Shown piece by piece: positions 1 to 64,000 of a stretch of DNA of 64,000 nucleotides. How positions within the stretch are numbered: position 1 is the first letter of the stretch; each line of letters begins with the position of its first letter. The DNA comes from Stropharia rugosoannulata (Eukaryota; Basidiomycota; Agaricomycetes; Agaricales; Strophariaceae): the NCBI GenBank assembly GCA_028532985.1, contig JANCIK010000011.1, forward strand, positions 124,001 through 188,000. Reading direction: 5' to 3'. The position numbers and the translations under genes are program-made. The notes under the pieces were generated by a model. The model was not told the DNA's origin. It searched no databases and worked only from the letters and a program-made list of their open reading frames with translations.

Positions 1-1
1 G

Positions 2-847
2 ATAAACTACTTTGAGACAGCAGACCGCTTCAAGCAAGTCATTATCTTAGGCTTTGATAGAAATCCAGAGGTCTTCAAGCATCTGTTCAAGGAGTGGAAC
101 AAAGAACTTTTCCCAAACAGCATCCACCCCGATCCCACAAGCTCCAAATCCACTTCCCAGGCCGCAACTATTGCCCCGAAGATTCCGAAACACATGTCCC
201 GCTCTGATGATGTCAACTTTATTCTTGCCGACTTAAGGATAACATCTGACCGGTCATCTGACATTGATTCTCCAACTCACGTCAGTACTCAAATTAACCC
301 CCACACCGACAATGAGAAATCCTCAGAGCACTCTAGTACTGATATTGAGGCCACCCCACGTCGTCCACAGACAAAGGGAAAAGCTGTTATGAGGAATCTG
401 TCGACAGCAAGTCTCTCTCGAACCTATGCAATGGAGAATATTTTGTCCTTGGATGCCGACCATCATCGAGAGGGATCCAGTGATGCACTCTTATCTGATT
501 CCTCTGCGGCTTCACACGCATCATCATTGTCCGGTCGTCATCCCACAGGTGCCACCTCTGAATCCTTTGTGTCCACCAGTCGTCGTGGTTCCCCGCTCCC
601 TGAACCCACCACCGGATCAAGGCAGAAATCATCCCAGAAGTCTTCTTTAAGTTCCAGTGCTCCCAGCGTCGCCAAAGAATCCACCAATCTGTCTGCGGCA
701 AAAGAATCGAAGACTAAGGGTAAAAGAGCGGCATCTTCATCAGCAAAGAAACAGGACAATGTGGTGCCATTGGACGTTGATATTGAGGAGGAACCTGGTG
801 CTCGAAAGCGCCGGACTACTCGATCTACTAACAAGACTAAGCATTAG
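2..847 (+). CDS. C-terminal part of an unidentified protein, open at the left edge
   Basis: The frame is open from base 2 to the TAG at 845-847, about 281 residues, and upstream of the first ATG (194) it still reads as protein: an amphipathic stretch with YFETADRF and FKHLFKEWNKELFP. After residue 60 the protein becomes low-complexity, rich in Ser, Thr, Pro and acidic residues, and ends in a basic tail (KRRTTRSTNKTKH) that could be a nuclear-localisation or nucleic-acid-binding tail. I do not recognise the family. The start and any upstream exons lie outside the window. The disordered tail gives no functional clue; a host gene or a transposon-encoded protein are both possible. Confidence 0.55.
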   Translation: MNYFETADRFKQVIILGFDRNPEVFKHLFKEWNKELFPNSIHPDPTSSKSTSQAATIAPKIPKHMSRSDDVNFILADLRITSDRSSDIDSPTHVSTQINPHTDNEKSSEHSSTDIEATPRRPQTKGKAVMRNLSTASLSRTYAMENILSLDADHHREGSSDALLSDSSAASHASSLSGRHPTGATSESFVSTSRRGSPLPEPTTGSRQKSSQKSSLSSSAPSVAKESTNLSAAKESKTKGKRAASSSAKKQDNVVPLDVDIEEEPGARKRRTTRSTNKTKH

Positions 848-1930
848 TTAATGCTTTAAGGACTGACCAATAATCGAAGATACTCAGATATCTGTTCCTT
901 GGTGGGAGACGACAAGTAGTTGACCGAGTTTTAGTCCTGTATTACTATCCGTGTAAATAAAATTGTTTACTTTAGAAGGCTCGAATACTCAGCGCGGCTC
1001 AATGTACTTCTGGCTCAGGCTTGTTCGTAGTGAGTAACCAAAACTTTTTCCGAGGCAGTAGATTCACTGGGGCATCCCCTTTTCCGTACAGAGGTGATAT
1101 ACTACTTGGCTGACTGGTGCGTGCATGCTCTTACGCCACCAGATCCCCTTGCTGTATGTGCAAGCTATGCTAGGAGTCCATGTTCAAAATAATAATTTGT
1201 ATGCCGTGGTACCTTCGCCCACAATCGCGGTTGCAGTGTGCCTTGCCATGCATCGCACTGCGGGATGCTTCTCACGTCTCCCCAAACGCTACTTGCCCGT
1301 AGGTGACCAGGATACGTCTGCATGCGCCTACAATGGTAGGTGACCCCACAAACGCGAGAATGGGTTCCAGTAGCTCAGCATGTATGTAAAATAGGAGTAG
1401 TAAGAATGTAGATCACTCACTGCTTGACTTTTCGCTGACCCTACGCGTTCTTGGGTATAGTTGACATTGTGCGCACATCCACTGTTGCATGGCGGCTTCG
1501 GAGTACATGCGCGCTGAGACGTGGATGTGGGCGTTAAAGCCCGTGTCGCGGTTGTTGTGTCTGGTCGTGGGAAAAAGGACTTCGCGCCGTATTCACGAAC
1601 ACATTGTCTATTCCTTCCACACAGTGTTCACCAAGTGTGGTCAGCTTATTTCTCAGAGTGTGCTTTCCTCCTGTTGTCAGACTTGGTGGACTATCACTAT
1701 CTTTTACTACTTGTTCTGTTGCCATCCCATTGATGTCGCCTTTAATATATAAACAATACATGGAGTTCAATGACACAATGATTGATATAATTACTACGTT
1801 GACATTGCTCAAAAAGACTCATATGACAATGTTTAAAATAATCTTTGAGTATAATTTTGAATAGAAATTAAATTACCGTTACAGAGATCAACTAATACAT
1901 CTCGGTACGCTCTGCAGGTGCTGCAGTGTT
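848..1930. other. Intergenic, no gene seen
   Basis: Only short frames without conserved-looking content. From about 1910 it grades into the first degenerate units of the downstream minisatellite (CTGCAGGTGCTGCAGTGTT). Confidence 0.5.
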
Positions 1931-2587
1931 GCCTGCATTCCTGTTAACACTTAACAGGTTGTACAGCATCGTCTGCACACCTGTTAGCGTTTCGCAGGTG
2001 ACATGGCGTCGCCTGTACTCCTGTTAACGCTTAACAGGTTGTATAGCGTCGCCTGTACTCCTGTTAACGCTTGTTAACACTTAACAGGTTGTACAACATC
2101 GCCTGTACTCCTGTTAACGCTTAATAGGTTGTACAGCATCGTCTGCACACCTGTTAGCGTTTCGCAGGTGACATGGCGTCGCCTGTACTCCTGTTAACGC
2201 TTAACAGGTTGTATAGAGTCGCCTGTACTCCTGTTAACGCTTAACAGGTTGTATAGCGTCGCCTGTACTCCTGTTAACGCTTGTTAACACTTAACAGGTT
2301 TTACAACATCGCCTGTACTCCTGTTAAGCGTTAACAGGAGTACAGCATCGTCTGCACACCTGTTAGCATTTCGCAGGTGACATGGCGTCGCCTGTACTCC
2401 TGTTAACGCTTAACAGGTTGTATAGCATCGCCTGCACTCCTGTTAACGCTTAACAGGTTGTAGAGCGTCGCCTGTACTCCTGTTAACGCTTAACAGGTTG
2501 TAGAGTGTTGCCTGTACTCCTGTTAACACTTAACAGGTTGTAAGGCGTCGTCTGTACTGTTAACACTTAACAGGTTGTACGGTGTCA
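1931..2587 (+). repeat. 40-bp hairpin minisatellite with higher-order structure
   Basis: About 16 imperfect units of 40 bp. The typical unit contains CCTGTTAA-CGC-TTAACAGG, a perfect 8-bp inverted repeat around a 3-nt spacer, so each unit can form a hairpin. A divergent unit (CACACCTGTTAGCG followed by TTTCGCAGGTGACATGG) recurs at about 1971, 2141 and 2350. This gives a higher-order period of about 170 bp and then about 209 bp, the second longer by one unit. Some units carry a 10-bp insertion (CTTGTTAACA). No coding potential. Confidence 0.9.
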
Positions 2588-3405
2588 CCCATACTCAGAC
2601 GAACAGTCTGACAAGTCTGAATTCACATGAATTATACAATGGGGAGATAGAAATTGTGGTTAATTGGCTAGGGGAGAGGTTCATTGGACTAAGGGGAGAT
2701 TGTAAAAGCAATTGATTCGTGAGGTGAGGGGAACAGGAACAGAATATTAATTGTAAACAAAGGGTGAGGGACTTAGAAACTTAGACGATTAAGGTCCCTC
2801 GTTAAGGCGTGGGAAAGTACGTACTGATATAACCCTGTTCATTAACTAGTTATGAAAAGCCTGTATGGCCTAGTGGGAACTATCGTCGTGTTTGTAATGT
2901 TGCGTAATCATTGTAAGTACCGAGTTCAATTCCGCAGGATGGCAGAATCTTGTCGACATGTAAGTTAAGTTTCAACTATAACGGTAAGTGAGTGTGGTAA
3001 GTCATTGTAATAATGAATTGGCTAAGTAACATTTAAGGCGTATTTGTATGTTGTCAAATTGATTTGTGAGATAGTAATGACCACCGGGGGGTTATAAGAG
3101 CGCTTCCTCGTTGTAAAGTAACTAATGTCAAGTTTCAAATATAATTTTCACTTACAATGCACCATTGCCTTATAAGATGGCGCTCTGTATTGCAATCAAT
3201 CTCCTTGTCTTGTAAGACTAGCTTGTCTTGTAAGCGTATAAGCCTTGTAAGTTTGGGCGCTCATTTGCAAGCACTTGTAACATAACTGCGCAATATACAT
3301 CGTAATGTAATAGAAAATTGACTTAGGTGCCTTAGATGCCTTGTAAGACAGCTAGGAAATTTCCGACACCTACTGCAGACTGAAACTAAATTTTGGGCTT
3401 TTTAG
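2588..3405. other. Intergenic, TTGTAAG-rich, no gene
   Basis: Contains a tRNA-like pol III box pair (annotated separately) and, between 3100 and 3360, many copies of the word TTGTAAG, as in a decayed repeat or SINE tail. No protein-coding frame. The I66-type relic begins at its right edge. Confidence 0.4.
2859..2940 (+). ncRNA. tRNA-derived sequence with pol III A and B boxes (SINE head?)
   Basis: An A-box-like TGGCCTAGTGG starts at 2866 and a B-box-like GTTCAATTCC at 2924, 58 nt apart, as in tRNA genes. The acceptor and T-stem do not pair properly, so this is not a working tRNA gene. A tRNA-derived SINE or tRNA relic is more likely. Confidence 0.35.
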
Positions 3406-3606
3406 TATCTGCGTCCACGATGACAAGGATCTCATGTTGCTTGTCTCGCCCTCGAGGATTTTCCCTCCCCAAGTGCGTATTTGATTAATTCCATATCTGG
3501 CCAAAAAGCCCTGACATATATACGTGTTATACAGCTCAGACTCGACACCGCTTCGCCTATCAACCTCTACTACGAATGGATACTCTTACCTGTGAACGCC
3601 AACTGA
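3406..3606 (+). pseudogene. Last two exons of an I66-type protease-inhibitor copy
   Basis: Two exon-like blocks match exons 3 and 4 of the intact gene at 20629-21311. The first (3406-3472) follows TTTTAG and encodes DKDLMLLVSPSRIFPPQ, then a GTGCGT donor. The second (3535-3606) follows TATACAG and encodes LRLDTASP...WILLPVNAN with a stop at the matching place. Splice phases agree with the intact gene, and the similarity extends into the 3' UTR (GGGCTTTAAAATACC in both). No exon 1 or 2 is found upstream, so this is a truncated copy. It has no frameshift in the part that remains. Confidence 0.7.
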
Positions 3607-3926
3607 GTCTTTTGTATGTTCGGTCCCACCCAGTCAGGAGGTTGGCAGCCTTTACTGTGTTAGTGCCATGGTTTATTCGGGATTTTATTGACCGACATGT
3701 ATACAATTGGGCTTTAAAATACCAAGTTATTCAGACAAGTATGCTCTTGAAAGAGTAGACACTTCGCCACATAGGAAAATAAAATGATCTTGTCAGTCTA
3801 TACGAAGCAAATTCCAATCACATAGTAATGTAACACAAATAACAAAGAAACATACACTTAGGTCTTCGGCCTACTCCTTGGTACCTACACATCCATTCGA
3901 CAACATGTGTGTATATATTTATACAG

Positions 3927-4019
3927 ATCAGACTATCACTAGCACTCGTCGCCGCTGCGTTCTTCATGCTCGACTCGGCCGGTGCATGGTTATTTTCCCC
4001 CGTGGGTCAGCGCGACTGA
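3927..4019 (+). pseudogene. Solitary last exon of another I66-type inhibitor copy
   Basis: After an ATACAG acceptor there are 31 in-frame codons beginning IRL and ending GAWLFSPVGQRD and a stop. The intact paralogue ends NAWAFIPVRRD. The middle of the exon is longer and diverged. No other exon is present, so it is a relic about 320 bp downstream of the previous relic. Confidence 0.5.
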
Positions 4020-4689
4020 GCGAATGATTTGAATATTCGGCACAGGTGTGCGTCGTGACGCATCAATTGTCAAATAAGTCTCGAGTAGGCCTAAAGCGAG
4101 AGAGAGAAGAGAGATATCCGGGGAGGCAAAAGGTCTGCATCGAATGATGGATCTGCGTCAAGGAAGGGAGAGACAGATGACGAAACTGGTAAACACTACA
4201 TAGGTTTGTGGGGTTGCGGTTGCGGAGGGCGCTGGTGGAGGGCGTACTAATGCGTGTCAGGAAATTCAAACAGCAGGCGGCGGCTGGATCGGCTGGATCG
4301 AGCGCGTAGCTGCGGGTGAGGGACGCGTCTAGAAGCCGATGGTGGGCGAACCGACACCAGCACTCGAGGGCATGGAGACCAGGTGGACGTGTGTGCACAC
4401 ACACTGAAAGAAAAGATAAGAAGAGGGTGGGCCGCGGGCGGGTGGACAAGACGAAGCGCGCACCCGCATAAGGGAACTTGTAAGTGGGTTTGAGACTCGT
4501 AGTGGGAACGAGGTGAGATTTCTTGTTCTATACTGCAAGAGAAAGCGCCGGCGGGCTCCCTGATCGCGGAGTCAGTCAAGATCTTTGGCATCGGCCCCAG
4601 ATGCTCCGCCCGGAACCCGCCGACGTGAACAGCCCGGCCCCCATCCATCTATCCTGCTCTCCCAGGCGCCGATTACCCACAGTATTACC
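4020..4689. other. Intergenic, no gene seen
   Basis: Overlapping frames on both strands reflect the GC-rich, stop-poor composition. I see no conserved motif. Confidence 0.4.
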
Positions 4690-5180
4690 TACCTATACCG
4701 CATATTACCTGCCCTCACCGCATATCTGTACATCCCACCCGGGCTCCCCGCGGAACGTTCAGCTGGGAGGACTTGTGGAAGGCAATGTGAGATGTAAGAT
4801 GTATGACCAGCACGATAGCCCGGAGGTGGACAACACACTTGGAGGAACGGGCCCATGCGTGCGTGCGTGGGGATGCTGCGTCTGGGTCTCTGTAGGTCAG
4901 TACTTTCCCCATCTTCCCTGTCGCCCTCCCATCTCGGACATCCCGTCCATCCACCCGCCCACTCGCACAGCAGAGGGACATCAGGCTATCCCCCTTCCCC
5001 TACCTTGCCTCGGCTCCCTCGTCACACAACTGTCCTTCTGGCTGTACCTTGGCCTGCTCTTCCTATATGCCCCGCTCCGCCCGTACGCCCTGCCGGCTGT
5101 TCCTCGTATGCCCTGCAGAACTACGATCTTCGCCCCCGCCTCCGCCTCCGCGCTATCGAGATCCCTTCACACCTCCATGC
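4690..5180 (+). repeat. Dispersed repeat, copy 1
   Basis: Matches 10380-10802 in the same orientation. Shared blocks include ACCGCATATCTGTACAT, CGGAACGTTC, GGTCTCTGTAGGTCAGTACT, CATCCCGTCCATCCACCCGC and CCCGTACGCCCTG. Long frames here are stop-poor by composition and I do not treat them as genes. The family is unknown. Confidence 0.6.
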
Positions 5181-5449
5181 CTTCGCACATCCGCACTTCC
5201 CGCCTGTGTCTGACTCCGTCTCCGCTCATCTTCTGCGTCCTGCACTGCACAGCACCGCACCCAGATCTTGCACTCACCAGGGGAACATGCTCCCCCTCGC
5301 GCAGCGCGCTCCAGCCCCGTTTCCCGACCTATGCCCGTGGGCCGTCACTCCGTTCCCCGTCTTAGTCCGGTCACGGACACACGGTCAACGGGTTGCCATG
5401 GCATGTCACGGTAGATGTCTGTTGTGTGCATCATTAGTGGAAGAGCCTG

Positions 5450-6800
5450 CACGGCGCATATGGAATGGGAGCACAGCGGCTCAGTACGGGATGCTGGGAT
5501 CGATGGGGAGCAACGCTGCGCTCCCCAGGGCCATGGCGCACAGGTGGTGCAACGCCTGTGCCATCAAAGCACTCCCTCTCCAGCCTCGACCAGAAGAACG
5601 CCGCGTGTGCCCATGCCTTGCGGAAGAGCAAGCCACGGACGAGGACGGTCTATGTCGTGACAGTAGGTCGTGCGGGAAGCCGGACGAATGCCTGGATGAG
5701 CTTGTATGCGGGCGTGCATAGGTCACGCGCCGCGACGTGCAGCGCGGCTGTCTGATCGTAGATATTATCAGACGGGCGCGCAACGAACCGAATCGCTGGA
5801 AGCTTGAAAGGGTTTGACGTGTACTGTGAGGTAGGATGGGAAACTTGGGAGGAGGGGGAGGAGAGCTTTGCAAGCCTGCAGAGAAAGGCGAATGCAGACG
5901 CCTTGTCCTCGTGCGCAGAGAGCATGAGGGTGTTCGCTGCATAGCGCGGGTCATGCGAGCTGTCTGCGGGTGGCGGGTCCGTCGTGATGGCGTGGATCGC
6001 AGTATAGTATTTACGTGCATCGTGGATCGCGCTGTCGCGTGCCAAGACACGCAGGAAGCCCTCAAGGTGTTCTGCGGTGGGCGGGTAAGACTCGCGTGCC
6101 ATACAGGTCATAAGGTGCTTCGTGAGCTGCAGAGTAACAAAGCGGTCCGCGAGCAGCGCGCGGTACGTCACCGGGCGCAGAGCAACCTGGCGTGCGTCCA
6201 TGGCCGCTGGGATACGGACAGCGAGGGCGCCGAGGACCGCAGTGCGCAGTGGGCATGCGACAGAGCGTCGAGGAAGAGGTTGAAACCGGTCTCCTGCGCC
6301 GCCGTGGGGATGGGCGAGGTAAGGAAGGTATCGGTGAGGGCTTGGAGCGGGACAACGAGGTTGTGTCGCGCAAGCTGGTATGCAGAAAGTACGAGCAGGG
6401 GGGTGTGCAGTGTCTCGGGCACGGAAGGGAGATGTGCATGAAGGAGGGCGGGGAGGGCATTGCTGGCGTGGTCGGCAGTGCGGACTTTGTAAAGGACGAC
6501 GAAGAGGACGACCCAGGGCGGCATACGCGTGCCGTCCTCGGCCTGGGCGATTGCCTGTTGGATGTCGTGCTGGGTGAGGGTGGGCCGCCAGCGGATGTAC
6601 TCGTCAAGAGGGACGCCGGCCTCAGCGAGGGCAGCGTTGGGGTGAAGCCGGCCGGCAGGGGACTTGAGGGTGTCGAGTAGGCGCCAGACGGGGGCCTGGG
6701 AGTCGCGGTAGAGGACATCTAGTAGGTAGTGCGGCGCAGCGAGCGGGCGACTGCGCGCGCTGGTCGCGAACAAGCGGGCGACATGGCGGATGCGGTGCAT
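5450..6800 (-). pseudogene. Mitochondrial PPR-like protein, frameshifted and interrupted
   Basis: From the ATG at 6800 the frame begins MHRIRHVARLFATSARSRPL, a basic, acid-free N-terminus typical of a mitochondrial presequence. It continues with helical-repeat sequence; near the end VTT-stop-TVLVRGLLFRKAW matches the PPR helix-pair pattern. PPR proteins bind organellar RNA (family knowledge). Two lesions are visible against the second copy on the right: a 1-bp insertion in CTCTGTCGC near 6265 that shifts the frame, and a TAG at about 5668 where PPR repeats usually have TYT. The coding sense continues in the other frame to about 5450. Confidence 0.65.
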
Positions 6801-8230
6801 CAGGCACTCGGTCCCGGCGACCCGCGACAAATCCAGCCACAAGGCAAGCAAGGCCAAATAAGGTTTACTTTCCCACAATTTACCGGAAATGACAATTGCG
6901 CGAAGCGTTGAGTTTGCTGCGCTCATCCACCTCGTCAATGGAGTCCATAAAGGCATAGACACCTACAGAGGTCTGTATTGTCGTGTCAGTCACTGTTCCC
7001 GGAAAGCACGTAGATACTACGCCTCAACCTGCCAGTAGCAGTGACTCCAAAGTGCCCCCGACATAAATGCAGTAGTCTGAACGCATCGCAGTAGTTAATA
7101 CTCATCGTGGTCGCGAAATATGTCGCAATCGGAACAGCACATGACGGGGATAATATCTGTAGAGCCCCGCTTACAATAAATACTAGAGGAGAGATCTGAG
7201 AGAGGAAACACGGAGATCGAAGACTCACAATTTGTCAGATAAGTCTCTGGACATATGCAGCGGACTTGAAGCCATAGGATTGATCGGAAAGTCAAGTGGT
7301 GTCTGTTACTACAGTCGAGTAACTTATGTATTAGTACGGAATGTTGTTACTGGTGAGCTACTTAGTGCACACATCTGTTGCGCTATGGCAAAGAACAGTT
7401 CTCCAAGTTCAAAATAAATTCATCCCAATCTATTTCTTCCAATCCACTTCACCACTTGCTTTATATTTCGTGCTTTCATGCTTGAAGCGACTTTAACTTT
7501 GGCGCGTAGCATGCTATTAGTTGCGTAGATTATCTTCAAGCATTGTATCGACTGGTCGCTTGCATATTTGATCACGGAGCTTTAACTCACCGGTGGAAAA
7601 TACTCCCACAAGCTTAAATATAAATAAATAACACGTTGTCGGAAGGGCAGTGGGTACATGACGTGTTACCAATGGGGTTTCTATTGACAGCGGACCCATA
7701 ACACGGCCGACCATCCACATTCTGTCCGCATTTTAAGCGTGTCTAAATATATATTTGGCTTTAATGAAGTCAATGTAAGTGGTAACGTGTGGTGTATGAG
7801 CTGTTCGCACGATAATAACCTCTGTATAGAGCCGACATTCTTACGAACTCACCCCTATGTGACTATCGGTGCGTGAGAATGAGTACAGGGCGATAGAATT
7901 GCACAAAGACTTGAAAGCGTACGCAGATGGAAAAACTTGCAGGGGGATGTACGTGAAGAGCAAGCATCTCATGCGACTCGATGCAACCACAGGTAAACCC
8001 ATCGCAAATATAATTCCTCCTCATTTGTTCCCCTGCTACGCTGAAGGACTAGCCAGTGATACTTGTATTAAACAGTCGGAATGAGGCACGTATTTCTACA
8101 TACTCATAACAGATGTATATCAAACACCACGTGACTTTCCGATCAAGAAGAACAATGTCGATCACCCATGAGGCAGGACATATCAGCAATCAGGTCCATT
8201 TAACATAAACAAATATGCAAACCAGCAAGC
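6801..8230. other. Intergenic, no convincing gene
   Basis: A 71-codon frame at 7869-8084 lacks an ATG at its start and has no recognisable motif. Otherwise AT-rich with short frames only. Confidence 0.4.
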
Positions 8231-8238
8231 ATAAAAGG
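8231..8238 (+). promoter_or_regulatory. TATA-like box upstream of the 8391 gene
   Basis: ATAAAAGG, about 150 bp before the ATG at 8391. The long leader leaves room for a 5' UTR intron. Confidence 0.4.
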
Positions 8239-8390
8239 CGAGCGTGAAAAGCGAAGAGAACATAGGAATCAGTGTTCGCAGACTCATATCCCCACTTCAT
8301 CTATCACCTTATCAAAAAGTTTGGGTTTCGTCTCTCTCATATCACTGACTCCATGTTAACTGGTGCTTCTTCAATACAGTGTCTACTTCC

Positions 8391-8954
8391 ATGGGCGACG
8401 ACAAGCTTCACCAGTGTAAGTTGGACTATTTCGATATTTGGAGTGTCCTAACAAGAATGTATGACAGACTACGGCGACTGGCTCAAAGATGCTACATTCA
8501 ACAAGCCGGTGCGGTACATGGACGGCCCACCAGTAGTCACCTCCGTCACCACAGTAAACCCCGACAGCACCAATGCAGATCAGGACCTGCGTGTCTTCCA
8601 CAGCGCGTTTGACATGTTCGAGGTCTGTCCCATTTCACAATGTAAAACACCCAAGTTAATGTCATAGTGATACAGCTCGAAGGCGCGATATCAAAGGAAC
8701 AGTTCACCTACCTCAAGAACGGATCTCTATTCATCACTGTCCCTGGATATCACCGCTTCAAGGTTCTAGGAAACATGAATGGGATCCTGAAAGATCAACC
8801 ATTTGATTTCCAGGTCAAGTGCGGCAAGCTTGCCAACGGACTCGTCGAGCTACTGGTGGAAGCCGATGGGAAGACGGTCAGCATGTCTTGGGACATCAAT
8901 GTGCAATTTGCAGGGAATATCAAGGGAAAAACTAGCTTTTTCAGTCTCGAGTAA
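8391..8954 (+). CDS. Unknown-family protein, paralogue of the downstream gene
   Basis: Three exons, 8391-8415, 8468-8622 and 8676-8954, give 152 residues; introns have GTAAGT/CAG and GTCTGT/CAG ends and all phases fit. The last exon is a beta-rich stretch of about 90 residues with regularly spaced glycines (GYHRFKVLGNMNGILKDQPF, then KTSFFSLE at the end). The N-terminus GDDKLHQYYGDWLK resembles the start of the next gene, and both place a phase-0 intron before the EGAI/QGAI motif, so they are tandem duplicates. No signal peptide or transmembrane segment. I do not recognise the family. The stop codon lies inside a GTAAGT donor-like site (see findings). Confidence 0.65.
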
Positions 8955-9076
8955 GTATACTTGATATTTGTTTAACACGACATCGTTTGATATATCCCGT
9001 CCATTAGAGAAGAAATGTTGAAAAAGGTACGCTTTGTAATACTGCAGAGAAGTACGAGCTGACGGGATATATGTAG

Positions 9077-9991
9077 ATGTCTGAGAATTCGGCCAAGTAT
9101 GTGAACCACGGAGATGATCACAAGGAGATGTTGTATAAGTATTACTGTAAGTAAACCCTTTTCTGAAGGATATTTCATCTCACATGCATCTAGCTTCGGG
9201 AGAAGACGTGATCTGGTTCAAAAACGTGGCAGAAGGTACGCTTTTGAGTGTTATGTTATTGGCCAATTGTCTAATAGTGATTCATAGTTCTTCAAACCGG
9301 TCCCCAGTACTACGAGCTTAAAAAGAGCGAGCTGGGAGTAGCACTCGGTATGTGGGTCTCGGTAGTGTGTAGCAGCAATAATAATAACCATTTGGGGCAG
9401 AGTCCGGGCTACAGGCCTATCAACATGCACAGTCACGTATGTTTCAACTATTACAGTCTCAAAGTCATACGCTAACTACGGTGTAGTGGTGGAGGGATAC
9501 ATCAAAGACCACTATGACCCGGAGACTGGCCACTTTAAGATAGAAACCTACCGTAACAGAGGCAGGGATCAAAAAGGCGACGCTCCCGAAGGTTCTGATT
9601 CGGACTCAAAGTCGAAGACGTACACTTGCGATGTTACCTTCCTCGAGGTATTCAATGTAAGAAAGCTTTGCATGTTCAGACACTCCTCATCCACTGACAT
9701 ACGGTGAAACCACAGATACAAGGCGCGATACAGCCCACAGGGGACAAGAGCATAGGAGCCAAACTGAATATCAAACTACCGGTCGTCGGCCGCATTAAAA
9801 TCGCGGCTCTGACGGGATCACTGGCTACAGGAGAACAGCTCACGTTCCCTGTGAAGGTCGGTCTGGCGAATGGCGATGTGGGTTTGATTCTGGAGTCCAA
9901 AGTTCTGTCTTTCTTCTACAACCTGGACGTCCGTTTCCTCGGCAAACTTGGTGGCCCGGGCAAGAAAGTGAAGCTCTTCACTCTTCCGTAA
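9077..9991 (+). CDS. Unknown-family protein, six exons
   Basis: Exons 9077-9146, 9194-9235, 9288-9347, 9401-9436, 9457-9647 and 9716-9991 join in phase to 224 residues. The fourth intron (9437-9456) would be only 20 bp, so the exon 4/5 boundaries are the weakest part. The C-terminal 90 residues (from IQGAIQPTGDK to KKVKLFTLP) parallel the last exon of the gene 120 bp upstream, including the intron position. The middle carries a charged, Ser/Asp-rich linker (GSDSDSKSK). ATG 9077 was chosen because it opens the reading frame feeding the first GTAAGT donor. No membrane segment or known motif is visible. The stop again overlaps GTAAGT. Function unknown. Confidence 0.6.
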
Positions 9992-10379
9992 GTCGCGCTC
10001 TATAGTATAAGGTGTATCATCCGAGCTGAAGGGAATGAACAGGTTCTGAGTAGGATATGTCTAGATATTGCACTGCGAATTTAGATAGGGAACGCTGTAA
10101 ATGTGCATATAAATTTTTTTCACTATGCAATGTGATGTGCACCCTCATAATTCATTCCTTCTGGCAAATTTCCCATTATATTTTTAATGAATGTGGTAAT
10201 TCATCGCTGCTCACTCGACCCGTGGTTTAATGGTCTTTTTTTTTTCAATCGTGAGGAGTACTCAGACGTCTCCCCAATGCTCGTACATATCTACAAGTTG
10301 GCACTGTAAGTGCCCTACGAGGATTTAAACGAGATATGGGCGCTTGTTGAACAATGCACATCCCCACGGTGAAGCCCTA
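9992..10379. other. 3' flank, no gene
   Basis: AT-rich with a 10-base T run near 10236; no coding sense. Confidence 0.4.
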
Positions 10380-10802
10380 CCTACACCGCATATCTGTACA
10401 TTGCACCAGGCTTTGCCACGGAACGTTCGGCGGGGAGCACTTGTGGAAGGTAAGGTTTTATGCATGACCAGCAGTGCAAGATAGGCTGGGGGTGGACAAT
10501 GTGCTTGAAGGAACGTGAGTACGTGGTGGGGTCTCTGTAGGTCAGTACTTTCCCTCTCAGGCATCCCGTCCATCCACCCGCCCACTCGCGCGGCAGAGGG
10601 ACATCAGGCTATTGCTCTTCCCCTATCTCGCCTCGACTCCCTCGCCACACAACTGTCCTTCCGGCTGCTCCTTGCCCTCCTCTTCCCATATGCCCTGCTA
10701 CGCCCGTACGCCCTGCTGGCCGTTCCTCGAATGCCCTGCGCTCCGCTCCCGCCCCTACCTCGGCGCTATCGAGGTCCCTTCTACAGACATCCTGCCACAC
10801 AC
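10380..10802 (+). repeat. Dispersed repeat, copy 2
   Basis: Matches 4690-5180 in the same orientation. It abuts the truncated I66-type pseudogene at 10803 and so probably removed that gene's last exon. Confidence 0.6.
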
Positions 10803-10974
10803 TTGAAGTGGGAAGATAGTCAATTTCGGGACGACCACAATGAGGTCCGTGTCCGGGACGCGGATGCTATAAGACCCAGACGTAAATACGAGTCAGTATA
10901 TCTCACATCGTTTCAAATGTGTGACTAACAAGCACGGCACTGGGAGGGGCTTCTGCAGCGCGGCATCTATGCAC
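10803..10974 (-). pseudogene. 3' part of an I66-type inhibitor pseudogene, left of Gypsy-3
   Basis: Reading on the minus strand from the 4-bp target duplication: the end of exon 2 (10974-10930, CIDAALQKPLPVP), a GTTAGT...TATAG intron, and exon 3 (10866-10803) encoding IRVPDTDLIVVVPKLTIFPLQ. That exon is 64 nt, exactly as in the intact gene at 20629. The final exon is missing; the dispersed repeat starts there. The 5' part is at 19438-19795, on the other side of Gypsy-3. Confidence 0.7.
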
Positions 10975-11870
10975 TGATGCGCACGCGCACACGCTAGCCT
11001 CTGTAAATGTTCACACGGATAATTCCCACGACACATGCCGCACCATCGCACACGGAATATAGAAATTCCTATGGCCTCCTCCATACCACTCTCCATTCCA
11101 CGCCATTTCCGAGCACCGCCGCACCGTCCGACACCGGCTTACGGCAGCACTAGTCAGCAAAACGCAACGGTAACACCACAAAAACAGCATCGGCACCAAC
11201 AACAGGAAAACTCCCACGCTCCGCGGACACGCACTTATACAACAAAATGCGGCCGCTCTGTGTGTCCCCCAGCCCCACTCCACTAAAGGGGTATGTTCCG
11301 ATCATCTTTAGGCATGTACACTCCGTTTTACATATTTTAATTACATTTTACTACACATTTACCGCCCCTTTCCTTACAAAGTTCCATTACAACCACCACT
11401 CCTCTTTTCATCTCATATTTCTAAGCTTCATTTTACTGCCCCTGCTTCGTAATATTTTCTATTGCATTCTCTCATATTCATTCTACTAAAATTTCCTTAC
11501 TACTCCCTCATTACTACCTATATTTACATCCAGTATAAAAGCATGTATGTACTCCCCCCATAAAAAGAAGAAGTGATTCTCCCCCTCGTCGTCTCAAGTC
11601 CTGGAGCATCGTGCTCACTCGTATACCGGAGCGCCGTGCTCACTATATCGTTTCGCCGCCATCGTTCGCCCTCGTCGCCGTACCTCGTCTTGAAGATCCA
11701 GCAACAGATACCATACCATTTTACATACCCACAAAATACAACACACATTTACTGTACTTACTAGGCGTGATCGGAGCCTACCAGAACCGCTTGCACACCC
11801 GTGATTTCCCCGCGCACCTATCTTACACTCTTTTGTGTTTTGGCACGGCCGGCGCGTGGTTCGCACATCA
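10975..11870 (+). repeat. Gypsy-3 left LTR
   Basis: 896 bp, starts TGATGCGCACGCG, ends CGCACATCA; no difference from 18542-19437 seen by eye. Confidence 0.93.
11534..11541 (+). promoter_or_regulatory. TATA box in the Gypsy-3 LTR
   Basis: TATAAAAG, about 560 bp into the LTR; repeated at the same place in the right LTR. Likely U3 promoter driving gag-pol. Confidence 0.6.
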
Positions 11871-11872
11871 TT

Positions 11873-11891
11873 TGGAGCCCACCGCGAGGGG
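11873..11891 (+). other. Primer-binding site of Gypsy-3
   Basis: TGGAGCCCACCGCGAGGGG, two bases after the LTR. It starts TGG as expected for a tRNA CCA end. The first 18 nt are identical in Gypsy-1 and Gypsy-2. Confidence 0.75.
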
Positions 11892-12225
11892 TTCTAAATA
11901 ATTCCAGCCATCCATCACGCCTCCCCGGTTACGCCGTCGCACAGAGCGTGAACTCACCATTGACATATTCCAATCGCCACCGACACTCGAACAGGAATTA
12001 GGAAACGACCTCGACCTGTTTATTTCAGTACCCGACCACTTAGCTCGACATAATAACCTCCCAAGAACCTATCTTCGCTACACACCAGTATCACCAGACT
12101 ACGAACTTCCCTCGCCATATTCAGGGCCCGTATCACCATCCCAGCACCCTCCGACGCCCACAACACCTACCCCGGATCCCTTAAACCAACAACCAAGCCC
12201 ACCACCTCTACCTTCGTCGACAAAC

Positions 12226-14505
12226 ATGTCAGCAACCCCAGCAATTAATTATCCACTCATGCCTCTCCGTGGAGACAGAGGCGCACCTACCTTCGATCCA
12301 CGCCATCCCAACGAGCTCCCTCGATTTTTCACTCAGCTAGAATTTTTATTTAAGCGTTGCAACATTACAAATGAAGACGAGAAGAAGCAATACACGACTA
12401 GCTACGTCAGTAGCGACCTTGCAGACCTATGGGAAGCGGTCCCAGAGTATTCCAATGCACTCAGTACCTTCAAGGACTTCAAGGACGCGTTGATGTCCAG
12501 TTACACGGACGAAGACAACCGCTATGATATGCGGGATCTAGACCTACTTATCGGAGAACGTCAGCGCTTGGGTATTAGGTCCCTGTCTGACCTCACAGAG
12601 TATCACTTGCGCTTCCAAGCGATCTCTAAGTACCTCATGGACAAGCAGCGCATCGGCACCGTCGACCAGTACCACGCATTTATCCGTGGCATTCCCGCCG
12701 CACTTTGGGAAGCTATACGCGGACGGCTTCACATTAAGCACCCCGACCATCGCCTTAACAATCCCTACACGTTGGAGCAGGTATACGAGGCTGCACGCTT
12801 CGTACTTGCGGGTATTATGCCCAGTGACTACTCTACTATACCCCCTGCTTCTCTCGTCGCGATCCCTGGCGCATTACCTGTGGGATATTCGCAACCGGCT
12901 CCGGTGGACTCAGGAGCAGTGAAGGTTGAGCAACTTGGCAACATACTCTCGGAGTTTTCGAAGACAATCATCGAGGCTATCAATAACGGACCCAACAATC
13001 GTTCTCGTCCCTCAGGAACCCCCAGCAATGCTTCACGGCCTTCTGGCTGCGCGTTTTGCGGTCAGGATCACTTTATACGTGAGTGCAGCATTGTAGACGA
13101 ATATATCCGTGCCGGAAAGTGCAAGCGCAGTACCAAGGACGGTAAAATTGTCCTACCATCTGGAGCATTCGTACCTAGGGAGATTCCAGGCACCTACCTC
13201 AAAGATCGGCTTGATGAATGGCACAAGCGCAATCCCAACCAGCAGGGAATATCTTCGATGCTCTACGACGTCTCTCATACCAACAATAGTCAATACTCGC
13301 ACATGTCCTATCAGCTAACAGATGCAGAGCGGATTGCATCTCTAGAAGCGGAAATATTTAATCTAAAATTACGCAAGGACCCTAACTACTCACCCATGGT
13401 CAAGACACGCGCACAGAAGGCACGCGCAGGTGACAAAGTTGACGAACACGACTCAGCACCAACCAATATCCCTCAGAAAGCTCCACCAGCACCCCAAGCT
13501 ATGCCCACTTCCCCAACCAGGTCGACAACGCCGCAAGCCAATCCCGCACCTCGTAATACCACCCCAGAGCATCCCTACCGTACTGTACCAGATGCCAGCT
13601 ATGCTCCGCCGCACATGCGCAATGTAGGCGCGCCTGCTGCAGTTCCTGACGCACCAAGGAGGCAGGAACCTGCATACAAGACCATGGCACCAATTCATAA
13701 CCCGGCGACGACTGACAAGGTCTTTGACCGACTCCTGAGCACACCCATTCTTGACACAACGATAGGCGACATTTTGTCTATCTCCCCGGATGTACGAAAC
13801 CGTGTTCGCGAAGCCACAAGCGCTAAGAGACTCTTCAAGGACCCCAACGCAACACAGCTTGCATATATACAAGAGGAGGGCAATAACTACGAGCCCACAC
13901 CTTTTCCAGCCGCGTCAACATTTGCTATACCAAACAGTCAGCATCGTAGTCCCCCGCCTGGCGCATATGTTGTACCGGATGAGTACAATGAATATTATCG
14001 CTCACTCCGCCCCGGGCAAGCACCAGACATTGATTCAGTGACACTCAAGGTTGCACCAGAGTCATCATCCCTCCGATCCGTCTTTCCGCTAGTGGATAAT
14101 AATCAGCACGTCGAATGTGTACTAGACCAAGGCTCGCAAATAATTGCCATGTCCGAAGGTGTATGCCATGACCTAGGGATTTCTTACGACCCAAATGTCA
14201 TCCTGCACATGCAGTCAGCCAATGGTACTGTCAACGCGTCACTAGGCCTTGCTCGGAACGTTCCCTTTCGATTTAACGACATTACAGTCTATTTACAAGT
14301 CCACATCATCCGTGCACCGGCATACGACATTTTATTGGGACGTCCTTTCGATACACTGACCTCTAGCATAGTCCGGACATACCCCAACGAAGATACAACT
14401 ATAACAATTATGGACCCAAACTCAGGACGCTCAGCCACCATACCTACGCATCCACGAGGCCAGCCGCGCATTACCAAGTCTCGTGTGGAGGTTTTTCGAG
14501 GATAG
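12226..14505 (+). CDS. gag: Gypsy-3 Gag-protease polyprotein
   Basis: 759 residues from ATG 12226. The N-terminal 250 residues are the capsid-like retrotransposon Gag region (GAPTFDPRHPNELPRFF near residue 20). A zinc knuckle follows (CAFCGQDHFIREC, C-x2-C-x3-H-x4-C), one residue shorter than the usual C-x2-C-x4-H-x4-C. A long Pro/Ala/Thr linker leads to a retropepsin domain with LDQGSQI in the active-site position, where DTG or DSG is normal, and LLGRPFD as the second conserved loop. The product would assemble particles and cleave the polyprotein. A -1 frame stays open from its end to the TAA at 14673-14675. Confidence 0.9.
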   Translation: MSATPAINYPLMPLRGDRGAPTFDPRHPNELPRFFTQLEFLFKRCNITNEDEKKQYTTSYVSSDLADLWEAVPEYSNALSTFKDFKDALMSSYTDEDNRYDMRDLDLLIGERQRLGIRSLSDLTEYHLRFQAISKYLMDKQRIGTVDQYHAFIRGIPAALWEAIRGRLHIKHPDHRLNNPYTLEQVYEAARFVLAGIMPSDYSTIPPASLVAIPGALPVGYSQPAPVDSGAVKVEQLGNILSEFSKTIIEAINNGPNNRSRPSGTPSNASRPSGCAFCGQDHFIRECSIVDEYIRAGKCKRSTKDGKIVLPSGAFVPREIPGTYLKDRLDEWHKRNPNQQGISSMLYDVSHTNNSQYSHMSYQLTDAERIASLEAEIFNLKLRKDPNYSPMVKTRAQKARAGDKVDEHDSAPTNIPQKAPPAPQAMPTSPTRSTTPQANPAPRNTTPEHPYRTVPDASYAPPHMRNVGAPAAVPDAPRRQEPAYKTMAPIHNPATTDKVFDRLLSTPILDTTIGDILSISPDVRNRVREATSAKRLFKDPNATQLAYIQEEGNNYEPTPFPAASTFAIPNSQHRSPPPGAYVVPDEYNEYYRSLRPGQAPDIDSVTLKVAPESSSLRSVFPLVDNNQHVECVLDQGSQIIAMSEGVCHDLGISYDPNVILHMQSANGTVNASLGLARNVPFRFNDITVYLQVHIIRAPAYDILLGRPFDTLTSSIVRTYPNEDTTITIMDPNSGRSATIPTHPRGQPRITKSRVEVFRG

Positions 14506-14710
14506 AGGATCTAGGCGATGATGGCGAGCTCCTAGCGCTTTGTATACACCTCGATGCACAAGGACTCCCTCATATAAATGCATATCAACGCGTAGAATCC
14601 TCGTCTCAATTATCATACTCATATCTCTCAGCATGTGATCCAGACTCTATTCCCTTCCACCCCATCTCAAATTAAATTCCCAATTTATATCATCCCTCTT
14701 TTATCGACCT

Positions 14711-17700
14711 TTGGTATCCACCACATCGCGCAAACCTCCCAATCTGACCCACAGTTTAATTAAATCGACTCTCGACACCCAGACACTATTCTCATCTCGC
14801 CCTGCCACCATCTCTCGACATTTATATGCTCAAGTAATCAACAACAAAATTGCTTCGACATTTGCGAAGAAGAAGTACAAGCCAGTAGCTAAGAAGACCC
14901 GACCTGTCAAGACAAGCAGCCCAGAACAATTCCGCATAGTACGCAATATACAGGGCGACCCCCTCGAGAACATGCCCACTCTCAGCACCCAACCACCACC
15001 TTTCCAACCTACTGGCCGCTATACATCTGAACGCCATGATATCATCGACAAGCAGCACTCTGGCACATTTCTCTGGCCAAAAGAGCGCGCCCTCATGCAC
15101 CATTTTATGACCCTACACCAGGATGCTTTCGCATGGGACGACAGCGAGCGCGGACATTTTCGTGAAGACTTCTTCCCTCCAGTTGAGATTGCCACAGTTC
15201 CACATACACCTTGGGTTATGGGAAATATGCGCATTCCCCCAGGCATCTATGACGAAGTCTGCAAGCTAATTAAACGCAAAATGGACGCCGGAGTCTTTGA
15301 GCCATCCAATTCTTCATATCGGTCACGCTGGTTCTGTGTAGTCAAAAAGGACGGCACCTCTCTACGGATCGTACAGTCCCTGGAGCCACTAAATGCAGTC
15401 TCTATTCAGCACTCAGGTGTTCCCCCCTCGACAGAGCAGGTTGCAGAACACTTCGCCGCCCGAGCATGCGGAGGAATACTTGACTTATATGTTGGTTATG
15501 ATGAACGTGCCATAGCAGAGTCATCGCGAGACCTCACAACGTTCCAGACCCCATTTGGTGCGCTCCGACTCACGAAACTTCCTATGGGTTGGACAAACTC
15601 AGTCCCCATCTTTCACGACGATGTTACCTGTATTTTACGTCCAGAAATCCCAACAGTTACCATCCCATATATTGACGACGTGCCCATCCGTGGCCCCACA
15701 TCACGTTATATTCTCGATAATGGCACCTTCGAAACAATTCCAGAAAATCCAGGAATTAGGCGCTTCGTATGGGAGCACTTCCAAGGGCTCAATCGCGTTG
15801 TGCAGCGCATGAAATACTGCGGAGGGACCTTCTCTGGTTTGAAGTCTATTCTCTGCGCATCAGAAATTATTGTTTTAGGTCACCGTTGTACTTATGACGG
15901 ACGCTTACCGGATATCACACGTGTAGCAGCCATTTCGAATTGGGGAGACTGCAAGGACCTATCAGATGTACGATCATTCCTCGGAACCATGGGAGTTTGT
16001 AGGTTATTCATCAAGAACTTCGCACATCGTGCACACCACCTCAACAAACTACTCCGGAAAGACCACCCATTTGAATGGGGTCCAGACCAGCGCGCTGCAC
16101 AGGAGGACCTCAAGAAAGCGTTATTATCATCACCAGCACTCCGCCCCATCGATTATACATCCCCATCTCCTGTTATTCTTTCTGTAGACACCTCATACAT
16201 CGCCATTGGACACATCCTCAGTCAGTGCGACCCCAGTAATAACAAACTTCGATATTTTGCTCGGTTTGGCTCGATTACCCTCAACGAGCGCGAGGCACGC
16301 TTCTCACAGCCAAAGCTTGAATTATACGGACTCTACCGCGCCATGCGCGCCCTCAAGATATATATATTAGGGGTGCGCAACTTAATTGTTGAAGTAGATG
16401 CTAAATACATCAAGGGAATGCTTGCAAACCCCGATATCGCGCCATCAGCTAGCATAAACAGATGGATTATTGCGATTCTTACCTTCCACTTCGACCTCGT
16501 ACACGCATTACCCGGCGCGTTTCACGGACCAGACGGCCTTTCACGACGTAAACCACAGCCAGGAGACGAGCCAGAACCTGAAGACGACTTTGATGATTGG
16601 GTCGATCAGGTGCACGGCTTTATGCATTTAATCAACTCCCCCTCTCGCTCCATAATCGCACAACCGCCCATATTAATGCTGCTTAACTCTACTGACAATT
16701 CCAGCCCTCCCACACCAACTTCCGTCAAGAACTCGAACCAGGACGACTCTGATACGGAAATAGTCACCATCCCACGCTCCCCGGCCTCTGTGAAGGCAGA
16801 TGAACGCATTACACAAGTCCAGCAGTGGCACGAGACGCTTGAGCGTCCCCTGGGTATGTCAGACTCGGAATTCAACACCTTCCTACGCTACTGCGTCGAA
16901 TTCTTCATTTACAATGACAGGCTATGGCGCAAAGACTCTCACGGCGCCCACAAGCTTGTAATATCCCCAGATCGACGCCTCTTCCTCATATACACTGCAC
17001 ATGACAATCTTGGACACCGAGGCTATTATGCAACACGTGCGCACCTTATGGAACGCTACTGGTGGCCCCACATGGCCAACGACATCGCATGGTACCTCAA
17101 AACGTGCTATTTATGTCAAATAAGAAAGACACAAGCTGTTCTCATCCCTCCTACAGTCGCCACACCCGCCCCACTGTTCGCAAAAATCTATGTCGACACT
17201 ATGCATCTACCCAAGTCCGGAGGCTTCAAGTATCTCGTCCAAGGCCGCTGCTCGCTCACCTTTTACCCAGAATTCTGCATGCTTCGACGCGAGACTGGCA
17301 AAGCAATTGGTGAATGGATTTTACGTGATTTTATTTACAGGTGGGGCACAGTAGTTGAAATCGTTACAGACAACGGCACCCCCTTCGTTAAGGCGCTGGA
17401 ATATTTATCCAAGCGTTACCACATCAATCACATCCGGATATCTGGCTATAACTCACGCGCCAACGGCATGGTCGAAGTTTCACATTACGACGTACGTGAA
17501 GGACTCTTCAAGGCGTGTGAAGGCGACGAATCTAAATGGTCTCAAGTTGCCTATTCGATTTTCTGGGCAGACCGCGTCACAGTACGCCGACGTATGGGCT
17601 GTTCACCATACTTCGCAGTAACGGGAACACATCCCCTTCTCCCCTTCGATATTATAGAAGCCAATTACCTTCTTCCGCCTCCCAACTCCATTTTATCCAC

Positions 17701-18166
17701 GACAGATCTTATTTCCCGTCGTGCAATAGCCCTCCAGAAACGTCGAGAAGACCTAGCTAAATTACATGACAAGGTCTACGCAGCCCGTGTCAAAGCCGCC
17801 AGTCGTTTTGAGGCTGACCACGCCAACACAATCAAGCAATATTCCTTTAGTACCGGTGACCTCGTGCTTGTGCGCAACACTGCAATCGAAAAATCACTCA
17901 GCCGTAAAATGCGACCACGGTATCTAGGCCCGTTTGTTTTTATTTCGAAAAACCGCAGTGGAGCATGCATTATCTGCGACCTTGACGGATCCCTCTTCCA
18001 CCGCCCCATTGCAGCCTTCCGTGTCATCCCATACTTCGCACGACAAAGTATTCCTCTGCCCCCTCTGGAAGACCTTCTTGACGTCACCATGGAGCGCCTA
18101 CGAGAGCTTGAGGCTACTACCTCACCTGACCCGGATGACGAACTCGATGAAGACACCAACAAATAA
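14711..18166 (+). CDS. pol: Gypsy-3 Pol: reverse transcriptase, RNase H, integrase
   Basis: 1151 codons, open back to 14639 without an early ATG. RT: FEPSNSSYRSRWFCVVKKDG, the FGALRLTKLPMGWTNS block and catalytic YIDDVPI. RNase H: acidic residues in LSVDTSY, KLELYG and VEVDAKY. Integrase: zinc-binding HDNLGHRG...CYLC, then D in YVDTMH, D in VTDNGTP and E in NGMVEV. A GPF-type C-terminal module (RYLGPFVF) follows; no chromodomain. It copies the RNA and inserts the cDNA. The N-terminus seems split: the segment between gag and 14675 is open in a different frame, so either a frameshift is used or the copy has mutated. Confidence 0.9.
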   Translation: MVSTTSRKPPNLTHSLIKSTLDTQTLFSSRPATISRHLYAQVINNKIASTFAKKKYKPVAKKTRPVKTSSPEQFRIVRNIQGDPLENMPTLSTQPPPFQPTGRYTSERHDIIDKQHSGTFLWPKERALMHHFMTLHQDAFAWDDSERGHFREDFFPPVEIATVPHTPWVMGNMRIPPGIYDEVCKLIKRKMDAGVFEPSNSSYRSRWFCVVKKDGTSLRIVQSLEPLNAVSIQHSGVPPSTEQVAEHFAARACGGILDLYVGYDERAIAESSRDLTTFQTPFGALRLTKLPMGWTNSVPIFHDDVTCILRPEIPTVTIPYIDDVPIRGPTSRYILDNGTFETIPENPGIRRFVWEHFQGLNRVVQRMKYCGGTFSGLKSILCASEIIVLGHRCTYDGRLPDITRVAAISNWGDCKDLSDVRSFLGTMGVCRLFIKNFAHRAHHLNKLLRKDHPFEWGPDQRAAQEDLKKALLSSPALRPIDYTSPSPVILSVDTSYIAIGHILSQCDPSNNKLRYFARFGSITLNEREARFSQPKLELYGLYRAMRALKIYILGVRNLIVEVDAKYIKGMLANPDIAPSASINRWIIAILTFHFDLVHALPGAFHGPDGLSRRKPQPGDEPEPEDDFDDWVDQVHGFMHLINSPSRSIIAQPPILMLLNSTDNSSPPTPTSVKNSNQDDSDTEIVTIPRSPASVKADERITQVQQWHETLERPLGMSDSEFNTFLRYCVEFFIYNDRLWRKDSHGAHKLVISPDRRLFLIYTAHDNLGHRGYYATRAHLMERYWWPHMANDIAWYLKTCYLCQIRKTQAVLIPPTVATPAPLFAKIYVDTMHLPKSGGFKYLVQGRCSLTFYPEFCMLRRETGKAIGEWILRDFIYRWGTVVEIVTDNGTPFVKALEYLSKRYHINHIRISGYNSRANGMVEVSHYDVREGLFKACEGDESKWSQVAYSIFWADRVTVRRRMGCSPYFAVTGTHPLLPFDIIEANYLLPPPNSILSTTDLISRRAIALQKRREDLAKLHDKVYAARVKAASRFEADHANTIKQYSFSTGDLVLVRNTAIEKSLSRKMRPRYLGPFVFISKNRSGACIICDLDGSLFHRPIAAFRVIPYFARQSIPLPPLEDLLDVTMERLRELEATTSPDPDDELDEDTNK

Positions 18167-18504
18167 CGCCCACGACGAGCTCAAGTAACCACCATAATTA
18201 TTTCAGTCCCCGGGAGCCTTTTGCTGTCACAACCTCAGCTTATATACTTAAACATTTAATTGTTTCCCCACAAATTATATTTTCTACTTTACAAGTCGCA
18301 CCAGCTCTGGCACGTTGCGCACATTGCGGGTACCTCTATGATGATTTCTGAGCGGTACTCTCTCACCTGCTTCCCATCTTTCATAATTCACCAGTAATTG
18401 CTCACCTTTTAATCTCAAATCCAGATCTTCGACATCTGTCCCATTTATATTCCCTACACCAACAAAATTCTCACATTGTTTCTCAGCCGCCACACATAGC
18501 CGCA

Positions 18505-18541
18505 GTGACTGAGGACAGTCACATTTTCAGTCCCCGGGAGA
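18505..18541 (+). promoter_or_regulatory. Gypsy-3 pre-LTR hairpin and second-strand priming tract
   Basis: GTGACTG-AGGA-CAGTCAC forms a 7-bp stem with an AGGA loop (18505-18522). 19 nt follow, ending CCCGGGAGA directly before the LTR. The tract is less purine-pure than in Gypsy-1 and Gypsy-2. The stem sequence differs among the three elements but pairing and loop are kept. Confidence 0.65.
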
Positions 18542-19437
18542 TGATGCGCACGCGCACACGCTAGCCTCTGTAAATGTTCACACGGATAATTCCCACGACA
18601 CATGCCGCACCATCGCACACGGAATATAGAAATTCCTATGGCCTCCTCCATACCACTCTCCATTCCACGCCATTTCCGAGCACCGCCGCACCGTCCGACA
18701 CCGGCTTACGGCAGCACTAGTCAGCAAAACGCAACGGTAACACCACAAAAACAGCATCGGCACCAACAACAGGAAAACTCCCACGCTCCGCGGACACGCA
18801 CTTATACAACAAAATGCGGCCGCTCTGTGTGTCCCCCAGCCCCACTCCACTAAAGGGGTATGTTCCGATCATCTTTAGGCATGTACACTCCGTTTTACAT
18901 ATTTTAATTACATTTTACTACACATTTACCGCCCCTTTCCTTACAAAGTTCCATTACAACCACCACTCCTCTTTTCATCTCATATTTCTAAGCTTCATTT
19001 TACTGCCCCTGCTTCGTAATATTTTCTATTGCATTCTCTCATATTCATTCTACTAAAATTTCCTTACTACTCCCTCATTACTACCTATATTTACATCCAG
19101 TATAAAAGCATGTATGTACTCCCCCCATAAAAAGAAGAAGTGATTCTCCCCCTCGTCGTCTCAAGTCCTGGAGCATCGTGCTCACTCGTATACCGGAGCG
19201 CCGTGCTCACTATATCGTTTCGCCGCCATCGTTCGCCCTCGTCGCCGTACCTCGTCTTGAAGATCCAGCAACAGATACCATACCATTTTACATACCCACA
19301 AAATACAACACACATTTACTGTACTTACTAGGCGTGATCGGAGCCTACCAGAACCGCTTGCACACCCGTGATTTCCCCGCGCACCTATCTTACACTCTTT
19401 TGTGTTTTGGCACGGCCGGCGCGTGGTTCGCACATCA
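18542..19437 (+). repeat. Gypsy-3 right LTR
   Basis: 896 bp; no difference from the left LTR seen by eye. Confidence 0.93.
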
Positions 19438-19795
19438 GCACCACTCGCGCGTCGGGAAATCGGAGACGGGACCGAGGATGATCTTCTCTCCGAGCTCGGG
19501 TTCCCTGTAGGAAAGCGAACAAGAGGGGAACAGATGCGCCGGAATCTGGATTGCAAGGTCCCCATTTGGCACGCAGGGTGAACCGACCACTGTAAGAGTA
19601 ACATTAGATACAAATAAGTGCGCTGACGGGCACGGATTAACTTACCTTTTGATCGCGTGCCTGTTCGGGGTTTTCTTCGGCCACGGTAACCACGCCGCCC
19701 TCCAAGGCGGTCAAGAGAAGAGTTTCGGGGCCCAGGTCCGTGCGCTACACTGCAATCTTGTAAGTTCCAGGCCTGACGATGCTTTGTACAAACAT
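19438..19795 (-). pseudogene. 5' part of an I66-type inhibitor pseudogene, right of Gypsy-3
   Basis: Minus strand from ATG 19795: exon 1 (19795-19646) is 150 nt, the same as in the intact gene, and encodes RPGTYKIAV followed by TAG (19747-19745) where the intact gene has Trp (KIAVWRG). After a GTAAGT...TACAG intron, exon 2 starts at 19589 with WSV. A one-base frameshift then moves to the frame PNGDLAIQIPAHLF and SYREPELGEKIILGP. It stops at the Gypsy-3 target duplication and continues at 10974. Confidence 0.75.
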
Positions 19796-20547
19796 GTTGT
19801 GTAGTAGTAGAGACTTCTTTGCTTTTCTTTGTACAAGAAGGCTGGAGAAAGTGCCGTCATCACCTGGCCCACCTCATACGTATGGATGTTGCTTCACGTC
19901 AGCATACTCCGCTCAGATCATCATGGTATCACATATCGCTCTCTAATCGCGAGGACGAACGTGGGGTCAAAGTTTGAGTTTAATGATGCGTGGAAGAACG
20001 TCGATCACATGCCGCTGGTTCTATTGCAACTGTTCGACTTAAATAGATTGTACATAAGCTCATTCTCAGGTTTTGGAATCGTAGCACGCCAATGCTTCCT
20101 TTCTTGGTTCATATTAACTTTTAGGGTCCCCTGCGGTGTTCCATTGAAACAAGACGCACGCCATCTGTATACACCCCAAAATTATTAACGTCCAGGTCCC
20201 AGAAGTTTGATGCTCTATACCAGAGTCAAAAATAAGAATTCAGGCAATGTGTTATTGTGTGTTAATGTATATCTCAGCTACGACTAAAATCCCTGAAGGC
20301 AGGCAACCCTTGCGTGACTACGCGGTGCCGACAAAGTTGTTATATAATTTTCCGTTATTGATACGGAAGCCATCCTGGCATGCACATAGGTGGCGCTGGT
20401 CTTCTCCGAATAGAAGACTTACATGAAAGCATGAATCTTTGCATCGTGCACCTGAGGTAGACATAATGTACTATCTAAAAAAAGGCTATGTACGTACTCG
20501 TGATAAGACAACATGTTGTGATACCGTGATAATTTGAGCTTACGAAC
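19796..20547. other. Intergenic, no gene
   Basis: Short frames only; holds the upstream region of the I66-like gene, AT-rich near 20460-20550. Confidence 0.4.
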
Positions 20548-20555
20548 TATAAAAA
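20548..20555 (+). promoter_or_regulatory. TATA box of the I66-like gene
   Basis: TATAAAAA, 81 bp upstream of the ATG at 20629. Confidence 0.65.
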
Positions 20556-20628
20556 CAGGCTAGTTACCAGCATCAGGTTCTGCAGGCTTTCGTTCTACAC
20601 TAAACTACTACTACCACTACAACATATC

Positions 20629-21311
20629 ATGTCAACCGAGAACATCATCAATCCCGGAGTCTACAAAATCGCCGTGTGGCGCGGCGCTGAAGGCGCTGGA
20701 GCACAGTTTTTGACTGTCACAGACGACAATGCTGTTAGTGTGCTCCCGGCCAACTCTCCAATTGCGAAATACCAGGAGGTAAGTGCAAGCCCGTTGTTAC
20801 CCCGCCCAGGACCAACCTCGCCTTGAGTATTCATGTGTCTGATCTAATCTATCAAACAGTGGTCTGTGGAGCGCGGACCAGATGGGAACGTTGGGATCCA
20901 GGTCCCTGCGCTTTTGTGGCCGTCGAGTTCGCTTTCCTACAAGGAACCCGAGGAAGGAGAGAGGATTATCCTGGGTCCACGCATAGACTTCCCTACAACC
21001 TTCTGGTGCATCGAGCTCACTCCCGAGAAGCCTTTCCCTAACCCATTTATGTATGTCACAACAAATATCAACACATATTGTAGACTCACACTAACGTTCA
21101 TGCACATGCCGTGTAGTATACGCGTCCCAGACAAAGATCTCATCATGGTTGTCTCGCCCATACATATTTTCCCTCCCCAAGTACGTATTGTGGATGTGAA
21201 AAAGCAAGCCTGACAGAGACTTATCTGATATGTGTTATACAGCTCAGACTCGACGCTGCGCCTTTCACCCTCGATAACGCTTGGGCATTTATACCTGTGC
21301 GCCGCGACTGA
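20629..21311 (+). CDS. Probable beta-trefoil serine-protease inhibitor (I66-like)
   Basis: Four exons, 20629-20778, 20860-21050, 21117-21180 and 21243-21311, all with GT-AG ends, join in phase to 157 residues. The small size, absence of a signal peptide, early PGVYKIAVWRG, central WSVERGPDGNVGIQVP and final NAWAFIPVRRD suit the intracellular beta-trefoil inhibitors of mushrooms (MEROPS I66, cospin/cnispin type). Those block trypsin-like proteases in defence against animals. The assignment rests on overall pattern, not on a diagnostic catalytic motif. No inactivating change is seen. It is the only intact copy in the window; at least three decayed copies exist (3406, 3927, and 10803/19438). Confidence 0.65.
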
Positions 21312-22352
21312 GCCAATTTTAATATTGGGCTCACGCGTCAAATTTCAAGCCAACCAGAAACTTAGGCAGCCCCAACGATTGTGTCAGTTGATTTTTTCGA
21401 TTTGTCATCGCCCGACATGTACATAAATGGGCTTTAAAATACCAGTAAATAGTGTCAATCAAATTCTTCAGAAGAGTGGATACCGTAGCCATGACACATC
21501 GAGGCTCGAGCGCACCCACCAGAGTGACGGCCCCCCGGGTGCTTTGCGTACAACAAGGATCATCCATGTACTATTCGCTGCATTTTGTATGTGCGGTCCA
21601 GGCCTGAGCTCTGTGTGATTCGATGGGACGGACGTGCACCGGTTTCTGTGCATTGTGATTCATGCAGATGATTCATCTTGCATGCCGAGGCCCGATCCGG
21701 ATAGTGATCCACACGGGTGGGCGGGCGGCAGGGCGTTGGGAAAGCAGGAGGAGGGGAGAAACAGGGACTCGTCTCTACCTGCTGGATACGAGACGGTGTA
21801 TGCAAGTGATATATGGTATTTTTGGTAGCGGGGCATGATCGAGGGGGTTATTGGGTGCGTGCTCGGGACACAGGGTACAGGAAGGCGAGGAGGGCTCCTA
21901 TCGACTGTGTACTGGTGCTGGTGAGAAGTTATTCTGACGCAGGCAAATGGCGGACGTGTGTGTCCAGTGGGCAGATGCACTTGTATTGTGAATATTTGGA
22001 TCGAAATATGCGTCTCCTCGTCGACCATGACCACGGCGTCCCCCTTACACAAACCCCATGGCATCATGCTGTCCACGCTTCACCGGTCACCCCCCGCGTG
22101 CGCTACGTTCCACAATCTTCTTCAGTGCCCGTGCACACACATCCCACTAATTCCCACTACTGCCCCTCGCCTCACCACACACCCCACCCATCCTAACCGT
22201 CCCCTAATATACCCAACCCTAACTTTCCTGTCACCCAGTATCCGGCTGGCAGCACCTACCTCCCTCCCATTTCGGACGTCCCGCGCGCCACAGGTCAAGA
22301 TAAGCAATGGCATGTGCCGTCGCATTCTTGGTGCCCCCCATGCCCTGCGCTA
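21312..22352. other. Intergenic, no gene seen
   Basis: Starts with the 3' UTR shared with the relic at 3607-3760. The rest is moderately GC-rich without a supported frame. Confidence 0.4.
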
Positions 22353-23151
22353 TGGTGAGTTATTTGCACCATAATTCCCACGGCGCGCGACTCATTGATG
22401 GCACCGCCGCGCGCGACTCAACGGGTTCGGCAGGTTATTATTTTAACTGCTACATCCCAGAGCAGCCCATACTTACCTCATATTATGTGCTCTGCATATT
22501 ATATTGTATCAAGAAGTAGAGTTGATTGTAGTTTAATGTTGATTTAATGACATTTTGTACCTATGATGGGATTTGCCGAAATATTCCCACGACTTGCCCG
22601 CCGCGCGCGACTCTCTGAAGGACTGCCGCGCGCGACTCAAACCAAGTGGTCATTTTCAAATGCACCATTATATGTTTTTTTTATCAATAGTAACAGTATA
22701 TATGTGGTACATACAGTATGAGTACACAGATTCTACAGTAATATGAGGAAATACATCCATGTTTGAGAAGGAACTACTACTGAAATTTGATTAAAATATG
22801 TGCCTAAGTCCCCATGAATTGAATTGAAAGTACTTGAGCTGAAAAGGAGGAGATATATAGCTTCATTGTGTACTCAAATGCTATCATTTATGGGTGATAT
22901 TGGATGGCTTAGTGTAGTTGTAAGTACAAAAAAGCAGGAAAAACTCGCCCTGTATGCCTCTCAAAGGGATTGATGACCACAAACTCCAGTAATTTACTAT
23001 TAATACAATACATATACCTACATATACTTTATTTCTACTCTAAACACCCAGGATATAGTGAAACAAGCACTGTCCCCTCACTTTGAGTCGCGCGCGGCAG
23101 TGCCATCAATGAGTCGCACGCCGTGGGAATTGTGGTGCAAATAACTCACCA
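22353..23151. mobile_element. MITE with about 75-bp terminal inverted repeats and TA target site
   Basis: The left end begins TGGTGAGTTATTTGCACCA and the right end is its reverse complement; about 75 bp match with few mismatches (GCGCGCGACTCATTGATGGCAC inside). TA occurs on both sides (22351-22352 and 23152-23153). The 799-bp element has no transposase. TA duplication suggests mobilisation by a Tc1/mariner-like enzyme (inference). The motif CCGCGCGCGACTC recurs internally near 22600-22640. Confidence 0.85.
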
Positions 23152-24439
23152 TAATCCCGCCCCTCATTCTCGCATATCCCACTCCTCTCCCTGCCCCTCA
23201 GCTGTTCCTCACGTATCTTCTGTTCCTCCCGTAAGCAATGCTGGCCGCTCCCATATTCCATGCTGGCTGCTTCTCCCATCCCCGGCAAACTAACTGCGGA
23301 GGTACGACCCTCCGCCTCGCGCTCTCGACTCGCCACCCACGGCCCCCTGCGATATGCGACCTGCGACCTGCGACGCCTCCGCCTTTGCGCTCAAAACTCT
23401 CTGCCCACGTCCTGCACGGGACGGCACTCCACTTCCCCTGTGCGCAGGAATAGGAATAATTCACGCAAGGCAACAGCGGCGCCTGCGCACCACTGCGGCG
23501 TGTGTCGTGTCCTGGTATGTCGCTCGTCGACTTCGGTCGTACATTAATGCCTGGGGTCGTGCACCAGTGTGCTATGTGCGGGCTTGCTATGTGCGCAAGT
23601 GCTGGAGAACGGTTCGGTGCGGGTGATCAGTATGGTATTGGTATTGGTATGGTAAACCAAGTACGCGGAGGCCAGGTGAGGTGAGGCGATGGACGAATAG
23701 TGGTGCATGCACAGGTCGCCTCCCATTAGATCACCCTCCCCTCCCACTGCCTTGCTCACGTCGCTCACCACCATCCCCTGCCGTGCACCCTCGCATCTAC
23801 TCTACACTCGCCTGCTCGACTCCCCACTCCCCACTCCCCATAGGATATATATACGCTCCCTATATGATCCTCTTTATGCACTCTGCCACCAAAGACAATG
23901 AAAGCAGCAGTGCTCACATCGTCACACGGCCTCGCCCGCTCACTGGTCGCTTATATCCATCCACTGGAAGGAGGCAACGACGCCGCTTGAACGGCGTCCC
24001 AGTGAGACTACTTCTCCGAGCCACACATCCCCTTCTTCTCTGCGCCGCACATCCCCTCGCTCTCGCATATCAGCGCATATCCCGCCCATCATTCATGCAT
24101 AATTCCCTACCCTTCCCTCCCCCGTGGCTGTCCCCTCTGGCTGCTTCTGCCCTATCCCCTGCGCTCTACGCTCGAGAAGTACGACCTCGATAGGGTGGAT
24201 GATCCAGCGAGAAAATACTGCGTCTGAGAGGATTAACATGATGCCTTGCGCAGCGGGGTGCATAAACACAATGAGAAACGGCTCCGGCCTGGCATCCCTG
24301 AGCCGCATCTTGCTCCCCATCCCACGGCACCGGTTCTCCTCAGTCCGCTCTTTGCTAATTTCACCACTACCCCCCGTTAGCAGCGCGCGCATACAGCATC
24401 TCCACCACCGGTGACTGCATACTGCATACCCACCTCTGC
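23152..24439. other. C/T-rich intergenic sequence, no gene
   Basis: Pyrimidine-rich runs (CCCCTCATTCTCGCATATCCC and similar) make long stop-free frames on both strands that lack motifs. Blocks such as CTCGCATATC, ATCCC and GCTGCTTCT recur around 23160-23280 and 24050-24160, so it is probably old repeat material. Confidence 0.4.
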
Positions 24440-24622
24440 CTACAGCACCAGCACCAGCGTCATGCCCAAGACAGTATTACTCAGCTGTACTCCTGCGCGG
24501 CGCATGAGCATCCACGCGAGGAAGAGCAGGATCTCGGGGGCACGGGCGGTGGAAGAGAGGAGGGCGATGTTCGCTAGGCAGATCCAGGAGGTGGGGGAGA
24601 GGGTTGGGTAGAACGTCTGCGG
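24440..24622 (-). pseudogene. C-terminal end of a membrane-protein pseudogene, left of Gypsy-1
   Basis: Minus-strand frame from the Gypsy-1 target site: QTFYPTLSPTSWICLANIA, then LLFLAWMLMRRAGVQ and a hydrophobic end (LGMTLVLVL) before TAG at 24442-24440. The upstream half is right of Gypsy-1, where the minus strand reads GPPTPP in the same frame up to 55831. Joined across one copy of GCGG the frame is continuous. Confidence 0.5.
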
Positions 24623-25842
24623 TGACAGGGCTGCTTTTTGGCTACGTGTGTAAACAGTCAGAAGGTCCGTTAGTGGGATAGCTGCGCGCAGGAAAACACA
24701 GAGAGACTAGAGTTGAGCCTGCCTCGTAGTCTATAGCTATCAGCGCGTGAGCATCATGACTACAAGCGCCTGCGCGCACCTATTGTGAAAAGGATTGGAC
24801 AGCGAACTGTACAGTTTTAAAAGTGCATAGTTTGGCCATCTGTGCGAGCGATCAGGTGCGCGGAGAACGGTTAATCACCAGCAAAGTGCGGTGTGAGTAC
24901 AGCTGAGTGGGTACCAAAGGCGGTGTGAAGGGCTGTGCGCACATCTCATGTGCGCGCATCGCAAAGGCAGAATTTGCCTAAGTCCACACATCATGTGACC
25001 ATGGCGGCACGCATCAAAAGACGCGCAAAAGCCCGAGGGAATGAACGACATGCGCGCAGCGAATGCCAAGGAGCCAGGATACTAGAGGAGAAGCCCGGAT
25101 GCGATGCGCAGACCTTTGGCCGCGCGTTGCTAGTATTTACTTTACCTTACGATTAGTACACATGCGCGCATCGCATATAAACCTGTATCCTTGTCTATAG
25201 TAATCTAAGCAATTGTCTACCCACTAGATCTGTGTGCTGGGTTCTGTCCCAGGCCGTCAGCGGGCTGTGTTTAGCTTTTGTTAGGGTTTTAACTGTGAAG
25301 TATTTGTGAATCATAGGAGTTTTGGATAGCTTCTGGCCACTGGGTCATTTTGGAGAGCTCAGTGAGGAGTCAGTACAACCGTGTACAGAAACTCGCACTG
25401 TAGTGTTTAGACTGTGAGACTGCACCGCCGGGTGAAAGGCTTTGGAGAGTCTTGGATTGTTGGACTTTGGAGAGTCCGCGCATCGCACGAGGTCACCGGA
25501 CCCGGAAGTGCGCGCAGCGAAGCTGTTCGCTAAAAACAACTTATTTCATTTATCATTTTGCCTAGTGCACGCCACTAGCAACCGGACTCTATCCGAGATT
25601 TACTAGAATTAAACCCCTCCTTACAAACGAACTTGCAGGCACTACTTGCTATTACAAAGACTAGAGGACACGAGGTGCGCACATCGCACGCCCAGAATGG
25701 GAACCAGGGCAGAGCATAGATTTAACTAGCCATTTAGTTGAGGGCATTCGCTCAATCTAAGGGATAGGATCTCACTCTGCTGGGTGTGTGTGTGTGTGTT
25801 GTGTTTCGCGATTTCGAGTCTAGCTACGCAGTAGACCTCTCA
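24623..25842 (+). repeat. Gypsy-1 left LTR
   Basis: 1220 bp, TGACAGGG...CCTCTCA. The first 150 bp differ from the right LTR at about 16 positions; in the remaining 1,070 bp I found one difference (25512 region, CGCGCAGCG versus CGTGCAGCG). A short GT microsatellite lies near 25785-25799. Confidence 0.92.
25163..25181 (+). promoter_or_regulatory. 13-mer motif abutting the LTR TATA box
   Basis: TGCGCGCATCGCA (25163-25175) runs directly into TATAAA (25176-25181). The same 13-mer occurs at 24951, at both matching places of the right LTR, and upstream of antisense genes B and C. Confidence 0.6.
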
Positions 25843-25844
25843 TC

Positions 25845-25863
25845 TGGAGCCCACCGCGAGGGG
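25845..25863 (+). other. Primer-binding site of Gypsy-1
   Basis: TGGAGCCCACCGCGAGGGG, two bases after the LTR; identical to that of Gypsy-3. Confidence 0.75.
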
Positions 25864-26506
25864 AAGGTTCAGAAATCTCACTTAGTGTTTTGGGAACTAC
25901 GGCTTGCGCCTATTACAATAAATTACAAAAATTTCAAATAAAACGGGGACGAGTAACAAGCGAGGCAAATTTCCTGCGCCTTCATCGCTCGCCGAGCCAG
26001 AAGAAGCCAGACCATCATTTGGAACGGTGCCTTCACACGAGAGAAGCACGAGGAGCAAGAAAGACGCTGAGCTGGTAGAGCCGTTGGTAATTACACCGAC
26101 GCGAGACAGAAAAGCAAAGAAAAGAGCGAGGGAGGAAGCGCAGTTGCATATCGAGAATCAGGGATTAGCGCTGCGCATCCCAGGTGCGCTCACCGAAAGC
26201 GACTCGGAGTTAAGAGTAGGGACTAGTGGATTTTGGGGACCACCATCTGGCATCGAAACAGAAGACCAATTAGTGGACGGTGATATTACACTCGAAACCG
26301 CACCATTCAGTACTTCTGATAGCCAAGCTACCCAAGACACCCCTCCTCCATTCTCGGAAGTATTTGGAACTGCTAAGACATCCGCGCAGCGCACGGCGGA
26401 AAATAGCGAAAGTGAGGCAGAGCGCGTAGCGAGAGATATATTTGGAGGAGACTTGTCAGATCTCTCAGAAAGCGAACGAAATTCACCCCCACGAGAACCA
26501 GAAACT

Positions 26507-27700
26507 ATGCCTAAGGATATGTCCATGCCAGTACGCGGTGCGCGCGGCGCACCGAGCTTCGATCCTGCTGCGGAGCGCGATGAGCTGCCACGGTACTTCG
26601 AGGACCTTGAGGATTGGTTTAAGCACGCGGAGGTGACGGAGGACGATGAGAAAAGAGGATATGTAATCAAATATGTACCCATGCAGACGGCGGAGGAGTG
26701 GAAGAATTTACCAGGTTATGATACCAAGGGGTACGCGGAGCTCAAGAAAATGATTCTCAACGAGTACCCGGAGGTGATCAGCATTCAGACAGGGTCCATC
26801 GCGCGGCTCAAGAAGCTCTGCAAGGAGAATCAGCGCATCTCGGAGGAAGACCTCCAGGTGTTGCTGGACTTCAAGCGCGCATTCTTGGCCGAGGCCGCTA
26901 AACTCACGAAGGCGCCTACCCTGCTCGCGAATCATACCTTGGTGACTTACTTCACCAATAGTCTCACTGCGGGGTTCAGGGATCGTTTGTTTAATAAACT
27001 AGACATTGATTATACGACGCGCGCATCGTTCGACAAGTTCTTAACTGCAGTGGCGAAGTCAAAGGAGTCGAGTAAGAAAGAGTTGGAGGACATTATCCGC
27101 AATGTCATGGCTGCGTGCGCCGCACCGATGTCGGTGCCTGTGCAACCAGTAGCCCCCATGATGCCCATGAGCGCACCGAGTTTTGGTGGAGCGCCGCCTA
27201 GGCCCTTCCAATACCAACAACGCCCGGAGCCTCGCTGCTTCTATTGCAAGCAGACGGGACATGTGGTTGCTGAGTGCATCGTAAGGCAGCAAGACTTGTC
27301 AGCGGGGAGGATTGTCATCACCGAAGCGGGGCGCTTACAGCTACCTGACGGGTCATTGATACCTTGGGACCCTTCGCACGCGATCAAAGAGCGCGTTGAT
27401 GAATGGCATAAGAAGAACGGGCAGCCCGCGCAGCAAGCGTATATGGCACCTGTCCATCCTTCATACATGGGTATGCCTCCTAGCATGGTATACTCGCAGA
27501 TGTACCAACCAGCCAGTTCCTTGGACGAGACCTATGAGGAGCAGATACGCGCACTTCAACAAGAGTTGGAAAGTAAGAAGGCGTTCCTAAAGGAGCACGC
27601 ATCGGCGAAGACGCCTGAGGAAGTGATAGAGGAACAGCGCCAGTTAATAGCGACTATGAAAGCCGAATGCGACGCTGCGCTCAGTCAGGGTTTCGATTGA
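26507..27700 (+). CDS. gag: Gypsy-1 Gag
   Basis: 397 residues from ATG 26507. I chose this ATG because its start (MSMPVRGARGAPSFDP) aligns with the Gag start of Gypsy-3. The frame is open another 480 bp upstream to 26027 but has no ATG there; that part reads as charged, Ser-rich protein and could be an extension made by non-AUG initiation. Capsid-like domain first, then CFYCKQTGHVVAEC, a canonical C-x2-C-x4-H-x4-C knuckle, and a coiled-coil-like end (EEQIRALQQELESKKAFLKE). It overlaps the protease ORF by 34 nt. Confidence 0.85.
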   Translation: MPKDMSMPVRGARGAPSFDPAAERDELPRYFEDLEDWFKHAEVTEDDEKRGYVIKYVPMQTAEEWKNLPGYDTKGYAELKKMILNEYPEVISIQTGSIARLKKLCKENQRISEEDLQVLLDFKRAFLAEAAKLTKAPTLLANHTLVTYFTNSLTAGFRDRLFNKLDIDYTTRASFDKFLTAVAKSKESSKKELEDIIRNVMAACAAPMSVPVQPVAPMMPMSAPSFGGAPPRPFQYQQRPEPRCFYCKQTGHVVAECIVRQQDLSAGRIVITEAGRLQLPDGSLIPWDPSHAIKERVDEWHKKNGQPAQQAYMAPVHPSYMGMPPSMVYSQMYQPASSLDETYEEQIRALQQELESKKAFLKEHASAKTPEEVIEEQRQLIATMKAECDAALSQGFD

Positions 27701-28715
27701 GTCTGATGAAGGGAAACGCGGGCAGAGTTATGCGTAGCGGCTCTGATAAACCCAAGAACCCGGAGGGCGCAAACAAGAAGTTACCAATCAAGAATATACC
27801 CAGAGCATCGGTTGAGGACGCGAGTGACGATGAAGAAGATGAGTTGCGAGAGGTAGGGGAGGAGCAAGGTGCGCGCAGCGCACCAGTGAAGAAGAAAGTA
27901 GTGTTCGAGGTTCCTGCAAAAGCTGGGCCTAGTGCACGACCAGCAACAGTGCCATATGTAATGGTACCTCCGCTGCGCGTACCAGAGAAAGTGAAACCGA
28001 AGGTTAGGGAAGAGCCCATACCTGTAGTAGAGAAGAGGAAGCCGGCCTATAAGCTCCGCGCACCTATCGAAGATGAGGCGCAGGCTGACGCAGTCCTCAA
28101 ACACTTAGAGAATCAGAAGATTGAGATCATGCAGGGCCAGTTGTTAGGCATATCGACTGCAGGTTTCAGAAGAAAGTTTGTTGAGTGCATAGTACCAAGA
28201 AAGGTACCATTGGATTTGAATACGATGCGCGTACTACAATTAGACTATGATGAAGAAGAGCGCGAAGTAGATGAAGCTATCGCGCGGTTAGCAGAAGAAG
28301 AAGAGGAAGAGGAGTTTATGCAGATGGATGAGCTACCAGTGGCCACTTTCCTTACTTGCTCAGATGAGCGCAGTGGACTGCAACCGGGTACCATCATCAT
28401 GGAAGACCCGTACGAGCAGTACGTCTCGACTCTGCAGCCGGGCGAAAAGCCTAAGGGACTTATTGTGGCGCGCGAATCGCACCATCTGAAAGCGGTGTTT
28501 CCTCTCATCAACGGCAAAGGACATGCAGAAACGTTGCTCGACAGTGGGTCGCAGATTGTGTCAATGGCACAGGACACCGCTGAGTGCTTGGGACTTAGTT
28601 GGGACCCGGACTTCACTATACGAATGCAGAGCGCGAATAAGCAGGTGGAATCCACCAAGGGCTTAGCGCGCAATGTACCATTTGTGTTTAACGGACTGAC
28701 AGTGTATTTACAAGT

Positions 28716-28908
28716 TGTTGGGATTGGAGAATGCAATCCAACATTCCAGTCTACTCTCGAAGGAATGTAATGACTCATTAGTTAGTAAGCTACTTAGTAA
28801 TTACAATGTAGATGAACTTTGTAGAACATTGTAGATACTTTTCTGTAGGTATAAAAGACTGTATGTATACCTACTAAAATATAACATTATTCATTCTTAT
28901 TTCCAACA
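28716..28908 (+). repeat. Left LTR of the gag-only element
   Basis: 193 bp; contains the promoter-like GGTATAAAAGAC near 28848. Confidence 0.92.
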
Positions 28909-28920
28909 GGTTATGAGCCC
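28909..28920 (+). other. Primer-binding site of the gag-only element
   Basis: GGTTATGAGCCC directly follows the LTR. It is complementary to the anticodon arm of initiator tRNA-Met (GGGCUCAUAACC), the half-tRNA priming mode known for Drosophila copia and Ty5. Confidence 0.7.
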
Positions 28921-28990
28921 TGGCCTTCAGTAACCGACTCACACTCTCTTGCTGACCACTGCGCTTCACGCATCTATTTATATCCTGATT

Positions 28991-29842
28991 ATGTCACTCG
29001 CACCCGAGCGCCTCACTGCCGGCATCACGAAACTTGATGGAAGCAATTACCACGATTGGAAATTTGCCATAAGCATCGTACTCCGTTCACGTGGATGTTG
29101 GGAGATTGTATCCGGCAAGGTGAAGAAACCAAACGATGAGAAGGAATTGGATAACTGGAAGAAGAAGGCCGAGGACGGACTCATGATTATTGGACTCACC
29201 GTACAACCCAGTCAATATGTCTACATCCGAGATTCAATTGATGGCACAGAAGCATGGGAAGCACTCAAAGCCATTCACGAGAAAAACAGCCGTGCTACTC
29301 GCATCTCACTCAAGCGGCAGTTCTACAGCTTCGAGCATGATATCGACAGGCCCATGGAATTATATGTCAACGGCATCACGGATTTAGCTGGAAAGCTCAA
29401 GGCAATAGGCATCTCGCTTACCGATGAAGAGATAACAGATGTTCTAATCTTCAACCTGCATGCCGATTACTCAAGCATCGCCTCTACGCTCACGGCATCA
29501 AAAGACGATCTAAAAATATCTGATGTCACTGGAGCACTGATCGAAGAAGAACGAAGGAGAGGAGGGCCATTAGGAAATTTAGGAACCCCTGATTTGGCAA
29601 CATCACTTTATGGCAGTGGACCACCTAATGTACGAAGAGGACCACACAGAGACAGACGAGAAGGCTTAACAGACAACCGCACATGTTACCGCTGCCGCCG
29701 CACTGGTCACATAACCAAATTCTGTCACGCGACGACGTACGCCGATGGGAGCAAGATTCCGGCCGAACCGGAGAAAACCGAGGAGAGGTCATCCGTCGCA
29801 TATTATAACAACTGGTCGTTGAATGACGAAATCGCATTTTGA
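28991..29842 (+). CDS. gag: Copia-type Gag
   Basis: 283 residues from ATG 28991 (frame open to 28949 upstream). It has the UBN2/copia Gag layout: LDGSNYHDWKFAI near residue 14, TEAWEALKAIHEK, a helical core with LRR-free spacing, then a basic stretch and the zinc knuckle CYRCRRTGHITKFC (C-x2-C-x4-H-x4-C). It packages RNA into particles. In autonomous copia elements the frame continues into protease; here it stops after FC plus 37 residues. Intact. Confidence 0.9.
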   Translation: MSLAPERLTAGITKLDGSNYHDWKFAISIVLRSRGCWEIVSGKVKKPNDEKELDNWKKKAEDGLMIIGLTVQPSQYVYIRDSIDGTEAWEALKAIHEKNSRATRISLKRQFYSFEHDIDRPMELYVNGITDLAGKLKAIGISLTDEEITDVLIFNLHADYSSIASTLTASKDDLKISDVTGALIEEERRRGGPLGNLGTPDLATSLYGSGPPNVRRGPHRDRREGLTDNRTCYRCRRTGHITKFCHATTYADGSKIPAEPEKTEERSSVAYYNNWSLNDEIAF

Positions 29843-29873
29843 AGAAATTATATTGGAAGGATTAAGACAGATG

Positions 29874-30045
29874 CAGATGCTGTGTGCCTGCATATATTGG
29901 ATGTGCTTAGACGCAGATGCTGTGTGCCTGCGAAAATTGTGGACTCGTGTTGATGCTTTGTGCCGACACATTGGAACAGCAACCAGATGCTTAGTGCCTG
30001 GGAATATTGGAGGATAATTTAGGTGTGGATGCTTAGTGCCTGCAC
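29874..30045 (+). repeat. Five imperfect GATGCT-GTGCC repeats
   Basis: GATGCtgtGTGCCTGC-like units start at about 29876, 29916, 29952, 29986 and 30028 (34-42 bp apart) between the gag stop and the polypurine tract. They replace the pol region in this element. Confidence 0.65.
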
Positions 30046-30091
30046 ATTATGGTAATCGCGGAATTATATGGAATGTTGACTTGAGGGGGAG

Positions 30092-30284
30092 TGTTGGGAT
30101 TGGAGAATGCAATCCAACATTCCAGTCTACTCTCGAAGGAATGTAATGACTCATTAGTTAGTAAGCTACTTAGTAATTACAATGTAGATGAACTTTGTAG
30201 AACATTGTAGATACTTTTCTGTAGGTATAAAAGACTGTATGTATACCTACTAAAATATAACATTATTCATTCTTATTTCCAACA
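30092..30284 (+). repeat. Right LTR of the gag-only element
   Basis: 193 bp; no difference from the left LTR seen. Confidence 0.92.
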
Positions 30285-30547
30285 CAAGTGCATGTCATCA
30301 GCGCAGCGGCTTACGAGGTGCTCTTGGGCAGGCCGTTCGAGATCCTCACGGAGAGCAATGTGAAGACGCGCAGCGATGGAACGGTTGAGCTTACGCTCAC
30401 CGATCCCAACACACAGCGCAAACTGGTAGTACCCACCTATAACCGAGGGTGCGGTCCCAAGATTGTGCAGCGCGAACCTAAATTGCAGGACCCTGTCACA
30501 ATGGAAAACCCTAACGCAGATCAGGATTTTCAATCCTCGATGATTTG

Positions 30548-33500
30548 ATGCGTCAAGGAGAGGTCGTGTTGATGTTTGATAGAGATGATCGCACGGGGAA
30601 AATAGAGATAGCGGGGTACGCGCTACCAAAGAATAAGAAGCGGTTTGGGAGCGCTGAGCTCAGGGATGTATACATGGCTCAAGCAGTACATGAAGCTAAA
30701 ATGGAGGATGATGAGAAAGAAAGAATATACAAGTATTTTCAGCAGCGCGAATGGCGCAAGGAAGAAGTAGTCAAAGGAGAGCCTAGAGGGCAGTTCCGTG
30801 CATCGCACGAGGAACAGGTCCCTAGTAAGAGACAAGGAGTAACGCGTAAGCGCTTGACTGGCAAGAATGCCACGACCGTTACGGTGCTCGCAGGAAAGAA
30901 GTATAAGCCAGTGGCTGAGAAAGTCAGGCCCGTTTATCAAGATTTACCAGAGAAGTTTAGAATAGTGAGGGAGATAAAAGGGGACCCACTAAAGGACATG
31001 CCGCAATTGTCACCACATCCGCCAGACTTCGTACCTACAGGTCGGTACACCGCTGAGCGCATGGAAGGGATTGACAAGGCGCATGAAGGGGATTTCCTGT
31101 GGTCCGAGGAGCGCAAGTTGGTGCATCAAGTCTTCATGCAACAGAATGAGGCGTTCGCGTGGGATGACACAGAGAAGGGCAGATTCCGTACGGACTTCTT
31201 CCCTCCAGTAGATATTCCCACTGTAGAGCACACGCCTTGGGTATTGAAGAACATTCTGATACCACCTGGGATGTATGAGCGCGTATGTGAATTCATCGCC
31301 ACCAAGATTTGCGCAGGCACGTATGAGCCCTCGAGCTCATCGTACCGGTCGCGCTGGTTTACAGTGACTAAGAAAGACGGGGTCTCGTTTAGAATTGTGC
31401 ACAGTCTTGAACCGTTAAATGCGGTAACCATTGCACATTCAGGACTACCCCCAGCAGCAGAGAGTCTAGCGGAACACTTTGCGGGGCGTGCATGTGGCGG
31501 CATCCTGGACTTGTATGTTGGGTACGATGAGCGGCTGTTAGCTGAGTCCTCTAGAGACCTGACTACATTCCAAACGCCGTTCGGTGCGCTGCGCTTAGTA
31601 ACCCTACCTATGGGATGGACAAACTCCGTGCCCATCTTTCATGAGGATGTCGCATATATATTACGCGATGAAATACCTGAAGTTACCGAACCCTACATAG
31701 ATGATGTACCTATTAGGGGACCTAAAACGCGCTATGAGTTAGAAGGAGGAGGATACGAGACGATACCAGAGAATAAGGGAATAAGGAGATTTGTGTGGGA
31801 GCATATGTTGAATGTCAACAGGATCGTGCAGCGCATGAAGTACTCAGGAGGAACATTTAGTGGAAAGAAGTCCATACTGTGCGCGGCTGAGATAGTAGTG
31901 GTGGGGCACTTGTGCACATATGAAGGACAAAAGCCAGCACCTGATAAAGTGCATGCAATCCTCAATTGGGGGCCATGCAAGAACATCAGTGATGTGCGCG
32001 CATTCATGGGTACAATGGGTCTGCTACGGATTTACATCTCGGATTACGCGAAGCGCGCAGAGCACATACAGCGGCTATTGCGTGGGAAAGAGCCCTTTGA
32101 GTGGGGGCCCGCTCAGCAAGCTAGCATGGACTTGCTGAAAGACGGTGCGCGCAATGCACATTGCGTGAAACCACTGGACTACACATTGCCAGGGCCGATT
32201 ACTTTGGCTGTAGACACATCATGGCGAGCAGTAGGATTCTATATTTACCAGCAGGACCCACAAGATTCGAAGAAGAGGGTATATGCGTGCTTCGGATCAA
32301 TACTGTTAACGGAACGCGAGCAGCGCTTCTCACAGCCGAAGCGGGAGTTGTATGGACTCTTACGTGCGCTACAAGCCTGTTATTACTGGCTCATCGGTGC
32401 GCACAAGCTGGTGGTGGAAACAGATGCCAAATACTTGAAGGGCATGTTGGATAATCCGGGCATGGGCCCTAATGCGACTATTAATCGCTGGATAGATAAA
32501 ATACTTATGTATCACTTCCAGTTGAAACATGTTGCGGGCAAAACCTTTGGTGCGGATGGTTTATCACGCAGAGAAGGGCAACCGGGAGATGAGGCGTACG
32601 CGCACTCCGAAGAAGATGATGATCAGGAGGTGGGACCGCTCGAATACGAGAAAGTCTATGAAGAGGACCCGGATCCCCTGGGCTTTGAGGAGTTCAAAGA
32701 ACAGATTGATGATCGCGGCGGGTATCTATACACAGGACTACTCAACGAGTTGTTTGAAGGTCCCACTGCTCACAAGTTACCAGAAGCACGCTCTATAGGC
32801 TGTTTCCAGCAGGAGCTCGAGCGCGCACGGGAAGAGACGGAAGCGGAAAAGCGGGCCGTGCGGGACTTCATACAGAAAGAGAGTGTGCCGCTCGCGCAGC
32901 GCGAGTATTTAGAGAAATTCATATTAGCGCATGCGATACCTGACTCCAGAATAGAGGATCTGGAGGATGAAGAGTACAATGAGCGCAACAGGACGTCTGC
33001 AGGGAAAGATATGGATGAGAAATTGCTGATGATACGCTACTGGTTGCAGAATCCAACCACTAGGCCAAAAGGCATGACGGAGCGAGAATATCAGAACTTT
33101 ACGAGGAATGCTCGTAACTTCTTCTTAGACAAGGATGGGCGGATGTACAGGAGATCCATAGATGACGCGCATAAGTTGGTGATAGATCAGGCGCAGCAGA
33201 CATGCATGCTGCGCTCAGCGCATGACAGCTTGGGGCACAGAGGAGCGTATGCTATGTGCAAACTGCTAGCTGAGCGCTTCTGGTGGCCTGAGTTGGAAAG
33301 GGATGTCTACTGGTATGTGAAAACATGTCATGTCTGTCAGTTAAGGCAGAAGACAATCATCCAGATCCCGCACACCGAGACACACACGCCGTCTATCTTC
33401 CAGCAACTACACGCGGACACTATGCACATGTCCCCGGCCTCCAATGGGTATAATTACATAGTACACGGAAGATGTGCGCTGAGCTCATGGGCGGAAGGGC

Positions 33501-34483
33501 GGCCATTAAAGAAAGAGAATGCCCGTGCGATAGCACAGTGGATATTCGAGGACATTATCTGCCGTTGGGGCTGTCTGCAAGAAATCATCACAGACAATGG
33601 TGGACTGTTCCGCGCAGCGCTCAAGTATTTAGAAAAGAAGTATGGGATTACAGGGATTACCATCTCAGTGTACAATTTGCAAGCGAATGGCAAAATAGAA
33701 CGTCCCCATTGGGACATAAGACAGATGTTGTGGAAAGCGTGTGGAGGGACAGAAGGTGCGCATAAGCGTTGGAGTAGATTCTTCTACCATGTGTTGTGGG
33801 CGGATCGTATCACTGTGCGACGAGGATTCGGGTGTTCCCCATTCTTCATGGTAACGGACGCGCACCCCATACTACCCTTCGACATAGCAGAAGCGACTTG
33901 GCTGGTGAAACTACCAGATCGCGTACTGACTACAGAGGAGTTAGTAGGGTATCGCGCGCGCGCACTAGCCAAACATCGCGACACAGTAGAGGAGATGCGC
34001 ACACGAGTATCAAAGACGAAAAGAGATGCAATCAGGGCATTTGAAAAGAAGCACTCGGCTAAAATCCGTGACTATGTGTTTAAGCCAGGAGATGTAGTGC
34101 TAATGAGGAACTCGGGCATAGAATCCAGTCTGAACCGTAAGATGCTCGCACGATGGAACGGGCCTTACATCATTATCGCACGAAAAGATGGTGGAGCATA
34201 CTTAGTGGCAGAAATGGATGGCTCTGTGTTGAAGGATAAGGTGGCGGCATTCCACCTCATTCCCTACTTTGCACAAAGGCAGCTGCGCTTACCGGATGGC
34301 TTGGATGATATAATTGATCAGACCAAGGAGAACCTCGCTAAAATATTAGAGGCGCCGGATTACGAGCCAGCTATTCCCAAAGATTATATCTTTGACGAGC
34401 CTGGCGTGCCCTTGGGTAGCGGCGCGCTTACAGTGGAAGAAGATGAAGAAGACGATGATGACTGGGGCGAAGAAGACACTTAG
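30548..34483 (+). CDS. pol: Gypsy-1 Pol: reverse transcriptase, RNase H, integrase
   Basis: 1311 residues from ATG 30548, which shares one base with the protease stop (TGATG), suggesting termination-reinitiation. RT: YEPSSSSYRSRWFTVTKKDG, FGALRLVTLPMGWTNS, catalytic YIDDVPI. RNase H: LAVDTSW, KRELYGLL, VETDAKY. Integrase: HDSLGHRG...CHVCQ zinc site, then D in HADTMH, D in ITDNGG and E in NGKIER. A GPY-like module (RWNGPYII) is followed by an acidic tail. A charged insert of about 200 residues separates RNase H and integrase. Similar throughout to Gypsy-3 Pol. No stop or frameshift; this is the one intact pol here besides Gypsy-3. Confidence 0.93.
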   Translation: MRQGEVVLMFDRDDRTGKIEIAGYALPKNKKRFGSAELRDVYMAQAVHEAKMEDDEKERIYKYFQQREWRKEEVVKGEPRGQFRASHEEQVPSKRQGVTRKRLTGKNATTVTVLAGKKYKPVAEKVRPVYQDLPEKFRIVREIKGDPLKDMPQLSPHPPDFVPTGRYTAERMEGIDKAHEGDFLWSEERKLVHQVFMQQNEAFAWDDTEKGRFRTDFFPPVDIPTVEHTPWVLKNILIPPGMYERVCEFIATKICAGTYEPSSSSYRSRWFTVTKKDGVSFRIVHSLEPLNAVTIAHSGLPPAAESLAEHFAGRACGGILDLYVGYDERLLAESSRDLTTFQTPFGALRLVTLPMGWTNSVPIFHEDVAYILRDEIPEVTEPYIDDVPIRGPKTRYELEGGGYETIPENKGIRRFVWEHMLNVNRIVQRMKYSGGTFSGKKSILCAAEIVVVGHLCTYEGQKPAPDKVHAILNWGPCKNISDVRAFMGTMGLLRIYISDYAKRAEHIQRLLRGKEPFEWGPAQQASMDLLKDGARNAHCVKPLDYTLPGPITLAVDTSWRAVGFYIYQQDPQDSKKRVYACFGSILLTEREQRFSQPKRELYGLLRALQACYYWLIGAHKLVVETDAKYLKGMLDNPGMGPNATINRWIDKILMYHFQLKHVAGKTFGADGLSRREGQPGDEAYAHSEEDDDQEVGPLEYEKVYEEDPDPLGFEEFKEQIDDRGGYLYTGLLNELFEGPTAHKLPEARSIGCFQQELERAREETEAEKRAVRDFIQKESVPLAQREYLEKFILAHAIPDSRIEDLEDEEYNERNRTSAGKDMDEKLLMIRYWLQNPTTRPKGMTEREYQNFTRNARNFFLDKDGRMYRRSIDDAHKLVIDQAQQTCMLRSAHDSLGHRGAYAMCKLLAERFWWPELERDVYWYVKTCHVCQLRQKTIIQIPHTETHTPSIFQQLHADTMHMSPASNGYNYIVHGRCALSSWAEGRPLKKENARAIAQWIFEDIICRWGCLQEIITDNGGLFRAALKYLEKKYGITGITISVYNLQANGKIERPHWDIRQMLWKACGGTEGAHKRWSRFFYHVLWADRITVRRGFGCSPFFMVTDAHPILPFDIAEATWLVKLPDRVLTTEELVGYRARALAKHRDTVEEMRTRVSKTKRDAIRAFEKKHSAKIRDYVFKPGDVVLMRNSGIESSLNRKMLARWNGPYIIIARKDGGAYLVAEMDGSVLKDKVAAFHLIPYFAQRQLRLPDGLDDIIDQTKENLAKILEAPDYEPAIPKDYIFDEPGVPLGSGALTVEEDEEDDDDWGEEDT

Positions 34484-34611
34484 ACGTGCGAGCACCGTAG
34501 GAAGAAAAGTGACCACAATATAATATATTGGGTAAAGAAGATGGGGAATACAAAGAGAGCTAGCTACAGACGCCCCTTTAAGGCGCGCAGCGCACATTTG
34601 AGCCAGGCTAT

Positions 34612-35928
34612 CTACTGGGCGGGTTTGTCCTCGGTGGCAGTAACACCAGTAACGTCGAGGCTGCACTGCAAGACGACAAGCTGCTCGACAAGGAGCGTGC
34701 GGCGCTTGAGGATGAAGTCGACCTTGTGGAGATCACAAATAATCTCAGCCTGTAAATCACCAATGAGGCGGCGCGTCACTAACTCGGAAGGGTTGCCGGT
34801 GTTGAGGGGTTCCTTGAGGAGGTTAGCGGCGGCGTCAAGGCAAGCATTGACCTTGTCGTTGTCCAAAACGAGAGAAGTGCCTGAAGGAGAAGAGTTAGGA
34901 GAGATCAATAAGAAAATGGTGCGGTGCGCGTACCTTGCATAATAAAAGGAGAGTCGGGGAACGTAGGAACGCCCTCTGAGCCCAGCCTGGCTTTCTTAGG
35001 AGAGGCCTCACCTGCGGCGGCGTCACGGAATGAGCGACGGAGCTCGGTCTGACAATAAGTCATGCCTCGACCAAGGGGACGAGAGCGGTAACCAGGAGTG
35101 TCTCCGCGCTCGCGCTGGTATTTCTATAAGAATCTAAGTGTGCGCAGAGGAGACAAGTCAGACACACACCTGTTTGGGGGTATCAGGTGGCGCGGCGCGC
35201 TTCTTGTTAGGACTCGGCTCAGGTGTATGCTGCCTGCTGGGAGGACCTCCCTCAGTCGCGGCTTCAACTTTATCGTCGAGGGCCATCTTTTTGAGGAGCA
35301 TGTAAAGTTGCATGTTAGTGATGTCTGGTAAAGAAACTAAGGTTAGCCACACCTTGTCATCGTCAGAGTCAGGAGATGTAGTACCTCCAGGCGCGGAGGC
35401 GGTCTCAAGGTCCGCAGTTGCGGAACGGGTAAGAACTTGAATGTTGCGCTGCGCACACCAAAAAGGGGATTAAGTATAGAAAGGGTTAGGAGAGGAAGAT
35501 GAGCGCACAGGTCCAGTAGGGGTATGGGTGCGCTGACGAGAAGGGGCAGCCTTGGCCTTGAGGACTTGTTCATGCAAGTTAATAAATGCGTTGGCGGCAG
35601 GGGAGAAGGAGCGAATGTGGTGATCAGCCTCGAGCGACGTATATATGGCGCGAGTCTCATTAAGGATCTCGATAGCTTCACTGTTGTTTATAACGCGAGT
35701 GATACCGCCGTGCGCGTCGCGCCAGCGGTTCTGCAATCGTGCCAGACGAAGTCAGTAAAATACAACAAAAGAACCACGCGGTGCACGCACCAAATCGACA
35801 GCAAGCAGCTCCAAGCTACCAGTATAATTCGCAGGAGTGGCAGAGGCCAACCCACGAATATCCTGGATCAGTGAGAGCTGATGCTTGACATTGGTGAAGT
35901 TAAAAAGAGGAGCATGAGTAGTGGCCAT
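34612..35928 (-). CDS. Antisense gene C of Gypsy-1, unknown function
   Basis: Five exons on the minus strand: 35928-35791, 35730-35509, 35448-35170, 35123-34934 and 34880-34612. All introns are 43-60 bp with GT-AG ends, and the phases join to 365 residues without a stop. The N-terminal third is helical (LFNFTNVKHQLSLIQDIRG), the middle is Pro/Ser/Thr-rich with KKR clusters, and the end is a predicted helical bundle (DKVNACLDAAANLLKEPL...DFILKRRTLLVEQL) that could mediate oligomerisation. I do not recognise the family. The stop is 130 bp from the pol stop, tail to tail. A TATA box lies 61 bp upstream. Confidence 0.7.
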
Positions 35929-35988
35929 GGTAGAGGTTGAGAACAGTTGGAATAAAGGGCGATGCGCTCATACAACAAACGGTGAGCG

Positions 35989-35996
35989 CTTATATA
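35989..35996 (-). promoter_or_regulatory. TATA box of antisense gene C
   Basis: TATATAAG on the minus strand; two copies of TGCGCGCATC (36206 with full 13-mer, 36229) lie 210-240 bp further upstream. Confidence 0.6.
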
Positions 35997-36428
35997 GCAT
36001 TCACCAGGTTGATCAGCGCTGCGCGCAGCTGGTGACCGACCGAGCAGCAGGCCCAAGGAGTTAAGAAAGGAGGGACTTTACAAGAAGTCCAGATGGGTCA
36101 TAGCACAGGGCTACACCATGCCTGACATTACATTCACGGAGATTGAGTGGGATGGAAGGGACCTGAATATAAGATCCCATATAGCAACAAGAGATGGGAG
36201 GACTGTGCGCGCATCGCAGCAAAAAGGGTGCGCGCATCAAGGGAGATGCAGGTCTTTCCCCATTTGGCAAAATGATGTCCGCTTTGGGAATTGATGCCGA
36301 AAATGCATAACAATGTTACCCAACAGTCTTATTTCAAATACAGGGTCATGACATATGTACCAAGAAATAGATGCTAGCTGAGTATAGATAGTTATCAATG
36401 AAAAGACAGCAGAGTGTCAGTTCGGGAA

Positions 36429-37528
36429 TTAAACATCCTAAGAAGTGATTGTCAGGGTTAGTGCAGCGCACGAGGAGAAAGACCCACAGGAAAGAATTCC
36501 TCCTGATAAAAGACCTGGGCGGCATAGTGAAGTTGTTGGAAGTGTTCAGAGTGAGGGAGGATACTGTAGCGCTCAGCATCAGTAGTACCGCACAAGCGCA
36601 GGACAAGCTCGCCATAGTGAAGCTGAGCGCACAAGTGCGAGATGCGGGGCGAGTGGCAGGTAGCTTCGGTCAGCGCCAAAGCCCGCTGCAAAGGATGTCA
36701 GAACGGTGCATGAGAACAATAGCAAAGGGGGACATGCGCGCACCGCATGGTCTTGAACATGACGCATCATGTCTAGGCAGATGGTCATGGGAAGCAGCGG
36801 TTCAGTCGCAGACTCGAGAACAAAGTGAAGTGCGCCTATGTAGATGCGGCAGACGCGCTCATGGTTATCGAGCGGAATATCAGCTAGCGCCCGCTTGGGT
36901 AGAGCAGCTAAGCGCAGAAAGGCAGGATCAGACCTCGCGCGCTGAAGGAGATTACTTTCGGTATTAAGGGAGGGCATGATGATGAAAGACAGGGTCATTG
37001 CTGGACCATATATATTACAAAACAATCCATCAGAAACGCGCACGGGCTCAATCGTAGCTAATATCATCTACTACAAGGGCAGCGTCGGGATCTACGTCTA
37101 GAAGGGCGGTCCCTGTTGGTTCCGAGGGTGGGAGATTGTGAAAAGGCATGCCAAGATGGCTGTACCGGTCGAGAATGTGAAGAGCGGCGTTGCTGAGCAT
37201 GCGCGCATCGAAATGATCGTCGCTGAATCTGCACTGAGCGCGGCCTTCGTAAAACACGATCGTCATGACTAAAGACAGGAATTGGCGATTGAAATCGATA
37301 AAGCGCAAAGGCAGTGTAATACAATCCTGGAGGAAAACGTCAGTAGAGGAAGCGCTTGCATGAACATAAGGACTTTACCAGTGCGCGCACGAGGGACTGA
37401 GCAGACTGTAGAGGAAAGTGAAAAGGGCCGTTGTGGCAGTCCTCTGCGAGCTCCGCATGAATGGCGAGTTGCCTCAATAGCACGGTAAATTGGCAAGCCA
37501 CAGCGGTGCGCTGATATCAGAGAGCCAT
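36429..37528 (-). CDS. Antisense gene B of Gypsy-1, helical protein of unknown function
   Basis: Exons (minus strand) up to 37379, then 37326-37075, 36941-36744, 36685-36515 and 36437-36429 join in phase to about 255 residues. The start is unresolved: the ATG at 37528, 37-44 bp below a TATAAA, reads ATG GCT CTC TGA, and the clear coding sense begins right after that TGA (RTAVACQFTVLLRQLAIHAEL). Either a 5' exon lies elsewhere or codon 4 has mutated. The N-terminal half (LDCITLPLRFIDFNRQFLSL) aligns with Gypsy-2 gene D', and LADIPLDNHERVCRIYIGAL aligns with gene B'. Mostly helical, no catalytic motif seen. Confidence 0.6.
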
Positions 37529-37564
37529 AGCAGAGAGTAAAGAAACTCTCAACTGGGGACAGTT

Positions 37565-37572
37565 GAATTTAT
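37565..37572 (-). promoter_or_regulatory. TATA box of antisense gene B
   Basis: TATAAATT on the minus strand. The 13-mer TGCGCGCATCGCA lies at 37703-37715 and a one-base variant at 37790-37802. Confidence 0.6.
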
Positions 37573-38020
37573 AGTGGGGGGGAGAGATGGCCTAGCCAAG
37601 CAGAGATAAACCTAGGTGCTTAAGGAGATACTGCAGGAAGAACAAGAGCTCAGGGCAGAAGTAAAAGCTGGCTGGCGCATACACATTTGCATGTCTTTCA
37701 TATGCGCGCATCGCACTCATACTCGCCCACTGTAAAAAGACAGGAGCAGAAGTTAGTGGGCAGATACAAGCAAGTGGACACGGGCCATATGCGCGCATGG
37801 CACTGGTAGCCGCTCAAAAGAAACCAGGCTAGTAGACATCTTAAAAAGGCAGAGAGAACTTAAGATCACACAGGAGGAAGATAAGAAGATAATGATAATT
37901 CCAAAGCATATAATAGTAAACAAAAACTACTCTACATATGCTAGATAGAATAGTTAGGAAGGGAACAGGAAAGAAGTACAAAATGAAAACAAGCGCCAAA
38001 ATGCGCGCCCCGCAGCAAGA

Positions 38021-41000
38021 CTAGGCCCCCATATTATCGCCATCCTCTTCCTCAGCGGAGACCTCGGGGCTCGAGTCGTCGACAACGACGGGAGAGGACT
38101 TGTAAGACCGAACGGGAGCCTTGCCTTTGCCTTTGCCTTTACCCTTGCCTTTGGAAGTAGCAGAGCGGACTTTGGAAGCCTTAGAAGGCTGGGGAGCGGG
38201 AATAAAAGAAGAAGGATCTTGACGAGGATGGTCGGGGTGATAGAAAGAGGAAGAAGGCAGAGAGTCGATCGAAGGGCGGGAGTCCAATGGTTGGCAGAGC
38301 GCATCGTATGAAGTGCAGAGCTGCTTGAGGTCCATAGAACGAAGGGTATCGAATGTTTCGCAGTCAGCGAAACGGGAGCCAATAATCACATTAGTGGGCA
38401 GGGTCACGGCCATAGCCTGCGCGAGCTGCACAAGCTGGATGAGTTCAGCGAAATAGAGGCGCTGAAGGCCTCGACGAGTTTCCTCAGCGGCGCGCGCTTG
38501 CTGACTGAAAACTTCAATACGGGCGAAAGAGGCATGTAATTCTAGAAAGAAGGAGAACCATAAGTAATAGAAGAAAAGAAGAAAAAGGAGACGCACGCAC
38601 CACGGGGAGAGGTGCAATACCAGCCAGAAGTACCCTCCAAGGCGCTGTCGAGCTCAGGGCCAGTCATGGTATGCAGGCAAGGGCCTTGGCCCCCTAGGCG
38701 GCAACCCACGCATTTCCGGCCAGGACCGCGAAGGATGCAAAAGTGCTTCAGTGAGGGAGTGGTGGAAGAGTCGTCCTGAGGGCGGCTGCAAAGTGAGCAA
38801 GTGAAACCAGGCTAAGGAAGGAACAATAAATAAATGCTAAAAAGGAGAAAAATGAAGAGACGAACGATGATCGCTTCGCGCAGCGCTTCCTCAGGCAGGA
38901 GTTGGGCCATGCTTATGGCGTCTGGCAAGGGGTTGCCAGCAAGGGCCAGGGACGCGTGATAGATGCCAGGCAGGAGGTTGTAGATGGGGTATGTCGAGTG
39001 GTACTGCGACTTGGAGGAATCAACGCCTTTCAGGCGGGGCAGCTCTTCGAGGCCGCTAGGAATCGCCGCTAAGGGAACGACCTTGGTATGCGAGGCGCGT
39101 ACCTGAGGCATGGGGGGAGAGCCGCGCACGGTGGAGGGCCCCGCTAACGTCTCCTGAATCACTAAAAACAAAAATAAAATAAAAGACGGGTGTCAATTAA
39201 AAGGGATAAAGCTGCAAAGAAAGAATACATACCAGCTGCTTTGCGGGTACGCTTGGCTATGGGAATAGCAGGGACAGGCAGGGTGGAGATGGGTACGAGC
39301 GCGGCGCGCTTGCGTTTGGAAGGAGGAGCAGGCGCGGAATCAACAGCTGGAGGTAATAAGAGGTCCGGAGAAGGAGAAGGCAGGGGAGGGGTTGGCGAAG
39401 GAGCGGCGTGCTTTCGTTTGGCGAGTGCGGCAGGAAGGGGCTCGACTGGCAGGGGATCTGGAGAGGGAGGGGGTGGTGTGGGCAAAGGCGAGGCGCGCCT
39501 CTCTTCGACGGGAGGGGCGGTGTGAGGGGCTGGGGCTGGCCCCTCGTGAAAACATGAAAAACCATAAGGTTCAGAACATAGATACACAAGAAGCGACATA
39601 TCCGCCATAACGATCGGAAACTACTATCGGAAACTGAAAGAACAAGAAGAAGCACGAAATATGAAGACTAAGATATGAAGATGCAAGTTTATTCGAAGAT
39701 ATGAAATATGTACATGATGAAACAAGAAGACAAGCACAAGGAAGACTCAAGATGTTATTACAACTCAATGGCAGATCAAGAAAGATAACAGCATCAGAGC
39801 AATATTGGGCTTCTGATGCCGACAACATCAGATCAATATCAACAATCTGATGTAACTATGGACCCACAAGGGAGTCAATCACATGGAAATACTCATACAG
39901 ACGACCTGGGACAAATATGGCAACAGATTCCGATGATATGCAGGGGTTTCCGACGACATGCAAGCGTGTGGTAGCAGAAAGCAGAAGTATCTCGATACAA
40001 ACACAAGGGACATAGGTGCGGAAAGAGGGTCGGAGAAGATGTGTGTTTAGGGGAGAACATGGAGTTGATCCGGCCGCAGGAAGATCTCTTGTGCTTGGGC
40101 TTGGTTTCCGAAGATAAGGATATTTGTGGCCAAGATATGAAGCATGCTGTAGTGCAGCATGGTTTCCGACAAGATAAAGTCAGCATGGGCGGTCGGATCT
40201 TCGTGGATGTATATGGTACGATCTGGGCATGGCAACCAGACGGGTATTTAAGGAGTAGAATATCTCTGTACTTCTCCAGCTTCCTTCAGGGTTAAATTCT
40301 ACCTACACACATCTTACCAGTTCGCATCGGAAACCGTTGTTTAAACCTTGTACACTGGAAGCTCCTTGTTATAAAACAAGTAAAACCTTTTCAACGTGCT
40401 ATCGTTGTACACATGTTGCCTTCGCACATTGTGAACTATAGAGACAGGCTTTTCAGACCAGTCCAACCCAACTTCGCACCTCACAACGTGGAGCCCACCG
40501 CGAGGGTCTACAGTTCACAATAGATCCGTCTGTTCCAGACTGTCGGATAACTCGTCAACTTGCTGCAGAATTTGCTATACCCCTACAACCTCCTGAAGCG
40601 CCCATCAAGAGAAGAAGGAAAAGACCGACACCGTCAGGAAGCCAAATATCTTCAGTACTCAGCCATATATCGGAAATGGATCACGGAATCGAAGCAAACC
40701 CTTTTGAAGTTCAAACTGTGGCGCCCAAAGTCAAGCCTTACCCAAATCGCAACTCAAAAGATGCTCCATCGTTTACAGGACCCACTACTCCTTTACATCG
40801 ATACCTAGAGGACATCGAGGAATTATGCAAAGACAGGGGAGACACATCGGATATCACACGGATTACAAAAACCCTGTGGTATGTGGATTACCGATACCAC
40901 GAAACATGGAAGAATATTCTAGATGAAAACAAATCCTGGAAGGAGAATAAACAAATATTACTGGAATATTTCCCTGGGTTGGATTCGCTCTACAAATACT

Positions 41001-44000
41001 CAGTCAACGATCTGCATAAATTAATACAGAAGTTTTCGAGCAAACCCATGGATAATCAAGAACTTCTAGCAGAATATCATTGTGAATTCATGATTATAGC
41101 TACTTATCTGGAGAAGGAGCAATTATCATCAAGAGACGACATCAACAGAAACTATGTTCTAGGTCTTCCAAAAGAATTCAGGGCGAAGGTTCTTACTCAA
41201 TTAACGGCTGAAGACCCGAAGCGGAAACCGGGCCTGGTTCATGATTATCTTCAAGTTAATCGAGCAGCTCGATATGTTCTTTAAGATAACACTTATTCTG
41301 ATAGGTATGGCCTTGAAGACACACCTCGTGAACGGACGAAAACCGAAGAAACTGCTCTTGAGCTCATGCTAAGGAAAATGACATCGGAATTAGGATCAAT
41401 AAAGATGTTTATGCAAGGCCAACCTAATACATCTTTTCCGACGCAAGAAAGACCTATGTATCGCTCCACTCCGCGCTACGCCCCTGGTTGCTTGTTTTGC
41501 GGAGACATTAATCATATTATGAGGTCTTGCAACTTGCCGGATGAATTTATAAACAAGGGAATCATCAAACAAGGACCGAATGGTAGATTCACAATGGCTA
41601 ACGGCGACTGGATCAATGGAACTGGAACAATAAAAGAAAGGATTGAAAACATCCTCAAACTGCAACGTGCTCGAGATGTACCCCCTCACCTGTCGCCAGC
41701 TACCACGATGATGTTTTCCTGTACTACGGCTGAAACCTTGTTTAATTCTTCCAGTAAACTCGAAGAAGTCGACGAAGAAATCAGTGAGGTTTATCTGAAG
41801 ACAAGGTCTTCGCCCCAAGACAAACCTGGACCAGGCAAAAACTCATCTGCTTATGAAAAAGTCCCTGAAGTCGTGATTGCCGAAAGGAAATCGGAAAAGA
41901 CAATACCAGAAGCACATGTAAGATTTGAACCGGCTAAAGGACCCCAGTACCGATTTACCTCAGGAGCGGAAAATCTGGATCTTCTTAAGAAAGTCATATC
42001 AAAATCTTTGGATGCAGAAATTACTATTTCTCAAAGAGAGTTGTTGGCTATTTCTGGAGAACTTCGGAAATATTTCAAGGAAACAACTACACCAAAGAGA
42101 ATTCCGATGGTTAGCTATGTCCATGGCGAAGAAAATGAAGGGTCTTATGTGCTACAATTTGCTTCGGAAAATGGGCCATCAGATAGAGTCCTTTTGATGG
42201 CTTCTCCCCTTATGAAACTCAGGGTGATACCCGCGTTGCTAAACGGTGAATTCACGGCGGAATGTGTCTTGGACCAAGGATCGGAAATCATGGCAATGGA
42301 CAAGTGCATATGGAGAAAACTGTCCCACAATATAAACCCAGAAAGGAAAATATATATGGAGTCTGCCAACACGGAATTATCGCAAACGGATGGAATGTGC
42401 GAAAACCTTAAAATCACTATTGGAAGCCTTGAACTTTATTTTCAAGTACATGTTGTGGATAAAGCCCCTTTTCAAGTTCTGATAGGACGACCGTTCTTTG
42501 TGTACACTGGGTGCACTACTAGGGATTATACAAATGGCGACCAGGAAATTACTTTGACTTGCCCCAACACGCAAAAGGTGGTTACTATTCCAACTCAGCC
42601 CAGGAACAAGGTTTCCGAAAAAGAGTTAGCGGATTTTCCAGAATCCCGACTGAATTAAAACGGTCGGGAAAGATGTTCATGTTAAATATAGTGCACAAGA
42701 AACGACATGAACAGCAAGAGAAGGATATTCCTTCAGCACTATCATTTGGACGATTTATAACTCCCTTATTTGCGGCAAGAATAGATGATGAAAGAGGATC
42801 ATCATACCATGAAATATACCCTACTAATTTTAATTTTGAAGTTTCGGCTAGATTTATCGGCCAATGTTTACAGAAGACTTATGCTTACTCTTTTCAACAA
42901 AGAGCACTAATAATAAAAGCCAGGAAGAAATATAAACCTGTGGCAAGACGGACGTTTCCTGTGTCAACTACACTTCCCGAAGAATATCGTGTTATTAGAA
43001 GAATTCCATCGGATCCTCTGGCTAATATGAAACTGTTACCTTTTAAAGTGGACCATATTGAACCAGGAATACGCTATACTAAAGAACGAATGGATGCCTG
43101 GAACATAAATGAAGATGGCTTCTTGACACCGGATGAAGCTCGTCTAGTTCAATGGATCATTAAAGAACATGAGATGGGATTTGCCTGGAATGAGATGGAG
43201 AAAGGTGCCTTCAGAGAAGACTATTTTGAACCACTAAAGATACCCATTGTACCACATGAACCATGGGCGGAAAAACCGATACCGATACCTCCAGGCATCG
43301 CTAAAGAAGTCACGAGAATTTTTCAAGATAAAGTCGCAAGCAAAGTATATGAGCCTTCTAGTTCACCTTATCGGTCAAGGATCTTATATGTGCCAAAGAA
43401 AAGCGGAGCAATACGGGTAGTGCATGACCTGAGAAGGTTGAATGCAGTAACCATAAAGGACTCAGCTCTACCGCCAGTTGTAGAACTTTATGCGGAATCT
43501 TTCGGTGGAAGAACTATCTATGCCATGTTTGATTTGTTTGTAGGATTTGACCATCGGGTTCTTCATCAAGATTCAAGAGATTATACTACGTTCTCTTCGC
43601 CTATCGGAAACCTGAGATTGACCCGTCTACCACAAGGATTTACAAATTCGGTTCAAGTCCAACAGGGCGATGTGTCATTTATCTTGGAGCCTGAGATTCC
43701 TGAATTTACGGCACCTTTTGTGGATGATGTACCGGTCAAAGGACCACAATCTTATTATCAAGATGAGAATGGGGTCTATGAAACGATTTCCGAAAACCCT
43801 GGTATCAGAAGATTTGTCTGGGAACACTTGAACAATGTACACCGCATTATTCAAAGGATACAGCATGCTGGAGGAACCTTCAATGCCTTGAAATCCTTTT
43901 TGGCTGTACCAAGAATTAATGTTGTTGGCCATATGTGCAGCATCCAAGGAAGGACGGTTGATGAGTCAAAAGTCAGAGTTATCAGGGATTGGAAACCTTG

Positions 44001-47000
44001 TGAAAACTTGACAGAAGTTCGCTCATTCTTGGGAACATTGGGTGTAATGTGTATCTTTATAAAAGATTATGCAATGCATTCAAGACCGTTAACTGAACTA
44101 ACAAAGAAGGACATTGAATTCACATGGGGACAAAGAGAACAAGAAGCAATGGACAGTTTAAAGCGTCTCTTAATTCAGTCTCCTGCACTAACGGCATTGG
44201 ACTATGAATCCGAAGGACAGATCATAATGGAGGTGTACTCAAGCAACATAGCCGTGGGTTTTATTTTATCTCAGGTTAAAGAAGACGGAAAGGAACATCC
44301 TGCGCAGTTTGGTTCTATAACTTGGAACGAAAGAGAATCAAGATACTCACAAGCCAAGATCGAGTTATATGGCCTATTTCACAGCCTTAGAGCGTATCGG
44401 ATATACCTGGTTGGAGTGGAAAACTTGATAGTCAGGACTGATGCGAGTTACCTCAAGGGAATGTTAAACAACCCCGATATACAACCTAATGCTACGATAA
44501 ATCGCTGGATAGCCGCCATACTTTTGTTTGACTTCAAGCTAGAACACGTCCCTGGGAAATCACATTCACCAGACGGTCTGTCAAGAAGGAGACGATCAGA
44601 ATTAGATCCTCAAGAAGATTCCGAAGAAGAAGTAGAAGACTGGATCGACAGGGCATGCGGCTTCGGAATCTGGGTCTTAAACAAAAATGACGATCGGAAA
44701 TTCACTCACATGTCTATGGTACAGAAGAAAATACTAGGATCGTCATTGTCTTACAAGGCTATGGTACTTATTGCAGCTAAATCGGTACCTCACCGTTCGG
44801 AAATTACTACAACACTTAAGTTACCGGTTTCCGACAGAGGGGCTGACATGGATGAGGAATTAAAGAAGGTCAAAGAATTTCTAGGCGACCCCGAAAGACC
44901 CGCATGGATTCGCACAAGAAAGGAGTATGACCGCTTCCTCAAGAAAGTAAGGCAATTCTTCATACTGGACGGAAAGCTATGGAAAAGGTCCGATGATGGT
45001 GAACATAAACAAGTGGTACAACAAGAAGATAGGCTTCGGATACTTCAAGAAGTACATGATAACTTAGGACATAAGTCTTATTTCACTGTGTGGAATAGGC
45101 TCACGAAGCGTTTTTGGTGGCCTAACATCAGTAATGATCTTACGTGGTACTTGAAGACCTGCGATATATGTCAGTGACAGTCTAGGGTAAAGAACCTCAT
45201 TCCGCCAACGGTAGCTCGTCCATTGTCGCTTTTTGTCAAGGTTCACGCGGATACTTTCTTTATGCCCAAAGGAAAAGGGGGAAAACATCTCTGTCTTCAT
45301 CTACGATGTTCACTTTCGGGAATGCCTGAAGCTCTGGCTGTAGCGTCGGAAAACCATACGGTTATAGGAGAATTTCTGTTGGATGTTATGTCGCGATGGG
45401 GAGCTATGGCTATTATCGTGACAGACAATGGTACACCTTGGGTTAAAGCTGTGAACTATTTGGCGGAAAAATATGGAATCTACCACATCAGGATTTCGGG
45501 ATATAATTCGCAGGCAAACAGCTTGATTGAAAAACGACATCTCGATGTTAGGGAAGCAATAGTCAAGACTTGTGAAGGCAACTTATCAATATGGCCATTA
45601 ATTCTCCGATTTGTTTTATGGGCTGAACGTGTTACGGTACAAAAATCAACAGGTTATACTCCCTACTATATTGCGCACGGAGTGGAACCATTATTCCCAT
45701 TTGACATCACAGAAGCGACCTTCATGTTTCCCGATCAAGTTGATATGATTTCCGAAGAAGAGCTAATAGCACGAAGAGCTATAATGCTGCAGAAGCGACC
45801 GGAAGATCTTGAAAGGGTCAAGGACAAAGTGGAGCAAGCACGGCTGAGGCAAGCTCGTTATTTTGAGCAATACAATAAGCATTGCATCGTGTTACAAGAT
45901 TTCACACCAGGTACTTTGGTCCTAGTCAGAAATTCACCAGTTGAGAAATCACTTGATCGGAAAACAAAACCGCGATACTTTGGGCCTCTAATGGTGTTAC
46001 GACAAACGAAAGGGGGGTCTTACATCTGCGCTGAACTCAGTGGAGCCGTATCCTACAAGAGATTCGCTGCATATCGCCTAATACCTTATATATCAAGAGA
46101 ACCGCTTGAAATACCATGGGAACTATTGTCCCAACCCAAGGATTTAATTGAAGGCATGGTTCTTGAAGAAGTACCCGAGGACTCCCAAGTGGCGCCAGAT
46201 AATGAATAACAAGTTTCCGAAACCGTTTACACAAACTTAAATTTTCTTAATGGAGCTTCAACAGTTTCAGGTCCTTTTCTTCTCATTTGTTAAATAAACT
46301 CTCTTGCTTTTAGGTTACGTTTCAGTTTTACAAGATTATGAAATTGTTGCTTTCAAAATTATAATATACATTGACCAAGACAAGTTATTCACTGCAAGAT
46401 ACTGTGACAATATGGTTCCCGAAGAAGGGTGGAAAAAAGAATTACGACAAGAAGAAATACATATAAAGTCCCCTTTACCTCCTGCGGAATCTGTTGATTT
46501 CCCCGGCCATTTGACGGATTTCTTCAATGCGCTCCATCGACAGTTCCACCAGGTCATGAAGTCGAATCTCCATATCAGTGTAATGACGCAGGTTTCTCTC
46601 GCAGAGGTTGTCTAGTTCTTCGAGCCCATTCGCTGGGTCGGCAGTCGTTTGCCATTCGCGGAAATCTCGCACCAATCGGGTATAAGGTTCATACGATGGT
46701 AAACCTTCGTCGGGAACGTCAGAACTACGGCTGGAACTAGAATGTGTTATACCTGTGGAACAAGGTTACCGACATTTGATAAAGAAAGGGAATTGTATTT
46801 ACTCACCAGAAGTTCCTTCACCAACACCTTTTTGGTTCGCGACGATGGTTTCCGTGAACTCAAAGGCAGGCGTCGGATCATAGAAAGGTGGCGGGCCGTC
46901 TTCCTCAATTAGCATCGGGCTAGTTGGCGCGTCGTTGGTGGTAAATTCTTTGTCCACGCCGTCTGACTCGATTTCGTCCGCTTCATCGGTCTCGCTGTTC

Positions 47001-50000
47001 TGGTCGCTGTCACCTTCATCATCGCTATCAGTTTCGGGATCGGGATGGACCGTGCGGGATCGTTGGTCGTACGAAAAATTGCTACCAGCCAAGGCTCGGG
47101 TCAAGAAATCGCTGGGTTGTTGTTTCTGAAACATGGGCAGTGTTATCAGTAAGGAAGAGACCGTCAAATTCAAAATAGGACGTACACATGCGGCAGTATT
47201 ATTGCTGCAGTTCTTCTTGTCGACCTTGCAGTTGGTGCATGCTCGGCTCCAGCGCGGTGTGTATCGCAACGTACACATGTAACCTGGGTGGTTTTTACAC
47301 CAAGAACACTTCTGGATCTCTGTTTTAGAACGACTGAAACTTAATATGGCATAATTACTCACTTGGTCATACTCATACCACCCTTCAGCGAGGCCGAGAA
47401 TTTGCGGGGCGGCCCAGCGCATATCGACTTCGTACGTTGAAGCAGGACGAGCAGTGCGACGAGGAGGCATGTTTTTATGAGTAGATGGTGGAGGAGGGAG
47501 GAAAGAATGGTGAAAGCATGAGTGGAATAGGCAGGCTTTTTATATTCTTTTAGGACCGCGGTTCAGCACACTTTCGGTAATCGGCTAGCTTTGAATGAAT
47601 TCGGCATCATGCGCGGATGGCACTATGAAGAAACCGATAGAATGCTGTGGATTCTTCTCTATGACTCGGTCCTATATGTTGGACAATTGGGCTGCCTTTA
47701 CTGGAACTGCAATAACTTCGATGCGAATCTTGTTCGGATTTTCTATTTTTAGGTCGGAAATCACCGTGGCTCTTGTTCTGGAAAGCGGCGTTGCCTAATC
47801 TAGTATGACGGCGTGATGGCACCGGGTTTATGGTGACATGCCGTGCTGCTTTAGGAAATGGCGATACCTCTTTGGTCTGCTGTCGGGTTGTTGTTGCGGC
47901 AATGCTCTGGGCCGCCGCGGAGTTTTCAACTGGCATTTTCGGCTGTGATGGCGCATGTGTAAGCTGGGCGGCATGTTCAGTCTTACTTCGGCATCTTCCA
48001 TTTTCATTCGGCATTTTTTGGCATCGTATGGCAGTGTCAAATTTGCGTGCGGAAATCTATCATAAGGAGTTTACATCTATGGGCAGTTGTATCTACGGCT
48101 GATTGGCTTGTTTCTCAATCCAGTCCCTCCATCTCTCTACTCCATCTATGGTGAAGTCAGTTTCGCACAAGTAGCAGTGGCGGAAACCTTGCGACTGCTT
48201 CTCAGCTGCTTTGAGTAGGCTCAATGCCTTATCCTGCTCGCTGTCTACAAGAATGGCTCTGTATTCGCTCATGATTCGGCGAAGCAAGAGTAGTGTCCAC
48301 GATGACCGGGGTCGGAATTGTTTCGTGGATATATAATCTTCGAAATGGTCATTCTGTGCAGAATAGGGATTGTCAATTGGGTTTGATTTCAACGGGACAA
48401 GTGGGTCAACTTACAATGTAATGGCACAGGGCGGCAAGTGTCCAATGTGTTTCCATCGCGTCTGTTGCGGAACGAGATAGCATTTGATCGGATATCAATT
48501 GGTCTATGGTAGGTCGAATGGCATGCTCTAGGACCTGCATGATGTCCGCTGGATTCTTCACAGCTGTGGTCAATAATGTGGTGAATCGAGTGGTGGTGCT
48601 CATTTCTGGTGTTTGGGCAGACTAGTTGCCTTCCCTTTTATACAGATTTCAGGTGCTGGGCTACTTGGCATTGGACGATCTGGACGCATGGATACATGTC
48701 ACTTGTCTGGAGATTATCTAGCTAATTTCCGACAGCCGGTTGTTGGTTATGGGTCGCCTACTCCGCACACACATGCCTGTTGATACTGGAAGAAAATGTC
48801 GTCCATGCGCTCCTTGATTTCGGGAATCTCGTGCCCGGTGTATCCAAATGTCATCGTCATGTATCGCATACGCATTAACACCCTCAATTCGGCCATGGTG
48901 ATTTGCTCGTTGGGCGATTGATGTATGCCTACATGTTGACGACCATGCCATGCTATATACTATGATAGTGTTAGGGCGGCACGTCTCCTGAAGACGTTAC
49001 TTACTGCTATGGTTTGTCCTAGGAACAAGAAGGACCGGAGATCGGTTATGACAGGCTGCAAGTTGATGGTGTCAAGCTGGAGTATTCGTGTGTATTCGTA
49101 TTCTAGGGCTTCGACGAATGGATCAAGGCAATGTTTGAAGACATATGGGATCGGAAATCGTTTAGATCGGTGGGCAACTCGAGCACTAATGATTGAAGAT
49201 ATAGACGTAAAGGCGCTTGCATTGCGGGTGCTACGGAATAATCTACTAGAGCTCTACACTTTATATATCCATCTCTCGCACCGATGTTCGGAATCTCGCA
49301 TGTGGACGCTGGGAGGGAATGGCCATTTGAAGATGAAAGATTGCTGCTGGAATTTCTTCGATGTCTGATGTGTCTTCAGGTGTTGCGGCTGGCCTGAATG
49401 CTGGCAGGTGTTCTTCAAGGGGGTCTTCGGCTTTGACGCGGTTTGAAAACTGTAACCACCACCGACTGTTGCTGTCCAGTTCATTAAATTCTTTGAAGTC
49501 GACTTGGTTTTCTTTGGTGGCATCGGCAGTGTCCTCAGCATATAGCGCCATGAACCGCAGTATGGTCGACCAATACTCGAACCCTTCATGATCCTCCATC
49601 GGAAACATCTCCAGTAAATGCCTGGCACTTGCGCTTAGGTAGCGGCATTCAGGTGGAATCATACGCTCGATTTCACGCTCATTTGACGGCCGCATGTTGA
49701 CGCGAGAGCATAGCAATAAACGCTGCGCTATCATTAGCAGGGCTAGTTGTGAAACGGTTCGAGGGCTTACCATGTGATCAAAATGATCATGAACGTACGC
49801 TTCCACTTGCGCATGGTCGGTTATGTTCAGTTCTCGTACGCTGCGAGTGCGGATGTCCTTGTAGATGGCAAGGCATAGGATTTCATGTTGGTGACAGATG
49901 GTCAACGCAAATTCACGCATGGTTGTTGGTACAACGAATGCATGGCTTCGGTTTCCTGGAGCAAAACAGAGCGAGCGAAATATCCTTTCTGCTGCGGGGT

Positions 50001-53000
50001 CCATGGTGCTTGATGGCGACGACACTTTTGGCTGAAATTTATAGATTTCCGACCACCCAGGAGGGTGGTGTTTTAAAAGTTGAGGGGAGATGTGAGGGGC
50101 TGGGGCTGGCCCCTCGTGAAAACATGAAAAACCATAAGGTTCAGAACATAGATACACAAGAAGCGACATATCCGCCATAACGATCGGAAACTACTATCGG
50201 AAACTGAAAGAACAAGAAGAAGCACGAAATATGAAGACTAAGATATGAAGATGCAAGTTTATTCGAAGATATGAAATATGTACATGATGAAACAAGAAGA
50301 CAAGCACAAGGAAGACTCAAGATGTTATTACAACTCAATGGCAGATCAAGAAAGATAACAGCATCAGAGCAATATTGGGCTTCTGATGCCGACAACATCA
50401 GATCAATATCAACAATCTGATGTAACTATGGACCCACAAGGGAGTCAATCACATGGAAATACTCATACAGACGACCTGGGACAAATATGGCAACAGATTC
50501 CGATGATATGCAGGGGTTTCCGACGACATGCAAGCGCATCATGAAAAAGACTTTTGATCGGAGGGCACTTTAGGAAAGTGCGATCAGATCATCAATTGAT
50601 GGGGCCTTTAACTACTTTAGGATGTCATGAGATGCCTTGGCATGTCCTGGCATGCCCTGGCATGCTTTGAATTTCCATGCAACGTGGGGAAATAAAGCCA
50701 GCTTGAATGACTTTTCCCACCTTCATTGTTGATTTTCAAACATTAAAATTATACACATTATGTGGGTGACATGCCCATTTAAGTACTTCAAATAGTGCGA
50801 TAATTTGATTATGTAAGCCTATCCAATATTGCACTAAGTCGACTAAGTCCTCTAAGTTCACTTGCACTTCACTCTTGTCTTCCCCACCCCCCTCACCCAA
50901 CTTTACTTGTATGCTTGGGCTTCACTCTACTCAGGCAGTTTTGATGGCTGCTACCTTGTTGGATCCTGACCTGGGCTTAGGGCAGACAAGGATGGATCAT
51001 GGAATGGGCCTGTTCCAATAGAGATTGCTGTATATCGTCGGAACGGTGAACCGCATTATAAAGCGGGTTTTTGGTACGTTTTTAGCTCGTCTATACGTTT
51101 CTAACGCACCCAAGAACACTCCAAACGAACCAGTATTTGACGTGCAAACTTAACACCATCTGGAGACCCCTATTGGTACAGTTCACCATTTCCCTTCTCA
51201 TCCGTTTATTCCGAGCCTTCGGTCGCCCCAGATTCAGAATGTGGGCAATTATGCAATTCTAACGAGCTCAATACCAATGGATTTGGTCGCCTGGAAGGCG
51301 AGAACCGGCTATGTTACCCTCCTTCCCCCAATTTCCGATGTTTTATTGATTTTAAAGGTATGTGTTGGGTTTATTGCGTCGTTCTTTTCACATATGAGCT
51401 CCTGAGGATTAGGGGATTCCATAGAGTGCTTGAACGTTCGATTCCGACGCCTGGAAGCCATACAACTGTGATGTGCTCCTCCTGCCCCTGGACTGCCTCT
51501 GCTTGTAAGTGCCATAACTCCGGATCCTGTCCACCTTCACTCCTAATTTCTTTTGCACCTTCAAGACCATCTTAGTCCTCTGCCAAACGTCTCCAAGATC
51601 ATGCCAATTCATCCAGTACTTGCCAAGTATCATCTTATAGGTGTCAAGTCCCCCTAGGACACATTTTCCCTCATATATCTGTCAATACCCGGCCAAACAG
51701 TATGATCTTTGCATTTCCTGGTTCGTCTCATTAATACCTATCGAACAGTACCATTAATTGCGCGATTTGACAAGCTTGAGGGCGATCTCACTCTGTGTGT
51801 CCTCCTACCCCTAGGTAGGACAAATTAATTCATAGGTGCGCTTCTAGATGTCCTGAGTGTCTCAAACTTTGGGAAAACTTACTCAACTACATAAGGTACC
51901 CTCTCCTGAGACGGATTAATTTTTGGGGCCACCAAGCGTCCTTCATCTCAAGTTGCTAGTCAACTTCGGAGTTTTGGAGTATTTCTTTGATTCTGACATA
52001 GGTTCGTCTCCAATCTCCTTAATTCTTTCTATGATGAACTCACCTTGATTGTAGCTTTCTAACGAGCCCTTAAACGCTATATATCGTCGCTTGGAATCCA
52101 AAAATCCGCCATGTGCTCCTCCTCCCCCTCCCTCCTCCAGGTAAAGTACTTCATATCTTGGGTTCCAGTTCGTATTTTTGGCTAATTCTTTTTGGAGTCT
52201 CTTACTATAGATATTTATTGACTAATCGACCAGTTTACGGCGTCCGATATGCCCTCAATATCCGATGTCCTTAATGACCATATAACTACTATTGCAGACT
52301 TAAATATCATCTCCCTCCTTCAATTTTCAACAAAGGCTTTCGAAATTTGGCATGTTCATTCACCATTTATGTGGGGTTTGAACGTGTTCCTTACACAAAT
52401 TTTGAGACTCCTGGATGCCTGTGAGTAGCCATGTCCTCCTCCATCTCCCTGTCTTGGACTAATTTTGCTCTAAGTCAAGAACAACTTCTTCAATTGCGTT
52501 GCGGTTTTTTTGAACTTCTTCGCGTTAATTCAGGCTTTCTAACGAGCCCCTGAATGCGTTATTCCGTGCAGAATTACCATCTTCATAAGCGCCCTATCAC
52601 TGTGTTGTATTATATGTATCTACATGAATACTGTATTATCTAGTGTAGTTAGAGTCAATATATAACTTGTTTTGTATAAGAAGTTTGAATAGTACTTGTT
52701 AAATGGCATTATATATAAACATCTTTGAATGATACAAGGCACATCTGGTGGATCCTAGGATGCCTTGAGCTGCCCTGGATTGCCTTGGGAAAGTTGTACC
52801 TGGTAGTTTGCAGAGGGACCTTGCCCTGAGTGCACCTAAGGGCCCTGGCTGCTTTGCATGCCCTGGCTGCCTTAGGATCTCTAAGGCTGTGCCAGGGAGA
52901 TACAAAGCCCCTGGGGACAAAAGTCATTTTCCTGATGCGTGTGGTAGCAGAAAGCAGAAGTATCTCGATACAAACACAAGGGACATAGGTGCGGAAAGAG

Positions 53001-54058
53001 GGTCGGAGAAGATGTGTGTTTAGGGGAGAACATGGAGTTGATCCGGCCGCAGGAAGATCTCTTGTGCTTGGGCTTGGTTTCCGAAGATAAGGATATTTGT
53101 GGCCAAGATATGAAGCATGCTGTAGTGCAGCATGGTTTCCGACAAGATAAAGTCAGCATGGGCGGTCGGATCTTCGTGGATGTATATGGTACGATCTGGG
53201 CATGGCAACCAGACGGGTATTTAAGGAGTAGAATATCTCTGTACTTCTCCAGCTTCCTTCAGGGTTAAATTCTACCTACACACATCTTACCAGTTCGCAT
53301 CGGAAACCGTTGTTTAAACCTTGTACACTGGAAGCTCCTTGTTATAAAACAAGTAAAACCTTTTCAACGTGCTATCGTTGTACACATGTTGCCTTCGCAC
53401 ATTGTGAACTATAGAGACAGGCTTTTCAGACCAGTCCAACCCAACTTCGCACCTCACAGCAGGCGTTGAGTCAACGACCACTCCACTGGACTCCCCCATC
53501 TCCACATCGGCGCTGGTAGACGTGATCGGCACATATTGGAGGCGAGGCTTGGGCTCGTCTCCGGGGGTCCAGAGCAAAGGGAAAGCCGTGGCGAAAGCCC
53601 CCCGGTATGAGAGAAGCTAAGACGCGGGGGCGTGCAGCGCACGTAAGCAGTTGAAGGAGAAATAAAACAAAATAAAATAAAAGACATACCGGTTCGAGCA
53701 ATGGCTCTGAGTACCAAGCCGGCCGTTTAGTCGGGTCCTGCGCATCCCGACCGAAGGAGGAGGTTTTGTCGCTTAGGCTCAAGATGGACAGGATGAGCAC
53801 GAGCTCGCGGATGCCGGCATGGTGCGAAAGGTCCTGGGGAAAGGCTAGTAGATGGGCTTCGAGGCCCGCGGCAAGCGAGTCCCGATAGGTGTTGAAGAGG
53901 GCCGTCTGGGCGGCATCGAGAATGTCGAGGTCACCAAGGTCCTCGAAGGTGTGAAAGTCGGCCAGTGCAGAGCGCAGGCGGTGGAAGCGGTCGACGCCAT
54001 CGCGTTCGCGATCCTCTGTGCGCTGCGCGATGGAAGAGAAAGCCTTCCGGAAACCCAT
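38021..54058 (-). CDS. Antisense gene A of Gypsy-1, six-cysteine protein, split by Gypsy-2
   Basis: Five exons: 54058-53690; 53616-53459 continued at 39520-39233 after Gypsy-2; 39161-38866; 38811-38601; 38541-38021. Removing Gypsy-2 with one 4-bp target copy leaves exon 2 in frame, and all phases then give 612 residues. Layout: helical N-terminus, Pro-rich linker with KRKR and KRTRK clusters, then exon 4 with CSLC-x16-C-x8-CVGC-x7-C, a six-cysteine probable zinc site, then a helical segment and a Gly-Lys repeat (GKGKGKGKGK) before an acidic end. Gene A' of Gypsy-2 has the same cysteine order. A nuclear, nucleic-acid-binding role is inferred. The third donor (GTTCGT) is weak. Disrupted here by Gypsy-2. 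Confidence 0.7.
39521..40485 (+). repeat. Gypsy-2 left LTR
   Basis: TGTGAGGGGC...ACCTCACA, 965 bp. Contains six exact TCGGAAAC/GTTTCCGA octamers (about 39614, 39627, 39947, 40104, 40162, 40327) and a TATTTAAG near 40245 as a promoter candidate. Confidence 0.92.
40489..40506 (+). other. Primer-binding site of Gypsy-2
   Basis: TGGAGCCCACCGCGAGGG, three bases after the LTR; the same 18 nt as in Gypsy-1 and Gypsy-3. Confidence 0.75.
40676..42658 (+). pseudogene. gag: Gypsy-2 Gag-protease with one nonsense codon
   Basis: ATG 40676. The frame reads as capsid-like Gag to AARYVL, then TAA at 41282-41284, and goes on in the same frame to 42658. Gypsy-3 has AARFVLAG at this place, so one base change explains the stop. 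Downstream: knuckle CLFCGDINHIMRSC, a linker, and a retropepsin domain with LDQGSEI (DQG as in Gypsy-3) and LIGRPFF. As it stands only a 202-residue capsid fragment is made, unless the stop is suppressed. Confidence 0.85.
42673..46209 (+). pseudogene. pol: Gypsy-2 Pol with one nonsense codon
   Basis: ATG 42673 is 15 nt after the gag-protease stop, in the -1 frame (open from 42559). RT: YEPSSSPYRSRILYVPKKSG, LRLTRLPQGFTNS, YMDD position FVDDVPVKGP. RNase H: IMEVYSSN (first Asp replaced), KIELYGLF, VRTDASY. Integrase: HDNLGHKS...CDICQ, then TGA at 45175-45177, after which the same frame continues with HADTFF, VTDNGTP and the region with SLIEKRHLD, to 46209. The TGA separates the zinc domain from the catalytic core. 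Length otherwise normal. Confidence 0.85.
46475..47470 (-). CDS. Antisense gene A' of Gypsy-2, GAL4-like six-cysteine protein
   Basis: Four exons, 47470-47363, 47311-47186, 47125-46807 and 46752-46475, with GT-AG ends and agreeing phases, encode 276 residues. Residues about 37-75 hold C-x2-C-x7-C-x11-C-x2-C-x6-C (KCSWCKNHPGYMC, then ACTNCKVDKKNC), close to the fungal Zn2Cys6 DNA-binding pattern (C-x2-C-x6-C-x5-12-C-x2-C-x6-8-C), though with one extra residue. An acidic stretch (DSDDEGDSDQNSETDEADE) and a helical C-terminus (LVELSMERIEEIRQ) follow, like an activation and a dimerisation region. Counterpart of gene A in Gypsy-1. A regulator of the element is inferred, not shown. Confidence 0.75.
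47536..47544 (-). promoter_or_regulatory. TATA box of antisense gene A'
   Basis: TATAAAAAG on the minus strand, 66-74 bp before the ATG at 47470. Confidence 0.65.
47607..48014 (-). CDS. Possible small antisense ORF of Gypsy-2
   Basis: 135 codons from ATG 48014, basic, Ser/Gln/Thr-rich (MPNENGRCRSKTEHAAQL), without intron, TATA box or visible motif. It lies between genes A' and C' and may be only their spacer. No counterpart was seen in Gypsy-1. Confidence 0.25.
   Translation of the reverse strand: MPNENGRCRSKTEHAAQLTHAPSQPKMPVENSAAAQSIAATTTRQQTKEVSPFPKAARHVTINPVPSRRHTRLGNAAFQNKSHGDFRPKNRKSEQDSHRSYCSSSKGSPIVQHIGPSHREESTAFYRFLHSAIRA
48093..48603 (-). CDS. Antisense gene C' of Gypsy-2, small helical protein
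   Basis: Two exons, 48603-48415 and 48353-48093, joined across a 61-bp GTAAGT...CACAG intron, encode 149 residues. Mostly helical (PTIDQLISDQMLSRSATDAM, RIMSEYRAILVDSEQDKALS) with one Cys pair near the end (HCYLCETDF). A TATA box lies 30-39 bp before the ATG. No family recognised and no convincing similarity to gene C of Gypsy-1 beyond a similar start (MSTTT / MATTH). Confidence 0.65.
48633..48642 (-). promoter_or_regulatory. TATA box of antisense gene C'
   Basis: TATAAAAGGG on the minus strand, 30 bp before ATG 48603. Confidence 0.65.
48747..49253 (-). CDS. Antisense gene D' of Gypsy-2, start unresolved
   Basis: Two exons, 49253-49005 and 48959-48747, with a GTAAGT...CATAG intron in phase 0, give 153 residues ending CVCGVGDP. 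The first exon is open back to a TAG at 49256-49254 and contains no ATG. LDTINLQPVITDLRSFLFLG aligns with LDCITLPLRFIDFNRQFLSL of gene B in Gypsy-1, including the helices after it. TATATAAA sits just upstream (49260-49267). Either a short 5' exon is unrecognised, or it is the 3' part of gene B' through a 28-bp intron (49281-49254), which would be unusually short. Confidence 0.5.
49261..50004 (-). CDS. Antisense gene B' of Gypsy-2, helical protein
   Basis: Single uninterrupted frame from ATG 50004, 247 residues. All-helical look; YLSASARHLLEMFPMEDHEG and the following WSTILRFMALYAE align with the gene B segment around LADIPLDNHERVCRIYIGAL in Gypsy-1. A Glu/Asp-rich segment (TPEDTSDIEEIP) lies near the end. 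TATAAATT is 30-37 bp upstream, and the start of the right LTR is only 87 bp away, so this promoter is packed against the polypurine tract. No catalytic motif recognised. It may extend into D' (see that entry). Confidence 0.6.
   Translation of the reverse strand: MDPAAERIFRSLCFAPGNRSHAFVVPTTMREFALTICHQHEILCLAIYKDIRTRSVRELNITDHAQVEAYVHDHFDHMVSPRTVSQLALLMIAQRLLLCSRVNMRPSNEREIERMIPPECRYLSASARHLLEMFPMEDHEGFEYWSTILRFMALYAEDTADATKENQVDFKEFNELDSNSRWWLQFSNRVKAEDPLEEHLPAFRPAATPEDTSDIEEIPAAIFHLQMAIPSQRPHARFRTSVREMDI
50034..50041 (-). promoter_or_regulatory. TATA box of antisense gene B'
   Basis: TATAAATT on the minus strand, 30 bp before ATG 50004 and 11 bp from the pre-LTR hairpin. Confidence 0.6.
50052..50090 (+). 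promoter_or_regulatory. Gypsy-2 pre-LTR hairpin and polypurine tract
   Basis: ACCACCC-AGGA-GGGTGGT (50052-50069), a 7-bp stem with an AGGA loop, then 21 nt ending TTGAGGGGAGA at the LTR. Confidence 0.7.
50091..53458 (+). repeat. Gypsy-2 right LTR, split
   Basis: 50091-50536 plus 52940-53458 sum to 965 bp, exactly the left LTR length. The middle is a DNA transposon with a CG duplication. Confidence 0.92.
50537..52937. mobile_element. Non-autonomous DNA transposon (2,401 bp) in the Gypsy-2 right LTR
   Basis: Terminal inverted repeats CATCATGAAAAAGACTTTTG (left) and CATCAGGAAAATGACTTTTG (right, reverse complement). CG is present on both sides (50535-50536, 52938-52939) and once in the empty site of the left LTR (GCAAGCGTGTGG), so the duplication is 2 bp. 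No transposase frame. Near the ends, palindromic GCATGCC words recur (50620-50665, 52850-52870). The superfamily is uncertain; CACTA-like elements have 2-3 bp duplications but different ends. Confidence 0.85.
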
Positions 54059-54164
54059 GAATGTCTTGTGGTCCAGTTTGGGGGTAGAATAATAAGAGGG
54101 AAGCAGCAGGGACTAAGAGAGGGAAGCGAGAAGAAAGAAAGAACGAGAAGGGCAAGGGGACTGG

Positions 54165-54171
54165 TTATATA
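54165..54171 (-). promoter_or_regulatory. TATA box of antisense gene A
   Basis: TATATAA on the minus strand, about 107 bp before ATG 54058. TGCGCGCATC (10 of the 13-mer) lies at 54560-54569. Confidence 0.55.
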
Positions 54172-54574
54172 CACAGGAAAGAATGGCGAAGGAAAATTCT
54201 GGAGTATGAGAGAAGCGGACGGCAACGAGCGCATGTCGAGTAAACTTACCGGCAATATGCTAGAACAGCATAACGCCAAAAGAAGGTCCAGCAAGGTTCA
54301 GAAAAGGAAAAGAAAAGACCGGACTAGGCAAATGACCTAAGAAGGAAGTCAGCGGGAAGTACGGTGCGCGTATTAGGGCGGTGGCGGGTGCCTAAAATAA
54401 GCTAGTCAAGAAATGTCGGGCGGGGATACCTGAAAAGGAAGCGAAGAGGATGGATAGTGATAGTGACTCGGGCGGAGGCGCCGTAGTAACCACGTAAGGC
54501 AGTAGCTGAGCCGTAGCGCAGGAAAACGGGGTAATGGGGAACTGCTATCAAAGATGGGATGCGCGCATCTAGGA

Positions 54575-54611
54575 TTGACTGAGGACAGTCAAGATTTTAG
54601 TGGGGGGGAGA
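54575..54611 (+). promoter_or_regulatory. Gypsy-1 pre-LTR hairpin and polypurine tract
   Basis: TTGACTG-AGGA-CAGTCAA (54575-54592), 7-bp stem, AGGA loop, then 19 nt ending AGTGGGGGGGAGA at the LTR. Confidence 0.7.
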
Positions 54612-55830
54612 TGACAGGGCTGCTTTTTGGCTACGGACGTAAATCGTCAGAAGTTCCCTTAAAAGGATAGCTGCGCGCGGGAAAACACAAGAGGGACTAG
54701 AGTTGAGCCTGTCTCGTAGTCTATAGCTATCAGCGCGAGCATCATGACTATAAGCGCCTGCGCGCACCTATTGTGAAAAGGATTGGACAGCGAACTGTAC
54801 AGTTTTAAAAGTGCATAGTTTGGCCATCTGTGCGAGCGATCAGGTGCGCGGAGAACGGTTAATCACCAGCAAAGTGCGGTGTGAGTACAGCTGAGTGGGT
54901 ACCAAAGGCGGTGTGAAGGGCTGTGCGCACATCTCATGTGCGCGCATCGCAAAGGCAGAATTTGCCTAAGTCCACACATCATGTGACCATGGCGGCACGC
55001 ATCAAAAGACGCGCAAAAGCCCGAGGGAATGAACGACATGCGCGCAGCGAATGCCAAGGAGCCAGGATACTAGAGGAGAAGCCCGGATGCGATGCGCAGA
55101 CCTTTGGCCGCGCGTTGCTAGTATTTACTTTACCTTACGATTAGTACACATGCGCGCATCGCATATAAACCTGTATCCTTGTCTATAGTAATCTAAGCAA
55201 TTGTCTACCCACTAGATCTGTGTGCTGGGTTCTGTCCCAGGCCGTCAGCGGGCTGTGTTTAGCTTTTGTTAGGGTTTTAACTGTGAAGTATTTGTGAATC
55301 ATAGGAGTTTTGGATAGCTTCTGGCCACTGGGTCATTTTGGAGAGCTCAGTGAGGAGTCAGTACAACCGTGTACAGAAACTCGCACTGTAGTGTTTAGAC
55401 TGTGAGACTGCACCGCCGGGTGAAAGGCTTTGGAGAGTCTTGGATTGTTGGACTTTGGAGAGTCCGCGCATCGCACGAGGTCACCGGACCCGGAAGTGCG
55501 TGCAGCGAAGCTGTTCGCTAAAAACAACTTATTTCATTTATCATTTTGCCTAGTGCACGCCACTAGCAACCGGACTCTATCCGAGATTTACTAGAATTAA
55601 ACCCCTCCTTACAAACGAACTTGCAGGCACTACTTGCTATTACAAAGACTAGAGGACACGAGGTGCGCACATCGCACGCCCAGAATGGGAACCAGGGCAG
55701 AGCATAGATTTAACTAGCCATTTAGTTGAGGGCATTCGCTCAATCTAAGGGATAGGATCTCACTCTGCTGGGTGTGTGTGTGTGTGTTGTGTTTCGCGAT
55801 TTCGAGTCTAGCTACGCAGTAGACCTCTCA
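54612..55830 (+). repeat. Gypsy-1 right LTR
   Basis: 1219 bp; see the left LTR for the uneven distribution of differences. The 13-mer motif occurs at 54939 and 55151. Confidence 0.92.
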
Positions 55831-56140
55831 GCGGGGGGGTTGGAGGTCCCGAGGAAGTAAGCAATGTCGGAGAGGCGCATGGGCCATTGAGATAGGTGGG
55901 TTCCCCAGAGTTGATTGAAGGAGGTGAAGGGGTCAGTGGAACGGAGGGAGACGCAGGGGGAGGTAACAAGACACCGTCGAGTGGAGTGAACACGTCACGT
56001 ACGGCTGGGGGGAGTGGAAGACGCTGCGTGCTTCGGCATCCCATGCATCGCACACCGCAGCGGCGGGGGCAAAGATCATTTCTTCCTTCTTTCCCCATAC
56101 CCCTTTCCCCGTGCGCGAACTGCTTGGATGATACGAGGAG
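55831..56140 (-). pseudogene. Membrane-protein pseudogene, right of Gypsy-1
   Basis: Minus-strand coding sense jumps between frames: VCDAWDAEARSVFHSP, then PAVRDVFTPLDGVLLPPP, then MRLSDIAYFLGTSNPP up to the Gypsy-1 target site. It continues at 24622. A hydrophobic helix (LPIIGIIMLLSLSLYFIIFL) lies just upstream around 56270-56330. Several frameshifts make it a decayed gene. Family not recognised. Confidence 0.45.
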
Positions 56141-57069
56141 CTCATGATATGGGACCGTGGTAAGCTGGATGCGCGGTGGGGAACGTGGGGAGAGGGGAAC
56201 GCGGGGAGATTGGGCGGGGGGAGTCCATCAGCGAAGTGGAGGAAAATAATGAAGTAGAGGGAGAGAGAGAGGAGCATGATGATACCAATGATGGGGAGGT
56301 CGTTGAGGAAGCGGGTGAGCGCTGGGCTAAATTTGGCGAGGGGGAACGTGAAGTGGGAAAAGGAGAAGAGAGGGGGAGGGTCCCCACACTCGCGTCGTCT
56401 CGTAAATCGGGCCGCCACGCCCAGAAGTCCAGCGTCCAGAGTGTATCGAGGGCGCGTCCAGAGCGCATAAGGGCTTGTAGCCCTGCAGTCAGCGCGGCGC
56501 TGTCCACAACCATGTGCCTTCCTGGAGCACGGGCCCACGCGGGCGGCATGCTGAGGAAGTCCTCTGAGCTTCCGCTGGTCGCCAACTTTCGAGGTTGAGT
56601 TCGTACGCGCTTCCTAGATCGCACCGTTGCATGCGAAGACACGATGGGATCCCTTGGGCCTCAAGGTGTTCTGCGGCGGGCGGGTAAGGCTCGCGAGCCA
56701 TACATGTCAGAAGGTGCCTCCGGTGACAAAACGGCCCGCGAGCAGAGCGCAGTACGTCGCCAAGCGAAAAGTAACCTGGTGTGTGTCCATGGCCGCGAAT
56801 ATACGGACAACGAGAGTGCCAATGACCACAGTACGCAGTGAGGTGCGCAAGAGGACTTCGAGGAAAAGGTAGAAAGCGGTTTCCTGCAATGCCGTGAGAA
56901 TGGGCAAGATAACGAAGGTATCGGTGGACCCGACAAGGTTGTGCCGCGCAAGCTGATATGCAGAAAGTACGAGCAGGGGCACGTACAGTGCCTCCGGCAC
57001 GGAGGAGAGATGCGCATGAAGGAGAGAGGGGAGGACATTGCTGGCGCAGTCGGCAGTGCAGACTTTGTA
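56141..57069 (-). pseudogene. PPR-like pseudogene copy 2, middle and C-terminal parts
   Basis: From 57069 down, the minus strand matches the copy at 5450-6800 (LLVLSAYQLARHNLVG; FAAMDTHQVTF versus PAAMDARQVAL) to about 56655. There it diverges directly into another PPR-like segment (SAALTAGLQALMRSGRALDT), so an internal part is deleted. This copy keeps the frame where copy 1 has its 1-bp insertion. The N-terminus lies beyond the DNA element at 58322-58626. Confidence 0.6.
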
Positions 57070-57071
57070 GA

Positions 57072-58319
57072 CATCAGCAAATCCAACCATTTTCTCATAG
57101 CATGTCATAATAATACCACATGATCTCATAGAACGGCATAGTAATACCGTACAATCTCATAGCATGTTATAGTAATTAGACTAGGCTTATAATGGCCCAT
57201 AGTCACATAGCACTATATAGTATAATTATAATCGTTATATAGCATGTTGTAGTACTCTATAATAGGCTCTGCAAGTCATGCCATAATTACTAATCTAATA
57301 ACGACTATAGTTATAGCTTCAGCAGTTTTCAAAGTTCGTAGATCTTGTTATGTCTTTGGCTCATCTTTATATCCCCCCAGGCCTTCGAACTGCTATATAC
57401 TAAGTTAAATAAAGTATACTGTGTGTAGATATAATGATATCAACATATCGTACAAGTTACAACCAGCAGTAAGCCAAATTTCATGTATGCTAACTTATTA
57501 AAAAATGCAACCAGCGAGAATTGAACCCCAAGCCTCAAGGGACTTATGTAGTAGAAGGCCGTAATAAACCACCTAGGCCATACCACAATTTATTTTGATT
57601 GAACTAAAGAATACATATACCGCTTTTTCTCGGCTATTTCCGAAGGCTGTGTCAAGGCGGTGTTATGGATATTTCTTGCCACGTCGCAGCTGTTCCCTCT
57701 TCATCCACTACCACCACCATGCCGAATTCCCTTTCCCTCTCCCCCATAGTGCAACCACCCTAACAATGTTGACGACGCCAATGACGCTAATGACAAGATG
57801 ACGATGAAGCTGCAGGGAGCAGGGAACAGGCACGAAAAGGGGTGAAGCATAGGTGAGTAACCGAATCCCCCAATCTGTCCATGCAGGTCCCACTGCCTCG
57901 TATGTCCCAACCACCTCATGACCCTGCCACATTGAAAAACGACTACCACGAGACCCATGCCATGCCATATACGACCCCACTGCATCACGAAACAGCCCCT
58001 GTCTAGCCCGTGCTCTTAATGTACTTACATATATATATATATGTTTAATATTATGTTGTTTGTAATAGATGTAAAGTGTGAATAAGTAATAAACAATATT
58101 ATAGCCCTTGATCTACCTAAATGCTGCTTGAATTTAAGTACTGGTACTGTACTATGTAATTCTACAGAGTGTTATATAATACTACATAATGTAGCCGAGT
58201 TACTATGTAGATATGAGCCTATGCTATGCCGTGCTAAATAGATAAGAACCCTTACTATGGTGCTATAGTATTATATAATGCTAGTAGGTACTATATAGTA
58301 AGTCCCAGATTTGCTGATG
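57072..58319. mobile_element. Non-autonomous DNA transposon (1,248 bp) in the PPR pseudogene
   Basis: Inverted ends CATCAGCAAATC at both sides and GA on each flank (57070-57071, 58320-58321). The uninterrupted copy 1 reads straight through here (GACTTTGTAAAGGACGACG). AT-rich interior with many ATAG/TATAG words and no transposase. It shares the CATCA start and a 2-bp duplication with the element at 50537. Confidence 0.8.
57507..57584 (-). ncRNA. tRNA-derived sequence with A and B boxes and T6 terminator
   Basis: Minus strand: A-box-like TGGCCTAGGTGG, B-box-like GGTTCAATTCT, then GCATTTTTTAA, a pol III-type terminator. Acceptor and T-stems do not pair, so it is a tRNA relic or SINE head carried inside the DNA transposon. 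Its A-box surroundings (GTATGGCCTAG) resemble the tRNA-like sequence at 2859. Confidence 0.4.
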
Positions 58320-58321
58320 GA

Positions 58322-58626
58322 GGACGAGGAAGAGGAGTACCCCGGGCGGCATACGCGTGCCGTCCTCGGCCTGGGCAACTGTTTGTTGGATGTCGTGCGG
58401 GGTGAGGTGGGCTGCCAGCAGATGTACCTGTCGAGGGGAACTGCCAGCCTCGGCGAGGGCAGCGTTGAGGTGAAGCCGGCCGGCAGGGGACTTGAGGGTG
58501 TTAAGCAGGAGCGACACGGGGGCCTTGAAGTCATGGTAGAGGACATCTAGGTGGTGCGGCGCGGCGAGCGGGCGACTGCGGGCACTGGTCGCGAACAAGC
58601 GGGCGACGTGACAGATGCGATGCATC
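58322..58626 (-). pseudogene. PPR-like pseudogene copy 2, N-terminal part
   Basis: MHRICHVARLFATSARSRPL from ATG 58626, then LKSPAGRLHLNAALAEAG, matching copy 1. A frameshift after this (SSPRQVHLLA instead of VPLDEYIRW) is followed by return to the original frame (AQAEDGTRMPPGVLL). Confidence 0.65.
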
Positions 58627-59401
58627 AGCCGCAACGACCAGCGACAAATCCAGCCACAGCCAATACACGGACAAACAGACCTCGGACTTTGGCTCATCTT
58701 GGGATGAAAGGCCCGTGTGCAGAGATTGTGTGCTAAAGGTATGTCCATGACACTTCGTAGAAGTATTTTAATACAATGTTCAGAGCGCGAATCGTCTGTC
58801 CATTGTTGAAACAGGCCTTCTCGCAAATCAAGGCGTGGAGCGCAACACAGGATGTCCGATGGACCGACGATTAGGTGATTGCTTGTTCAACACGCTACAA
58901 GCAATCACAGCCAAACATCGTAATTCAATTCCCTCCAGCTCAGTATAATTATCTCTCATGTACCCACCTGACAGCCAATTGCCCATCCCGCAAATGCACA
59001 GCACGCACAACCTACCTTCTCGTCAGGCAGCGCACAGCAGCGCTGCTTCGCGCCCAGCACCCACGCCTGCGTTGATTACCATACACGGGTAGTAGCGCTG
59101 TGCTCTCGTGCTCACAACCTGAACGTTGATACGCTGAAGCTCTCTATGAGCTTGTATGCGTGCCAGGCTGTTTCACACGGCTTCTAACCAACTCAAAACA
59201 ACGAGGGAATACGTATATATGCCATTTTTTTCCAACTCATAATTCATAGGGCTCAGTAGCTGTTGAATTTAAGTCCAATTTGTTTAATCTGAACGAGACA
59301 CATTCACTATTGACAACTAAGGACTGATTCACGTATGATTATAAACTTGCACAGATGCATCACATGCAGATCATTACTACTTTGCACCAGCCTCGTCACA
59401 G
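58627..59401. other. Intergenic, no gene
   Basis: No supported frame. Confidence 0.4.
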
Positions 59402-59480
59402 TTTGCACGGACGCATGTACAGTTTGCACGGACGCATGCCCAATTTGCACGGACGTTTACACAACTTGCACGGACGTTGC
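59402..59480 (+). repeat. 21-bp minisatellite, four units
   Basis: TTTGCACGGACG begins at 59402, 59423, 59444 and (CTTGCACGGACG) 59465, exactly 21 bp apart; degenerate GACGCACAGACG/CCACGGACATG words continue to 59515. Confidence 0.8.
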
Positions 59481-59515
59481 ACAGACGCACAGACGTGCCA
59501 CGGACATGCCACGGA

Positions 59516-60035
59516 CTTTTAATGGTGCCCCAACATATGTACTGTACATAATAGCTTATGGTGACTGATGGAACATCCGGCCTACTTATAAATATCCATC
59601 AGTCTGCCACGTTGTTTACCTTATTATAATCCCATACCTGCCCCACCTTCCGTGACCCGTGGACACAGGTTGCGAGTGGAGTAACACGGGGCCGTGCAGA
59701 CACTGCCGAGGACGGAGATTCCCATCGTCACAAGTCTTAGACACAGCGTACGATTTGGTATTTTGTACAAAGGTAGAGGAGAAAGACGTTTAGCCAAACT
59801 AGGTTAACATTGTACCGTCCCGAGACAGTTTGTATTATTACTAACAAATCAACAGTTGAATTTGAAACATGATGAGAACTTCATTGTTCGTGATAGCTGT
59901 TAAGGGAAAGTCAATGGAGATGAAATTATCAAGCTTCGAATCCACTTGGTCACAGAACCCGGTGATGATGTTTTCTATAAAAGTTACATATGATTCAATT
60001 TATATGCCTTCTCAATCTATATAACTGTACCATTA
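59516..60035. other. Intergenic; possibly 5' part of the membrane-protein gene near its end
   Basis: From about 60000, in the frame of the downstream gene, it reads NLYAFSIYITVPL up to the TA target site of the foldback element; a TGA sits just upstream, so an exon start is not established. Confidence 0.3.
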
Positions 60036-62556
60036 TGGCGGTCCATGTGTATGGTTGCCCGTTTGCACATTTATTATTCCGCACATATACATTAAATTTT
60101 TTGTTCCGCACACTTGTATTTTTGTGCCGCACATATCAAAAACATGCCGCACACTTTAAGAAAAGTGCGCAAACATATGAAAAAAATGCCGCACATATCG
60201 AAAATATGGTCTGCACACTTGAAACTTGTTCCGCACACTTCAAAAATTGCGCGCACATATCAATTTTTGACCTGCACATATTGTTTGCAGGTCTGCGCAC
60301 ACTTCAAAAATCGAGCGCACACATATATCGCTTATTGCCGTGACTTGGCATCAGCGGCTTCTGGCCCTGACTCGGCAAACACGGCTGGGCCTGCCGTTTG
60401 TAGGCCGAGTTCTCATGCTTACCATTTGGGAGAATCGAGGCTACTAGTACTTCACCAGCATTAAATAAGAAAATCCTACAAATTATGTTATTGACAATGT
60501 CAATAGACATAATTGATTTAATACTTTGCCAATTGGATGTGGCCAACTACAGTGATTTTTAATTGGCAAATGCTTGAAATACTACAAACAGCTAAATAAC
60601 AGATCATCAGAACTACCCTTATACAGTTACTCTGCTTATCAAGTACCTTCCATATCTCATGATTTACGGGAATGGAGGTCAAGTTGCGCTGTGTATACAG
60701 TAATGCAGTAAAATAATTATCAATACACTGGTCCCTCACATAGTATTGTCATAGTATTGAGACAAGTACTACAGCTACGATCTATTTCTTTACACATCAG
60801 GTAGATAATTAGCATACAAATTGATTTGTTACATTATTGGACCTTAGGTAAACGCCCTTCTATGTTTTTGTGCTTCATCTCTGTTGAGTTAGCCAGGCAA
60901 GAGCGGCGCGTCTATTGGTCACATGACTAAGTGATGGGGGGAATTTATCGGCCGCAGCACGGCAGTGCTCTAACATAATCAGGCTACTGTGCCACATGCC
61001 GTGCTGCCGGGCATGAGCCGGAAACGGCAAAATGCCGCTGATGCCAAGTCACGGCAATAAGCGATATATGTGTGCGCTCGATTTTTGAAGTGTGCGCAGA
61101 CCTGCAAACAATATGTGCAGGTCAAAAATTGATATGTGCGCGCAATTTTTGAAGTGTGCGGAACAAGTTTCAAGTGTGCAGACCATATTTTCGATATGTG
61201 CGGCATTTTTTCATATGTTTGCGCACTTTTCTTAAAGTGTGCGGCATGTTTTTGATATGTGTGCGCACTTTTCTCAATTGTGCGGCACAAAAATACAAGT
61301 TTGCGGCTTCGAAAAGTTAAGTGTGCGCAATATTTTGAAGTGTGCGGAACAAATAAATTAAAGTATATGTGCGGAATAATAAATGTGCAAACGGGCAACC
61401 ATACCATGTGTACTTTTATTCCGCGCAATTTTATGAACCATATATTGCCCTGCAGAATATATGAATGCCCCGCAGAATTTCTAAATGCCCCGCAGAAATT
61501 TGAAGTGCCCTGCAGAAGTTGAAATTCCGTGCACGCAGAAATACGGTGTCTGAAATCTGCGCAGGGTGAGTTTTTCGAGTCAAATACATGTTTTTTGTCC
61601 AAAAGCATGCATAGAAATGCCCGCGCGGAATTTTTACACTGTGCGCAGAAATTTAATGCAAGGTGTGTGTTGCACGCGCAGAAATTGAGAAATTGACTTG
61701 TACTCACAATTTTGACGTGCTGACGTGCCGGAGCTGGGATTTGATGATGTAAGTGATGCGGTCGGCATCACCGAGCTCACACATCGGACTCTGAAAACAC
61801 CGTGGAAACTTGAAAGCAAGGGTAAGGTTGACATTAATGGCGCCCGTCTACTTGCCATTGAAAATCTTGTAATCGTTTTGCTTACTTCAAAGATATACCA
61901 GACCCTTTAATGTGTGAATTATTTACCTAAGTCAGGTATAACATCTGGTTGAGTGGTTGTAGTTGGGTTATATTCAAATGCACCCGAGGATGCCAATCTT
62001 TACTATTACTAAACCAAGGTAAAAAGGACATTTTTCAGAGAAAGTACATAGGGATTTATTAATCATATACATTAGCTTGCTGTAAGCTATAAGGAGGGGA
62101 TGACAATTGTATAGTAGGCTCTCCACTCGCTGCCAGGAGGCCAATTTCACACGCTTTTTCAGAGTCCGATGTGTGAGCTCGGTGATGCCGACCGCATCAC
62201 TTACATCATCAAATCCCAGCTCCGGCACGTCAGCACGTCAAAATTGTGAGTACAAGTCAATTTCTCAATTTCTGCGCGTGCAACACACACCTTGCATTAA
62301 ATTTCTGTGCGCAGTGTAAAAATTCCGCGCGGGCATTTCTATGCATGCTTTTGGACAAAAAACATGTATTTGACTCGAAAAACTCACCCTGCGCAGATTT
62401 CAGACACTGCATTTCTGCGCGCGCGGAATTTCAACTTCTGCGGGGCACTTCAAATTTCTGCAGGGTGTTTATAATTTCCGCGGGGCATTCAACTTTTCTG
62501 CGGGGCACAAGATTGCTCAAAAAATTGCGCGGAATAAAAGTACACATGGACCGCCA
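60036..62556. mobile_element. Foldback DNA element (2,521 bp) containing another element
   Basis: Ends TGGCGGTCCATGTGTA and its reverse complement, flanked by TA (60034-60035, 62557-62558). The arms 61405-61800 and 62160-62556 are long inverted copies of each other, with a short loop; both arms include the same coding-like stretch (PELGFDDVSDAVGITELTHR), perhaps a captured gene fragment. Tandem words such as GCCCCGCAGAA recur in the arms. No transposase. Confidence 0.8.
60050..61403. mobile_element. Inner foldback element (1,354 bp)
   Basis: Ends TATGGTTGCCCGTTTGCACA and its reverse complement. The inverted arms are about 320-380 bp (to ~60365 and from ~61020) and consist of TGCGCACATATC/TTGAAGTGTGCGG-like short repeats. 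Flanked by CCATGTG(TA) on both sides (60043 and 61404), so it inserted into the left end of the outer element with a 7-9 bp duplication. Confidence 0.75.
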
Positions 62557-62558
62557 TA

Positions 62559-63454
62559 TCGGAGGGACGAAATCCTCAACCTATTGGTGTTTTTTTATCC
62601 TTGTATGGTGTTGCAACCAACTGGGATATGCTACTATTCATGTGTTGTAACTTGGTGCTCATATCACTTGCAGACGGACTCTTGGTACGAGGTTTATGAT
62701 TTCCGAAGTAGTCCCTGCTCATAAATACAGATCTGGCGCTGTTACCACGTTTGGGGAGAGTCCATTTACACTATTTTGTTGCCTATTGCATTTCTCCTTG
62801 CAGAAATTGGTAAGTATTTTTTTTATCCGTGACAAGCCTTCTGATAACACTAGGCACAGTACTCTACCTTTGCTCCATAATCATCTCGTATACTCAAAAT
62901 TATAATCCCCCGATGCCCTTGTTGTTTATACTTAACTGTATTACGTCTGCGGTTATACTTTTATCGCTTGGGTCCACCCTGCTTACTACCTCGTTGATTG
63001 GATATCGCATTTACTCCGTGGCGCGAAGCAGTAACTCAAACATGCGGACACGTCATTTTTCCGTCATTATCGATGCTATTTTTCAGTCAGCCGCAGCATA
63101 CACTGTCATTTCATTGGTTCTAGCAACTGAGGGATTGTCTCCTTTCCATACTCCTGAACCGAATCTTTTTAATGTGCAGCAATATACATCCGGTCTGTTT
63201 ATGAAAATTGCAGTATGTGTTTTTTTAAATATATTACAAAATTAGTGGATATGAGTATTGATTAGTAATCTTAGGGAGCTGCACCAACAGTAATGGTCGC
63301 CCAAGTAGCACTTGCTGCTAAGCAATCAGAAGTATCGGCCAGTGTAGCACACATCAGCGAATTGGAGTTCAATCAGAGACGCTCAGAACTGACGTCTCAG
63401 CTGAATTACGGTGATGTGATCGAGCACAGAGACGTAGAGAAATGTTACGATTAG
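62559..63454 (+). CDS. 3' exons of a multi-pass membrane protein
   Basis: Exons to 62684, 62731-62809, 62854-63212 and 63275-63454, with GT-AG introns and agreeing phases, encode about 248 residues. Several hydrophobic helices: LLFMCCNLVLISLADGLL, IYTILLPIAFLLAEIGTVLY, SAVILLSLGSTLLTTSLIGY and IIDAIFQSAAAYTVISLVLA, then AAPTVMVAQVALA and a charged cytosolic tail. The ADGLL-I-WRCYHVW and SLIGYRI motifs are typical of a large basidiomycete family of 7-TM-like proteins without assigned function (family impression). The 5' part is uncertain: the foldback element at 60036-62556 sits immediately upstream in the same frame. Stop TAG at 63452-63454. Confidence 0.6.
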
Positions 63455-64000
63455 CTGTGCATTCATTTGAGATTGCTTTATAATACACAAACAAGCAGGG
63501 TTGTACTATCATGTTTATCGTGTTCTCTCCACCTACCGGTGCCTCGATGGACGATAGTTCAGATCTCTGACCCCACAATAACATGAAACGGGAGAGCATT
63601 GACCCATGTTCGCAAAGGCGATTGATGATTCATGAACAGAGTGCAGAGGCGATCTGCAGAGTGCTGAGATTTTTATATATACTGCTCCCGCGCGGCACAA
63701 ACTGAGGGAACATTTCTTCTTCACCATCTCCTGGGAATTTCTATTTCTTTTAGATCGAGAGTACATTGTTTTGGGAATGGTTACAATACATGTGCACTTT
63801 CTTCTCACTAAAAATAACATAATACATCGTCATTAATGTTATGTAAAAGTGCATAAGCAATGTTTTTGCTTCCTATTTTGTTGTTATGATCACATTAAAA
63901 CAGCTAAAATCACTTGTATTTAGAACAGGATGCATTGAAGCTATATATCTGTCTCTTAAAATTAAATAAATTGTAGTCCCCTCCTGGTACATTGAAAGGG
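63455..64000. other. 3' flank, no gene seen
   Basis: AT-rich; no supported frame on either strand. Confidence 0.4.

Follow-up and report, generated by a model that had tools for sequence, protein, structure and literature searches.

The Ty3/gypsy retrotransposon Gypsy-1 of Stropharia rugosoannulata carries four intron-containing genes on its minus strand between pol and the 3' LTR (A, B1, B2 and C, with 5, 2, 3 and 6 exons), and these genes are almost certainly real, borne by the element and under selection. Judged from the sequences of the copies, they belong to the element, are kept by purifying selection and have conserved introns. A second family, Gypsy-2, has dissimilar proteins in the same arrangement, so the layout occurs in two families. 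Each examined family of this build is strewn with a short word of its own, which suggests that the antisense genes may help the element to control or defend its own activity. The window, i.e. the whole stretch of DNA that was analysed, is 64,000 nucleotides long (G000:C11:124001-188000), and the genome searched comprises 48 Mb.

Gypsy-1 is about 17 kb long without the nested Gypsy-2. It has the LTRs, primer-binding-like site and polypurine tract of a Ty3/gypsy element, and in its pol the RNase H (530-666) stands before the integrase zinc domain (891-946), which is the Ty3/gypsy domain order. The main parts of the element are:

24623-25842, plus strand: 5' LTR, beginning with TGACAG and ending with TCTCA, followed by the primer-binding-like site
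30515-34483, plus strand: pol ORF of 1322 aa, with RNase H and then the integrase zinc domain (Pfam)
37573-37585, plus strand: internal polypurine tract, AGTGGGGGGGAGA, with a hairpin upstream and the minus-strand TATA-like box of B1 abutting it
54599-54611, plus strand: 3' polypurine tract, the 13-mer AGTGGGGGGGAGA, directly before the 3' LTR
54612-55830, plus strand: 3' LTR, 98.5% identical to 24623-25842

This copy of Gypsy-1 also holds a copia-type gag-only element of 1.57 kb (28716-30284), which separates the 5' ORFs from pol. The insert has identical 193-bp direct repeats and a single ORF matching gag of the copia type (PF14223, E 9e-31); a pol would not fit into it, and it is probably a non-autonomous copia-like gag-only element. 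Elsewhere in the window, a full-length gypsy element at 10975-19437 has identical 896-bp LTRs and long ORFs and is probably a recent insertion; it contains no antisense gene region and no comparably enriched motif. The window further includes sequence common to about 6.0-6.8 kb and 56.6-58.7 kb, inverted repeats at 61404-62549, and a local array rich in CGCACAC at 60107-61340. Scanning of the long ORFs around this array yielded no Pfam family, only a sub-threshold match at 60982-61767.

An earlier note on this DNA had placed intron-bearing genes on the antisense strand between pol and the 3' LTR of Gypsy-1, with matching exon phases and a TATA box for each gene, and all of this is borne out: manual splicing gives consistent phases across the antisense genes, and a TATA-like box is seen by eye ahead of each. 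However, there are four genes and not three, as the former B separates into B1 and B2 when seven other loci are compared (L044 through a partial alignment), and gene C consists of 6 exons and 343 aa instead of 5 exons and 365 aa. The five exons of A are confirmed, with Gypsy-2 lying inside exon 2. The doubt about the start of B goes back to a real defect: in this copy, a premature stop occurs close to where B1 begins, but 24 of 27 aligned rows are intact. The range of 34612-54058 given for the genes does contain them, but it also spans Gypsy-2 (39521-53458), which has antisense genes of its own. The gene models are as follows:

34612-35928, minus strand: gene C, 343 aa; exons 35928-35791, 35730-35509, 35448-35353, 35286-35170, 35123-34934 and 34880-34612
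36429-36977, minus strand: gene B2, 146 aa; exons 36977-36744, 36685-36488 and 36437-36429, the last being two codons plus the stop
37048-37528, minus strand: gene B1, 142 aa in intact copies, with a premature stop in this copy; exons 37528-37379 and 37326-37048
38021-39518, minus strand: 3' part of gene A; rest of exon 2 39518-39233, exons 3-5 39161-38866, 38775-38601 and 38541-38021
53461-54058, minus strand: 5' part of gene A; exon 1 54058-53690 and start of exon 2 53616-53461, where Gypsy-2 cuts the gene

Gene A is uninterrupted in copy L040. Neither C, B1, B2 and A nor three Gypsy-2 products have a Pfam match at E<=1, which fits the earlier statement that no env-like or chromodomain protein is among the Gypsy-1 products. 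Basic NLS-like runs are visible by eye in A and C, and four cysteines in exon 4 of A are invariant in 22 of 22 distinct aligned sequences. Profile matches of this exon to DNA glycosylases are weak (E 0.074 and above; residues 2-26, holding three of the four Cys) and were taken as chance. AlphaFold gave low-confidence models for exons 1 and 4 of A (pLDDT 51 and 50). A sequence search of PDB with C returned one match at E 0.8, and among 45 pattern matches to C exon 6 in viral contigs there was no relative.

In a catalogue of 5.8 billion proteins, no relative of C or of A was found, whereas a segment of pol used as control found 1226 relatives among 7994 scored candidates, so the catalogue contains kin of Gypsy-1. 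For C and A, the probable cause of the misses is that gene prediction does not render an intron-bearing gene as a single protein; their absence is no evidence of rarity. Antisense genes of this kind are easily overlooked, as this difference from pol illustrates.

The earlier note had also asked whether the antisense genes always sit beside a gypsy pol, and in this genome they do so in nearly all matches listed. Gene C gave 370 matches over all exons, about 142 of which were used. Among the matches listed (window included), exon 6 of C lies beside the pol of the element on the opposite strand in 60 of 60, at a distance of 130-912 nt from the pol tail (median 134). Among 82 further C exon matches listed, 79 are accompanied by a pol tail at most 2.5 kb away on the opposite strand. 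For two of the three others, an A match is listed 2.3-2.4 kb upstream and on the strand of C, so that they resemble cut elements; the third one continues into L039, a locus that starts with C sequence followed by LTR. Among the matches listed in this genome, there is no clear case of a free-standing host copy of C. Seen from pol, at least 82 of 94 tails (60 + 22) are accompanied by a C exon on the opposite strand; the matches listed contain no such exon for the other 12. In L039-L045, the antisense cassette reaches up to the LTR. For Gypsy-2, the last exon of its antisense gene G2A lies beside the Gypsy-2 pol on the opposite strand in 25 of 25 matches listed (window included), 253-412 nt from the pol tail, and one of 26 Gypsy-2 pol tails is without a listed G2A partner.

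That the genes are host passengers captured by chance, without a role for the element, is very improbable. Gene capture by retroelements does occur, no homologues of these genes are known, and three of the 82 further C exon matches listed are without a listed pol tail within 2.5 kb, two of which look like cut elements. Such passengers would hardly keep the same orientation beside pol in every listed last-exon match of both families, nor show purifying selection across copies, and dissimilar genes stand at the same place in the two families. A separate observation concerns L076, whose pol tail is 48% identical to that of Gypsy-1 and near which a HET-domain protein (PF06985), regarded here as a fungal hallmark, is encoded; in this one case, no antisense genes are seen by eye downstream of the pol tail, and no motif is enriched.

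For the selection tests, we used the loci found with C and with A, together with L039-L042. The aligned rows include the window. We removed L020 and L046, which are the window's own loci, as well as exact duplicates and any locus with a coverage below 90% of the gene (80% for pol). Since the copy searches rank places by similarity, well-kept copies are over-represented, and each dN/dS is a mean over pairs that are not independent. For gene C (26 rows, 23 intact), dN is 0.0133, dS is 0.168 and dN/dS is 0.079. The ratio is 0.205 for B1 (27 rows, 24 intact), 0.151 for B2 (24 rows, of which 19 pass the frame test, the others being cut by locus ends or broken) and 0.109 for exons 3-5 of A (27 rows), where dS is about 1; for comparison, the pol tail has 0.070 (17 rows). 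In A exons 3-5, 25 of 27 rows are without an internal stop, and the automatic "intact" count of 7 for A is caused by length remainders. The dN/dS check that the earlier note had proposed across copies thus gives 0.079-0.205, not values near 1. These low ratios indicate that the protein sequence is kept, and not RNA alone.

The reading frame itself was also examined in gene C. Compared with 0.08 in its own frame, dN/dS is 1.91, 3.04, 1.18 and 3.27 in four other frames, and 0.78 for the C introns read as codons; variable sites number 57, 38 and 158 at codon positions 1, 2 and 3. An artefact of composition, or a mirror image of a sense gene, is already contradicted and has hardly any chance of explaining the antisense frames. 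The opposite-strand frame that mirrors the third positions of C does have a low ratio too (0.13), and short sense frames are present (the longest is 172 aa, 36449-36967), with selection tested over C only; but the spliced antisense frame has the lowest dN/dS, GT..AG ends are kept while intron lengths change, and a related subfamily keeps the order and spacing of the B1, B2 and C exons at 65-68% DNA identity.

Most splice sites and frames persist in the copies within this genome, while intron lengths change by non-multiples of three. All five C introns have GT..AG in 26 of 26 rows, with lengths of 60-61, 53-61, 65-66, 43-46 and 52-54 nt, and gap columns in C are 12 of 1032 in exons versus 18 of 290 in introns. 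AG is absent at B2 intron 2 in L016; in A as aligned, L061 and L070 have no GT donor, and L074 and L075 have CAA instead of CAG at an acceptor. Subfamily II (L043-L045), with 65-68% DNA identity over B1-B2 and C, retains the exon order and spacing of these three genes. Intron 1 of A is absent in this subfamily, the protein reading across the junction in L043, L044 and L045, and present in subfamily I, so this intron was lost or gained at least once and "always kept" is too strong. For it to be lost, DNA would have to be made from a spliced antisense RNA. The earlier claim that antisense orientation preserves the introns stands in part: it would follow from the biology of retrotransposition and fits the uninterrupted pol frame.

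In Gypsy-2, too, the antisense genes occupy the interval from pol to the 3' LTR. Introns are likely in these genes, and TATA-type boxes precede at least G2A, G2B and G2D:

39521-53458, plus strand: Gypsy-2, inserted in exon 2 of gene A; LTRs 39521-40485 and 50092-50536 + 52937-53458
46475-47470, minus strand: G2A, Cys-rich; 4 exons, 47470-47363, 47317-47186, 47125-46807 and 46752-46475 (start and last base of exon 2 set by hand)
48093-48603, minus strand: G2B, 2 exons, 149 aa
48747-49220, minus strand: G2x reading frame, with one likely intron and its 5' part out of frame
49261-50004, minus strand: G2D, 2 exons, 231 aa

In hhalign comparisons among A, B1, B2, C and the Gypsy-2 genes, the best probability is 1.3%, the Gypsy-2 profiles being single sequences. 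As to the condition of this copy, its pol (42523-46209) has an in-frame stop near 45175, and its 3' LTR is split by a 2.4-kb insert (50537-52936) with imperfect inverted ends. The flanking LTR pieces overlap by 3 bp, which is likely a target duplication.

Gene A differs between copies far more than its neighbors. In L039-L042, the LTR is 85-99% identical (200-base windows) and B1-B2-C 88-98%, while in most pairs of these copies the identity falls to 50-77% within A, with mosaic breakpoints. L039 and L042 are 98-100% identical over much of A and about 80% in the rest of it. In the interval from the LTR to A, L039 is only 62-66% identical to the other three copies. Among 23 rows with both genes, the dS of A exceeds that of B1 in 224 of 253 pairs, and for the 16 pairs with B1 dS <0.05 the median A dS is 0.80 (range 0.01-1.70). 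Despite this divergence, A is still constrained, as its dN/dS of 0.109 indicates. The pattern fits a swapping of old A cassettes, which may have taken place through template switching.

The internal polypurine tract is exact in 20 of 22 collected copies. A hairpin stands upstream of each tract, the two stems differing by paired changes and folding modestly better than shuffles (z -1.1 and -2.2). In subfamily II, L043 and L045 have AGTGAGGGGGAGA at both tracts, a common base change, and in L039 the 3' tract is not identical to the internal one. No second polypurine tract was seen in Gypsy-2. On this sequence pattern, 37573-37585 is a possible central polypurine tract abutting the antisense promoter of B1.

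An enriched motif of 7-8 bases is found in each of three antisense-gene families, which have different motifs. In Gypsy-1, GCGCGCA is observed 54 times against 3.8 expected (both LTRs counted) and TGCGCGCA 22 times against 0.43; in Gypsy-2, TCGGAAA is observed 33 times against 2.1 (both LTRs counted); and in the subfamily II copy L043, CAGCGGA is observed 40 times against 1.9. Without LTR doubling, the enrichment statistic is 14.0-24.1 in 8 of 8 antisense-gene stretches, which come from three families and so are not independent, versus 4.7-10.2 in 15 other stretches (14 of 15 at most 7.8), 8 of which are short pol stretches and thus weak controls. The control maximum of 10.2 is due to CGCACAC, with 12 of its 13 sites in the local array at 60107-61340. 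Genome-wide, the counts for a pattern and its reversed form are 337 versus 0 for TGCGATGCGCGCA, 2784 versus 633 for TGCGCGCA and 1471 versus 280 for CTCAGCGGA, while GTCGGAAAC is not enriched (533 versus 662).

Sister subfamilies that have the antisense genes in common differ in motif. C loci have 4.97 GCGCGCA sites per kb, A loci 2.97 (with a single site in L070, one of them) and subfamily II 0.27, the loci overlapping in part; for CAGCGGA, the density is 4.85 per kb in subfamily II versus 0.43 in C loci. Within the elements, GCGCGCA reaches 8.6 per kb in the LTRs of Gypsy-1 versus 1.6 in coding DNA, and the Gypsy-2 motif reaches 6.2 in LTRs, 2.6 in gag-pol and 0.5 in antisense exons. Coding DNA holds 17 of the 54 sites in Gypsy-1, and gag-pol 15 of the 33 in Gypsy-2. 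This concentration in LTRs, where host factors act, would suit a motif that is the site of a host protein (an insulator, transcription factor or chromatin factor), the antisense proteins doing other work such as nuclear import or assembly, and the lack of any DNA-binding domain recognised by Pfam in the products points the same way. We nevertheless regard this explanation as unlikely, since the sister subfamilies have the same genes and layout with near-exclusive motifs, and two host factors would be needed in turn.

Non-CpG bases of the motifs are better kept than other bases (582 of 591 versus 22147 of 24214), while motif CpGs are not clearly better kept than other CpGs (260 of 305, 85%, versus 595 of 728, 82%). 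A site-for-site replacement of motifs between subfamilies is unsupported (4 of 11 overlap versus 2.0 by chance, P 0.23). The CpG and site-swap results count against simple selection on the motifs. Between subfamilies, exon 5 of C is 57-61% identical and the other C exons 75-88%, and in the sole within-subfamily comparison (L041) exon 5 is 95% identical. This exon is near-constant in one pair with the same motif, yet no other C exon has diverged as much between subfamilies whose motifs differ. For this reason, we take C as the best candidate for a motif reader, with exon 5 as a possible reading part; we treat this as a lead only, and the choice of gene as a guess. Gene A was set aside as a reader, as it is 46-67% identical to L041 within one motif class.

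In the mechanism that we propose, Gypsy-1 would have a second, antisense transcription programme, in which A, B1, B2 and C would each be transcribed from a TATA-like promoter of their own. Since the genomic RNA runs the opposite way, the introns have no splice signals there and reverse transcription copies the whole cassette; splicing would be restricted to the separate antisense mRNAs. The products may act in the nucleus as element-specific regulators, as the NLS-like runs in A and C and the four-Cys pattern in A suggest. At least one of them would recognise the family motif (TGCGCGCA in Gypsy-1, CAGCGGA in the sister subfamily, TTTCCGA in Gypsy-2) and would keep the copies of its own family expressed, as VANC does for VANDAL. 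Gene A would be a hypervariable cassette swapped among elements.

The chances that the products are nuclear regulators of their own family, taken as regulation in general, seem to us about even. The specific version is more tentative, short of an even chance but a serious possibility: an anti-silencing or self-activation system, in which C would read an address word in LTRs and spacers, the word and its reader would be switched together between sister subfamilies, and A would be shuffled between elements, perhaps in conflict with the host or with rival elements. Another possibility, which we consider rather unlikely, is that the genes, though real and under selection, restrain the element, through copy-number control or through antisense transcripts that produce dsRNA, and that the motif is unrelated to them. 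Ty1 p22 is the comparison case for an element-limiting product. Antisense transcripts would overlap the genomic RNA, a dsRNA role is among those discussed for antisense ORFs in the available part of PMC7264820, and the CpGs of the motif are without special conservation. On the other side, the low dN/dS indicates that protein sequence is kept and not RNA alone, and the motif is enriched in the three tested antisense-gene families and not comparably in the 15 other stretches.

Gypsy-1 shows that a programme of several genes and many introns can travel in a retroelement when it is written in antisense to the genomic RNA. The family-specific motifs offer a direct test of self-recognition by a retrotransposon and of the countering of silencing. 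Furthermore, related gene-bearing subfamilies with different motifs in one genome are a natural experiment in the co-evolution of a DNA-binding protein and its site.

Several known systems resemble parts of this arrangement. In Ty1 and HIV-1, which have a central polypurine tract, a second copy of the 3' polypurine tract lies inside the element as in Gypsy-1; unlike these, the internal tract of Gypsy-1 has a paired hairpin and abuts an antisense gene promoter. The HBZ transcript of HTLV-1 is spliced. According to the available part of PMC11963269, retroviruses carry antisense genes, and HBZ is an example. HBZ lies antisense near the 3' end and its product is a nuclear regulator, the role that we also propose for the Gypsy-1 products; however, HBZ is a single gene, whereas the retrotransposon Gypsy-1 has four, each behind an internal TATA-like promoter.

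Antisense ORFs between pol and the 3' LTR of Ty3/gypsy elements (aORF-3R) are already known from plants, such as gene23 of Grande, RIRE2 and Retand (PMC7264820; PMC11963269, as far as available), and for the fungal element Boty an antisense gene, brtn, is reported in the accessible part of PMC7264820. The same sources, in the parts available, describe the function of the plant and Boty antisense ORFs as unknown. On this information, aORF-3R elements are like Gypsy-1 in position, orientation, many copies and the absence of clear homologues, and their products are suspected to be nuclear or DNA-binding, as proposed here; an own promoter has been shown for Grande, and the Gypsy-1 genes have TATA-like boxes only. 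TRP28 (PF04195), the mark of plant Retand, is absent from the antisense products at Pfam E<=1. Unlike aORF-3R, Gypsy-1 has four genes with 1 to 5 introns each, one of them hypervariable and exchanged, and there are two families with dissimilar gene sets as well as dispersed motifs specific to each family. As far as the main text of PMC7264820 and PMC11963269 is available, it never uses the word "intron", and the literature on antisense genes, introns and LTR elements that we searched, with few subscription journals, contains no intron-bearing antisense gene set in fungal LTR elements. Thus, what is new relative to the literature searched is the multi-gene, multi-intron and motif-marked version.

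The VANDAL elements of Arabidopsis, which are Mutator-like DNA transposons, give the closest parallel to the motifs. VANC21 binds YAGTATTAY, which is dense in its own family and varies between subgroups (PMC5735166; PMC10398659, available parts). As far as these sources go, VANDAL21 and Gypsy-1 both have a short motif that is dense in one family, rare in its sisters and different between subgroups, and an extra protein encoded by the element, with an exon/intron organisation that differs among relatives. As in the VANC type, the motifs described here are family-specific, short, dense and mainly non-coding, the exceptions being 17 of 54 sites in Gypsy-1 and 15 of 33 in Gypsy-2. According to the same partly available sources, VANC is shown to bind its motif and to remove methylation, while the likeness of Gypsy-1 is known from sequence. 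The two also differ in the kind of element, since VANDAL is a DNA transposon and Gypsy-1 is not Mutator-like but a Ty3/gypsy LTR retrotransposon with antisense genes. If the anti-silencing reading is true, Gypsy-1 would be the retrotransposon counterpart of VANC/VANDAL.
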